Positions 1 to 45,680 of a stretch of 45,680 bases of DNA are shown one piece after another. Position numbers and translations under genes: made by a program. Location of the stretch: NCBI GenBank assembly GCA_902786355.1, contig CADABZ010000036.1, positions 1 to 45,680 on the forward strand, given 5' to 3'. This DNA is from an uncultured Eubacteriales bacterium. Lineage in GTDB: Bacteria; Bacillota; Clostridia; Peptostreptococcales; Anaerovoracaceae. Under the pieces are notes generated by a model that saw only the letters and a program-made list of their open reading frames with translations, was not told the DNA's origin and did no database searches. Numbering within the stretch: position 1 is the first letter of the stretch; every line of letters begins with the position of its first letter.

Positions 1-100
1 AGCCGTATACAGCGAAAGTTGTAAGTACGGTTCGGGGGCGAGTGCTCGGAAACCTACCACAGCAATGTCGTAAAGGCGCTGAGCACTTAGCCTACTAAAC
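1..100 (+). mobile_element. Group II intron, 3' end (domains V and VI)
   Basis: Positions 1-34 fold as a group II intron domain V: an AGC at 1-3, a GAAA tetraloop at 14-17 and a closing TACGGTT arm. Domain VI follows (about 35-95), with AGTGCTC near 40 pairing to GAGCACT at 81-87 and a candidate branch-point A at 89. The 3' splice site lies between about 95 and 101. Immediately downstream the reading frame of a relaxase is open, so the intron interrupts that gene. The intron-encoded reverse transcriptase would be upstream, outside the window. Confidence 0.85.
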
Positions 101-1024
101 TCGGTCTCCTTTAAGGATGGCAGGAAGTTCCATGACTGCAGGGACACATACAGACTTCTCCGTGACACATCGGACCGGATCTGCATCGAGCATGGTCTGT
201 CTGTTGTGGAGCAGTCGAAGGGAAGAGGTGTGAGCCATTATCTGTATGATCTGGAGAGGTCGGGCAGACCGACCAGATATAGTCTCGCAAGGCAGGCAAT
301 CGATGAGGCGATCGCACTCAGTCTGAACATTGAGGAGTTCAAATCAGAGCTCAGGCAGAGAGGCTACAGCTACCGCTTTGATCCTCAGAGGAAATACTGG
401 ACGATCACGCCGCCGGGCGGAAGGAAACCTGTACGCATCCATCAACTGGGAAGCGATTACTCGCGTGAGAGTATCGAGAAGCGTATCTACGATAACGATC
501 CGGAAATCAGATCGCAGAGACTGATCCGCCAGCCTTTCAGACCGAATCAGTACAAACTGCGCAGGCGTATCGACCGCATCATGATGAGGAGCGGACTCGA
601 GAGGATGTATCTCAGATACTGCTACGAACTCGGCATCCTTCCGAAGTACAGGCAGAACCCGATGAGGCTGCACATCCTTCTCAAGGAAGACCTTCTGAAG
701 TGCGACCAGTACTCAGAGCAGGCAAAGCTGCTGTCAAAGTACCATGTTAACACCGATGAGGATCTTTCGAAGCTTATGGATGAAATCAGGACAAAGATGA
801 CCGGGCTGAGCGATGAGCGAAATGAACTGAGACTGAAAGCCCGGCGAGCTCTTCCCGAAGAAGAGACTGAGAAGGCTAGATCCGATGCAAGGGAGCTCAC
901 CGCAGCCATCAGAGAACTGCGACATGAACTGAAGGTGTGCGGCGATGTCGCAGAGCGTTCCGGTCATGTCAGAGAAAACCTCGAGACCATTGACAGGGAC
1001 CGTCAGCGTGAGAGGGATCGTTAA
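101..1024 (+). CDS. MobA/MobL-type relaxase, C-terminal exon (partial)
   Basis: This is the 3' exon of a conjugative relaxase, the enzyme that nicks oriT and pilots the transferred strand. The catalytic Tyr/His motifs lie upstream of the window. The frame is open from just after the intron, starting with SVSFKDGRKFHDCRDTYRLL, which resembles this relaxase class up to the conserved EHGLS..E segment; the first in-frame start-like codon (GTG 206) is therefore internal. The last ~100 residues are highly charged and probably coiled coil (ERNELRLKARR..ELTAAIRELRHEL). The gene heads the transfer operon, 44 bp before the PcfB-like gene. Expression of a complete relaxase would need intron splicing. 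Confidence 0.8.
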   Translation, partial: SVSFKDGRKFHDCRDTYRLLRDTSDRICIEHGLSVVEQSKGRGVSHYLYDLERSGRPTRYSLARQAIDEAIALSLNIEEFKSELRQRGYSYRFDPQRKYWTITPPGGRKPVRIHQLGSDYSRESIEKRIYDNDPEIRSQRLIRQPFRPNQYKLRRRIDRIMMRSGLERMYLRYCYELGILPKYRQNPMRLHILLKEDLLKCDQYSEQAKLLSKYHVNTDEDLSKLMDEIRTKMTGLSDERNELRLKARRALPEEETEKARSDARELTAAIRELRHELKVCGDVAERSGHVRENLETIDRDRQRERDR

Positions 1025-1068
1025 CAACATATATCACATAAAGATGAATGAAGGAAGGAGATGATCAG

Positions 1069-1941
1069 ATGAATCCGGGAGGAGATGCTGCAGAGCAGGT
1101 CGTGAGGCTGTCGCTTGAAGGCGTGGAAGTCGCGGCCAGGATAACGGGCAAAGGAACAGAGCATCTTGCGATGCTGCTGTACACCGCCCTCAAACAGGAG
1201 CAGAAGACCAAGGGGAAGGCCAGACTGACCAGCATGCTGAAGTCCGGCAAGGAACTCAAAGTCTACACCATCACACAGAAGGATCTGGCGAAGTTCTCCA
1301 AGGAGGCAAAGCGGTATGGCGTTCTCTACTGCGTTCTGAAGGACAGGAAAAACACTGACCCGAATGCTGCGGTGGATGTCATCGCAAGAGCAGAGGATGC
1401 GAGTAAGATCCAGAGGATCACAGAGAGGTTCAGACTTGCGACCGTAGACAGGGCGAACGTCTCTCTGGATATTCAGAGAGACAGAGACAGGGCAGTGTCT
1501 GATCAGGAGGTTTCGGCAAACCAGGAGAATGAAACTGAGAGGAATGAAGACCGGAGCGGATTTGATGACAGGGACACTGAAGCCGGTCCGAATGAACCTG
1601 AGCGGGGTCTTCCGCCTGAATACGATGAAGAGTCAAGAGAAGGCAGAAGAATCATGGGCGACCCAAACGGGGAGGAGCCGGAGATAAACCCCGATTTGGC
1701 CAGGACAGACCGAGACCATCTGTCCGAGCCAAGATCAATGCAAACAAGCCTGTCAAATGGCTCCCCTGGGAAAGCGGATAGACCTTCAGTGAAAGAGAAG
1801 CTGGAAGAGTACAAGGCTGAGATCGCCAGGGAGAAGGCTGAGAGGCTCGGAGAGCATGCAAGGGATATGGTCTCAAGAGGGATCGATGCAGCAGGACGAG
1901 CTGTACGTGCGGTGACAAAGGCACCGGGAAAGGAAAGGTAA
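1069..1941 (+). CDS. PcfB-family (DUF3801) mobile-element protein
   Basis: The 290-residue protein has a compact N-terminal domain (about 1-130: VVRLSLEGVEVAARITGKG and a TSMLKSGKEL segment), as in PcfB/DUF3801 proteins encoded next to relaxases in Gram-positive conjugative elements. The rest is a low-complexity, Glu/Arg/Asp-rich tail, probably disordered and then helical. PcfB is thought to assist coupling-protein or relaxosome function. ATG 1069 is preferred over ATG 1048 because AAGGAAGGAG (1051-1060) sits 8 nt before 1069 and would lie inside the coding region if translation began at 1048. It lies between the relaxase and an ArdC-like gene. Confidence 0.75.
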   Translation: MNPGGDAAEQVVRLSLEGVEVAARITGKGTEHLAMLLYTALKQEQKTKGKARLTSMLKSGKELKVYTITQKDLAKFSKEAKRYGVLYCVLKDRKNTDPNAAVDVIARAEDASKIQRITERFRLATVDRANVSLDIQRDRDRAVSDQEVSANQENETERNEDRSGFDDRDTEAGPNEPERGLPPEYDEESREGRRIMGDPNGEEPEINPDLARTDRDHLSEPRSMQTSLSNGSPGKADRPSVKEKLEEYKAEIAREKAERLGEHARDMVSRGIDAAGRAVRAVTKAPGKER

Positions 1942-1947
1942 TTACAA

Positions 1948-2796
1948 ATGGCAGACAGAGATGAGAACAGAACTATAAGCTCTGATGAGTATGCAGAGTT
2001 CAAAAGGCAGGAACAGGCAGAAGTATTCGACATGCTTTCGGATGCAACACAGAAGCTGCTCTCACCGGACAGGCTGAAGGAGTATGCCGACAAGCAGGCA
2101 CAGCTCTTCAGGCATTCGGTATCCAATGTACTCCTTATCATGGAGCAGGCGCCGGAGGCTGTATGGGTACGCAGTTATGATGACTGGAAGAAGGACGGTG
2201 TGGCCGTTCTGAAAGGCGAGGCCGGCATCAAAACCCTGGGTTCCTATAGGTTCCAGAAGGAAGACGGCACTATGGGCATGGGTTCAAGGGTAGTGACGAT
2301 GTTCGATGTGAAGCAGACCGCTATCAGGGACTTCGACATCGGCAGTCCGAGCTACAGGAAGGTTCCGGATGTGATCATGAACATGTACCCTGCAAGTGTG
2401 GAGGTGCAGGATCTCCCGAACGGAGAGCTTGCCGTCTATGACCCGAAAGACAAACTGATCAGGGTAAAGGAGGGTCTTGACCCTGCGACAAAGGTGTTCG
2501 TTATCGCAAGGGAGCATGCGATCGGAATCATGACGGGCAACGGTTACAACCCGAGAGAGTCCGTGCTTGCACAGGCGGAGATGTCAGCATATATCCTGAC
2601 AAAGCATTACGGCTTCGATACACCGGATGTTGACTTCGGAAAAATGTCAGCGGGATATCCGGGAAAAGAGGAGAAGGAGGTCAGAGGACAGCTCGGCATC
2701 ATCAGATTCTCAGCTGAGACGATCGACCGTAAGGTGCAGGAAGCGCTTGAACTCGACCGCAGCACCAGGAATAAAGAGGACAGGGAGGCGAGGTAG
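1948..2796 (+). CDS. ArdC/LtrC-like protein with degenerate peptidase domain
   Basis: The 282-residue protein has an ArdC N-terminal-like domain (about 30-115), recognisable by NVLLIMEQAP followed by a W..DG..VLKGEAGIKTL block. ArdC and LtrC proteins bind single-stranded DNA and in some plasmids protect incoming DNA from restriction. The second half resembles an ImmA/IrrE-type metallopeptidase, but the expected HExxH is replaced by REHAIG near residue 190, so it is probably not an active zinc protease. It starts 6 nt after the PcfB-like gene and ends just before a small ORF. The fold class is likely; antirestriction activity is an inference. Confidence 0.65.
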   Translation: MADRDENRTISSDEYAEFKRQEQAEVFDMLSDATQKLLSPDRLKEYADKQAQLFRHSVSNVLLIMEQAPEAVWVRSYDDWKKDGVAVLKGEAGIKTLGSYRFQKEDGTMGMGSRVVTMFDVKQTAIRDFDIGSPSYRKVPDVIMNMYPASVEVQDLPNGELAVYDPKDKLIRVKEGLDPATKVFVIAREHAIGIMTGNGYNPRESVLAQAEMSAYILTKHYGFDTPDVDFGKMSAGYPGKEEKEVRGQLGIIRFSAETIDRKVQEALELDRSTRNKEDREAR

Positions 2797-2799
2797 GCT

Positions 2800-3003
2800 A
2801 TGCGTAATAGGACACAGAGACTGGAGCTTGATGAGTATGAGCAGGGTATCCTGATCAACGCTCTCAATCTCCTTCGCAGTCAGCAGATCAGAGAGAAACG
2901 TCCCACCGAACCGGTCGATGACCTTCTTGTGAAGATCATAGGAAATGGTCCGAAGACTCTGATGGCGGCTGAGAAAGGAGCAGACTACGGGTACGCAAGG
3001 TAA
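2800..3003 (+). CDS. Small conserved ICE protein upstream of VirD4
   Basis: The 67-residue protein has the pattern LELDEYEQGILINALNLLR followed by VDDLLVKII. It resembles the ~70-residue proteins of unknown function that precede the coupling-protein gene in many Clostridia conjugative transposons. It is mostly helical and charged, with no membrane segment. A GGGAGGCGAGG site lies just upstream of the ATG. Its 3' end overlaps the region where the coupling protein's homology begins in another frame, so the two are probably translationally coupled. Confidence 0.6.
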   Translation: MRNRTQRLELDEYEQGILINALNLLRSQQIREKRPTEPVDDLLVKIIGNGPKTLMAAEKGADYGYAR

Positions 3004-3049
3004 TCGTCGGGACGAATACCTTATCGCAGCAGCCGGGGCACTTCCGGTT

Positions 3050-4834
3050 GTGTGGATCGCACTTAAGATTGCGCCATACTGGGAGGGAAGCGTTTTTGAA
3101 CTGATCTCCCGGATGGAAGAAGTGTTCACCGAGCCCTGGCATATACAGTGGACAGATACCAGCCTTCGGGCTGTTTTATTTTGCCTCATTGTATATGTCA
3201 TGGGTATCGGCATATGGCTTTCCACACGCCGGAACTACCGGCGCGGCATGGAACACGGCTCGGCAAAGTGGGGCGATGCCAGAGCCGTTAACAAAAAGTA
3301 CAGGCAGCGTCCAGACAACATGAATAAGATCCTGACCATGAATGTGAGGATAGGGTTCGATGGTCACAAGCACAGGAGAAACCTGAACGTTCTGGTAATA
3401 GGAGGAAGCGGCGCGGGTAAAACGAGATTCTACGTTCTCCCGAACGTAATGCAGGCAAACTGCAGCAAGGTTATACTCGACCCGAAGGGTGAGATCCTGC
3501 GTGCTACCGGCTGGCTTCTCAAGAGGAAAGGGTATCAGATACGAGTGCTCGATCTCATAGATATGAGCAGGAGCCACTGCTATAATCCTTTCGTGTATCT
3601 CAGGGATGACAACGATGTGCAGAGACTGGTGACGAACCTGTTCAAGGCAACTACGCCTAAGGGGTCTACAGAAACAGATCCGTTCTGGAATACCAGCGCG
3701 CAGATGCTGCTCCTGGCGCTTATCTTCTATCTGAAGTACGAAGCGCCGCCTGAGGAGCAGAACTTCGCGATGGTCATGGAGATGCTGAGAGCAGGAGAAG
3801 TGGATGAGGAGGACAGCAAAGCACCTAGCGCACTAGATAATCTGTTCTTTGATCTGAGGAAGACCGATCCGGATCACATCGCTCTCAAGTATTACGATGC
3901 ATATCACTCGGGATCGGGCAAGACACTGAAGTCTATCCAGATTACTCTGGCATCAAGACTGGAGAAGTTCAATCTTGACAGTGTGGCAGGACTTACGATC
4001 ACGGATGAACTTGATCTGTGGAGACTCGGCGAGGAGAAGACCGCACTGTTCGCGATCATTCCGGATAACGACACAAGCTTCAATTTTCTGATATCGATCC
4101 TGTATACTCAGCTCTTCCAGCAGCTGTTCGAGGTTGCGGACAAGAAGTACGGGGGCAGCCTGCCGGTGCATGTGCAGTTCCTTATGGATGAGTTCGCCAA
4201 TCTTTCACTGCCGGATGACTTCGACAAGATCCTTTCGGTCATGAGGTCGAGGGGAGTTTCGGTAAGCATCATCCTGCAGAATCTCGCACAGCTCAAGGCG
4301 CTGTTCGAGAAGCAGTGGGAATCGATCTGTGGCAATTGTGACGAGTTCGTCTACCTTGGAGGCAACGAGGCATCTACACACAAGTATGTGAGTGAGCTGC
4401 TCGGAAAAGAGACGATCGACACCAACACCTATGGAAAAAGTACCGGTCGGAGCGGTAGCTACACAACGAATTATCAGAATACGGGAAGGGAACTTATGAC
4501 ACCCGACGAGGTGCGTATGCTGGATAACAGGTACGCGCTTCTTTTTATTCGCGGAGAAAGGCCGGTAATGGATCTCAAGTACGACATCATGAAGCACCCG
4601 GAAATCGACCTTACATCCAACGGAAGGGCTGAACCGTATATCCATGGTGAGCCATGGGATGCAGGCTCATCCATCGAGCTTGTTCATGATCCGGAGCTTA
4701 TCAGAACAGCAATGGAAAATGCAAAGGCAATGGAACTGCCGGATACAGACTATGTACTTATGTCCGAGGCAGACGTTGAGAAAATGGTAGCCGATGAGGC
4801 TGAGAAACAGAAGAACGGAGGTAAAAGACAATGA
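3050..4834 (+). CDS. VirD4/TraG-type type IV coupling protein
   Basis: This membrane ATPase brings the relaxase-DNA complex to the secretion channel. Two N-terminal membrane segments (about 1-10 and 40-62) precede the nucleotide-binding domain. Walker A GGSGAGKT is near residue 118, Walker B FLMDEFAN near 377, and an SRGVSVSIILQNLAQLKALF helix follows. The family's N-terminal hydrophobic stretch appears to begin upstream (in-frame YLIAAAGALPVVW before the GTG), but the frame between a stop at 2960 and GTG 3050 contains no ATG, GTG or TTG. The true start is therefore uncertain. It overlaps the pilin-like gene by 4 bp (ATGA). Confidence 0.92.
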   Translation: MWIALKIAPYWEGSVFELISRMEEVFTEPWHIQWTDTSLRAVLFCLIVYVMGIGIWLSTRRNYRRGMEHGSAKWGDARAVNKKYRQRPDNMNKILTMNVRIGFDGHKHRRNLNVLVIGGSGAGKTRFYVLPNVMQANCSKVILDPKGEILRATGWLLKRKGYQIRVLDLIDMSRSHCYNPFVYLRDDNDVQRLVTNLFKATTPKGSTETDPFWNTSAQMLLLALIFYLKYEAPPEEQNFAMVMEMLRAGEVDEEDSKAPSALDNLFFDLRKTDPDHIALKYYDAYHSGSGKTLKSIQITLASRLEKFNLDSVAGLTITDELDLWRLGEEKTALFAIIPDNDTSFNFLISILYTQLFQQLFEVADKKYGGSLPVHVQFLMDEFANLSLPDDFDKILSVMRSRGVSVSIILQNLAQLKALFEKQWESICGNCDEFVYLGGNEASTHKYVSELLGKETIDTNTYGKSTGRSGSYTTNYQNTGRELMTPDEVRMLDNRYALLFIRGERPVMDLKYDIMKHPEIDLTSNGRAEPYIHGEPWDAGSSIELVHDPELIRTAMENAKAMELPDTDYVLMSEADVEKMVADEAEKQKNGGKRQ

Positions 4835-5169
4835 TCAGGAGAGACAGGAAATTTATCGACCTTAAGGGCGCAAACAGCACAATGAAGCTGGGATTCATCA
4901 TCTTTGCGGTGCTGGTAGCGGCGTTCGTGATCGGTGCTGCAGTATGCTACGCGGCAGGAGACCCTATTGGCACAGTCAATAAGCTGTCAGACTTTATTTT
5001 CAGTCTGATCAGAGCGATCGGACTCATCCTGCTCGGACTTGGGATCATGCAGGTGGGACTCTCCCTCAAGTCGCATGATCCTGCGCAGAGAGCCAACGGA
5101 TTTCTGACCGTAGCAGGAGGAATCATCATCACATTCACACGTGAGATCTTGAACATGATCACGGGATAG
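4831..5169 (+). CDS. VirB2/TrbC-like pilin subunit (Maff2-like)
   Basis: The 112-residue protein has a basic N-terminus, a membrane or signal segment at about 18-42 ending ...AAVCYAAG, a second hydrophobic helix at about 52-75 and a third at about 90-108. The motif GIMQVGLSLKSHDPAQRANG links it to the small pilin-like proteins at this position in Clostridia ICEs (Maff2 and related, sometimes misnamed glutamyl-tRNA amidotransferase). It would be processed and assembled in or on the membrane as the VirB2-like part of the mating apparatus. Its ATG overlaps the VirD4 stop. Confidence 0.7.
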   Translation: MIRRDRKFIDLKGANSTMKLGFIIFAVLVAAFVIGAAVCYAAGDPIGTVNKLSDFIFSLIRAIGLILLGLGIMQVGLSLKSHDPAQRANGFLTVAGGIIITFTREILNMITG

Positions 5170-5180
5170 AGGTGACTGCG

Positions 5181-5372
5181 ATGAATAGTTTCAGGCTGAG
5201 AGTAATTAACGGAAAGGTCGGCGACGGTGTGAAGTTCGAGAGGATCCGCAGGATAACCGGATACCTCTCGGGTTCAACCGAGCGCTGGAATGAAGGAAAG
5301 ACATCAGAGCTAAGTGACAGGGTCAGCCACTCGCTGGCAGGGAGCTCCGCAAAGACAGAACGCAATCATTAG
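5181..5372 (+). CDS. NrdD C-terminal (glycyl-radical-loop)-like microprotein
   Basis: The 63-residue protein contains RRITGYLSGSTERWNEGK then E..DRVSH, which lines up with the C-terminal end of class III anaerobic ribonucleotide reductase (family pattern RRVCGYLG ... N.GK..E...RV.H). The glycine at the radical position of NrdD (in GYL) is kept, the preceding Cys is Thr, and the catalytic barrel is absent, so it cannot be a reductase. Start ATG 5181 is chosen because GAGGTG lies 6 nt upstream and overlaps the alternative GTG 5172. It sits between the pilin-like and TrbL genes. Its role in transfer is unknown. Confidence 0.65.
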   Translation: MNSFRLRVINGKVGDGVKFERIRRITGYLSGSTERWNEGKTSELSDRVSHSLAGSSAKTERNH

Positions 5373-5404
5373 CAGAACATAGCGCAAGAAGGGAGGTGTA
5401 AGCC

Positions 5405-6244
5405 GTGAACAGCGATAACTGGGTAGTACAGAATCTTGAGAACGCACTGAATACATGGAACTCGAAGATGGCGGAGGTGTGGACGCTTCTGACTACATCA
5501 CCGCAGAGCTTCAAAGGAGGGAGCATATGGCATGTGATTCTGCAGATCAACGGAGCAGTGAAAGGCATAGGCCTGGCATTGCTGGTCCTGTTCTTCCTCG
5601 TAGGGGTAGTCAAGACATGCGGCAGCCTTACCGAGGTCAAGAGACCCGAGCATGCTCTGAAGCTCTTCATAAGGTTTGCGATCGCAAAAGGGGTCGTGAC
5701 ATACGGTCTCGATCTGATGCTCGCACTCTTCGATATAGCTCAGGGGGTCATGTCAACGATCATGAGGTCGTCAGGCGTCGGGTCTGCTGGCAAAACCACT
5801 TTGCCCGAGGAGATGATAACTGCGATCGAAGACTGCGGATTCTTCGAGAGCATACCGCTCTGGGCGGTCACACTGATTGGCAGTCTTTTCATTACAGTAC
5901 TGTCGTTCATCATCATACTGACGGTATACGGGCGCTTTTTCAAACTGTTTATGTATACGGCAGTTGCCCCGATACCGCTCTCTACATTCGCTGGTCAGCC
6001 GACACAGAGCATCGGAATCGGATTTCTGAAGAACTACGGGGCAGTTTGTCTGGAAGGGGCAATCATCGTCCTCGCCTGCGTAATATTCAGTAAATTCGCA
6101 TCCAGCCCGCCTGCAGTGGATACAGGTACTGCAGCTGCAACGATGGTATGGAAGTACGTCGGCGAGCTTGTGTTCAATATGCTCGTTCTGGTCGGAGCGG
6201 TCAGAATGAGCGACAGGATATCCCATGAAGTATTCAGTTTATAG
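5405..6244 (+). CDS. TrbL/VirB6-like conjugal transfer membrane protein
   Basis: The 279-residue polytopic membrane protein has about six hydrophobic segments (roughly residues 58-80, 95-118, 150-182, 190-205, 218-235 and 250-268), with a short extracellular-looking N-terminus. Size, topology and position between the pilin-like protein and PrgI/VirB4 match the VirB6/TrbL channel component of Gram-positive ICEs. It begins at GTG 5405, with GGGAGGTG 6 nt upstream. Confidence 0.75.
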   Translation: MNSDNWVVQNLENALNTWNSKMAEVWTLLTTSPQSFKGGSIWHVILQINGAVKGIGLALLVLFFLVGVVKTCGSLTEVKRPEHALKLFIRFAIAKGVVTYGLDLMLALFDIAQGVMSTIMRSSGVGSAGKTTLPEEMITAIEDCGFFESIPLWAVTLIGSLFITVLSFIIILTVYGRFFKLFMYTAVAPIPLSTFAGQPTQSIGIGFLKNYGAVCLEGAIIVLACVIFSKFASSPPAVDTGTAAATMVWKYVGELVFNMLVLVGAVRMSDRISHEVFSL

Positions 6245-6256
6245 GAGGAAGAAGCA

Positions 6257-6400
6257 ATGAAAGAAAAGCAGACATCGGAACTTGCCGTGATCCTGGCGTG
6301 TCTTGACGAGGACAGGACGAAGAGGGTCAATTATTACCGCTCGAAGCTTAATGAGATGAGGAGAAAGGAGAAAGAAGATGGATGTAAGAGAGTTCATTAG
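6257..6400 (+). CDS. Overlapping 47-residue small protein
   Basis: ATG 6257 follows a strong AGGAGG site (6243-6248) at good distance. The frame runs 47 codons (MKEKQTSELAVILACLDEDR...) to TAG 6398-6400, overlapping the next gene's first 23 bp out of frame. The product is hydrophilic, probably one helix, with a basic/acidic C-terminal half. The operon position and strong site suggest it is translated and couples TrbL to the DUF5688 gene. I do not recognise a family. Confidence 0.5.
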   Translation: MKEKQTSELAVILACLDEDRTKRVNYYRSKLNEMRRKEKEDGCKRVH

Positions 6401-7334
6401 TGAGATCAAAGGAATGATCAGAGACTATCTCCCGGATGATATCTATAAGGATGTAATCATAGACGATGTCGAGATTGTCAAGATGAATGATCAGAAGCTG
6501 CACGGACTGACTTTCAGAATGCCGGGAAGCGATGTAGCTCCGACTATCTATGTCGATGACCTGTATCAGGAGTACACGGAAGGAACAAGGCTGGGATATC
6601 TCGCTGTTGAAGTGGCTAACAGGTATACGGAGTCAAGGAATGCACCGGTACCGCCGGCTGTTGATCTGAGCTTTGATAACGTGAAGGACAGGCTTACTGT
6701 CAGGCTGATCGAGAAGAGCCGTAACAGGGATTTTCTCAGAAATATGCCTCATGTCAGTGTCGGAAACGGACTTGCCGTGATCTGTGACATTAACATGGGA
6801 GAGGACAGAGGCGGTGACTGGAGGATCGCCGTGAACAACAGTGTGCTTGAGCAGCTCGGGGTCGACAGTGAAACGCTGTTCGCTGAGGCAATGAGAAGTT
6901 CGATGGCTGCTGAGCCGCCGATGCTCATCGACATGACTTCAGCGTTATTCAGCCCGGAGAAGGTTAATCTTCTCGACAGAAGCGAACCGATCTCTCCTGA
7001 AGATAAAGGGAGCATGTTCGTGCTCACTAACGCCAGTGGATCACTTGGGGCATCAGTGCTCTTCTATCCGGAAGTGAAGGAGAAGGCTGCCGAGATCATC
7101 GGAACTGGGTACTACGTCCTTCCTTCAAGCGTGCATGAGGTCATCCTGGTACCGGAAGCTCCGGGAATCCAGGAGCAGGATCTCTGTGAGATGGTGAAGC
7201 AGGCCAACAGAACCGTGGTGGAGAGCAAGGATATCCTTTCGGATAACGTTTACCACTACAGCAGAGAAGACCGCAGACTGGACAAAGTGGATCCTGAGAA
7301 GGACCGCGGTGACAGAGTGGCCGAAGGGAGGTAG
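6378..7334 (+). CDS. DUF5688 family protein
   Basis: The 318-residue soluble protein has the features of DUF5688 (LHGLTFRMPGSDVAPTIYVD near residue 40 and the SSMAAEPPMLIDM segment near 175). Proteins of this family occur in Clostridia conjugative elements and have no assigned biochemical role. AAAGGAG lies upstream of ATG 6378. It starts inside the preceding 47-residue ORF and is followed 5 bp later by prgI, so it belongs to the transfer operon. The C-terminal ~30 residues are highly charged and probably disordered. Confidence 0.75.
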   Translation: MDVREFISEIKGMIRDYLPDDIYKDVIIDDVEIVKMNDQKLHGLTFRMPGSDVAPTIYVDDLYQEYTEGTRLGYLAVEVANRYTESRNAPVPPAVDLSFDNVKDRLTVRLIEKSRNRDFLRNMPHVSVGNGLAVICDINMGEDRGGDWRIAVNNSVLEQLGVDSETLFAEAMRSSMAAEPPMLIDMTSALFSPEKVNLLDRSEPISPEDKGSMFVLTNASGSLGASVLFYPEVKEKAAEIIGTGYYVLPSSVHEVILVPEAPGIQEQDLCEMVKQANRTVVESKDILSDNVYHYSREDRRLDKVDPEKDRGDRVAEGR

Positions 7335-7339
7335 ATTCC

Positions 7340-7771
7340 ATGGAAGTCCGCATCAACAGAGAAATAAGAGAATACACTGAGTCGATGTTCTTCGGACTGT
7401 CTCTGAGGCAGTTCTTTTTTTCTGTCCTGGCATGCGGCGTGGCGGCCGGTATATATCTGGGTCTCAGTCCTGCCCTCGGGACTGAGACCACCAGCTGGCT
7501 GTGTATCGTAGCAGCGTTCCCGTTCGCGGTGATCGGGTTTGTGAAATATAACGGTATGACTGCAGAAAAAGTCATAGCCGCATGGTTCAAAACCACATTC
7601 ATGATCCCGAAGGTGCTGACATTCGGGAATACAAACTATTACTACAGGATGCTGGTGGAAGAAAAGCCGGGATCCAGAGAAAAACGCAGGCTGTGCAGCA
7701 GAGGCTCAGGGAAGAAGAGGGGAGCAGCATCTTCCCGCAAGAAGGGAAGCAGAAGGAAGGAAAGGAGATAG
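7340..7771 (+). CDS. PrgI-family (VirB3-like) membrane protein
   Basis: The 143-residue protein opens with EVRINREIREYTES followed by MFFGLSLRQFFFSVLACGVA, the hallmark of PrgI family proteins, with two membrane segments (about 25-45 and 52-72). PrgI is the Gram-positive counterpart of VirB3 and works with the VirB4 ATPase encoded 6 bp downstream. The C-terminal ~30 residues are strongly basic (Lys/Arg/Ser/Gly). GGGAGG precedes the ATG. Confidence 0.85.
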   Translation: MEVRINREIREYTESMFFGLSLRQFFFSVLACGVAAGIYLGLSPALGTETTSWLCIVAAFPFAVIGFVKYNGMTAEKVIAAWFKTTFMIPKVLTFGNTNYYYRMLVEEKPGSREKRRLCSRGSGKKRGAASSRKKGSRRKERR

Positions 7772-7777
7772 CAGGCA

Positions 7778-10213
7778 ATGATCAGGACACTTAATAACGT
7801 CCTCAGGCAGGACAAAGAGAAATTAACTGTACCGAAGAACGTACAGGAGATCATACCCGTCAAAGCCATCTGGCCTGACGGGATTTTTCTTGTTGGAAAA
7901 AATAAGTACAGCAAGATGTATCAGTTCTCAGATATAAACTATGCTGTCGCGTCGAGAGAAGACAAGAAGGGCATGTTTCTTGGATACTCGGAACTGCTCA
8001 ATTCGATAGACCCGGGCTGCACTGCCAAGCTGACACTCAATAACCGAAATCTCAATATGCTGAATTTCGAAAGGCAGGTGCTGATCGAGATGAAGGGTGA
8101 CAGGCTGGATTTCTACCGTGCAGAGTACAACAGCATGCTTATAGGTAAAGCAACGAGTTCGAACTCGATCACGCAGGATAAGTACATCACCATCTCGGTC
8201 AACCGCAAGACGATCGAAGATGCCAGGTTATATTTTGCCCGCGTAGGCGCGGATCTTGCTGCGCACTTCTCGCGTCTGGGATCGAAATGCACAGAGCTTT
8301 CAGCTGTCGAGAGGCTGCGCATCATTCATGACTTCATGAGAGCCGGTGAGGAATCATTATTCCGCTTTGATCTGAATGATCATATGAAGCTGGGACATGA
8401 CTTCCGTGACTATGTCTGTCCTGACGGATATGAGAATCACAGCGATTACTTCATGATCGGAGACAGATACGGAAGAGCGCTGTTCCTCCGTGACTACGCC
8501 TCGTATATCTCGGACGACATGGTGGCTGAGCTTACCGGACTCAGCCGGAACATGATGATGTCTATAGACATCGTGCCGATCCCGACAGATGAGGCTGTGC
8601 GGGAGGTGGAGCAGAGGATGCTCGGTGTGGAAACCAATATTGCGAATTTCCAGAGACGCCAGAACATGAACAACAACTTCTCTGCTGTGGTTCCTTACGA
8701 TATGGAGCAGCAGAGAAAGGAGACCAGAGAGTTCCTTGATGACCTTATGACAAGAGACCAGAGAATGATGTTCGCTGTGCTTACTCTTGTGCATACGGCA
8801 GACACCAAGGAGCAGCTGGACAATGATACGGACGAGATTCTTACGATCGTCCGCAGGAAGCTGTGCCAGATGGCTGTACTGAAATATCAGCAGCTGGACG
8901 GGCTCAAAACAGCCATGCCGTTCGGAGTAAGGGAAATCGAAGCATTCCGCACACTGACTACCGAATCACTGGCCGTTTTCATGCCGTTCAGGGTACAGGA
9001 GGTGCACGACACTAACGGTATCTACTACGGTAATAACGTCATATCCGGAAATATGATCATCGCCGACAGAAGACAGCTTCTGAACGGCAATTCATTCATT
9101 CTGGGTGTACCTGGAGGCGGCAAATCCTTCATAACGAAACTGGAGATCGTGAGTCTCATGCTGTCGGGAAACGCGGACATAATCATTATCGATCCGGAGG
9201 CAGAATACGGACCGCTCGTCAATGCACTTGGCGGTTCTGTCATTAAGATTTCGGCGACATCGCCTAATCACATCAATGCGATGGATCTTTCCGGCAGTTA
9301 TGGCGAGACAGATCCGGTAGTCGAGAAATCTCAGTTCATACAGTCGCTGTGTGAGCAGATCATTGCCGGCCACAAGTTCCAGAAAGGACAGCTGTCCATC
9401 ATAGACCGCTGCACGGATCTTGTGTTCCGTGAGTACAAGGCGGCGGGGTTCCAGGGACGTAACCCGACCCTGATCGATTTCAGAGATGAACTGCTCAGGC
9501 AGCCTGAAAAGGAGGCGCACGAGCTGGCTCTCGAACTGGAGCTTTTCACAAAGGGATCGCTCAATACATTCGCTCAGCAGACCAATGTTGATACATCGAA
9601 CCGCTTGATCTGCTATGACATCCTTGAGCTCGGCGAGCAGCTCAGAGCTATTGGTATGCTCGTAATCCTCGATTCGATCCTGAACCGTATCACGAGCAAC
9701 AGACAGAAGGGCAGGCTTACATATGTTTTCATTGATGAGCTGTATCTGCTCTTCCTCCACGAATACTCCTCTCAGTTCTTATATAAGCTGTGGAAGCGTG
9801 TCAGGAAATATGGTGCATTCTGTACCGGGATCACGCAGAACGTTGCGGATCTCCTGCAGTCATATACGGCGAGGACGATGCTCAGCAACTCTGAATTCAT
9901 CATCATGCTCAATCAGGCTGCTACTGACAGGATCGAGCTGGCAAAGCTTCTGAATATCTCAAACGAGCAGCTCTCATATATTACCAATGTCGAAGCAGGG
10001 CATGGCCTTCTGAAGGTAGGATCCAGCCTTGTTCCGTTTGAGAACATCTTCCCGAAGAATACTCAGCTCTACCAGCTCATGACCTCGAAGCCTGGTGAAG
10101 GATACTTCGGCGGAAATGCAGGCGGCAGGGAGGAATTCCTCAGGAAGTATGAAGCAGTCACCAGGAGCAATTCGGAGTTCGGAGGGATGGTGTCGAAAAT
10201 CATAGATCAGTAG
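7778..10213 (+). CDS. VirB4-like conjugation ATPase
   Basis: The 811-residue cytoplasmic ATPase energises the type IV secretion channel. An N-terminal VirB4 domain is followed by the C-terminal RecA-like motor, with Walker A GVPGGGKSF near residue 443, an IIIIDPEAEYGPLV strand near 470, Walker B YVFIDELYLLF near 649 and a downstream GITQNVADLL motif. Length and motif order are normal for the family and there are no frame breaks. AAAGGAG sits upstream of ATG 7778. Confidence 0.93.
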   Translation: MIRTLNNVLRQDKEKLTVPKNVQEIIPVKAIWPDGIFLVGKNKYSKMYQFSDINYAVASREDKKGMFLGYSELLNSIDPGCTAKLTLNNRNLNMLNFERQVLIEMKGDRLDFYRAEYNSMLIGKATSSNSITQDKYITISVNRKTIEDARLYFARVGADLAAHFSRLGSKCTELSAVERLRIIHDFMRAGEESLFRFDLNDHMKLGHDFRDYVCPDGYENHSDYFMIGDRYGRALFLRDYASYISDDMVAELTGLSRNMMMSIDIVPIPTDEAVREVEQRMLGVETNIANFQRRQNMNNNFSAVVPYDMEQQRKETREFLDDLMTRDQRMMFAVLTLVHTADTKEQLDNDTDEILTIVRRKLCQMAVLKYQQLDGLKTAMPFGVREIEAFRTLTTESLAVFMPFRVQEVHDTNGIYYGNNVISGNMIIADRRQLLNGNSFILGVPGGGKSFITKLEIVSLMLSGNADIIIIDPEAEYGPLVNALGGSVIKISATSPNHINAMDLSGSYGETDPVVEKSQFIQSLCEQIIAGHKFQKGQLSIIDRCTDLVFREYKAAGFQGRNPTLIDFRDELLRQPEKEAHELALELELFTKGSLNTFAQQTNVDTSNRLICYDILELGEQLRAIGMLVILDSILNRITSNRQKGRLTYVFIDELYLLFLHEYSSQFLYKLWKRVRKYGAFCTGITQNVADLLQSYTARTMLSNSEFIIMLNQAATDRIELAKLLNISNEQLSYITNVEAGHGLLKVGSSLVPFENIFPKNTQLYQLMTSKPGEGYFGGNAGGREEFLRKYEAVTRSNSEFGGMVSKIIDQ

Positions 10214-10243
10214 ACATAAGGACTGAAGGAAGGAGGGATAGGG

Positions 10244-11950
10244 ATGGCGGACATTAAAACAAGAGAACTGGTAACGGGTACGATCAAGACCCTGGACAGA
10301 TCGGTTAGCTCGATACACCGGATAAAGGATGACATCGTTCGTACGAAGTCCGATGAGATTCGGGGAAGCGATGACGACGGATCCGCAGAAGCATATGCAC
10401 AGGATACCGCAGAACATTATGTCGGCAGTGGCGCGATGCTCGCAGCAGATTTCAGTATGGAGATGGCGGTTCACAGCAGCCGGAAACCGCCATCTGATCC
10501 TGATGTGCCTCCTGATAAAGATGATCAGATCCGGCAGGCATTCAGGGAAGAGGGTGCTAAAGCGATTCGTGAAAGACAGAACAGAGCGAAGATGGCAGAT
10601 GCCGAAGTGATCGGAAACAATGAAGAATTACGAGATGAAGGACGCATCCTGCAGAACAAAGGGCAGATCGCACGTAAACGCAGGAGATCTCCGATATCTG
10701 CAGCTGACCAGGAGGCTGCCTTTCAGAGACAAAGAGAATATGGTCGCAGGAAGCTCATCTTCGAGAAGAGGAATGGAGGAAGACCGTTTTTCTCGGGTAA
10801 GAGGATTGTATACAAAGATGGTAAGATTGCTGAAGGGATCTCCAGGTTTCTTAAGGATCTGCTGGAAGGAACAAAAGTGTTGATCGCCTCGCTTTCTGCA
10901 GGCGGTGCTGCCGCGCTCCTGATAGTAGTCATAATGGTGTTATTCGGAGCAGCTCTGACGATGACTGATGATGGAAACAGGATCGTTGGCATAGGCGATG
11001 AAGCAATCGTGGAAGTTGCTAGAGCAGAACTGGGTAATAAAGGCGGTGAGAAGTACTGGAAGTGGTATGGGTTCAGCAGCCGTGTTGACTGGTGTGCGAT
11101 CTTCTGCTCGTGGTGCGCAGACCAGTGCGGATATATAGAAGCAGGGACGTTGCCAAAATTCTCAGTCGTAGGCGATGGTGCAAACTGGTTTAGAAATCGG
11201 CACCGGTGGGCGGGCAGAGGCTACTCCCCACGACCCGGAGATTTCATTTTCTTCGATTATCAGCAGAACGGAGAGCTCGATCATGTTGGTATCGTTGAAA
11301 ACTGTGATGGTAAGACAGTTACAACAATAGAGGGGAACAGCGGAGATGCCTGCAAGAGACAGTCGTATATAGTTGGAAGCAGTTCTATAGCAGGCTATGG
11401 ATTGTCCGTATCTATGACTTCCATGACTTTTGAAAAAGCATGTGCCTGGGCAGAGAAAATCGCTGAAGACGGCAGTTATCACTATGTCGTGTACAGTGAT
11501 GACCCTAAGACACAGGAGTGCCCGGTGTGCAACAATCATCCTGAAGGACGATATCGCGGATGGAATTGTATCGGATTCGCTTTTGCCTGCTGGAGACATG
11601 GGGCTGGTATAAATTGTAAATGCAGCTGTGATGTAATCAACAACGCAGGATGGGATTATCTGCTGACCTGCGCTTCAGATGCTGAAGCTTCTCAATTTGC
11701 GTCGAAGCAAATAGGGGTGCCATGTAAAGTGATACGAAATTGCGGTAAGGCAATACCTGTCAGCAGACTGAAACAGGGAGACATCCTGACCATGTATGAA
11801 GGCGAGACGAGTTATCACACTATTTTCTATGAAGGAAATGGGAAATACGCCGATTGTACGAGCGGCAGAGGTAATAATATAAGGGCGGGTAACTCATTGT
11901 CCCAGTCAGATCAGGCAGATATAAAAATCGCGATAAGATATGGGGGATGA
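10244..11950 (+). CDS. Membrane-anchored double-domain cell-wall hydrolase (CHAP/NlpC-like)
   Basis: The 568-residue protein has a charged cytoplasmic N-terminus, one membrane helix near 215-240 and an extracellular half. The first hydrolase domain (about 255-390) has DWCAIFCSWCADQCGY with a nucleophile Cys and LDHVGIVEN with the His, as in CHAP amidases. A second, Cys-rich domain (about 395-568) carries GWNCIGFAFACWRHG and YHTIFYEGNGKYADC and looks like another papain-fold peptidase. Equivalent VirB1-like proteins open peptidoglycan for the mating channel. It is the last transfer gene before a strong terminator. The two-domain arrangement is clear; activity of the second domain is an inference. 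Confidence 0.8.
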   Translation: MADIKTRELVTGTIKTLDRSVSSIHRIKDDIVRTKSDEIRGSDDDGSAEAYAQDTAEHYVGSGAMLAADFSMEMAVHSSRKPPSDPDVPPDKDDQIRQAFREEGAKAIRERQNRAKMADAEVIGNNEELRDEGRILQNKGQIARKRRRSPISAADQEAAFQRQREYGRRKLIFEKRNGGRPFFSGKRIVYKDGKIAEGISRFLKDLLEGTKVLIASLSAGGAAALLIVVIMVLFGAALTMTDDGNRIVGIGDEAIVEVARAELGNKGGEKYWKWYGFSSRVDWCAIFCSWCADQCGYIEAGTLPKFSVVGDGANWFRNRHRWAGRGYSPRPGDFIFFDYQQNGELDHVGIVENCDGKTVTTIEGNSGDACKRQSYIVGSSSIAGYGLSVSMTSMTFEKACAWAEKIAEDGSYHYVVYSDDPKTQECPVCNNHPEGRYRGWNCIGFAFACWRHGAGINCKCSCDVINNAGWDYLLTCASDAEASQFASKQIGVPCKVIRNCGKAIPVSRLKQGDILTMYEGETSYHTIFYEGNGKYADCTSGRGNNIRAGNSLSQSDQADIKIAIRYGG

Positions 11951-11976
11951 TTACGTCGTTATCTGATATAAGTACC

Positions 11977-12025
11977 ACCGAGGCTAAAGTGCAATAGTAC
12001 ACTTTCAGCCTCGGTTTCTTTTTTT
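11977..12025 (+). terminator. Strong Rho-independent terminator of the transfer operon
   Basis: A 15-bp stem (ACCGAGGCTAAAGTG at 11977-11991 with CACTTTCAGCCTCGGT ending 12015, one bulge) encloses an 8-nt loop and is followed by TTCTTTTTTT. It closes the + strand transfer operon. The T-tract overlaps the end of a minus-strand frame. Confidence 0.92.
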
Positions 12026-12345
12026 ACAAGAACTTCACAAGACGTTGTTCCTCACAGATAGAAATGCTGAGTTTTTTTATTCCCTTCTTATCAAATCTTA
12101 TGGAGACGATATCCTTGTCAACATTTATGATTTGTCCGGCTCCAAACATGTAGTGGAAAACCCGAGTTCCAATCCTATATTGGGATGCATTGCCTGTTTT
12201 CCCGGTTACAGAACTCTTCGGCTTTTCAGATGTCTTGTTCTTGCCAGAAGAGTGCTTAGGATTCTGTTGCTATATCTTTCAGAGTCATAGGCTCTGGAAA
12301 GCGCGTATTGAATTTCTCATAAAGCTCATTCGTGATTTCCACCAT
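12024..12345 (-). pseudogene. Frameshifted small gene with UvrD/PcrA-tail-like domain
   Basis: On the minus strand an ATG at 12345 (GGAGAAG just upstream) opens MVEITNELYEKFNTRFPEP... and stops at 12256. The next frame then continues (PKHSSGKNKTSEKPKSS...) to a stop at 12024, with GTRVFHYMFGAGQIINVDK and IRFDKKGIKKL. This matches the small barrel at the C-terminus of UvrD/PcrA helicases (family pattern V.H..FG.G.V......I.F...G.K.L). The span is not a multiple of three, so one base has probably been lost or gained. The intact form would have been ~107 residues. Confidence 0.5.
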
Positions 12346-12469
12346 AACTTCTCCGGTTTATCTGGCTATAGTTTCCCGGCTATCGCAGAGTGTCCGCCTC
12401 TGTGGCTATTATCTCAGACGTAAAGACCAACCTTCAAGAACTGCAGACTTCATCCCGAGTCATTCACTC

Positions 12470-12790
12470 TTATATCTCTTTTATGTCGTAGATCATCGAT
12501 TCATTCTTCATGTGCAGCCTTCTGGCAGGTGTTGCTCTGAACTTGTATCCGTCCTGTTCGAAAATGACACTGCCATCGCTTTCGTGGCTAATATTGGAGA
12601 TATTCCAGCACTCGCCAATCAACATATTCCATGTTTCGCCACCGGCATAAGTAAATATCACTTCTTCAAGGACATCATCCTCAATGACATAGTGAGTTTC
12701 ATCCGGAAACAGTCCGGTCGTGTTTTGTCCTAAGACATAATCCCATGCAAACGTGCCGGGGCCTTCATCATTGAAGTCTCTGAAACTCAT
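12470..12790 (-). CDS. Hypothetical 106-residue acidic protein
   Basis: The minus-strand ORF has a GGGAGA site 6-8 nt before ATG 12790. The product is acidic and aromatic-rich (TWNMLIGECWNISNISHE near the middle), with a beta-rich composition and no membrane segment. I recognise no family. It lies between the YdbC gene and the frameshifted UvrD-tail gene, on the same strand, in what looks like a decayed minus-strand operon. Confidence 0.45.
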   Translation of the reverse strand: MSFRDFNDEGPGTFAWDYVLGQNTTGLFPDETHYVIEDDVLEEVIFTYAGGETWNMLIGECWNISNISHESDGSVIFEQDGYKFRATPARRLHMKNESMIYDIKEI

Positions 12791-12835
12791 TCTCTGCTCT
12801 CCCTGCCACTCACTCTATCCTTCTGTAAGATATGA

Positions 12836-13087
12836 TTATTCTTTCTCACCATCAAGAAACTCAATCTCAGCATCTATTAGAGCCTTCAGCACTCTTAGTT
12901 CTTCCTCCGAAAGAGTTATTCCTTTGCCCATCTTCTCGTAATCCGGGCTCCATGTGCGTATATCATATTTAGGGTCATTCCCATCCCAACTGACCCTTGT
13001 CAGCTGTTTATTCCAACCCTTTGTGCCTTCGGATATTGTACCGAGTACATTCAGGATCTCAAATCTCACTTCTCTTTCTCTTGCCAT
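12836..13087 (-). CDS. ydbC: YdbC-like PC4 (transcriptional coactivator p15) family protein
   Basis: The 83-residue protein has the whole YdbC pattern: an N-terminal EREVRFEIL strand, SEGTKGWNKQLTRVSWDG, KYDIRTWSPDYEKMGKGITL and a helical tail. PC4-like proteins are dimers that bind single-stranded DNA with a curved beta sheet. Start ATG 13087 (MAREREVRF) is preferred over the GTG at 13096 because of the AAGGTGA site just upstream and family length. Its ribosome-binding site overlaps the stop of the SNF2 remnant, so the pair was once an operon. Confidence 0.85.
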   Translation of the reverse strand: MAREREVRFEILNVLGTISEGTKGWNKQLTRVSWDGNDPKYDIRTWSPDYEKMGKGITLSEEELRVLKALIDAEIEFLDGEKE

Positions 13088-13092
13088 TTCTA

Positions 13093-14714
13093 TCACCTTC
13101 GTATCATTACTCTGTATGCCGGTTTCCCATTTGTAGCCATTGCCCCGCGCGATTCATATGCATATGAAACGCCATACTCATTAAAAATTCTTTCCAGATT
13201 AGTCTCATATGTAGTGACTGCAACACCGCCTGTTTTAAGCCATGACTGTATAGCGAGATTCCTGCCAGCACCATGGATCTTTGTGACATTAAGCTTGCTG
13301 TGTTTACGCACCTCTCTGCACCAGTTGGATAATACGCTTGCCGGACAGATCACAAGAAAGTGAGTGGCTCCTGTATTTCTAAGAGACACCATAGTTGCTA
13401 TAGCCTGGATAGTTTTCCCAAGCCCCATCTCATCACCAAGCAGCACCTTCTCCTGATGAAGTGTGTATTTTACCCCGAGCTCCTGGTATGGTCTAAGCGT
13501 ACAAAGCAGTCCATCCGGAAAGAATGTTTCTTCCTGTATTGCTATTGCGAGCTCTTCCGGAAGACCATAATAAGAATCACCGCCTCCGAGTATTCCCGGG
13601 ATGATGCTTTCCAATATATTGTAATAAACGATAGGGCTTTCCCTGAAATCTGCCCACGCCTGATCTGCCGTGTATATTATCTGCTTATTGATTGCCTGCC
13701 TTGCTTCTTTAAGCGCAGATTCATACTTACCGGAATGCACCGCCTGAAGATATTTAACCGAGGAACTCGCATATCTTTTTTCATCATCACTAAAGAATAA
13801 CCATTCCGTGCCATTGCCTATTCTATGGAGTATGCCTGCAGCTTTTTTTACTTTGTCACCATACTCAAGGTTCAGGGAATCAACTTTATCTATACAATCC
13901 TTTATGCTTCTATATGAACACAGTGCCTGGACAAGGCCTGTTGATTCTTTGTTTCTGTCATCTGCATTCAGCCGGATCCTGGCTTCAGACTGTGATGTCT
14001 TCAGAAATCTGTCAACGATCCGCTTCATCTGGAATGCGGAGTCCTCGCTTATCCCTCTTATGGAAGCAAGCTGATATACTGATGCAGCATAAAGATCCGC
14101 CATGGTGTCATATCCATAGTCATGCAACACCTTTACCCGTATCCCTCCGGCTCCCTGGTGATTCACCTCTTCTACCGGTACTTCCTCAAGTATGCGAAGG
14201 GCTTCTTTTGCCGCACAGAGATCTGCTGCCTTTTTTACCAGACTTTTCTTCTCCTCGATTTTGTCACTGAGGTTCGTTGATAGCTTGTCTATTTCATCCT
14301 GCTTTTGAAGAGTGGCAGCAAGTACCCTGATCGGCTTCTGTTCCAATTGAGCCGAGCCGGAAACAACAGAGTAGAACAACGACCTGTAGAATTTCAGATT
14401 GGTTCGAAGATCGTTATATGCTTCATCGAAGGATGGTGTGAGTGAAGAACTGTTTGTTAATTCAATCATTCTCGTCGCTTCATTTACAGCATTCACATAT
14501 TCGCTGCTAAGCATGGCCATCAGCTTTTCATATGCCTGGATCGCAGCATTCTGATTGTCAAATGATGAGAAGATCCACCGCAAAGCACCTGTGGCCGGCT
14601 TCAGTGCGGCAAGATTTTCCTCTATGTCATTTTTGTATTTTTCCAGCACTTTTTTACAGGCATTATTGGCGATCTCGAATTGTTTGCATCTAAACAACTG
14701 GACAATCAGATCCT
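13093..14714 (-). pseudogene. SNF2-family helicase remnant, truncated at both ends
   Basis: The minus-strand frame encodes ~540 residues: a long helical N-terminal region, a helix-hairpin-helix-like stretch (LHDYGYDTMADLYAASVYQL), then SNF2 motif I (LLGDEMGLGKTIQAIATMV) and Ia (LVICPASVLSNWCREV) up to VAVTTYETNLERI. Motif II (DEAH) and the whole second RecA domain are missing; the frame runs instead into an unrelated ~30-residue end (ESRGAMATNGKPAYRVMIRR). The native N-terminus is also gone: upstream of 14714 the open frame is only antisense of a NucS-like fragment. It is probably non-functional as a remodeller. Confidence 0.7.
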
Positions 14715-14857
14715 GAAGCATAAGGCAAATGGTAAAAAGGTATATGGCATCATATGTCTGAACGCTCCGGGCAAATCGCTGGTCGAAGCCGTTCGCAAGG
14801 ATGACCGGATGAAACAGCGAGATCCGATGATAATCACGGAAAAGCACATGTTATAGA
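14715..14857 (+). pseudogene. 3' fragment of a NucS/DUF91-like nuclease gene
   Basis: From GAAGCATAAG at 14715 the sequence is nearly identical to 28711-28825, the end of the nuclease gene there, and encodes its last ~38 codons (KVYGIICLNAPGKSLVEAV) to TAG 14857. An in-frame insertion of 9 codons (QRDPMIITE) before the final KHML separates the two alleles. The catalytic part is absent, cut off by the junction with the SNF2 remnant. Confidence 0.8.
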
Positions 14858-14858
14858 T

Positions 14859-15006
14859 TGTCAAGTAGAATTGACCCACTTTTACGTTCTGTTTTGACCC
14901 ACCTTAGTATCTCAGAATGAGATTTCTAAGGCGGGTCATTTCTATCTGTCAATCCTGATATTTACACACTGAATTGACCCACCTTGTTAATGAGTTATTA
15001 TCCTGT
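14859..15006. mobile_element. IS21-type terminal remnant with TTGACCCAC repeats
   Basis: The non-coding stretch starts TGTCAAGTAG and holds TTGACCCAC copies at 14871-14879, 14894-14903 and 14974-14983, plus an inverted GCGGGTCA at 14931. Multiple subterminal repeats after a TG end are characteristic of IS21-family ends. No transposase belongs to it here, so it is a solo end. Confidence 0.5.
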
Positions 15007-15162
15007 AGCCGTCCTGTGAGAGCGACGTCCGGTCAATCAGGATAGTACGGCTTGAACCATCTAATGTTATGTATCTGCTGAGTGAGCAGCCGATCGTTGA
15101 TCAGTTCGTTGACAAGCTTTTCCATAGCTATTTTTCTCGTGTCTATACTTCCTATGCTATAC
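15007..15162. repeat. Left copy of ~156-bp direct repeat
   Basis: From AGCCGTCCTGTGAGAGCG to CCTATGCTATAC, nearly identical (a few substitutions and a 2-bp indel) to 29083-29240 in the same orientation. Its minus strand contains MEKLVNELINDRLLTQQIHN... to a stop near 15033, which may be the tail of an older gene. Homology ends exactly where the IS21 terminus begins, so the IS probably inserted at this point. Confidence 0.85.
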
Positions 15163-15307
15163 TGATTATTCTTGTCAATTTGGGACAGGGTTCTCGTAAC
15201 TCGCGGACAGAGTTCTGCTAATATACGGACTCCATTCCTGAAACATCCGGACAAGAGTCCTCTCCCAAATTTGCAAGCTGGTTTCTTCAGTTGTGGTTGT
15301 TAATATA

Positions 15308-16075
15308 TCATGCCGAAGGCATGCTGTCATCAGCCGCAGGCTGATGCTCAATGGTCTTTCTTCTCGATGGACCTTTAGCATCGATCCTGTAAGCATTGCG
15401 TACAAGCCGATCCATGATCGCGTCAGAGACGGTTGCATCCTTGAAGACTGACGGCCAGTCCTTTACCGGCAGCTGCGCCGAGATCGCTGTAGACTTGCAT
15501 GCATGATGTCTCTCTTCTATGACCTCGAGAAGATCATGTGACAGAGCCAGATCTATCTGCTTCAGGCCGAAGTCGTCGAGGATCAGGAGATCCGGCTTGG
15601 TCATATTTACGAGAAGCTTGTTGTAAGAGCCGTCGCCGCGCCCTATCGACAGATCTGTCAGCATCCGTGGGACTCTGAAGCATCTTACCTCATGTCCGCG
15701 CATGCAGGCTTCTCTTCCGAAAGCTGAGAGCAGATATGTCTTACCTACACCGGTAGCTCCTGTGACGATCAGATTAGATCCGTTCGTGATCCAGCTGCAG
15801 TCTGAAAGCTGCATGATCAATGGTTTCGGCAGCCTGCGTTTCTCATCGAAGTCGATGTTGGCAAGCGATGCCGAAGGATCTCTGAGTTCAGCTTTCTTGA
15901 GTAGCCGGTTGATCCTGGATGTATGACGTGCGTCGACCTGAGCGGTGACGATCATGGCGAATCTGTCATCGAACGGCAGGTCGCCCATCGCAGGGAGCTC
16001 TATCTGCCTCAGGTATTCCTGGCGCATAGCTCTCAGGCGAAGTTCAGTTAGTTGTTCTGCGGTCTGGTAGTTCAT
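15308..16075 (-). CDS. istB: IS21-family helper ATPase IstB
   Basis: This AAA+ ATPase is the DnaC-like target-selection partner of the IstA transposase. The protein has the IstB N-terminal helical region, Walker A GATGVGKT (near residue 105-112 from this start) and Walker B LLILDDFGL, and normal family length (255 residues). ATG 16075 is chosen over 16099 because AAGGAGGT lies 7 nt before it. The istA remnant ends just upstream, the standard IS21 order. Confidence 0.9.
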   Translation of the reverse strand: MNYQTAEQLTELRLRAMRQEYLRQIELPAMGDLPFDDRFAMIVTAQVDARHTSRINRLLKKAELRDPSASLANIDFDEKRRLPKPLIMQLSDCSWITNGSNLIVTGATGVGKTYLLSAFGREACMRGHEVRCFRVPRMLTDLSIGRGDGSYNKLLVNMTKPDLLILDDFGLKQIDLALSHDLLEVIEERHHACKSTAISAQLPVKDWPSVFKDATVSDAIMDRLVRNAYRIDAKGPSRRKTIEHQPAADDSMPSA

Positions 16076-16089
16076 GATGTGGTACCTCC

Positions 16090-16419
16090 TTATGACCATT
16101 CTCCGGTGCGGAGATTGTCATGTTCAGGAGTAGGCGTATCCGCATCGGAATCCAGAGTAAGGACAGGAGTAAGTTCCTGACCGTTCTTGAGGATATTCCT
16201 TAAAGTCGTGTAATTCACGGAATTAAGGGAAATAGCCTTATTGCAAGCGAGATCAACTCTCTCATTGCCGTATTTTTTACTGAAGCCTATGATGCTTTGG
16301 CAGGATTTGTAAGCCTGCTCTTCGAAATCTACGTTCTCGAATAGTGCGTCAACGAACTGAGCTGTGTGTATGCCAATAGCATTAGCAATGCTTCTGTAGG
16401 GGTAGAATATTATGAGCAC
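16090..16419 (-). pseudogene. istA: IstA transposase, C-terminal remnant
   Basis: About 90 recognisable residues of the IstA C-terminus remain (HTAQFVDALFENVDFEEQAY, SCQSIIGFSKKYGNERVDLA, YTTLRNILKNGQEL). The HTH and DDE catalytic domains are gone: the frame degenerates near 16400 and the next 150 bp lead into the LysR gene. The deletion presumably accompanied placement of the cargo cluster. Confidence 0.8.
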
Positions 16420-16584
16420 TATATCTGTTTCATCAGATTTCCAGACCTTTTGCGTAAAATACTGCTCTTCATTATTTTTCAGTGTTTTCTGTGCCTCCTT
16501 ATAAGAGAATTCAATACATCGTCGACGATCTCTCTAAGTATATCTGTAAGATAGACCTGTCAAAAAAAGCAGGATGGCCGTTGC

Positions 16585-17496
16585 CTACAGCATTTGCATT
16601 TGTTTATCTGCGTATTCTTTGCAGTAATTCATGAAATTGGCAGCTTCTTCGGAGAGGCAGCTTTTGTCCGGGTACACGAAGAAGTAGTCGATAGGATCTG
16701 TCAGCTCCGGAACTTTTATTCGTGAGACCTGGCCGTGCTGTGTAGCTCTGGCTGCTGCAATCTCATATATGAATGATATCGCTTCGATTTCATGCAGATA
16801 TTCTTCTATGGCCAGCATACTGCCTGCTTCGATCTCTACTTTGAATTTGTTCCAGTCGAACCCATGCCTTGCAAATACCTGGCTGATAACATTATTAGCT
16901 GCAGCATTATGCTCACGGGAAATAACATCCTCCTTGATCAAATCTTTGAGTGAAGCAGTTTTACCCGCGAGAGGGTGGGCAGGGTTGCAGACGCATCTGA
17001 GGTAATCCTGAATAAATAATTCCTTTTCCATGCCGTCCGGCACAGCATATATATCTACAATCGCGTAATCAACTTTCCCCTCACTTATCAGCTGGCGCAT
17101 CTCTTTACCTGATGCAATATATGAACAGATACGGTAATCCGGATGGAGCTTCATATAGTCAGATACCATCTTAGGCAGCAGATATTCACCCATAGTCATA
17201 TTCGAGGCAAAAACTACTTTCTTGTATTTATCTGATCCTTCGATTTCAGCTATTCGCTTCTCGACACTCTTCGAAAGTGAAATGATCTTGCTAAGTTCTC
17301 TTCTCAGAAACTCTCCTTCAGGGGTGAGATATAGCTGCTTGCCCTTGTATTCTACTAATTTCACACCATAATGATTCTCAAGAAAACGTATATGCTGGGA
17401 AACCGCAGGCTGCGTGATATTCAGAATGTTCGCTGTCTGTGTGTAGCTTCTCGTCCCGCAAAGAGTCATGAATGTTTCGGTCCTGTAATCGATCAT
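16585..17496 (-). CDS. LysR-type transcriptional regulator of the cargo operon
   Basis: The 303-residue regulator has an N-terminal winged HTH (about 2-60: SYTQTANILNITQPAVSQHI) and a periplasmic-binding-like effector domain (about 85-295). Start ATG 17496 (MIDYRTETF) is favoured over 17523 because GAGG lies 6 nt upstream and LysR proteins normally begin about ten residues before this helix. It is divergent from aroM, the usual arrangement for a LysR activator of the adjacent operon; the inducer is probably the transported compound or a breakdown product. Confidence 0.92.
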   Translation of the reverse strand: MIDYRTETFMTLCGTRSYTQTANILNITQPAVSQHIRFLENHYGVKLVEYKGKQLYLTPEGEFLRRELSKIISLSKSVEKRIAEIEGSDKYKKVVFASNMTMGEYLLPKMVSDYMKLHPDYRICSYIASGKEMRQLISEGKVDYAIVDIYAVPDGMEKELFIQDYLRCVCNPAHPLAGKTASLKDLIKEDVISREHNAAANNVISQVFARHGFDWNKFKVEIEAGSMLAIEEYLHEIEAISFIYEIAAARATQHGQVSRIKVPELTDPIDYFFVYPDKSCLSEEAANFMNYCKEYADKQMQML

Positions 17497-17695
17497 TTTG
17501 CGCCTCGCTTTCATATAATTCATATGTTTTCAAACTCAGATAACAGACCATTCGGTCAAAAAAAGCAACTCTTCATCTATGAGTATAACATAATATTATA
17601 GAACACAAAATATTTAAAATTTTCATTTATGGAAGAATGGTGATATTGTTCATTTAGGCATACAATACATCTTAGCAACAGAGGAGGTGGATTAG
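17497..17695 (+). promoter_or_regulatory. Divergent LysR/aroM control region
   Basis: This AT-rich 199-bp intergenic region holds a -10-like TACAAT at 17661-17666. The hexamer 17 bp upstream (TGGTGA, 17638-17643) is a poor -35, as expected of a LysR-activated promoter. GAGGAGG at 17681-17687 is the aroM ribosome-binding site. I could not assign a particular T-N11-A operator. Confidence 0.5.
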
Positions 17696-18370
17696 ATGAA
17701 AATCGGGGCTGTAACTATCGGTCAATCCCCAAGAGTCGATGTGACACCGGATATTATGCCAATATTCGGTGACGAAGTCGAACTGCTGCAAATGGGGGCA
17801 TTAGACGGATTGAGCAAGGAGGATATCGCTGCCATGGTGCCTAGAGAAGGGGATTATTTCCTCGTATCAAGACTGAATGATGGATCTTTTGCAAAATTCA
17901 GCGAATCGTATATAGCAGAGCGTATGCAGCAATGCGTGACTGCATTAGAGGAGCAGGGAGCCGTAGTGATTATGGTCATGTGTGCCGGCGAGTTCCCGCT
18001 ATTCAAAGCGCGAGTGCCTGTGATATATCCGGGCAAGGTCCTTGATGGACTTGCTGCTGCACTGACACCACGCAAAAGGCTCATAGTTATCACGCCTGAT
18101 GAGCAGCAGCTCTCACAGGCGTACAGACACTGGGGGCCGGTAATGGATGAAATATATCCATTCGCTGCTAATCCTTACGGACCGATGTCTGAGGTCGAGG
18201 AGGCTGCGGCAAAAGCAAAAGACGTAGAGGCTGATCTTGTGGTCATGGACTGCATCGGTTTCTCCGTCAAAGCCAAAGAGATCGTTGCAAAAGCAACAGG
18301 TCTGCCGGTCTTGCTTTGCAGGACAGTCCTTGCAAGAACTGCTTGTGAAGTTATAGCCGGATTACAGTGA
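17696..18370 (+). CDS. AroM family protein
   Basis: The 224-residue protein belongs to the AroM family, start KIGAVTIGQSPRVDVTPDI, with conserved cysteine motifs MVMCAGEFP (near residue 98) and VMDCIGFS (near 183). The two Cys in symmetrical half-domains resemble Asp/Glu/hydantoin-racemase-like folds, so an isomerase or racemase role is possible, but the biochemical function of AroM is not established. It is first in the operon, 30 bp before the OPT transporter gene, with a consensus ribosome-binding site. In a peptidase/transporter context it is likely catabolic. Confidence 0.85.
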   Translation: MKIGAVTIGQSPRVDVTPDIMPIFGDEVELLQMGALDGLSKEDIAAMVPREGDYFLVSRLNDGSFAKFSESYIAERMQQCVTALEEQGAVVIMVMCAGEFPLFKARVPVIYPGKVLDGLAAALTPRKRLIVITPDEQQLSQAYRHWGPVMDEIYPFAANPYGPMSEVEEAAAKAKDVEADLVVMDCIGFSVKAKEIVAKATGLPVLLCRTVLARTACEVIAGLQ

Positions 18371-18400
18371 CAGGTAGATTTGTGGGAAGGAGTAAAGAAA

Positions 18401-19999
18401 ATGAACGAAAATGAAAAGAACCTAAGGCAACATCCTAAAGCGTTGGATCCTAGTGTTCTCATACTCAATATCATACTTGCTGTTCTTGGCTCGATTATCG
18501 GTCTTGAGGTTATCGTTCGTATTGGTATCAGTACGAATACGTCGATTATCGGCGCGCTGTTTGCGATCATTATTTCAAGAATACCGGTAAGTATCTTTAA
18601 GAAATTCAAAGATATCAACGTCCAGAATCTCGTACAGACTAATATTTCGGGCGCTACATTCTGTACAGCAAACTCTTTGATCCTTGCAATTGGCATCCCG
18701 TTCCTGCTCGGAGAACCGGGACTTGTAGTACCGATGCTTGTAGGTGCCACTATTGCATCCATCATAGACGCAACCATCTTATATAAGACATTCGATACTG
18801 AAATGTTCCCTGCAGCAGAGCCGTGGCCTCCTGGAGTAGCAGCCGCTGAGACGATCAAGGCTTGCGCTGGACAAACAAAGCATGCCTTCCTGCTGCTGGT
18901 TGGTATTGCCGGCGGCGTTGCCGGTAAAGCTTTATTCGGGATCCCGATGGATATCCTCGGCGTAGCCTGGATCGGTGACATCTGGGCACTCAGCGCATTC
19001 GGCGTAGGTGCTCTTGCGATTGGTCTTTCTAATGACTTTGGATTCCCAATGGGACAGTACTACGTACCGCACGGAATCATGATCGGTGCAGGCCTTGTAG
19101 CTCTTATTCAGGTATTCATGATGCTGTTCAAGAAGGACAGCGGAAGCGACTCTGTAGCAGGCAAGTTCACATCCAGCATGAAGGATATGAAGAAGGCTAT
19201 CTTTGGCGGTTACGGAGCATACGTTGCAGTAGCTCTTGTACTTGCAATATTCTGCGGCTTCTTCCAGCAGATGGGATTCCTGCAGTTCGTATTTTGGGTA
19301 CTTTACGCAGCGTTTGCAGCTATCGCGTCAGAACTGATCATCGGTATGGCAGCCATGCACTCCGGATGGTTCCCTGGATTCGCAACCGCTCTTATCTTCC
19401 TGATCGTAGGTATGCTTGCAGGATTCCCGCCACTTGGCCTTGCGATTCTTGCAGGTTATACATCAGCGACAGGACCTGCATTCTCAGATATGGCTTATGA
19501 CCTCAAGTGCGGATATATCCTCAGAGGAGGCGGAGAAGATCCTGAATTTGAGAAAGAAGGACGTAAGCAACAATATATTTCAGAGGTCATCTCATTCGTA
19601 GTAGCTATGATCGTTGTGGCAGTTGTTTATAAGACATATTTCGCAGCTGATCTGTTCGCTCCTGTATCACGTACGTTCCTTACAACTATTGAAGCAGGTT
19701 CTTCACCGGAAATCGCTAAGTGGCTCGTGATCTGGGCTGTACCGGGTGCGATCATCCAGTTCATAGGAGGCCCTAACAAACAGCTCGGAGTACTCCTTGC
19801 AACAGGTCTTCTGGTAGGAAGCACGATAACAGGTATCACTACTATAGCAGCTCTTATCATAAGAGTCATCGTGATCAAGTGGAAGGGCGAGAAGGGACAG
19901 AGCATCATGTACATACTCGCGGCAGGCTCTATCGCAGGTTCAGCGCTGTACAGCTTCTTCTCTTCAACATTGGCACTTGGCAAATCCTTGAAGAAGTAA
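18401..19999 (+). CDS. OPT-family transporter
   Basis: The 532-residue multi-spanning membrane protein (about 12-14 hydrophobic helices) is of the oligopeptide transporter (OPT/YSL-like) family. Characteristic segments are the EPWPPGVAAAETI motif near residue 140 and GLSNDFGFPMGQYYVPHG near 210. OPT proteins are proton-coupled importers of small peptides or metal chelates. ATG 18401 is preferred over TTG 18380, which lies before the GGAAGGAG ribosome-binding site. With several downstream peptidases, a peptide-like substrate is the natural reading. Confidence 0.85.
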   Translation: MNENEKNLRQHPKALDPSVLILNIILAVLGSIIGLEVIVRIGISTNTSIIGALFAIIISRIPVSIFKKFKDINVQNLVQTNISGATFCTANSLILAIGIPFLLGEPGLVVPMLVGATIASIIDATILYKTFDTEMFPAAEPWPPGVAAAETIKACAGQTKHAFLLLVGIAGGVAGKALFGIPMDILGVAWIGDIWALSAFGVGALAIGLSNDFGFPMGQYYVPHGIMIGAGLVALIQVFMMLFKKDSGSDSVAGKFTSSMKDMKKAIFGGYGAYVAVALVLAIFCGFFQQMGFLQFVFWVLYAAFAAIASELIIGMAAMHSGWFPGFATALIFLIVGMLAGFPPLGLAILAGYTSATGPAFSDMAYDLKCGYILRGGGEDPEFEKEGRKQQYISEVISFVVAMIVVAVVYKTYFAADLFAPVSRTFLTTIEAGSSPEIAKWLVIWAVPGAIIQFIGGPNKQLGVLLATGLLVGSTITGITTIAALIIRVIVIKWKGEKGQSIMYILAAGSIAGSALYSFFSSTLALGKSLKK

Positions 20000-20055
20000 A
20001 AATTATATAAATAATTCAAAATAAATCGATAGAAGAAAAAAAGGAGGCACTATTA

Positions 20056-21129
20056 ATGGAACTCAATCTGGGTTTTGAAGCAAGAGACGAGTACTTGCAG
20101 CTGGAAACATTCAAGGGCGCCATGGTTCTCTTACGCGATGTAATGCTTGTCAAACCGGGACTTAATGTACTCATCACTGGTGATACATCTTCGGATAAGC
20201 GTGTAATGGATGCTTTTGCGGCAGCTGCTTATGCACTTGACTGCATACCGGTGACAGCGACATACCCTACGGCACCACTTTCACTGATGGATCCGCCTAC
20301 AATGATCCAGGAAGCAGCTATGGAAGCCGATGTATGGCTTGAGTGCGCTTATCAGACGGTACAGCATACACCGTCCTGGCAGAAAGTCATTGCGCATGGA
20401 AGAGTACGCTACATGTGCCTGACAGGTATCGATGTAGACATGCTTGTAAGATGTGTTGCAAATGTCAAATATGACGCGATGGTAGAATTCGGCGAATATC
20501 TCAAAGCGACCATCGAGAAAGTAGATAAGATCGAGATCAAATCTGCAAACGGCACAGACCTCGTTGCATATGAGAGTGGCAGAAAAGTCCGTCACTCAGG
20601 ACAGAAATACTGTATCGACGGATATCCATATATGCTCGGTGGACAGATTTCATGGTGCCCGCTTGAATCTACTATCAACGGAACACTTGTCTTCGACGGC
20701 GCTATCTGGCCACCTGCAGATCTGTGCAAACTTAATGAACCTATCAAGCTGACTCTTGAAAATGGTGTAGTTACCAATATCGAGGGAGGCAAGGAAGCTC
20801 AGAGACTTGCTGAGTGGATGGCATCATTCAATTGTCCGGAATCTTACAGACTTGCTCATTATTCGCTGGGATTCAATCCTGGAGTCAAGGCTCCTACAGG
20901 CAGGATAGTAGAGGACGAGCGTGTATTCGGCGGAGCTGAATTCGGAATCGGAAGTCAGGGCGCGGCTATTATGGGCGAGAAGTGGGATGCTCCAAGCCAC
21001 ACAGATGGAACTATCGTAAAGCCGACACTCATCTTTGACGGAGTAGTCTTCGAGCAGGATGGTGTATATCTTGATCCTAAGGCAAGAGAGTTCTGCAGAA
21101 AGATGGGCCTGCCTGGATACGAAGACTGA
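20056..21129 (+). CDS. M29-like aminopeptidase
   Basis: The 357-residue protein resembles aminopeptidase T (M29) and its relatives such as the NicX-type metal enzymes. An N-terminal Rossmann-like half (VMLVKPGLNVLITGDTSSDK) is followed by a C-terminal half with GGAEFGIGSQGAAIMGEKWD and SHTDGTIVKPTLIFDG, where Glu and His residues would bind metal. It would release N-terminal residues from small peptides. AAGGAGG precedes the ATG. A second, shorter homologue is encoded at 23,624. Substrate is unknown. Confidence 0.75.
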   Translation: MELNLGFEARDEYLQLETFKGAMVLLRDVMLVKPGLNVLITGDTSSDKRVMDAFAAAAYALDCIPVTATYPTAPLSLMDPPTMIQEAAMEADVWLECAYQTVQHTPSWQKVIAHGRVRYMCLTGIDVDMLVRCVANVKYDAMVEFGEYLKATIEKVDKIEIKSANGTDLVAYESGRKVRHSGQKYCIDGYPYMLGGQISWCPLESTINGTLVFDGAIWPPADLCKLNEPIKLTLENGVVTNIEGGKEAQRLAEWMASFNCPESYRLAHYSLGFNPGVKAPTGRIVEDERVFGGAEFGIGSQGAAIMGEKWDAPSHTDGTIVKPTLIFDGVVFEQDGVYLDPKAREFCRKMGLPGYED

Positions 21130-21151
21130 TCAGGTACCAAGGCAATTTATA

Positions 21152-22543
21152 ATGGAAAAAAAATTAAACGATTTGATTGAAAGCTATCAGGAAGATATGA
21201 TAGCGGACCTCAAAAGGCTGGTCAGGATCCCGAGCATCTTTGATCCTGACACAGCCGGCCCAGGCGCCCCCTTCGGGCAAGGAGCCCGGGATGTACTGGA
21301 CGAGGTCATCAAAATTTCAGAGGAACTCGGTTTCGAGGCGAAGGATTATGACGGTTATGCCGCTTCCGTCAGATATGGAAGCAGCGGCCGTGAGGTCGGT
21401 ATGCTTTGCCATGCTGATGTAGTACCGGTCGACGATAACTGGCTCACTGATCCGTTTGATCCTGTTATCAAGGATGGCAGGATGTATGGCAGGGGAACGG
21501 TTGATGACAAAGGACCGCTCATAGCAGCAATGTATGCCATGAAAGCTATTAAGGAGAGCGGGCTTGAGCTGGATGGTCATATCAACCACATAATCGGCTG
21601 CAATGAAGAGACCGGTCATGAGTGCATCAAGTATTATCTGACTAAAGAGAAGTGTCCGGACATAGGATTCTCTCCGGATGGTAGTTTTCCGGTGATCCAT
21701 GCTGAAAAAGGCATAATCCGTTACACTATAACTCATCCTGTAGAACAGGCTGATGGAACAGCTGTAATCGTCAAAAAGATTGTTGGGGGGACAGTAGTGA
21801 ATGCAGTTCCGAATCTGGCTAAAGTCTGGCTGAAAGGGAGCAAAGAGGCTTTGCAGGAAGTAGCGGACAGCTTTGGTGGAGAGCATGCATGGGAAGACGG
21901 AGCTCTGGTGCTTTCATTCACCGGAGTCAGTGCGCATTCTATGCAGCCATGGCTCGGGAAGAACGCGATACTGCCTATGCTGGCATTCATGAAAGATGTC
22001 AATGGCCTCAGCGATGACGCAAAGAAATTCTTTACTTCGCTCGATTCACTTTATGCTGATGGATGGGAAGGAAAGAATATCGGTATAGCCTGTGAGGACC
22101 AGCTTTCGGGGAAACTTACCATGAACCTGGGAGTCATCCGGTTTGAGAACGGAATATCTGAACTGAAGGTCGATCTTCGTTGTCCTGTTCATATAGACCT
22201 TGAACAGATATGGAAAACGACAGATATAAACTGTCAGAAATATGGATTCCATCCTGTGTACTGGCAGATGAGACCACCTCTTTATATACCTAAGGAAGCA
22301 CCTTTGGTCGAAACTCTGCTGGGAGTATATAACGAGATGACTGGTGAAAAAGCTGAAGCTATCACGATCGGCGGAGGCACCTACTGTCGTGATGTCACTA
22401 ACTTCGTATCGTTCGGACCTGTTTTTCCTTATGAAAAGGAACTGGCCCATGAAGCAAATGAGTTCATCGGCATCAAAGAATTCATTATGGCATCGAAACT
22501 GTATGCGCAGGCGTTGTATGCACTGTTAAGACCGGAAGAGTGA
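21152..22543 (+). CDS. M20-family dipeptidase (PepV/Sapep-like)
   Basis: The 463-residue di-zinc peptidase has LCHADVVPV with metal ligands H87 and D89, GRGTVDDKGP with bridging D118, NEETGHE with catalytic/ligand E152-E153, and a C-terminal His in ELAHEANEF. Length and motifs fit PepV/Sapep dipeptidases, which cut dipeptides including some with D- or beta-residues. ATG 21152 (MEKKLNDLI) is used; an in-frame start at 21059 would overlap the previous gene by 70 bp. The ribosome-binding site is weak (AAGG). Confidence 0.88.
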   Translation: MEKKLNDLIESYQEDMIADLKRLVRIPSIFDPDTAGPGAPFGQGARDVLDEVIKISEELGFEAKDYDGYAASVRYGSSGREVGMLCHADVVPVDDNWLTDPFDPVIKDGRMYGRGTVDDKGPLIAAMYAMKAIKESGLELDGHINHIIGCNEETGHECIKYYLTKEKCPDIGFSPDGSFPVIHAEKGIIRYTITHPVEQADGTAVIVKKIVGGTVVNAVPNLAKVWLKGSKEALQEVADSFGGEHAWEDGALVLSFTGVSAHSMQPWLGKNAILPMLAFMKDVNGLSDDAKKFFTSLDSLYADGWEGKNIGIACEDQLSGKLTMNLGVIRFENGISELKVDLRCPVHIDLEQIWKTTDINCQKYGFHPVYWQMRPPLYIPKEAPLVETLLGVYNEMTGEKAEAITIGGGTYCRDVTNFVSFGPVFPYEKELAHEANEFIGIKEFIMASKLYAQALYALLRPEE

Positions 22544-22636
22544 TTTCAATCGGCCAGGAGATCTAGAAAACTCATAAAAATCTCTGGGTCTCCGGGTTTT
22601 CCTATTTTATTCAAGCAATCATAAGGAGAAAATATC

Positions 22637-23581
22637 ATGTTGATGAAACAGATTCTGGAAATATACGATATCCTTGACAGCATCTATGCGAGCGGTGCTG
22701 CGGTGGAAGAGTATCTGCGCGTCATTGATCCGGATGCGGATATTGACGTATATGAATTAAAGGGTGAAAATGGTGACGGAAAAACTGACATGATCAAGAT
22801 CCGTATCCCGGGAACCAAAGGGAAGACAGTAGGGGGCGAAGCGCCAACCATCGGTCTTCTCGGGCGTCTTGGGGGGATCGGCGCAAGACCTGAAAGAATA
22901 GGCTTTGTATCAGATGGTGATGGCGCTCTGTGTGCTCTTGCGATCGCTGCAAAGATCCTGGATATGAGAAAGAAGGGCGATGCGCTTGAAGGTGATGTGC
23001 TGATTTCCACGCACATTTGCCCGGTAGCCCCGACTCAGCCTCACAAGCCTGTCGCTTTCATGGGATCACCTGTTGAGATCGCGCAGGTCAACAAAGAGGA
23101 AGTGTCTGATGATCTTGACGCAATCCTTTCCGTTGATACGACCAAGGGAAACCGCGTTATCAATACACGTGGTTTTGCGATTTCACCAACTGTCAAGGAA
23201 GGCTACATACTCAAAACTTCTGAAGATCTGCTGGATATCATGCAGATCACGACAGGAAGGCTGCCTTATGTTTTCCCGTTGACCACTCAGGATATTACGC
23301 CTTATGGCAATGACCTTTACCATCTGAATTCCGTGCTGCAGCCTTGCACGGCAACACCTGCCCCGGTCGTAGGAGTAGCTATCACGACCGAGATGCCGGT
23401 CCCGGGCTGTGCAACAGGCGCTACTCATATATGCGATGTTGAGGAGGCAGCGAGATTCATGCTTGAGGTCGCAAAATCATTCGGCCGCGGGGAATGTCAG
23501 TTCTACGACAAAGAAGAGTACGAGAAGATCGTACATAAGTATGGTTCAATGAAGCATCTGCAGACCAAGGGCAGAGAATAG
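22637..23581 (+). CDS. DUF1177 family protein
   Basis: The 314-residue protein has the DUF1177 pattern: DILDSIYASGAAVEEYL near the start, GLLGRLGGIGARPERIGFVSD near 75, and ISTHICPVAPTQPHKPVAFM near 125. The His/Asp/Glu-rich motifs hint at a metal enzyme, but no activity is known to me. Such proteins are often encoded near AroM, OPT and M20 genes, which supports a joint pathway. AAGGAG lies upstream of ATG. The 93-bp spacer before it holds a weak GGAGA/TCTCC stem and a T-rich run that may modulate readthrough. Confidence 0.8.
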   Translation: MLMKQILEIYDILDSIYASGAAVEEYLRVIDPDADIDVYELKGENGDGKTDMIKIRIPGTKGKTVGGEAPTIGLLGRLGGIGARPERIGFVSDGDGALCALAIAAKILDMRKKGDALEGDVLISTHICPVAPTQPHKPVAFMGSPVEIAQVNKEEVSDDLDAILSVDTTKGNRVINTRGFAISPTVKEGYILKTSEDLLDIMQITTGRLPYVFPLTTQDITPYGNDLYHLNSVLQPCTATPAPVVGVAITTEMPVPGCATGATHICDVEEAARFMLEVAKSFGRGECQFYDKEEYEKIVHKYGSMKHLQTKGRE

Positions 23582-23623
23582 AAGGAAATAAAGATAATTA
23601 TTCGAGGATAAAAGGAAACAATT

Positions 23624-24571
23624 ATGGAATTAAAAGAGATCGGCAGGAATATTCTGACAGGGTGTATGGGTCTTAGACCTGGAGAGAAGGTTCTTATCGT
23701 TACTGATGACGCAAAACTTCCAATAGGCACTGCATTATATGAAAGTGCCAGATCTTTAGGCAATGAGTCGGTGCTTATGCTGATGCCGGAGGGCAAGGTC
23801 TCAGGCGAGGAGCCGCCTGAATGTGTAGCACAGGCAATGCTGGCAGCCGATGTTGTACTTGCTCCTACTGCAAAATCGATCACACATACCAATGCAAAGA
23901 TCGCCGCGCAGGCTAAGGGGGTCAGAGTTGCCACGATGCCTGGAATTACTGAAGAGATGTTTGGTAACGGCGCCATGACAGCGGACTATTCCAGGGTCGA
24001 AGCACTGACGGATAAAGTCACCGAATTGCTTACAAATGCAGATACAGCAACCATTCTCAAGGACGGATATAAGCTTACTTTGGATCTTAAAGGCCGCCGC
24101 GGCGTAGCAAGTCCAGGTGTATATAAAGAGCCTGGAAAATGCGGGAATCTCCCATCGGGCGAGGGATATATAGCGCCTCTCGAGGATGGTGTGAACGGCG
24201 ATTTGCTTGTTGATGGCTCTATGGTAGGAGTTGGAAAGCTATCATCTCCGCTTCATTTTGTGATCAGGAATGGAAAGATAGAGTCTATCGAAGGTGAGGA
24301 TGCAGACAAACTGGACATCCTGCTGGCGAATGACAACAATCGCACTGTGGCTGAGCTTGGGATTGGAACTAACGATGCGGCCATTCTGAACGGAATCATT
24401 CTGGAGGACGAAAAAGTTTACGGCACCGTACATGTCGCATTTGGCACGAATGCTTCTTTCGGTGGAATCAATAAGGCCGACTGTCATATGGACGGGATCG
24501 TGCTGAAACCGACTCTTTATCTTGATGATCTTCTGGTAATAAAGGATGGGGATTTTGTATATGAACAATAA
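23624..24571 (+). CDS. Second M29-like (aminopeptidase T-like) protein
   Basis: The 315-residue protein has the same two-half plan as the 20,056 product but with low identity. Its N-terminal half carries GLRPGEKVLIVTDDAKLPIG, and the C-terminal half has VAELGIGTNDAA, VYGTVHVAFGTNASFGG and ADCHMDGIVLKPTLYLDD, containing the Glu/His ligand pattern of M29-type enzymes. It overlaps the racemase gene start, so translation is probably coupled. It may be a peptidase of different specificity or a partner of the first homologue. Confidence 0.75.
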   Translation: MELKEIGRNILTGCMGLRPGEKVLIVTDDAKLPIGTALYESARSLGNESVLMLMPEGKVSGEEPPECVAQAMLAADVVLAPTAKSITHTNAKIAAQAKGVRVATMPGITEEMFGNGAMTADYSRVEALTDKVTELLTNADTATILKDGYKLTLDLKGRRGVASPGVYKEPGKCGNLPSGEGYIAPLEDGVNGDLLVDGSMVGVGKLSSPLHFVIRNGKIESIEGEDADKLDILLANDNNRTVAELGIGTNDAAILNGIILEDEKVYGTVHVAFGTNASFGGINKADCHMDGIVLKPTLYLDDLLVIKDGDFVYEQ

Positions 24572-25250
24572 GAGACTTGATGCGAGCCTTGATGTGGGGC
24601 TGATCCGCGTGCTCACAAGCAACGATCAATACTTTGTGGATACGCACGGTCGTCTTATCATGGAAAACTATCCCGGGATCAATGTTGAAAGCATCTGCAT
24701 ACCTGATCAATGGGAAGGCATACATGACGATGAGACGCTTGCTAAGGCACTGCCTAAGATAGTAGAAGCAGCGCAGGGCTTTGCAGATAAGGACATGATC
24801 CTTGTTAGCTGTGCTGATGATCCGGCAGTAGATATGATCAGGGAAGAAATGCCTGAAATGCCTGTTACTGGCGGGGGAGAGACGACTGTAGCCATGGCAC
24901 TTCGGTACAGCAGCAGGGTCGGCGTGATCGGGATCACGGACAGACCGCCCAGAGCATATCTTAGCAATGCCGAGGGCAAGATCGCTTTGTATGAAAAGAT
25001 AAACCAAGTAAACAGTACTCTTGATCTTCTTACCGATGAGGGCAAGAGGGGTGTGCTGGAGTGTGCGCGCAGGATCAAAGAAGCCGGCTGCGGTGTCATC
25101 GCTCTTGCATGTACAGGCATGTCTACGATAGGCATAGCCGGTCTGATAGAACGTGAGACAGGACTGCCTGTGGTCGATCCGGTCATCGCGGAGGGTGCTT
25201 TTGCATATCACGAACTCATTCGTAAGAAATACAGAAATACAGGGGACTGA
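24561..25250 (+). CDS. Asp/Glu/hydantoin-racemase-like protein
   Basis: The 229-residue protein has two symmetric catalytic cysteines, LVSCADDPA (C84) and IALACTGMS (C184), as in the Asp/Glu/hydantoin racemase superfamily, which inverts the alpha-carbon of amino acids or hydantoins without a cofactor. ATG 24561 gives an 11-bp overlap with the previous gene and a GGATGGGGA site upstream; ATG 24546 is the alternative. A racemase beside peptidases suggests that released residues include D-amino acids or a cyclic derivative. Confidence 0.8.
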   Translation: MNNKRLDASLDVGLIRVLTSNDQYFVDTHGRLIMENYPGINVESICIPDQWEGIHDDETLAKALPKIVEAAQGFADKDMILVSCADDPAVDMIREEMPEMPVTGGGETTVAMALRYSSRVGVIGITDRPPRAYLSNAEGKIALYEKINQVNSTLDLLTDEGKRGVLECARRIKEAGCGVIALACTGMSTIGIAGLIERETGLPVVDPVIAEGAFAYHELIRKKYRNTGD

Positions 25251-25269
25251 AGAGACCAGGGAAATCAAA

Positions 25270-26217
25270 ATGGATTATCTGATGATACTTATCCCCAAGC
25301 TTCTGAGGTTCCTTATCCTCATCGCGATCGGTTTCGTGGTCTCGAAGCTCGGGGTAATCAAAAAAGAAGGCCTGCCAACTTTGTCAGGACTCCTGATCAA
25401 TGTTGCGATGCCGCTTCTTATCATATCGATAATGAACCAGCAAGCTACGTCTGTGATGGATCTGCTTGAGTTTCGCAGGATGGTCGGATGGCAGCTTTTT
25501 GGCTATTTTCTGCTTGCATTGACTGGAGTTCTGGTAAGTAAGCTTCTAAGACTCGATCATAGATCCGGCAATGTTCATCGTGGAAGCATGGTAGGAGGCA
25601 ATTACGCTTTTATCGTGCTTCCTCTTATCATGACACTTTTCACGCCCGAGGATGGACAGCAGTATATCCCTGTCTGCTCCGCTGTAGATACGCTTACAGC
25701 ATGGACTCTGGCGCTTTCATTCTTCTCTCAGGGAGTCGACAATGGCGGAAGATCCAAACTGGCAATTATTGGCAAGAAGTTCATAAATCCGATCATGGTT
25801 GCCATTGTAGGCATGCTGATCCTGAACTCGCTTTCTGTCAGGTTGCCTGAGCCTTTTCTGGCTGTCAGCGATGAACTGGGGAATGCAAGCCTTTGCCTGG
25901 GCCTGATCTACGTAGGCGCTGTCATCTGCTATATGGAGAAGGGGAATCTTACTACTATAAAAAATTCATCTATTCTCACTATAAGCAAACTCATCGTGGT
26001 ACCGTTCGTCGTCTATCTCGTCACTTCGAGGTTTATGCCTGAGACCGAAAGCATAATCCTCATGCTGATTGCCGGATCCCCGACCTTTACCGTCAGCTGC
26101 GTTCTGGCTGAGCAATATCATCTTGATCTTGAATATGCAGCGACGAACGTGTTCTTAACGACGACCGGGTGCCTTCTGAGCATTCCGCTGTTGTTCGTTC
26201 TGATCACATTTGTATAG
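25270..26217 (+). CDS. AEC-family (auxin efflux carrier-type) transporter
   Basis: The 315-residue membrane protein has about ten helices in two halves, with VAMPLLIISIMNQQ near residue 47, the usual AEC position, and GSPTFTVSCVLAEQYHLD near the end. Bacterial AEC members carry small carboxylates or amino-acid-like acids. It may export an end product or import a second substrate. ATG 25270 is chosen over an in-frame start at 25153, which would lie within the racemase gene. The upstream site CAGGGA is weak. Confidence 0.85.
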   Translation: MDYLMILIPKLLRFLILIAIGFVVSKLGVIKKEGLPTLSGLLINVAMPLLIISIMNQQATSVMDLLEFRRMVGWQLFGYFLLALTGVLVSKLLRLDHRSGNVHRGSMVGGNYAFIVLPLIMTLFTPEDGQQYIPVCSAVDTLTAWTLALSFFSQGVDNGGRSKLAIIGKKFINPIMVAIVGMLILNSLSVRLPEPFLAVSDELGNASLCLGLIYVGAVICYMEKGNLTTIKNSSILTISKLIVVPFVVYLVTSRFMPETESIILMLIAGSPTFTVSCVLAEQYHLDLEYAATNVFLTTTGCLLSIPLLFVLITFV

Positions 26218-26220
26218 AAG

Positions 26221-26246
26221 GCGAAAAAGCATGGCTTTTTTTCGTC
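26221..26246 (+). terminator. Weak hairpin with U-rich arm in the operon
   Basis: GCGAAAAAGC (26221-26230) pairs with GCTTTTTTTCG across an ATG loop, and TCATTTTT follows. It may be a partial terminator that lowers expression of the distal three genes. Confidence 0.35.
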
Positions 26247-26273
26247 ATTTTTCGATAGAAAGGATATATAAAT

Positions 26274-26813
26274 ATGAAGATTTCTAAAGCAATCGAAGAA
26301 AGACGAAGTATACGCAAATTCACTTCGCAGACGGTCGACAGATCGATCCTTCTGTCGCTTATCCGTGCGGGTGCGCTGGCCCCGTCCGCAAGCAACGCAC
26401 AGTTCTGGAGATTTATCGTTGCAGATAACCAGGATCTGGTAAGAAAGCTGGATCTTTACTGTCCCGGGATGAGCGGCAAACCAACCGCAATCATTGTCAT
26501 TGCCAGTGATCTTGAAGAAGTAGCCAGTAAAGGCAGCAAGAACAGCATTGAATATGGCTGTATGATGGATGCTTCCATGGCAGCTGAGAATATTATTCTG
26601 CAGGCGCTCGAGTTCGGCCTTGGAACGTGTGTGATTAAGAGTTACAATGATGGAGCGGTTCGCAAACTTCTTGGAATTCCGGATACACTTCGTATCGAGA
26701 TCCTGATTTCTGTTGGATACCCTGATGGGGAACCCAGAGAGCGCAAAAGAAAGGATCTTGATCAGATCCTGCAGTGGAATGGATGGAATACCAGTGATAC
26801 GGAGGGCAAGTGA
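26274..26813 (+). CDS. Nitroreductase-family flavoprotein
   Basis: The 179-residue FMN-dependent oxidoreductase has IEERRSIRKFTSQ, the N-terminal FMN-binding motif, followed by GALAPSASNAQFWRFIV, and YGCMMDASMAAENIILQALE with the C-terminal half-site. It probably works as a homodimer with NAD(P)H. In this setting it could reduce or desaturate an intermediate, but members act on very varied substrates. A good ribosome-binding site (AAAGGATAT) precedes it, and its stop overlaps the start of the next gene (ATGA-type). Confidence 0.88.
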   Translation: MKISKAIEERRSIRKFTSQTVDRSILLSLIRAGALAPSASNAQFWRFIVADNQDLVRKLDLYCPGMSGKPTAIIVIASDLEEVASKGSKNSIEYGCMMDASMAAENIILQALEFGLGTCVIKSYNDGAVRKLLGIPDTLRIEILISVGYPDGEPRERKRKDLDQILQWNGWNTSDTEGK

Positions 26814-27076
26814 TGGACGGGCTTACTGAATTGTTGATTTACATGGCGACCAGCGCGGCAGGGCTCACCGACGAACCTGTAAATTACGGGCCGCTCAGAA
26901 TGATAACAGCTGCGCAGAAACTCACAGAGTATATGCTGAAACAGGATCCGGATAATGCTGTTTTAAGAGCGATCGCGGATGATATTGAAGAGAATAAGGG
27001 CAGATACTCTACATCTCCTGACGCGTTTGCGGAAATGCTTAACAGAGTAGTAGAAAAGACAGTGGATCTGCTATAA
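26813..27076 (+). CDS. DUF6092-like small protein
   Basis: The 87-residue helical protein has LIYMATSAAGLTDEPVNYGP and LRMITAAQKL, which resembles DUF6092 proteins of unknown function. ATG 26813 is used because GGAGGG sits 6 nt before it; the GTG three bases earlier is less well placed. It is tightly coupled to the nitroreductase gene and could be a subunit or partner of it. The family assignment is from memory of the pattern. Confidence 0.55.
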   Translation: MDGLTELLIYMATSAAGLTDEPVNYGPLRMITAAQKLTEYMLKQDPDNAVLRAIADDIEENKGRYSTSPDAFAEMLNRVVEKTVDLL

Positions 27077-27095
27077 ATAATTGAGGATATGATTT

Positions 27096-28049
27096 ATGGA
27101 TAATAAGACTATTTACAGCAAAGGGTGGCCTGAAGGGCAGGAAGAGGGATTCATTCCCGTTGAAGGTGGCAGTGTTTTCTACCATTACTATGGCAAGGGG
27201 AAACCCGGAATCCCGATCGTCTTCCTTCATGGCGGGCCAGGCAGCACGGGACTATGCTTCTTCAAGCAGACTGCACTTGCCGAAAAACATCCGGTCGTGA
27301 TTTATAACCAGCTTGGCAGCAAAGGGTCTGGTTTTGCTGATAATATCACTACTTCAGAAGAAGCCAGACAGTATCTGACAATAGACCATTTCGTCAATGA
27401 AGTCCAGACTGTAATAGACTTCTTTGATTTCGCTGAGTTTATGATTGTTGCCCGTTCATGGGGAACAATGCTTGCTGTTGAGTATGCTGCAGCCAGGCAG
27501 CCAAAAGGACTCAAGGGTATAGTACTGGATGGACCGTTCCTCAATGTTGATCAGTGGTGCAGTGATGCTGAGAGGCTGATCAAGTCTCTGGACAAAGGCG
27601 AGGAATATTGGCAGATCGTTCGTGAATGCGAGGAATCGGGTATTTTCGAGGATGATCCAAGATATGCAATGGTCAATGAGATATATTCCGCTAATTTCAA
27701 TAGCCGGGTAGCGGGAGCAAATGACGGTACACCGGCTGATCCGGAATCGCAGCATACGATCCCGGGGTTATCAGTCTACAACTATATGTGGGGTCCATCG
27801 GAATTCTCTTGCACAGGAACCTTGAAGGGGCATGATTCAACAGTGCTTCTGAGCAGCATCAAAATCCCGATCCTCTATATCTGCGGACAGTACGACAGCG
27901 GAACTCCGGAGGCTGCCAGCTTGTACAATTCGATGACGCCAAATGGCGAGATCTGCGTACTTCCGGGATGCGGCCACAACGCTTCCCGCGAAAGGCCTGT
28001 TGAATTCAACGCAGTAGTCGGAGCATTCGCAGAAAGGATCATGGAATAA
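27096..28049 (+). CDS. Proline iminopeptidase-like alpha/beta hydrolase
   Basis: The 317-residue serine hydrolase has oxyanion-hole motif FLHGGPGS (about 44-50), nucleophile elbow ARSWGTM (S121), Asp in GQYDSGTP (D267) and His in GCGHNASRERP (H294). The HGGPG motif and length fit the proline iminopeptidase (S33) group, which removes N-terminal Pro or similar residues. The elbow has Arg where Gly is usual, and NQLG replaces the common DQ.G, so specificity may be altered. It is the last gene of the cargo operon; a short palindrome AGCTTTAAAGCT follows at 28055. Confidence 0.85.
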   Translation: MDNKTIYSKGWPEGQEEGFIPVEGGSVFYHYYGKGKPGIPIVFLHGGPGSTGLCFFKQTALAEKHPVVIYNQLGSKGSGFADNITTSEEARQYLTIDHFVNEVQTVIDFFDFAEFMIVARSWGTMLAVEYAAARQPKGLKGIVLDGPFLNVDQWCSDAERLIKSLDKGEEYWQIVRECEESGIFEDDPRYAMVNEIYSANFNSRVAGANDGTPADPESQHTIPGLSVYNYMWGPSEFSCTGTLKGHDSTVLLSSIKIPILYICGQYDSGTPEAASLYNSMTPNGEICVLPGCGHNASRERPVEFNAVVGAFAERIME

Positions 28050-28138
28050 AACGCAGCTTTAAAGCTCGTTGCTGTTTTCGATGAGAAGAGGAACCGAAGT
28101 TAATAATCTATTGTAGATGTTCCGGACATATTGGGGGA

Positions 28139-28450
28139 TCAGCTTAACGGATCCTTCTTCTGCCGCCAGTAGTGCTGATAGAGTTCTTCGGTTGCAAGCG
28201 CCATCTTGGTCACGGAGAAATCTGTCCCATGCGGGAAGATGTACCAGGTGTCTTCAAGCGTATTGAGGTCGACGCAGTCACCGTGCTTGCCCAGATAGTC
28301 GTGCTCGATGTGGCAGGAATAGAGGGAAGGCACGTCTTTTTCCATCAGAAATTCATCTCCGTCACGGTCGATCCCGCGGACGACAAAACCATCCATATTG
28401 TGGACGAGAATGCCTTCGCCGAGCCGGAAATGAAGCCTGCAATTGAGCGT
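28139..28450 (-). pseudogene. C-terminal fragment of an unrecognised gene
   Basis: The minus-strand frame runs from about 28450 (LHFRLGEGILVHNMDGFVV) to a stop at 28139 (TKMALATEELYQHYWRQ near the end). It has the composition of a real protein and a coherent 104-residue tail, but upstream it meets the NucS-like gene, so its 5' part has been lost. I do not recognise the family with confidence. Confidence 0.45.
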
Positions 28451-28825
28451 AAGGGCGTTCAGTTCCAGTCAGAGAAAGTTCTTGAGGACGAATTGACGAT
28501 GCGGCTGGAAGCCGGAATGGACGTGTTTGGAATACCTCTGAAGATATACAGACGAAGAGGTGAGTACGGCAGACAGTATATTTTTCCTGAAGGCAGGCTT
28601 GATATACTCGCAGAAGATCCTGACGGGAACCTCTATATCATCGAACTGAAAAAGGACAGCGGTTATGACGACGCATATAAGCAGACTGCTCAGTATATCG
28701 ACTGGTTCCAGAAGCATAAGGCAAATGGTAAAAAGGTATATGGCATCATATGTCTGAACGCTCCGGGCAAATCGCTGGTCGAAGCCGTTCGCAAGGATGA
28801 CCGGATGAAAAAGCACATGTTATAG
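28432..28825 (+). CDS. NucS/DUF91-like PD-(D/E)xK nuclease, probably 5'-truncated
   Basis: The recognisable ~130 residues contain FQSEKVLEDELTMRLEAGMD, FPEGRLDILAEDPDGNLYII and ELKKD, i.e. the GRxDIL...ExK metal-binding core of NucS-like endonucleases, then KQTAQYIDWFQKHKANGKKV. Although the frame is open back to 28172, that 5' part is antisense of the minus-strand fragment, so the likely coding start is ATG 28432 or the gene is truncated there. A diverged 3' copy lies at 14,715. Nucleases of this class cut branched or mismatched DNA; activity here is uncertain. Confidence 0.6.
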
Positions 28826-29082
28826 TGAGTATTCCAGCGTAGTTTCCCGCACCTGTCCGGGATGAGGAAATCATGATTCTGGTCGTAGGAAATCAGCAAA
28901 ATGATTTTGCTATATGCAGTATGTCTTATCAAGGTTGCAAGCACCGCCTTTGGCGGCAAGGCCTTGACAAGCCACACTGCATATGGTGCAAGGCAATTAA
29001 GCTGATTTATAGTGATTTCCTGTCATCGGACAAGCGATTTCCATTTCATCGGACAGATGCTTTCATCGCGCCGGAATATTCA
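28826..29082. mobile_element. IS21-like end remnant with GTCATCGGACA repeats
   Basis: No gene is seen. CTGTCCGGGATGAGGAAATC (28853-28872) is an imperfect inverted match to GATTTCCTGTCATCGGACA (~29014-29032), with a second TTTCATCGGACAG downstream at ~29044. A GCCTTTGGCGGCAAGGC hairpin lies between. These look like subterminal repeats of a deleted IS21-family element or a MITE derived from one. Confidence 0.4.
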
Positions 29083-29240
29083 AGCCGTCCTGTGAGAGCG
29101 ACGTCCGGTCAATCAGAATAGTACGGCTTGAACCATCTAATGTTATGTATCTGCTGAGTGTGAGCAGCCGATCGTTGATCAGTTCGTTGACGAGCTTTTC
29201 CATAGCTATTTTTCTCGTGTCTATACTTCCTATGCTATAC
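29083..29240. repeat. Right copy of ~156-bp direct repeat
   Basis: Nearly identical to 15007-15162 and in the same orientation, also placed downstream of a NucS-like 3' end. Here the sequence past the shared CCTATGCTATAC is not an IS end, so this copy probably shows the uninterrupted arrangement. Confidence 0.85.
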
Positions 29241-29354
29241 AAAAGGGGTACACTGAAAGAGTATCTTGATGATAAGGAGAAGTGGGCAACTATTTATAAA
29301 GAGCCAGATGCCGAACAAGAATCTGAACAGCTCAGATTCGACTTTGGAAGCTGA
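29241..29354 (+). pseudogene. 3' remnant of an unknown gene
   Basis: The frame ...LYKRGTLKEYLDDKEKWAT... to QLRFDFGS and TGA has coding character, but its upstream part is lost at the repeat junction. No family was recognised. Confidence 0.35.
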
Positions 29355-29637
29355 TAGCAATGAATACTTTCATGAATAAACGATATAGGATATAGGCAAT
29401 AGAATAACTGATATGCTATGACTAGCTGTGATTACTTTCCGTCTTTAAGATAAGCGACCGCTGATACAATAAGTACAGGAAATACTCTGAACAACTATCC
29501 GGATTGCGAGGATCTGTATATAGTGTCATCGGTCTCTTATTATGCATTATATAGTATAATGCTTCATTTATTTTGAATACGACTCGCACAATAGTCTTTC
29601 AAAATGAATAAAAATAAAAGAAAATGAAAGGTATTTG
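29355..29637. other. AT-rich non-coding region with a palindrome
   Basis: I see no credible gene. GCATTATA-TAG-TATAATGC at 29544-29562 is a perfect 8-bp inverted repeat around a -10-like core and could be an operator. The region precedes the ICE control promoter. Confidence 0.4.
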
Positions 29638-29666
29638 TTGCCGTTTGGCAAGCTGAGTTTTATAAT
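29638..29666 (+). promoter_or_regulatory. ICE control promoter with TTGCC-N4-GGCAA operator
   Basis: The palindrome TTGCCGTTTGGCAA occupies 29638-29651. Its left half doubles as the -35 (TTGCCG), followed after exactly 17 bp by a perfect -10, TATAAT (29661-29666). The same operator and spacing occur on the minus strand at 32790-32818 in front of the HTH repressor gene, so that protein is the likely regulator. The promoter would drive the leader ORF and the 30,152 gene. Confidence 0.75.
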
Positions 29667-29817
29667 TTAATCAGAAGAATGGGTAAGAAGCTGCCAAGGC
29701 TGTCTGGCGACATTTCTTCCGAAAAGAACGAAGGAACTGTCACCGGATCTTACCGGATTCATCATAAGATATCACTTTAATAATCAGTCAGATGAATGAC
29801 GGAAAGGAGTGATTTTT

Positions 29818-29865
29818 ATGAAAGGTGAAAGGCGGCATCGCAGGAAGCGAACAGCCGCAGAATAA
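29818..29865 (+). CDS. 15-residue basic leader peptide
   Basis: ATG 29818 follows GGAAAGGAG at 6-8 nt. The frame is MKGERRHRRKRTAAE then TAA. Seven of 15 residues are Arg or Lys, with an RRKR run. It starts ~145 nt after the predicted transcription start, and its stop is followed at once by hairpins, as in leader peptides that sense ribosome stalling. It is too short for a family match. Confidence 0.45.
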   Translation: MKGERRHRRKRTAAE

Positions 29866-30151
29866 TCTGGTCCTGCGAATGCAGGCAGGGCCCAGGCTAA
29901 ATATGATCTGCATAAAGTCAATGGTTATTCCCGGGAAACATAGCTGATTCGGCTATACTCGGCAGTAAAGCGGATATTTCCGGCTCACGGTGGTCAAAAG
30001 TAATACATAAGAGCACGGCGGAGGAGAGCGGAGGTGTCCATAGCGGCTGCACGATCGGATGAGTCCGATGCGGGGATGACTGACAGACAAGGGTTACAGG
30101 CAGAAGGCGACCTCCCCTCTGTTTCAGATTCCCGCCTCGAGGAGGATAAAC
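29866..30151 (+). promoter_or_regulatory. Structured 5' leader, possible translational attenuator
   Basis: Hairpins: CCTGC-GAAT-GCAGG (29872-29885) enclosed by CTGG/CCAG, and ATCGGA-TGAG-TCCGAT (30054-30069). GGAGG (30030-30034) can pair with CCTCC (30111-30115), which can alternatively pair with the GGAGG ribosome-binding site (30141-30145) of the 30,152 gene. This gives two mutually exclusive folds, one hiding the ribosome-binding site. Deduced by eye only. Confidence 0.4.
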
Positions 30152-30991
30152 ATGATTACTAACACTGAATCAGCATCAGACATCGGCAGCAGAGCTGCAC
30201 AAGGAGCTTCGCCGGTAAGGGTCTATGATCCGAAAATCTTTGGAGGCGTTCTGCGGGATATGAAGGGTACAAAGTCCTACCGCGAATTAGCCATAGAGAC
30301 CGACCTGTCAGAGTCATTCATCAGCAAAGCGGCGAATGGACTTCTGGAGAAACGTCCGTCAAAGAGAACGGTCATGAAACTCATGCGTGCCAGGACCGAT
30401 GATCTGATCGACCGGAGGGAGCTGGTGAGAGCCGCCGGATACGATGAACGGGAGTTGGAAACAGAACTCGATGCGGACAAGGCAGAGAAACAGCCGCTTT
30501 CAGCAGCTGCAGTCATCACCCGCTATTACGGAGAAGATCCGTATACCGCAATGAGTGAACTGCAGAAAGCACTCTCGGGACACGTACTTAAAGGTGACGT
30601 GGCTAGCTACTACCATCACGAAGCCGGTTATTTCGAAGTGACTGACGTTGTGAGCGGGCAGGTGTACGCAGGAATTAATGCCTACGTCAAACCTATCAAG
30701 CACAGGGGAGACGAGGCTCTGACTCAGGAAGAAATAGAAAATATCGCAGTGTTCTCTATCGGACTGTCTGTAGGGCTGACATTTAACCGTATAGTCGAGT
30801 CCAGAGACGCTAAAGATAAGATCATATATGTTCTTACAGATAACGAGAAAGTCTATGAGGCCTGCCGCAACACCCTGGAAGCGTACAAGACCAAAGCAAC
30901 GGTGGTAGTGATCACGGATGACCATCAGGGATTCCGCGATGAAGCTGTACTTGAAGGATCAGAAGAAAGACCTGTAAGTCTTGTTGACTGA
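30152..30991 (+). CDS. HTH DNA-binding regulator with C-terminal sensor-like domain
   Basis: The 279-residue protein has an N-terminal helix-turn-helix of Xre type (about 25-75: RDMKGTKSYRELAIETDLSE, FISKAANG). A mixed alpha/beta C-terminal half follows (about 115-279: GQVYAGINAYVKPI..., KIIYVLTDNEKVYEACRNTL, ATVVVITDDH), with no family I can name. AGGAGG is 6 nt before the ATG. It is the first full gene after the operator-controlled promoter and leader, so it is probably an ICE activator or accessory regulator. Confidence 0.6.
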   Translation: MITNTESASDIGSRAAQGASPVRVYDPKIFGGVLRDMKGTKSYRELAIETDLSESFISKAANGLLEKRPSKRTVMKLMRARTDDLIDRRELVRAAGYDERELETELDADKAEKQPLSAAAVITRYYGEDPYTAMSELQKALSGHVLKGDVASYYHHEAGYFEVTDVVSGQVYAGINAYVKPIKHRGDEALTQEEIENIAVFSIGLSVGLTFNRIVESRDAKDKIIYVLTDNEKVYEACRNTLEAYKTKATVVVITDDHQGFRDEAVLEGSEERPVSLVD

Positions 30992-31060
30992 GGATCCGAT
31001 CTGATACACGAAAGACAGCCCTTTGACAACTGAATATGAAATACACGTTCCTTATAGTCA

Positions 31061-31087
31061 CGTTCTTCCTCATATGAGGCGGGAACG
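31061..31087. repeat. Interrupted palindrome upstream of the 31,112 gene
   Basis: CGTTC..CTCATATGAG..GAACG forms an interrupted 27-bp palindrome 25 bp before the ATG of the next gene. There is no T-tract, so an operator or mRNA hairpin is more likely than a terminator. Confidence 0.4.
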
Positions 31088-31111
31088 CAAACCGAAAGGA
31101 GATACAAAGCA

Positions 31112-31465
31112 ATGAAGTGTACAGCATTCAGCTGTGCGACCAGGAGCTTTGATGAGAGAGTAGACTATTATGACGAGATCGTAGGAAAGACTCCCGATGT
31201 CCTTCTTGCCAGAGACAGGATCACGGACACACTGGGAAGTATCATTCAGGATCTGGAACGGCTGCAAGTCCCTCCCAGTATCATAGACCAGCTCGTTGAG
31301 CTGGAAGACTATGTGACCGAGCTTGAGAGCAGGGAGATACTGGTAATCGCAGAAGCTGCGACTGATGAGATCGGCCTTGCTATCCGCCTCGGAATGATCT
31401 GCAGTTCATGCAGAGATAATACAATCATGAAGAGAGGAGGTGCCGTGTCAGGTGGACGCAAATAA
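31112..31465 (+). CDS. Hypothetical 117-residue helical protein
   Basis: AAAGGAG precedes ATG 31112. The product is acidic and helical, with short Cys pairs (FSCATR near the start; MICSSCRDN near 98) that could bind metal or be incidental. LERLQVPPSIIDQLVELEDY is probably a coiled coil. No family recognised. It lies in the ICE control region after the HTH regulator. Confidence 0.55.
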   Translation: MKCTAFSCATRSFDERVDYYDEIVGKTPDVLLARDRITDTLGSIIQDLERLQVPPSIIDQLVELEDYVTELESREILVIAEAATDEIGLAIRLGMICSSCRDNTIMKRGGAVSGGRK

Positions 31466-32217
31466 TAGCGACAGTGACGGCAATGGAAACTCAAAAGCCG
31501 TCGTAAAGATGACAACAACATTCAAACAAAACAGAACATCTCTCTCATTTCCTTCTGTTCAATATCACCCTTCGGAGCATCTGCTGCATGCTCCGAAGGA
31601 GTGGTCGCACACAGAATGCATGTGACCTGATAAGCTTTAGATATATATGAGAAGGAGGTATCGATTTGATAAAACAGAATCTAATTACCCGACTGCGAAG
31701 TAACAGAGAATTGTGTTTATTAAAATGACCTTCACACTTAAATGGCGTGATAACAGAAATAGCAGGAAAAAACCGAGCTGCACATGTTTTAGAAAAAAGA
31801 TTTTAGATTACATACCCCATACATACGATAGAAACGAAATATATTATATGAACCTGCCTTCAGACTGTTTGAGCGCAAATGGGACTTTGCTTTTTTCACT
31901 TGACATTGGCACAACTTTTAGGTAACCTACCCGAATATGCAAAAAAACACCGAAAATCTGATGGGAATGATGGAATCAGGAGAACAGCATTACAAATGCT
32001 GCAAATTCGTTTCCTGAAAATAACGGGAAACGCCCGGGAGAGTTTAAGATATTTCCGGCAGCAGGCTGATTCTGTGGTCATACTAGAGGAGGTTCCTTAT
32101 AGACAAGGAGTTATGATCCCTGCAGATAACGGTACAGTGCCGACAGTTCATTATCCTGAATGCTTGATATGAGGTGCGCAGCAGACCAGCAAAAACCGCA
32201 AAGCATGAAAGGAACAA
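31466..32217. other. Gene-poor region with a promoter, a hairpin and tiny ORFs
   Basis: I see no confident gene. A strong AAGGAGG precedes a TTG-initiated 20-codon frame (31666-31728, MIKQNLITRLRSNRELCLLK), which resembles the beginning of an Xre regulator cut short. A promoter-like TTGACA (31900-31905), 17 bp, TAACCT (31923-31928) precedes further short frames without ribosome-binding sites. The region may be a decayed regulator locus. Confidence 0.4.
31569..31599. repeat. Perfect 12-bp inverted repeat, 7-nt loop
   Basis: CCTTCGGAGCAT (31569-31580) and ATGCTCCGAAGG (31588-31599) are perfectly complementary around CTGCTGC. No T-tract follows on either strand, so it is not an ordinary terminator. 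It may be a protein-binding or replication/transfer site, or a structured RNA. Confidence 0.7.
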
Positions 32218-32222
32218 AAAAT

Positions 32223-32268
32223 CTCCGCGATAGGAGTTTTGTGAAACTTCAAATCGCGGAGTTTTTTA
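32223..32268. terminator. Bidirectional terminator
   Basis: CTCCGCGAT (32223-32231) pairs with ATCGCGGAG (32253-32261) and is followed by TTTTTTATT. On the minus strand the same stem is followed by ATTTTTTG, so it also ends the repressor gene that stops at 32279. Confidence 0.85.
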
Positions 32269-32278
32269 TTGATTATTA

Positions 32279-32719
32279 TTACGACTGATTCTTCTTATCA
32301 CAGAAATCCGCAAAGGCCGTCGCTGTATCCAGCATCTGGGTGATGTTATCGTCCGTCAGGTTCTTCGATGTTATCAGTTTTGCGAATGCGACGATAGCAT
32401 CTTCCTGCTCCTTGCTGCTGATAGCAGGGAAGGCTCTGCGTACAGGAGTATCTGTCTCAGGTATTTCCATACCGCACAGAACAAGATATTTCTCTATAGG
32501 TACGCTGCAGGCATCGCAGAACAGGATCAGCTTTGCCACCGAATCCATCAGTCGGTCCCCGGATTCGATCCTTGTAAGATGTGTCGGGCTGATATCCATC
32601 TTCTCAGCAAGAGATCTGATGGTATAGCCCGCATTTTTTCGATCTTCACGCATTATTCGTCCAATCATTCTGGAATGTTCGGAACCGCGTTCTTCCATTC
32701 TGCTTTCCAGCATCTTCAT
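32279..32719 (-). CDS. Xre-family repressor (likely ICE master repressor)
   Basis: The 146-residue protein has an Xre HTH (about 22-80: IMREDRKNAGYTIRSLAEKM, ISPTHLTRIESGDR) followed by a small helical domain rich in acidic residues. AGGGGA lies upstream of ATG 32719. It is divergent from a second small HTH gene, a cI/cro-like arrangement. A TTGCC-N4-GGCAA operator overlaps the -35 of its own promoter, and the same operator lies at 29,638, so it probably represses both. There is no peptidase motif of the self-cleaving kind. Confidence 0.75.
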   Translation of the reverse strand: MKMLESRMEERGSEHSRMIGRIMREDRKNAGYTIRSLAEKMDISPTHLTRIESGDRLMDSVAKLILFCDACSVPIEKYLVLCGMEIPETDTPVRRAFPAISSKEQEDAIVAFAKLITSKNLTDDNITQMLDTATAFADFCDKKNQS

Positions 32720-32789
32720 TTTGTATTTCCCCTTGCTTTCTTATTGTCTGTGCAAAGATTTGCGCATATATGTTTCTGATTACAAGCCA

Positions 32790-32818
32790 ATCATAACATA
32801 CAAGTTGCCAAATGGCAA
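32790..32818 (-). promoter_or_regulatory. Repressor promoter with overlapping operator
   Basis: On the minus strand TTGCCA (-35, 32818-32813) and TATGAT (-10, 32795-32790) are 17 bp apart. The palindrome TTGCCAAATGGCAA (32805-32818) covers the -35, which suggests autorepression. It matches the 29638-29651 operator in both arms. Confidence 0.75.
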
Positions 32819-32858
32819 GATTTAATCTTAAAAAAGTGCCGTCCGTGGTATTTTTCTC

Positions 32859-32887
32859 TTGACTTCCATGATAACCGATTATAGAAT
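32859..32887 (+). promoter_or_regulatory. Promoter for the 32,955 HTH gene
   Basis: TTGACT (32859-32864), 17 bp, TAGAAT (32882-32887) on the + strand. It starts ~40 bp from the repressor operator, so one protein could affect both directions. Confidence 0.65.
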
Positions 32888-32954
32888 GATGTTACACAGA
32901 CAGCACTTTATTAAATGATAAAGTGCAAAAATGAAACAAATAAGGAGGAGCATC

Positions 32955-33224
32955 ATGATCAATGTAGACTATGTCATCCGTATGATGGATGAACATTATA
33001 TGTCGCAGAAAATTCTGGCGGTTTCCATGCACATGTCAGAGAGCTGCGTCAGCCGCATTCTCAGCGGACAGCGTTCAGGCAGCCTGGCCTTTCTTGAAGG
33101 ACTCGCACGTGCATTCCCTGACGAGGATCTCCGCTCCTTCCTGAAGGAAGATGATTCAGCTAAGGCAGTCTCCTTGCAACAGGAGCAGAAAGGAGTCAGA
33201 GATGAAGATCAGAAGAGTCACTGA
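32955..33224 (+). CDS. Small Cro/Xre-like HTH protein
   Basis: The 89-residue protein has a helix-turn-helix in its first 60 residues (QKILAVSMHMSESCVSRILS, SGSLAFLEGLARAFPDEDL). ATG 32955 is chosen over 32931 because AAGGAGGAG lies 5-8 nt upstream. It is divergent from the Xre repressor and heads a tightly packed operon with the next three genes, whose starts overlap. Confidence 0.7.
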   Translation: MINVDYVIRMMDEHYMSQKILAVSMHMSESCVSRILSGQRSGSLAFLEGLARAFPDEDLRSFLKEDDSAKAVSLQQEQKGVRDEDQKSH

Positions 33225-33546
33225 ACAGAGAAACGTTTTCATCCTCTCAAGACCCTGTGGCGATGACAAAAAGGTGCTGGAACACGCACTTGCCTGCTGC
33301 AGGTATGCGGAGAATGCAGGGAGGACCCCGGTATTAAATCCGGATATTTATCCTCAGGTATTCAGGGATATGGAGATATCGGATATTACTATGTCCATAT
33401 ACTTTTCCGCAGCTGTCCCGCTGGAAGCATGTGAGGATGTGTGGATCTTCACACAGGCAGTAACAGAAGATATCAGAGACGTGAGGCATCAGGCAAAGCT
33501 GCTCGGCATCCCTGTGCTCGACCTTGTGGGGGTGAGACTTCCATGA
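33202..33546 (+). CDS. Deoxyribosyltransferase-fold-like protein (DUF4406-like)
   Basis: The 114-residue protein begins with a strand and a NVFILSRPCGDD motif, has ACCRYAENAGRTPVLNPDIY in the middle and ends ...LLGIPVLDLVGVRL. This pattern resembles small proteins related to nucleoside 2-deoxyribosyltransferases (DUF4406 and relatives), which sense or modify nucleotides. ATG 33202 with AAAGGAG is preferred over 33151. It overlaps both neighbours. Function on the ICE is unknown. Confidence 0.45.
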   Translation: MKIRRVTEQRNVFILSRPCGDDKKVLEHALACCRYAENAGRTPVLNPDIYPQVFRDMEISDITMSIYFSAAVPLEACEDVWIFTQAVTEDIRDVRHQAKLLGIPVLDLVGVRLP

Positions 33547-34082
33547 GAAACATGACTATAGGAAAGTACATCCTTCCAGGCTTTATGAAGCCGAACAACA
33601 AAGAGATCCACGCGGACTGGCAGTGGATCGTGCTCTGCGAAGAGGAGACGAAGATGCTGCTCCTGTCCCGCGACATTATCGACTGGGACTTCTACTCGGG
33701 GGAGAACACACTGTTCTCCCCGCCGATCCCGTCGACCTGGGAGAAGAGTTACATGAGAGATCTTCTTGCCGGACTCTATGAGACATGCTTCGAGCCCGCG
33801 GATAAGGACAGGATCCTTACTAACGGGGCAGGTGATCACCTGTTTATCCTGACGGCAAAGGAAACAAGGAAGTATCTGCCGAAAGCATCTCTCCGGACGG
33901 CTGAAATACAGTGGGATGACATGAGCAGAGACAGATACTGCTGGTGGCTCAACACATACGGCTATAACAGCAGCATGATGCAGATCGTGACAGAAGCAGG
34001 CACTATAGATACGGAGGGTCGTGATAATGACAGCGACGAGATCGGAATCAGGCCTGCCATGTGGGTAAGGAGGCTGCCATGA
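33543..34082 (+). CDS. DUF6273-like protein
   Basis: The 179-residue protein contains RDRYCWWLNTYGYNSSMMQI and ends IGIRPAMWV, the WWLR..GY...GIRPA.W signature of DUF6273, a domain otherwise common in extracellular Clostridia proteins. There is no signal peptide here. ATG 33543 overlaps the preceding stop (ATGA), so translation is coupled. The front half (KYILPGFMKPNNKEIHADWQ, MLLLSRDIIDWDFY) is a typical DUF6273 lead-in. Function is unknown. Confidence 0.6.
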   Translation: MRNMTIGKYILPGFMKPNNKEIHADWQWIVLCEEETKMLLLSRDIIDWDFYSGENTLFSPPIPSTWEKSYMRDLLAGLYETCFEPADKDRILTNGAGDHLFILTAKETRKYLPKASLRTAEIQWDDMSRDRYCWWLNTYGYNSSMMQIVTEAGTIDTEGRDNDSDEIGIRPAMWVRRLP

Positions 34083-35875
34083 CAGAAATGACAAAGACTG
34101 ACAGAAAGCAGCTGAAAGATAACTCGGTAAATGCAGAGAAGGATCTTTCCGAACGCAGGAAGCCGGCTAAACTGCCGGCTCTGCCTGCGAGTGAAAGAGC
34201 GGTGGAGTACATTCTGGAGACAGGCGTTGATGCACCGATATTCCTCTTTGAAGGGAAATACTACCGCAGGAAGAAGGACTCCGTTTACCCGATGACTAAC
34301 TTCCGCATCGAACCTGTCGAGATGGTATATGCCGAGGACGAGACGGAGATCACGGCTGACTGTATCACCGCAGGAGGGAGCAGACACAGAATTTCGCTCC
34401 TTGCGACCGACTTCAGCAACTCGCAGCGATTCAAGAGTGTCCTCAACAGGAGGACGATAGAGCTTGCCTGGTATGGCGGCGAAGGTGATCTCGAGCTCTT
34501 CAAGACATACCTGTCGGAACTGCCCTGGCCATCCCGCATCGGGGTAAAGGCGATGGGCATACACCGGTTCGACGACCAGTACGTCTTTGTGGATACAGAG
34601 TGCACAGTGGATAAACACGGTGAGAAGATCGACGGTATAGTGCAACTTGAGAAATACAGAGTAATCGAGTCTTCGATCCTCGATGCGGACTGTCTGTCAG
34701 CAGATGAGCTCAGAGTACTCGGGAGATGCATTCTCACCTATAATGAACCAGCCAAGACCGTTGCGGTGCTGGCGTGGTGCAGCGGATGCTTCATCAAACA
34801 GCACCTCAGATCCGCGGGACACAAGTTCCCCAGCCTGATGCTTGTGGGAGAGGCGGGCAGCGGGAAGTCGACTACGCTTGAATACATGATCCTTCCGATA
34901 TTCAGCACAGATAACGTCCAGGCGTCAACACAGGTCACGGCGTTCACGCTTATGAAGACCGCCGCATCCTCGAATCTGGTGCCGATGTGCATGGATGAAT
35001 TCAAGCCCAGCAAGATGAATCCGAGCAGGCTCAACAGTATGTATAACCACTGCAGAGACTCATACGACGGACATACCGGAGTCAGGGGCAAAGCAGATCA
35101 GAGTGTTGCGATGTACAGACTCGATGCACCCATCGCAATAGCCGGCGAAGAGTCAGCTGATGAGACCGCTATCCGTGAAAGGATGATCGAGATCCTGTTC
35201 TCGAAGAAGGATATACGGGGACCGGAGCACCGCGATGCATTCGTCCTCATATGCAGCAGCAGGGAGCTTCTCGAAAAGCTCGGCCGGACACTTCTCGCGG
35301 AGGCGCTCGGAACAGATGACTCTGAAGCCGATATCTGGTATGCGGAAGGTTATGGGATGTTCAACGGCGAGCTGCCGGGAAGAGTCGTAAACAATCTGGC
35401 ATGCTGCTATGCGGGCCTGCGGCTCATCAGAAAGATCTGTTTGCGTTTTTCACTTGACTGGGAGGATGTCTTCCCCCTCTCTCCGGAAGACTGCATAAAG
35501 GCTCTCGGGTACGGTGCGGAGGAATACCTTCTTGACGGCGGGAAACACAACAAAAGCATCGTGGAACAGACCTTCGAGATAATGTCCAGAATGGGGCTGC
35601 TTTACGGAGAAGACTATATTATCAGCCTTGATAATAAAGAGCTTTTCATCCGTATCCCTCATATCTATGACAGGTTTACACGATACAGAAGGGAGTTCGC
35701 GGTTGAGGGAGAGGTCCTGACCTACTCACAGTTCAGAAAGCAGCTCAGACATTCGGATCTGCTGATAGCATCCAACGTTCAGAAGCGGTTACGTTCGGGC
35801 AATGCGAAAGGTTACATCATCAACTATGAACTCTTGAAGGAGCGTGCCGATGTGGAAGGCTTCGAACTGAGCTGA
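34079..35875 (+). CDS. AAA+ helicase/primase-helicase-like protein (DUF927-like)
   Basis: The 598-residue protein has an N-terminal beta-rich domain, then Walker A VGEAGSGKST near residue 257, Walker B LVPMCMDEFKP near 303, and a C-terminal winged-helix-like region (SQFRKQLRHSDLLIASNVQK). It resembles DUF927/primase-helicase proteins of phages and ICEs and may unwind the element for replication. AAGGAGG precedes ATG 34079, which overlaps the previous stop. The repeat-bearing non-coding region follows directly, a plausible origin. Confidence 0.6.
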   Translation: MTEMTKTDRKQLKDNSVNAEKDLSERRKPAKLPALPASERAVEYILETGVDAPIFLFEGKYYRRKKDSVYPMTNFRIEPVEMVYAEDETEITADCITAGGSRHRISLLATDFSNSQRFKSVLNRRTIELAWYGGEGDLELFKTYLSELPWPSRIGVKAMGIHRFDDQYVFVDTECTVDKHGEKIDGIVQLEKYRVIESSILDADCLSADELRVLGRCILTYNEPAKTVAVLAWCSGCFIKQHLRSAGHKFPSLMLVGEAGSGKSTTLEYMILPIFSTDNVQASTQVTAFTLMKTAASSNLVPMCMDEFKPSKMNPSRLNSMYNHCRDSYDGHTGVRGKADQSVAMYRLDAPIAIAGEESADETAIRERMIEILFSKKDIRGPEHRDAFVLICSSRELLEKLGRTLLAEALGTDDSEADIWYAEGYGMFNGELPGRVVNNLACCYAGLRLIRKICLRFSLDWEDVFPLSPEDCIKALGYGAEEYLLDGGKHNKSIVEQTFEIMSRMGLLYGEDYIISLDNKELFIRIPHIYDRFTRYRREFAVEGEVLTYSQFRKQLRHSDLLIASNVQKRLRSGNAKGYIINYELLKERADVEGFELS

Positions 35876-35932
35876 TTTCAAAGACTTTCCGCGTAAACTA
35901 GAAGTTTTCACAGACGCCTTCGATGAAGCAAG

Positions 35933-36067
35933 TGTAACCAGAATACTTAATGTAACCATGTAACTGTTAATTAATACACTACGCACGGAAAGGGATGGAA
36001 CGATCGTGGGCAGTATACTGCTCCGGGACACAGACCCCCTGTACGAAAAAGCGGTTACATGGTTACA
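35933..36067. repeat. TGTAACCA repeats, candidate origin or operator
   Basis: TGTAACCA at 35933-35940, TGTAACCATGTAAC at 35951-35964 and its exact inverted copy GTTACATGGTTACA at 36054-36067 lie in the 240-bp gap after the helicase-like gene. Arrangement and neighbours suggest a replication origin or a looped operator for the 36,118 gene. Confidence 0.6.
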
Positions 36068-36117
36068 GGGATGCATATAAGCCATAGGAGAAACCGGCAG
36101 AAAGGAGACGTGCGGTT

Positions 36118-36552
36118 ATGAGAGCAAGGCGCTATGTTGATAGTATACTTGAATATAGTGAGAAGCTGGACCGGCAGAAGACTCGCGCTGAAAGACTTGA
36201 AGCACGTGCCGCAAGATCCACAAGTTCCCTTTCTGATATGCCCAGACCTGCATCGAGAGATAATCAGGCTCAGGAAAAGAGAATTATAGAATATGCAGAA
36301 GCCAAGAAGAAAGCGGATCTTATGGAGGAAGAGCTTGACAGGAAAAAGGATGAGGCTATGGAACTCTTCTCCAGGTTCAGCAGCGATCGTTATGAGGATG
36401 CATTTTATTACAGATATATCGAGGAAATGCTATGGAGTCAGGTAGCAGAGGCCATGCATATCTCGGAGACCTATGTCTATAAGCTCCGGGATAAAGCTAT
36501 AATTGAACTGGATCGAATCCTCTCGGAAGAATCTGATAATCAAGCTAGTTAA
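36118..36552 (+). CDS. Sigma-70 region-4-like HTH protein (phage ArpU/DUF1492-like)
   Basis: The 144-residue protein has a long N-terminal coiled coil (about 10-85) and a C-terminal HTH (about 90-138: DAFYYRYIEEMLWSQVAEAM, ISETYVYKLRDKAIIELDRI) similar to sigma region 4. Such proteins act as late-gene activators in phages and ICEs. AAAGGAG is ~10 nt upstream. It is followed by a terminator, so it ends the control region. Confidence 0.65.
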   Translation: MRARRYVDSILEYSEKLDRQKTRAERLEARAARSTSSLSDMPRPASRDNQAQEKRIIEYAEAKKKADLMEEELDRKKDEAMELFSRFSSDRYEDAFYYRYIEEMLWSQVAEAMHISETYVYKLRDKAIIELDRILSEESDNQAS

Positions 36553-36574
36553 CCAGAACGATTCTCGAAATATC

Positions 36575-36602
36575 ACCCCGGATATCACTCCGGGGTATTT
36601 AA
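36575..36602 (+). terminator. Terminator after the sigma-like gene
   Basis: ACCCCGGA (36575-36582), 6-nt loop, TCCGGGGT (36589-36596), followed by ATTTAATT. The stem is strong and the T-tract poor. Confidence 0.65.
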
Positions 36603-36646
36603 TTGACTTGCAAGGTTTGCAATACATATAAGAGAAATGCTTCAAA

Positions 36647-36736
36647 TTGTATAGTAGGAGTATAGTTGCTGTCGAGAATGATACAGTTTCAGTATATGTT
36701 GTCCCAGTGGTAAAATGTATTTGGTAAAGAATAAGT
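36647..36736 (+). promoter_or_regulatory. Promoter module, copy 1 (adhesin)
   Basis: This is one of two ~90-bp modules (the other at 41627-41716) that align without gaps at about 64 of 90 positions by eye. TAYAGT-type boxes start at 36650, 36661, 36682 and 36693, i.e. at 0, 11, 32 and 43 bp, all on one helix face. TATAGTTGC-N12-TACAGTTTC (36661, 36682) has the 9-12-9 form of LytTR-regulator sites. A -10-like TAAAAT is at 36711-36716 with no good -35, so an activator is expected. Confidence 0.6.
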
Positions 36737-36760
36737 AAATCGATATTGCTTTGGGTGTTT

Positions 36761-36793
36761 GCCTCGGAGTTTGTTCCGGGGCTATTTCTTTTT
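36761..36793 (+). terminator. Leader terminator/attenuator before the adhesin
   Basis: GCCTCGGA (36761-36768), 6-nt loop, TCCGGGGC (36775-36782) and TATTTCTTTTT. It lies between the promoter module and the adhesin start, so transcription must read through it: a possible attenuator. Confidence 0.7.
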
Positions 36794-36898
36794 CGCCTGA
36801 ATACAACACGGTAATCATAGCTATCTGTGTTTCAACGCAGATGGCTATTTTTATTTTCGCTATTTCTATTAGGCATATATGAAAGGAGAAAAACAGAT

Positions 36899-39800
36899 AT
36901 GCGCAAAGAACAGTTTAAGACAAAGATTTTTGCAATCTTCCTGGTGTTCTGCATGTTGGCGGCATCCATGCCGATGCTTGCCTATGCGGCAGAGGGCGAT
37001 GAAGCTGATCCGATGCAGCAGGTCACACAGGAAGAGCAGAGTGAGGCTGAGAAGCAGCCATCACAGGAATCAGCCGAAGCAGCCGGGGAAACAGTGACGG
37101 ATATAGTGGAAGAAGCGGTATCTGAAACTGTCGAAGAACCGGAAACAGGGCAGGAAGCAGAGCCTGCTGAAACGACCGATAAGTCTGCATCACCGCCGCT
37201 CCGTGCACCGGCAGCTGAATCTGGCGAACCTGTTGAAGAAGATGATGACGGAACAGGCATTGAGACGGATGAACAGACTGATCTTCCTGAAGGCGGGCAG
37301 GAAGTAAAGTTCGTCTTCGATGGAGCAGATAAGCTTGATGCATGGATCGAAGGCGTAAGCCAATCAGCGTTCAGCATGGATCCTGAGACCGGAGATATCA
37401 ATATCGACTATGACGTCACCATCAATAACAACGATACACTGACCCTGAACGCCAACACTGACATCATTTTCAAGGGCATCGACGGTAAGTGCCTGAACAT
37501 CGGCGTCGGAAATGATCTGGACAATGCGAAGACCATCATCACGGTCAGCCAGCCTGGCAAACTTGCGACAGTCGGAACCACAGGCGAGTGTACTGTATAT
37601 GTCAAGGTAACGGATACGCCGGAAGACATCGGAGAGACGATCGACGGAGATCCTGACGATCCGAACTCAACGGTCTCCTACAGCTTCATCACTGCAGAAG
37701 ATGATGAAGGCAAATACTACGGCGATGGAGATCCTGAGGTCCATTCCTCGATCAAGAAGGGCGACAAGTTCACAGGATCCGCTGTTTGCGTATCCTGGAC
37801 ATATAACTGGGGTTCAGGTCCTTCACATGCAGATATCAAGTGCACGACAGGAAAACTCAAGGGCAAGGTCATAGGTACTGCATGTATCTCGGGTAAATCG
37901 AAGGCGCTGGCACTCAAGGGCGCTAAGTTCTCTTATGTCGCCAAGGTCGTAAAAGTGGACAGCAAGACGGGCAAAGTCACATACGATGTCACTTTCTATC
38001 CAAGAGACCGTCATAATGTGTCTTATGGAGAACTGAGTAACTTCCATGTAGCTACTCAGACTATGGCCGGCACAACAACACTCACATATACTCCGCAGAT
38101 AGATGTAAAGGTGAAAAAAGTAGACCCGCAGACTCACTACAATCATCCTGAGAACTACAATGTTGGCGGTGCAGCATTCCAGATCTATACGGATGAGGCA
38201 TGCACAAAGAAGGCAACGGATATCAAGGGCAACAATGCGCTTCTCACTATTAAGGCGGATTCTACAGGTCACAGCGGAGAAAGCCAGACCATCACTCTGA
38301 AGAAGCTCGACGGTATGGAATACTATGTCAAGGAGGTCAGCTGCCCGAAGGGATACAAGCTTGCAGGTATCGGTACCATCCAGGAAGACATGACCGTAGA
38401 AGAAGCGGTCGTGACTCCGCAGGTCAAAGTAGTCAAGAAAGCAGCCCAGACAGATGTAGACTATCTGCAGTTTTCAAACAACTACACGCTCAAAGGCGCA
38501 GAGTACACAATGTACTGTGATGCTGCATGTACAAAGGTTGCAAAAGACATCACCGGAAAAGCGGTAGTGTTCAAGACGGATCTTCTGGGTCAGACTTCAC
38601 CTGTAAGAGTGGATATAGGCAGCTACTGGGTCAAAGAGACTAAGGCATCCAAGGGATTCAAGAAGGACCCTAAGACTTACAGCTTCACACGTGCGGACGC
38701 TCACGAGGACGAGCCTTATGTTGTGGATTCCACAGAAGAGCCGACATATAAGAACCCGGGCCTCACAGTGTTCAAATTCGATCCTACAGGTGCAAAGGGA
38801 TGGAAGCGTCTGGTCAATGCCGAATTCACTATCAAGTACTATGATGTAACTGTGCCGTATGGTGATGAGAACGATATAGATCCTGCAGCAGTCGATCTTT
38901 CAGGAAAGACACCTGCACGTCAGTGGACATTCAAAACGAGAAAGATGCCTACAGACGATCCGACTGTGATCATGGCCGGATTCGACTGGAACAGTGATGA
39001 CCCTGTCAGCGGTGATGCGCTGCTCACAGAAGGCGGCAGCCGCATAATCCCATGCGGATTCTATACGATTGAGGAGACCAAGGCACCTACAGGTCTCTCA
39101 CTTTTCGAGAAGATCTATCACGGCAAGATATACCAGCCGGCGAACGGTGCAGCTGCGAGCATCTATACTGAGGATGCAACGCCGGACGGACAGATCATTA
39201 CAAAAGTCAACGTCCCGAACAAGCCGCAGCATGTCACTATCGGCATCAGAAAGCTCGATGCTGAGTCAGAGGCATCCGAAGCCAAGGGACAGGCAAGCGA
39301 TGAGAGAAAGAGCGCTTTCGGATCTCTTGCCGGAGCAAAGTACGAAGTCTACTTCGATAACGATGAGACATCGAAACCGGAGATCGTGGGAACTATCACT
39401 ACGGATGAGAATGGCGAGGCATATCTCACCAAGAGGATGGCAGGCAGACCTGAAGCGATCGGTGACGACCTTGAGCCGGGAACATACTATGTCAAGGAAG
39501 TACAGGCGTCTCCGGGATATGTCATGGATAAGTATGTCCTTAATGACGGAGTGACCGAAGAAGTCAGATCTGGTGAGATCGAAGTGATCTGCGGCTACAG
39601 GGAAGACGGCAAGGCCGTAACCAAGACCATCACCGGTGAATATGGTGATGGAATGCATCTCTTCAGAACGAGAGCAGAAAATGAGAGCACGGAGATCTTC
39701 AATTATACAGTCACTTCAAAGGACTGGCCGCATAAGACGAACATCAGGAAGACAGATGCAGCTACAGGTGAAGAAGTTCCTGGAGCAAAGCTCCAGATCA

Positions 39801-41605
39801 TCGATGAAGATGGTGAGATCGTCGAGGAGTGGACATCGACATCAGAAGAGCACATCGTATGGGCTCTGCCTGACGGCAAATACACCCTCCGTGAGATCAC
39901 AGCGCCGTACGGATACGATGTAGCCGAAGATATCTCTTTTGAGATCATAGATAACGTGATCGAGAACACCGTTGAGATGAAGAACAAGCCTGTCACTGTC
40001 GGTACTACAGCACTTGATGATGCAACTCAGTCGCACCAGGGAGTATTCGCTGAATACTCTACTATCGTGGATGAGGTCAAGGTAACCGGACTCTACGAAG
40101 GCAGAGAATATGTCATCAAGGGGATAATGATGGACAAGACTACCGGCGAACCGCTGACAGACTCTGAAGGCAATAATGTGACTGCTGAGTCTGAGCCATT
40201 CATTGCAACCGGTGATGAGATGGAAGTGGAAGTTGAATTCACAGTTGATTCGTCAAAGTTCACTACTGACACAGTTGCGGTAGTATTCGAGACTCTGTAC
40301 AGAACAAGTCAGGTACACGATGAAGAGACACCGGTCGAACTGCAGAAGCATGAGGAGATCGGTGATGAGGAGCAGACGATCCACTATGGCGGCATCGTTG
40401 CTACGACAGCTCTCGACAAGTCTTCGAAGAGCCATAACATCCTTGCAGCAAAGAACGTCACGATTGTGGACACTGTAAAGTTTGAGAATCTCTCGCCAAA
40501 CAGCGAATACGAGATCAAGGGTACCATCCTCGATAAGACAACCGGTAAGATGACAGATATAACGGCAACGAAGAAATTCACTCCGGAGACTGCTGACGGG
40601 ACAGTGGATGTCGAGTTCACATTCGATGCCACAGATTTTGCGAATCATGATCTTGTTGTTTTCGAGACTCTGCTCATCAGCAATATAGAGATCAATAAGC
40701 ATGAAGAACCGGATGATGAGGATCAGACGATGTATGTACCGGAGATCAAAACGACAGCTACAGATGTCGATACGGAGGATCACATCGCTTATGGCGGTGA
40801 GACTGTCAGGATCATCGATGTCGTTGAGTATCATAACCTGATCCCGGGCACGCAGTATACCATGAATGCTACACTGATGAACCAGAAGACCGGTAAGCCG
40901 GTAAAGGAAAACGGAAAGCATGCCACTGCATCCAAGGCATTCACTCCGACCGAGAAGGACGGGACAGTAGAAGTCGAGTTCGTGTTCAACGGGATCGACC
41001 TCAGGGGAGATACGGTAGTCGCATTCGAAGAATGCACGATCAACAAGATCCCTGTCGCTGCGCATACGGATATTAACGATGATTCGCAGTCAGTGGATAT
41101 CCCTAAGATCGGAACGAAGGCGGCGCTTGTGGACGAGTGTGTCGAGGATACCGTAGAGTACGAGAACCTCATACCGGGTCAGTATTTCATGAGAGGCTGG
41201 CTTGTTGACAAGGAAACCGGAGAGAAGATAGAAGGATCCGATGGCGAGACACTGCTCAATGTGACAGCGGGTACAACTTCCGGTACTGTTACGGTCAACC
41301 TCTGGCTCGATGACTATGATAAGCTCGCCGGCCATAAGATCGTAGCTTTCGAGGAGTGCTATTATATCGTGACTAACGATGACGGTACGCCTGAAGAGAA
41401 GCTCGTAGGCGAACATAAGGACATCAAGGATAAGAAGCAGACTGTCAGTATCCCATCAGGCGCACCGAAAACAGGTGACAGTACACTTCTCTGGCTTTAC
41501 CTCGGTATATTTGCCGCAGCACTCGGAGGAGCGCTCTTCTTTGTGATCAGAGAGTATGCGGAAAGACGCAGACAAGCCAAAGAGGATGCAGAGATGTTTG
41601 TCTGA
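36899..41605 (+). CDS. Wall-anchored VaFE/SpaA-type adhesin
   Basis: The 1,568-residue surface protein has a signal peptide at 1-30 (IFAIFLVFCMLAASMPMLAY), then an acidic Ala/Glu/Pro stalk to ~140. Five CnaB/SpaA-like domains follow at about 398-490, 506-594, 619-745, 777-880 and 941-1017 (each ending in a KE/EE...P.GY pattern), then four VaFE (T-Q ester) repeats at about 1032-1162, 1165-1281, 1281-1400 and 1400-1519, each opening with a T and closing with a QT/QS. The sorting signal GAPKTGD is followed by a helix (1529-1548) and a basic tail. Isopeptide and ester crosslinks would make a rigid rod. Start ATG 36899 follows GAAAGGAG. No sortase is in the window. Confidence 0.9.
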   Translation: MRKEQFKTKIFAIFLVFCMLAASMPMLAYAAEGDEADPMQQVTQEEQSEAEKQPSQESAEAAGETVTDIVEEAVSETVEEPETGQEAEPAETTDKSASPPLRAPAAESGEPVEEDDDGTGIETDEQTDLPEGGQEVKFVFDGADKLDAWIEGVSQSAFSMDPETGDINIDYDVTINNNDTLTLNANTDIIFKGIDGKCLNIGVGNDLDNAKTIITVSQPGKLATVGTTGECTVYVKVTDTPEDIGETIDGDPDDPNSTVSYSFITAEDDEGKYYGDGDPEVHSSIKKGDKFTGSAVCVSWTYNWGSGPSHADIKCTTGKLKGKVIGTACISGKSKALALKGAKFSYVAKVVKVDSKTGKVTYDVTFYPRDRHNVSYGELSNFHVATQTMAGTTTLTYTPQIDVKVKKVDPQTHYNHPENYNVGGAAFQIYTDEACTKKATDIKGNNALLTIKADSTGHSGESQTITLKKLDGMEYYVKEVSCPKGYKLAGIGTIQEDMTVEEAVVTPQVKVVKKAAQTDVDYLQFSNNYTLKGAEYTMYCDAACTKVAKDITGKAVVFKTDLLGQTSPVRVDIGSYWVKETKASKGFKKDPKTYSFTRADAHEDEPYVVDSTEEPTYKNPGLTVFKFDPTGAKGWKRLVNAEFTIKYYDVTVPYGDENDIDPAAVDLSGKTPARQWTFKTRKMPTDDPTVIMAGFDWNSDDPVSGDALLTEGGSRIIPCGFYTIEETKAPTGLSLFEKIYHGKIYQPANGAAASIYTEDATPDGQIITKVNVPNKPQHVTIGIRKLDAESEASEAKGQASDERKSAFGSLAGAKYEVYFDNDETSKPEIVGTITTDENGEAYLTKRMAGRPEAIGDDLEPGTYYVKEVQASPGYVMDKYVLNDGVTEEVRSGEIEVICGYREDGKAVTKTITGEYGDGMHLFRTRAENESTEIFNYTVTSKDWPHKTNIRKTDAATGEEVPGAKLQIIDEDGEIVEEWTSTSEEHIVWALPDGKYTLREITAPYGYDVAEDISFEIIDNVIENTVEMKNKPVTVGTTALDDATQSHQGVFAEYSTIVDEVKVTGLYEGREYVIKGIMMDKTTGEPLTDSEGNNVTAESEPFIATGDEMEVEVEFTVDSSKFTTDTVAVVFETLYRTSQVHDEETPVELQKHEEIGDEEQTIHYGGIVATTALDKSSKSHNILAAKNVTIVDTVKFENLSPNSEYEIKGTILDKTTGKMTDITATKKFTPETADGTVDVEFTFDATDFANHDLVVFETLLISNIEINKHEEPDDEDQTMYVPEIKTTATDVDTEDHIAYGGETVRIIDVVEYHNLIPGTQYTMNATLMNQKTGKPVKENGKHATASKAFTPTEKDGTVEVEFVFNGIDLRGDTVVAFEECTINKIPVAAHTDINDDSQSVDIPKIGTKAALVDECVEDTVEYENLIPGQYFMRGWLVDKETGEKIEGSDGETLLNVTAGTTSGTVTVNLWLDDYDKLAGHKIVAFEECYYIVTNDDGTPEEKLVGEHKDIKDKKQTVSIPSGAPKTGDSTLLWLYLGIFAAALGGALFFVIREYAERRRQAKEDAEMFV

Positions 41606-41626
41606 TAAACTATACAGCTCATTCAG

Positions 41627-41716
41627 AAGTACAGTATGAGTACAGTTGCTGTCGAGTAAGATATAGTATCAGTACATCTTACACCTTTGATATAATTATG
41701 ATGTAAAAGAATAACT
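41627..41716 (+). promoter_or_regulatory. Promoter module, copy 2 (xis/int)
   Basis: This is the partner of 36647-36736. Boxes are TACAGTATG (41630), TACAGTTGC (41641), TATAGTATC (41662) and a weaker TACATC (41673), with the same 0/11/32/43 phasing. The -10-like TATAAT at 41691-41696 falls at the same alignment column as TAAAAT in copy 1. It would transcribe toward xis and int. Confidence 0.6.
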
Positions 41717-41735
41717 GAACATGAAAATACTTCAG

Positions 41736-41760
41736 AAGGCTCGGTCAACCGGGCCTTTTG
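41736..41760 (+). terminator. Leader terminator/attenuator before xis
   Basis: AAGGCTCGGT (41736-41745) pairs with ACCGGGCCTT (41748-41757), then TTG. It has the same position relative to the promoter module as the hairpin at 36761. A further GC stem and a T8 run lie at ~41885-41918, before the xis ribosome-binding site. Confidence 0.6.
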
Positions 41761-41959
41761 TAGTATGTCATTTGTTCGGTTTTTGTCGGGCAAAGGCGAA
41801 TATTACTTGCAAGGTGAAAAGTAGCCATACTATCACTTTGAGCAAGATCATTATACAAACACAGTTCAAATATGCCGAGGGTGCGATTTGTACAGTCGCA
41901 GCTTCGCTTTTTTTTGATTGTAAGGATAGCATTTTACTATCTCAGAAAGGAGGAAGCTT

Positions 41960-42163
41960 ATGGTACGTATGAGAACAATCAGACAATGTGTAGCTGAACT
42001 CAGGACTATTGACCCGAATACAGCAATCACTGCCTCCGCTCTGCGCAGATGGGTACGTGAGGGGGAGATCAATGTGGTTCAGGTAGGCAATAAGCAACTT
42101 GTAAGTCTCGAGGCTGTTGAACTCTATATATCAAAACAGCTTGAGGGAGGAGGCGCTATTTAG
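41960..42163 (+). CDS. xis: Excisionase-like HTH protein
   Basis: The 67-residue protein has a winged-helix/MerR-like fold: ITASALRRWVREGEINVVQV followed by GNKQLVSLEAVELYI. Size, fold and position 3 bp before the integrase fit a recombination directionality factor. AAGGAGG lies 6 nt before ATG 41960. It would bend the attachment site and bias the integrase toward excision. Confidence 0.75.
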   Translation: MVRMRTIRQCVAELRTIDPNTAITASALRRWVREGEINVVQVGNKQLVSLEAVELYISKQLEGGGAI

Positions 42164-42166
42164 ACT

Positions 42167-43330
42167 ATGGCTGAGAAAAAGAAGCGCAGGAATGAAGTGT
42201 GCGTAGGAGGTTATTCATATCAGAAGATCTGCCGGAAGGTTGGAATGAAGCAGAATAAAGCTGGTAAATGGGTGCCTGAATATAAGAACTTCTATGGGAA
42301 GACTAAGAAGGAAGCTATTGCAAAGTATGAAGCATATAAGAACATCAGGAGCAACGGGAAGTTTAACAGCAACACGTGTCTTGGTGAATTTATAACCTGG
42401 TGGACAGACAATGTGTATCTTCAGGATAGTTCGGTCAAGCCGGGAACAAGAACGCTGCACATCAACAGCTATCACAATGTCTTCGACGGCTGCGGTGTTC
42501 TCGGGATGTCCGTATCGGAGATCACGGGTGCGGATCTGCAGGCAGTTATGTCAGCTTCATCCCGCGGTGCTACAACAAAACGTCATGCGCGGAGTTTTAT
42601 CAAGAGGTTCTATATATATCTTGAGTCTCAGCACATAGCAAAGAATATCACTAACTGCTTAGTGCTTCCTGAGGCGGAACACAGGAAAACCGATCAGGCT
42701 ATAGAAACCTTTACGGATGAGGAAATAGCCAAGTTCCTTAATAAGACTCCTTCGGATCATCGCCTGAGGCTGTTGATAGTACTCGCTATCTATACGGGTG
42801 CAAGAATCGGTGAGCTGAGTGCACTGACATATGCCGATCTGGAGAATGGTAAGATCAATATCAACAAACAGCTTGTTGAGATTGATCCGATCATCACTGA
42901 GCGCGGAAAGACAAAGGCCAGAGCAGAGATTTCCGAGACGAAGACGAAAGCGTCTGTACGGACACTGCCGCTTGAACCACTGGACTTCATCCAGAAGGAG
43001 ATAAACAATCACCATAAGTGGCATAGAGCCGAGATGCTCAAGAGAGGATACCGAACCCAGTACGTGTTCACAACATCAAGCGGGGAACTCTATTTCAAAA
43101 GCAGTATTCGTACTGCCTTCACTCGTTTATGCAAGAGCATCGAGGTTGAGAAGAAATCTATTCATGTGTTCCGTCACACGTTCGGATCGAAACTTGCCAA
43201 ATCCGGAGTGCCTATTCAGGATGTCAGCAAGATGATGGGACACGACAGCATTACCGTAACGGCGAAGTACTATGTCAACATCGATGATGATCAGAAGAGA
43301 TCAGCTTTGAAGAAGCTGGCATTCGGATAG
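42167..43330 (+). CDS. int: ICE tyrosine recombinase (integrase)
   Basis: The 387-residue protein has an N-terminal arm-binding domain (about 10-60: KKRRNEVCVGG.., W.PEYKNFYGKTKKEA), a core-binding domain (about 65-165) and a catalytic domain with TGARIGELSAL (Arg), HVFRHTFGSKL (H-x-x-R), MMGHDSITVTAKYY (His and nucleophile Tyr). It is complete and of normal length. The gene ends 100 bp before the att site, and the TCGGTTAAA repeats next to it are probably its arm-type sites. Confidence 0.95.
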   Translation: MAEKKKRRNEVCVGGYSYQKICRKVGMKQNKAGKWVPEYKNFYGKTKKEAIAKYEAYKNIRSNGKFNSNTCLGEFITWWTDNVYLQDSSVKPGTRTLHINSYHNVFDGCGVLGMSVSEITGADLQAVMSASSRGATTKRHARSFIKRFYIYLESQHIAKNITNCLVLPEAEHRKTDQAIETFTDEEIAKFLNKTPSDHRLRLLIVLAIYTGARIGELSALTYADLENGKININKQLVEIDPIITERGKTKARAEISETKTKASVRTLPLEPLDFIQKEINNHHKWHRAEMLKRGYRTQYVFTTSSGELYFKSSIRTAFTRLCKSIEVEKKSIHVFRHTFGSKLAKSGVPIQDVSKMMGHDSITVTAKYYVNIDDDQKRSALKKLAFG

Positions 43331-43337
43331 ACGCTGA

Positions 43338-43360
43338 TATCGGTTAAATATCGGTTAAAA
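43338..43360. repeat. Integrase arm-type repeats beside att A
   Basis: TATCGGTTAAATATCGGTTAAAA contains two direct TCGGTTAAA copies 13 bp apart. The same motif recurs at 43593-43623, 43791-43813, 44044-44075 and 44146-44168, always flanking the att copies. Confidence 0.75.
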
Positions 43361-43430
43361 CTACAGGAATGAATGATGGGATGCAGTAATTGCAACGCCT
43401 TGAGACTGTTTTGGGCATTACGAGGCGGTT

Positions 43431-43458
43431 GGGGGTTCGACTCCCCCCATCAGCTCCA
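43431..43458 (+). other. att site A: tRNA 3' end (T-arm and acceptor), right end of the ICE
   Basis: GGGGG-TTCGACT-CCCCC is a perfect tRNA T-arm, followed by CATCAGC, discriminator T and CCA, the exact 3' end of a tRNA. A complete tRNA body is absent, so this is the copy left by site-specific integration. The 7-nt acceptor strand fits a GCTGATG-starting tRNA, which I would call tRNA-Thr-like with moderate confidence. Confidence 0.75.
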
Positions 43459-43462
43459 AGAC

Positions 43463-43496
43463 AACCGTTGGCCTATAGTGGGCTGACGGTTTTTTC
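43463..43496 (+). terminator. Terminator after att A
   Basis: AACCGT...ACGGTT, with inner GCC/GGC pairs, followed by TTTTT. Confidence 0.7.
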
Positions 43497-43882
43497 GTTG
43501 AAATTCCAGCACTTTCCGACTGTCAAGATTCGCGTGTTGCTGTTCAATATCGTCTGTTGGGAATCGCCCGATAACGCACAAAGTGCAATATTTTCGGTTA
43601 AATATCGATTAAATTCGGTTAAATTTTCAGAGCCCGGACAGGCAGCAGAAGGCGAATATCTGAGTACTGGTTACCCCAGAGGCAGAAATGGCTGAAAAAG
43701 TGTAGCAACTTTTCTAACCATTTTCGTCCGGCATGGGATGAGGATAGAACTTCATCGAGTCGGATACGGAAATGGACACTGAAACACTCTATCGATTAAA
43801 TATCGGTTAAAACTACAAAGGCGAATTATGAGATGCAGTAATTACAAGGCGCACAGGCAGTTTTGAACATTACGCTGAGGTT

Positions 43883-43910
43883 GTGGGTTCGACTCCCACT
43901 ATCAGCTCCA
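43883..43910 (+). other. att site B: tRNA 3' end
   Basis: GTGGG-TTCGACT-CCCAC T-arm, TATCAGC acceptor strand, T, CCA. The ~50 bp before it (AGGCAGTTTTGAACATTACG) also match those before att A. Confidence 0.75.
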
Positions 43911-43913
43911 TAG

Positions 43914-43947
43914 ACTCCCTCGGGTTCAAGGACCTGGGGGATTTTTC
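43914..43947 (+). terminator. Terminator after att B
   Basis: CTCCCTCGGGT pairs imperfectly (with G-U pairs) with ACCTGGGGGAT, then TTTTT. Confidence 0.6.
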
Positions 43948-44237
43948 ATTGGAATTTCAGTACTTTCCGGCTGTCAAGATTCGCTCGATGTTGTTCAATT
44001 ACGTCCATTGTGCATTGCCCGGTAACGTGCATATTACAAATTATTCGGTTAAATATCGATTAAAATCGGTTAAAAAATCCAGGGGCAACGCGAGATCAGG
44101 CGCATAATACATGCAGACTGGATTTCCGGGGTAATACACATCGGCTTCGGTTAATTATCGGTTAAAAGCAAAATGCCGAAAGCTGAAACACTACAATTGC
44201 AAGGCATAGAGGCTGATTCTGACATTACGAGAAGGTT

Positions 44238-44265
44238 GTGGGTTCGACTCCCACTATCAGCTCCA
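44238..44265 (+). other. att site C: tRNA 3' end
   Basis: Identical to att B over the T-arm and acceptor. It is preceded by GCATAGAGGCTGATTCTGAC and CATTACGAGAAGG, a more diverged flank than A and B share. Confidence 0.75.
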
Positions 44266-44271
44266 GAAATT

Positions 44272-44298
44272 GGTCTCCGAAACCGGAGACCTTTTTTC
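44272..44298 (+). terminator. Terminator after att C
   Basis: GGTCTCC (44272-44278), loop GAAACC, GGAGACC (44285-44291), TTTTTT. A perfect stem, probably the native terminator of the tRNA locus or of the adjoining element. Confidence 0.85.
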
Positions 44299-44365
44299 GT
44301 GAAGCCGTTGATTTTACTGCGATACACGATTTTCATCATTGTCATTGTGCGCAGTTTCTTGTAAA

Positions 44366-44397
44366 TGTATCCAGGCGCATGGATACACCTGGATACA
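44366..44397. repeat. TGTATCCAGG inverted and direct repeats next to second integrase
   Basis: TGTATCCAGG (44366-44375) and CCTGGATACA (44388-44397) are inverted copies, and GGATACA occurs twice as a direct repeat (44381, 44391). They sit just past the integrase gene end and may be its core or arm sites. Confidence 0.55.
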
Positions 44398-44411
44398 CTT
44401 GATTTTGTGTG

Positions 44412-45680
44412 TCAACTAGACAAAGCGTAAGTGATCTGAGTGAGCTTCTCATCATCTTCGCTTCTGTCAAAGCAGTAATTGTTAAGAGTAGTTCTTTCGT
44501 CAACATGCCCGGCAAGCTGCCTGGTTGTATTGATGCTTACACCATTGCTGATAAGGGTAGATGTGAAAGTCTTACGCTCTTTGTGCGGGCTGCGCTCGTC
44601 TATTCCGAGGTCCCGGCAGTATTTCTTGATCGCTTTTTCAATCGCATTGTAGGTGCTGATTGGCTTGTCATTAGGGCAGAAAATAAAGCCCTTGAGTTCC
44701 AAACCTTTTTCCTGGCGGTGATTTTTAATCTCCTCAATGACCTCTGCTGCAAGCGGAATGAGCGGGATCGTCCTGCTGCCATATGTTCCCTTGGTATGCT
44801 CTACGATTTCTCCTGTCGGGAAGCGGACCAGTCTGTTTACTGTCATACTGTTCCCTGTAATATCCTCAAACTTGAGAGCGGATATCTCACCAATACGCAG
44901 ACCCGTATAGAACATGAAGATTATTGCCAGCGGTGTATACCACTGAACATAATTTTCGTTCTTTCTGAATGCAGTCCATGCGCGGTCGACGATCATATTC
45001 TCTTCAGCCTTGGTAAAAACTTGCGTATGATCAGGTTTCTTGACTTCGGGAACAAGAACCCTTCGCCTGTTTACTTTAACATCCAGGAATAAGTTCTTGT
45101 TAATGATCTCGCTGTCTACTGCAAAATCCAACAACTGCCTGATTATTGCAGAGAAGTTACCATACTGGTGAGCATTCATATTGTGCTTACGGATCATCGT
45201 ATGAACCCAAGTATCGAGCTCAAGCTTTGTAATGCTTTTAATCGGCTTCTTGACTATGGCGTCATTTTCATAATATCTGCACCAATCATACTTGATGCGT
45301 ATTACTGTAGTTTCACATACATGAAGACTCTTAAATTCGATCCATGCGGGGTATAAGGCTTCAAGTGTGCAGGCCTCTCTGACAAGATCCTTATCATGAG
45401 AAGTGTAGTACTCGCATATCAAATCAATCAAATCATCTTTTTTGGATTTGACTATGAGCTTACGACCTTCTTTCTTGGTTTCGTCGGGCAGGTGAGAACG
45501 CCACCTGCCATCACTGCCTTGATAAATTGAATATGGGTGTTTTTCTAGGATCTTCTCCTTTCTGGACTTTCTCATATCTTTTTCGACGTCCCTCAGGTCG
45601 ATGGTACCATTTTGAGAGATATACGACAAGATTTCGTCCGGAGTAAAATGCATCTCAGGGAGATGCGTGTCGGTCGTGAC
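44412..45680 (-). CDS. Second tyrosine recombinase (integrase of a neighbouring element)
   Basis: The minus-strand protein (413 residues from ATG 45653) is a full tyrosine recombinase: a basic arm-binding segment (KSRKEKILEKHPYSIYQG), a core-binding domain (~95-195), TGLRIGEISAL (Arg), SPHKERKTFTSTL (H-x-x-R), LAGHVDERTTLNNY (His, Tyr). It is only distantly similar to the ICE integrase. No clear ribosome-binding site precedes 45653 and the frame stays open to the window edge, so the start may be farther upstream. It marks a second element abutting the att array. Confidence 0.9.
   Translation of the reverse strand, partial: VTTDTHLPEMHFTPDEILSYISQNGTIDLRDVEKDMRKSRKEKILEKHPYSIYQGSDGRWRSHLPDETKKEGRKLIVKSKKDDLIDLICEYYTSHDKDLVREACTLEALYPAWIEFKSLHVCETTVIRIKYDWCRYYENDAIVKKPIKSITKLELDTWVHTMIRKHNMNAHQYGNFSAIIRQLLDFAVDSEIINKNLFLDVKVNRRRVLVPEVKKPDHTQVFTKAEENMIVDRAWTAFRKNENYVQWYTPLAIIFMFYTGLRIGEISALKFEDITGNSMTVNRLVRFPTGEIVEHTKGTYGSRTIPLIPLAAEVIEEIKNHRQEKGLELKGFIFCPNDKPISTYNAIEKAIKKYCRDLGIDERSPHKERKTFTSTLISNGVSINTTRQLAGHVDERTTLNNYCFDRSEDDEKLTQITYALSS

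Follow-up and report, generated by a model that had tools for sequence, protein, structure and literature searches.

A recently transferred gene cluster with DUF1177, AroM and a cyclodipeptide-oxidase-like pair: a candidate operon for the catabolism of cyclic dipeptides

Cyclodipeptide oxidases (CDOs), such as albonoursin synthase AlbAB (8uc3) and the enzyme of structure 9exv, consist of a nitroreductase-fold subunit (CDOA) and a small subunit (CDOB); C-alpha/C-beta dehydrogenation of cyclic dipeptides and filament assembly are their traits. We take the 9exv enzyme to be the NdasCDO of PMC11760959. According to the accessible text of two studies, characterised CDOs require O2, no oxidation having been seen without it in earlier work (PMC11055893, PMC11760959); Tyr36 of NdasCDO-B is implicated in catalysis (PMC11760959), a 4-base overlap is reported for the gene pairs, and covalent FMN attachment through a CDOA cysteine is confined to CDPS-associated members (PMC11055893). 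CDO pairs are also found away from biosynthetic clusters, with AroM, DUF917, hydantoin racemases, OPT transporters and peptidases as neighbours, and the accessible part of the 2024 study describing them assigns these clusters no function (PMC11055893). As for cyclic dipeptides themselves (2,5-diketopiperazines, DKPs), excerpts of a 2013 study indicate that they resist the peptidases tested and call the hydrolysing enzymes unclear (PMC3852281); our literature search on DKP utilisation returned no catabolic genes among the matches listed.

The window analysed here (45,680 nucleotides from an uncultured gut bacterium of the Eubacteriales) contains twelve genes in which a LysR regulator on the minus strand faces eleven co-directional genes on the plus strand (Table 1), a layout that a sequence-only reading had proposed and that gene calls and family matches confirm. 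The cluster had also been put forward as an undescribed system; however, the association of CDO, AroM, DUF917, racemase and OPT is already in print, without a function in the accessible text of PMC11055893, and the cluster is a variant of this published, widespread and unexplained type. As far as that text goes, it shares CDOA/CDOB, AroM, an Asp/Glu/hydantoin racemase, OPT and peptidases with the non-CDPS clusters, whose carriers include Blautia; unlike them, it lacks DUF917, for which its genome gave 0 matches, and it adds two NicX/M29-like genes, a PepV-type dipeptidase, an AEC carrier, a prolyl-iminopeptidase-family hydrolase and a probable mobile element. The term DUF1177 does not occur in the text of PMC11055893. 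The start codons of the OPT, M20 and AEC genes were chosen by inspecting frames and ribosome-binding sites, and probably lie within the longest ORF in each case. Terminator-like sites are more frequent in the region than in shuffled sequences (18 vs a mean of 9.1, sd 3.3), and a promoter scan did no better than shuffles (16 vs a mean of 17.9).

Table 1. Position, strand and supporting matches of the features described in the window.
Feature	Positions	Strand	Evidence or remark
Direct repeats, left copies (108 + 156 bp), flanking the cargo region	14711..15162	.	
Transferred unit	16542..28428	.	11,889 bp, 98.9% identical to L031:3906-15792; unrelated flanks on both sides
LysR-type regulator	16585..17523	-	Divergent from operon; PF03466 and PF00126; best NCBIfam match under cut-off
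AroM-family protein, likely two-cysteine racemase/isomerase	17696..18370	+	PF07302, 254 bits
OPT-family transporter, likely importer	18401..19999	+	PF03169, 72 bits; longest ORF from 18380
M29a, predicted NicX/M29-like metalloprotein	20056..21129	+	NicX 7cn3 (E 5.6e-9), sole solved-structure match
M20 PepV/Sapep-type dipeptidase	21152..22543	+	Above both NCBIfam cut-offs: NF005591 (PepV), 452 bits vs 435; TIGR01887, 432 bits vs 208; longest ORF from 21059
DUF1177 protein, predicted zinc-exopeptidase-like fold	22637..23581	+	PF06675, 460 bits; predicted structure
M29b, predicted NicX/M29-like metalloprotein	23624..24571	+	Peptidase_M29 PF02073, 39 bits (cut-off 27); NicX nearest
Hydantoin/Asp-Glu racemase-family protein	24546..25250	+	Asp_Glu_race PF01177, 83 bits
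AEC-family carrier	25270..26217	+	Mem_trans PF03547; longest ORF from 25153
Terminator-like hairpin, possible attenuator	26220..26246	+	Between AEC and CDO pair
CDOA-like nitroreductase-fold flavoprotein subunit	26274..26813	+	Nitroreductase PF00881; 9exv and 8uc3 matches
CDOB-like subunit (DUF6092)	26810..27076	+	PF19585, 81 bits; 4-base overlap with CDOA
Proline-iminopeptidase-family alpha/beta hydrolase	27096..28049	+	TIGR01250, 190 bits (cut-off 168); PF00561
Direct repeats, right copies of the same (108 + 158 bp)	28707..29240	.	

DUF6092 had been listed as having no established role and the nitroreductase as a redox step. PF19585 is in fact CDOB, and the nitroreductase is its CDOA partner in a CDO-like enzyme: its best solved-structure matches are 9exv (E 5.4e-24) and 8uc3 (E 2.2e-20), and the two genes overlap (26810-26813) as published for CDO pairs in the accessible text of PMC11055893. 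Like AlbAB and the 9exv enzyme, the window pair has retained the small-subunit tyrosine, CDOB Tyr26 aligning with NdasCDO-B Tyr36 (Tyr in 4/4 aligned sequences). It differs from them in that no CDPS gene was recognised among the twelve genes and the ten flanking proteins scanned, and in that the host's relatives are anaerobes. When the window CDOA is aligned by phmmer, the FMN-linking Cys121 of 9exv faces a gap, but a Cys96 close by makes this alignment ambiguous. By analogy, the pair may dehydrogenate cyclic dipeptides and assemble into filaments.

Both M29-like proteins had been taken for peptidases and counted among at least four hydrolases, a number not borne out because both are closer to the branch of NicX (2,5-dihydroxypyridine 5,6-dioxygenase, 7cn3), their nearest solved structure, than to aminopeptidases. 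M29a had no match in Pfam and NCBIfam profile searches, and M29b matches PF02073 only at C-terminal profile positions 186-351 of 406, so that neither covers the full-length M29 profile; we rejected M29 aminopeptidases for both, NicX being nearer. M29b matches 7cn3 by profile (E 2.5e-12) and by Foldseek (E 6.2e-27, TMq 0.81). His268, Glu295, His315 and Asp317 of M29a are invariant among aligned relatives, as are Glu244, His270, His288 and Asp290 of M29b in 33 sequences. Identity to NicX is nevertheless about 20% and no further nicotinate-pathway gene was recognised; an O2-using reaction is unlikely in an anaerobe.

Two proteins carry conserved cysteine pairs: once members with at least 95% identity, or with an alignment that covers less than 60% of the query, are excluded, as for all our conservation counts, Cys96 and Cys186 of AroM are invariant in 52/52 aligned sequences, and Cys89 and Cys189 of the racemase in 29/29. 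The latter belongs to the Asp/Glu/hydantoin racemase superfamily, with profile matches to 2eq5 (E 2.9e-91), 3qvj (1.3e-13) and 5lfd (2.3e-9), hydantoin and allantoin racemases among them; one has to keep in mind, when likening it to hydantoin racemases, that 2eq5 is itself annotated as a “hypothetical hydantoin racemase”. AroM matches a racemase only weakly by sequence (2eq5, E 0.026).

The DUF1177 protein has no match among solved-structure sequences at E < 0.1 (best E 0.41), and its likeness to zinc exopeptidases lies in the predicted fold. Its structure model (pLDDT 85.6) gave 237 Foldseek matches to solved chains at E <= 0.001, topped by M17, M28 and M20 enzymes; the best 50 of the 237 are zinc-type exopeptidases (M17, M28), DapE, BotP and glutaminyl cyclase (TMq 0.46-0.54). 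The superpositions have an rmsd of 5.5-7.8 A, and the model is of low confidence at 80-89 and 135-141, stretches that include conserved residues. No described role for DUF1177 was found in the open-licence literature. Among the matches listed, the word itself turned up in one paper, on fungal DUF1996 proteins.

We compiled 102 DUF1177 loci: the window, 6 loci on plasmids, 80 retained out of 548 relatives and 17 stretches from genomes of the host's order make 104, from which 2 with identical DUF1177 DNA were removed. Within 10 kb of DUF1177 in this set, which is biased toward the window's DUF1177, includes a near-copy of the window (L031) and has 36 loci shorter than 19 kb, we found AroM in 54/102, DUF917 in 46/102, OPT in 37/102, the racemase in 37/102 and M29b in 36/102; in 37/102 there is neither AroM nor DUF917, racemase or M29b. 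The CDO pair is present in only 6/102, two of which are the window and L031, and AEC in 5/102, all five with a CDO pair; five further loci with CDOB in the class gave no DUF1177 or AroM match in the 6.8-19.9 kb taken. The core can thus function without CDO, and CDO without the core. Among 198 genomes of the host's order, DUF1177 is found in 20 and AroM in 9, all nine (9/9) within the 20 (Fisher p = 1.6e-10, a test that ignores the relatedness of the genomes). That these genes should recur together, on which the sequence-only reading had staked its proposal, therefore holds for the core, and a one-off assembly is rejected; the full twelve-gene order was seen, among these loci, only in the window and the near-identical L031.

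We give a nearly even chance to an operon that has moved horizontally and serves to degrade DKPs or ring amides much like them. Of the earlier proposal, the co-directional set of import and breakdown genes and a peptide-like, possibly cyclic substrate are supported. We infer the substrate and all reactions of this reading as follows. The OPT protein would import the ring compound, sensed by LysR; AroM and the hydantoin-racemase-like protein would epimerise the acidic C-alpha, so that all stereoisomers converge on a single form; the flavoprotein pair, CDO-like and of filament type, would dehydrogenate C-alpha/C-beta, giving an enamide that can tautomerise to an imine, which water would then open. 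Hydrolysis of the ring, or of the amides formed from it, may fall to DUF1177 and the two putative NicX/M29-like metalloproteins; linear dipeptides would be broken down completely by the PepV-type dipeptidase together with the hydrolase of the prolyl-iminopeptidase family, and the AEC carrier would export an acid product or import a related acid. The CDO identity, the invariant cysteine pairs of AroM and the racemase, the match of the latter to hydantoin and allantoin racemases, the predicted exopeptidase-like fold of DUF1177, its peptide-type transporter neighbours (OPT 37/102, DppB homologues 20/102), the confinement of AEC to loci with a CDO pair, the PepE dipeptidase adjoining DUF1177-AroM-racemase on Klebsiella and Sodalis plasmids, and a Blautia operon (L039: AEC-PucR-OPT-DUF917-DUF1177-AroM-M29b-racemase-CDOA-CDOB) count in favour of it. 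Against it stand the scarcity of CDO pairs, the 37 loci devoid of partner genes, the weak AroM-racemase match, the DUF1177 model with its high rmsd and low-confidence stretches, and the O2 requirement of characterised CDOs, whereas the relatives are gut anaerobes.

DUF917, NCS1-type permeases (9/102) and PucR (37/102) suit hydantoins or ureides equally. An unlikely alternative is the catabolism of a five-membered hydantoin or thiohydantoin ring that stems from amino acids, purines or ergothioneine-like compounds; the racemases would be hydantoin racemases, DUF917 and DUF1177 would open the ring, and M20/M29-like enzymes would free the amino acid; we treat purine/allantoin degradation as part of it. 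Hydantoins are put forward for the non-CDPS CDO clusters in the accessible text of PMC11055893, the racemase profile fits, hydantoinase/oxoprolinase genes adjoin DUF1177 on a Planococcus plasmid, and DUF917 relatives match NCBIfam thiohydantoin desulfurases at 287 and 271 bits (below the cut-offs of 440 and 450), enzymes for which our literature search found no paper. The window, however, lacks DUF917, its twelve genes include no recognisable hydantoinase or NCS1 permease, and its OPT importer, PepV-type dipeptidase and prolyl-iminopeptidase-family hydrolase point to peptides.

Linear modified peptides (D-residue, dehydro or isopeptides), an idea of the sequence-only reading that we consider rather improbable, would have the CDO pair reduce or oxidise dehydroamino acid residues, and the racemases work on released amino acids; OPT or Dpp transporters and M20-type hydrolases do dominate the neighbourhoods and PepE adjoins the core on plasmids, but the recurrence of the CDO-like pair, the hydantoin-type racemase and DUF917 with DUF1177 is left unexplained. 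It is very unlikely that this is a secondary-metabolite cluster which makes or modifies a ring compound: characterised CDOs are biosynthetic and the accessible text of PMC11055893 leaves the possibility open, but neither CDPS nor NRPS genes were recognised in the twelve genes or ten scanned flanking proteins, in a set rich in importers and peptidase-fold proteins. An ordinary peptide-utilisation operon was set aside, as the CDO pair, the hydantoin-type racemase and the NicX-like proteins require another explanation.

If cyclic dipeptides are indeed the substrate, the cluster supplies candidate genes for enzymes opening their rings, gives a common role to DUF1177, AroM and the NicX/M29-like branch (families without assigned function), and accounts for the CDO pairs outside antibiotic clusters that the accessible text of PMC11055893 left open. 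One may speculate further, although we doubt that all of it would hold, that DUF1177, AroM and the NicX/M29-like partners form the core of an unrecognised, widespread bacterial and archaeal pathway opening peptidase-resistant ring peptides, with DUF1177 as the missing metal-dependent cyclic-dipeptide hydrolase, a CDO-like filament enzyme that some gut anaerobes have diverted from making antibiotics to using nutrients and that runs without oxygen, and the whole pathway mobile as one 11.9-kb unit. As the operon is compact and mobile, the test is direct.

The sequence-only reading had also placed the cluster on an integrative and conjugative element (ICE). The same contig does encode a T4SS coupling ATPase (PF02534, 224 bits), a VirB4-like ATPase, a CHAP protein, two tyrosine integrases and a TrbL_2 match below its cut-off; an ICE is therefore likely, yet incomplete here, because a scan of ten flanking proteins revealed no relaxase and the contig breaks off on either side. 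The unit shared with L031, from another Mogibacterium genome, has moved recently, given its near-identity within different flanks, and one att-like 26-mer is common to the window and L031.

The twelve-gene cluster is real, conserved and mobile. The sequence-only reading had proposed a LysR gene facing eleven co-directional genes on contig C36 (45,680 bases, part of a 2.50-Mb assembly in 63 contigs), and this stands: reading of the ORFs places a single LysR gene opposite eleven plus-strand genes, twelve in all, at the positions proposed, and family assignments could be made. Its general idea, a peptide-type importer grouped with hydrolases, holds as well, and the core recurs in other genomes. 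The M29b and racemase genes overlap by 26 bases and the CDOA and CDOB genes (CDO, cyclodipeptide oxidase) by 4 bases, which is consistent with coupled translation in both pairs. Since AEC and CDOA are separated by a terminator-like hairpin, the last three genes (CDOA, CDOB and the hydrolase) may be expressed apart from the others.

Among 198 genomes of the order (E ≤ 0.001), DUF1177 was found in 20, AroM in 9 and DUF917 in 41; the 20 with DUF1177 include every genome with AroM (9 of 9) and 16 of the 41 with DUF917 (Fisher p 1.6e-10 and 2.0e-9, respectively, both uncorrected for relatedness). In the window's family, DUF1177 was found in the window's genome only, and two genomes of its genus among the 198 gave no DUF1177. 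In ten same-contig pairs, DUF1177 and AroM are 31–40 bases (4 pairs), 860–868 bases (3) or 4.4, 9.7 and 12.5 kb (3) apart, with a gap of 4.4 kb in the window. Across 102 DUF1177 loci, a set biased towards the window's DUF1177, the genes present within 10 kb were AroM (54), DUF917 (46), OPT, racemase and PucR (37 each), M29b (36), DppB (20), NCS1 (9), M29a (7), the CDO pair (6) and AEC (5); of the four genes AroM, M29b, racemase and DUF917, two or more were present at 51 loci and none at 37 within that distance. DUF1177 lies immediately 5' of AroM on plasmids of Klebsiella, Sodalis, Paenibacillus and a haloarchaeon; on a Planococcus plasmid it occurs without AroM, with hydantoinase/oxoprolinase, DUF917 and cytosine-permease genes close by. 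A Blautia locus (L039) carries, consecutively, AEC-PucR-OPT-DUF917-DUF1177-AroM-M29b-racemase-CDOA-CDOB, from which the window differs by having LysR in place of PucR, by lacking DUF917 and by additionally carrying M29a, M20 and a prolyl-iminopeptidase-family gene; M29a and M20 also occur together in two relatives' loci, L056 and L119. Another Blautia carrier, the cultured B. caecimuris, has the core but gave no CDO match. At L100 and L103 (both Clostridioides difficile), L115, L117 and L126, DUF3100-M20D-DUF1177 replaces the AroM set. A 279-residue family, present at 12 of the 102 loci, fused to AroM in L119 and with no match in Pfam or NCBIfam, is another member of the DUF1177 core.

The closest solved structures to CDOA are 9exv and 8uc3 (albonoursin synthase). 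Its 88-residue partner, CDOB, matches PF19585 (DUF6092), the family of the CDO small subunit; the earlier view of DUF6092 as having no established role needs correcting. As a single sequence it matches AlbB chains weakly (E 0.0055 and 0.015), three designed repeat proteins scoring slightly better on composition, and its Tyr26 aligns to Tyr36 in these AlbB-chain matches; excerpts from PMC11760959 discuss Tyr36-B as catalytically relevant and note earlier work in which no oxidation was observed without O2. Excerpts from PMC11055893 describe 274 CDO-containing clusters; 88% lack a CDPS, and many also have hydantoin racemase, DUF917, AroM, peptidases and transporters of the OPT or Dpp type. They propose hydantoin/allantoin chemistry or new metabolites for such clusters and name the anaerobes Blautia, Clostridium and Thermococcus as carriers. 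Since CDO clusters with AroM, racemase, OPT and peptidases appear there, the window's cluster belongs to an already published kind, one without known function, and can no longer be called undescribed. PF19585 was found in 6 of 391 genomes of the class, the window's included; at the other five loci a nitroreductase gene adjoins and DUF917 is within reach, four having an M29a relative and PucR, and one a short M29b-like stretch and a racemase. Because DUF1177 and AroM gave no matches at these five loci, the CDO and DUF1177 modules overlap without being identical. Loci L134, L135, L136 and L137 form a second CDO cluster type, with CDOA-CDOB-PucR, M29a and DUF917 and no DUF1177 or AroM match; the interval from PucR to M29a in L134 contains five ORFs that resemble, by eye, a dipeptide ABC transporter.

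Both racemase-family proteins keep two cysteines, Cys89 and Cys189 in 29/29 racemase sequences and Cys96 and Cys186 in 52/52 AroM sequences. The racemase profile matches 2eq5 (E 2.9e-91), one hydantoin racemase and one allantoin racemase; that of AroM matches 2eq5 weakly (E 0.026). The earlier M29 peptidase labels need revision: NicX is the sole solved-structure match of M29a and the closest to the predicted M29b model (pLDDT 94.8; TMq 0.81), followed by PepS, AmpT and AmpS (TMq 0.62–0.74). His268, Glu295, His315 and Asp317 of M29a are kept in 8/8 sequences, His268 aligning with NicX chain residue 265, which we take to be an iron ligand of NicX; Glu244, His270, His288 and Asp290 of M29b are kept in 33/33. 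The predicted DUF1177 model (pLDDT 85.6, pTM 0.89) has low-confidence stretches, and M17, M28 and M20 enzymes are among the matches listed, as is a glutaminyl cyclase, which forms a ring through amide chemistry. M28 and M20 enzymes have a two-metal site. The DUF1177 residues invariant in 22/22 sequences include His126 and Asp167.

The gene set is best explained by a cyclic dipeptide, or a ring amide like it, that resists ordinary peptidases. It joins an importer of the peptide type to a CDO-like pair, two proteins of racemase families, three metalloproteins with peptidase folds and two hydrolases of the dipeptide type; all the reactions we infer. Paenibacillus chibensis DSM 329 is one known degrader of 2,5-diketopiperazines (DKPs). 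According to excerpts from PMC3852281, peptidases are inactive on DKPs, on which Paenibacillus and other strains are active, the responsible enzymes being unknown. For the window, DKPs would be modestly preferred to hydantoins, with reactions again putative, since OPT, PepV-type and prolyl-iminopeptidase-family genes are present and DUF917 is absent from its genome.

The nearest locus among named genomes, L031, which belongs to a sheep-jejunum MAG of Mogibacterium, is 98.9% identical to the unit across 11,889 bp. Its right flank has only 26-base and 36-base matches in the window's own genome, and its left flank gives only partial matches (78–82%) to three other sites there, all within its final 0.6 kb. 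Because L031 differs from the window's genome outside the unit, it probably comes from another species and the unit was probably transferred recently. The right end of the unit cuts a sequence that continues in L031 as a minus-strand ORF, so that the unit would carry a fragment of the gene that lay next to it in its source.

Features of the window and of related loci
Feature	Coordinates	Strand	Details
Transferred unit	16542-28428
Terminator-like hairpin	26220-26246		ten pairs; sequence scan
CDOA	26274-26813	+
Right end of unit	28172-28428
Direct repeats framing cargo region			108 bp at 98%; 158 bp at 97%
1,592-residue protein	36827-41605
First integrase	42167-43330
Three imperfect copies	43338-44265		74-77% alike
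26-mer	43439-43464		directly after integrase gene
Second tyrosine integrase	44412-45653	-	PF00589; at contig end
L031 ORF	L031:15503-15964	-
L031 right flank	L031:15800-20942
279-residue family	L093:2147-2986; L119:8482-9990

An IstB-like gene lies at the left of the window's cargo region, and the element's genes comprise a coupling ATPase, a VirB4-like ATPase, a CHAP protein and two integrases. The 26-mer, also found in L031 1.3 kb to the right of the unit, is judged by eye to be like a tRNA or tmRNA 3' end; ARAGORN found no tRNA or tmRNA gene in the window or L031. Adjoining the first integrase are three copies of a stretch with a tRNA/tmRNA-3'-end-like end, possibly serial attachment sites. 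As the second integrase lies on the strand opposite to the first, the layout suggests two elements side by side in the window. By eye, the signal-like start, repeated domains and C-terminal membrane stretch of the 1,592-residue protein make it look like one of the element's own surface proteins, of the Cna-B type.
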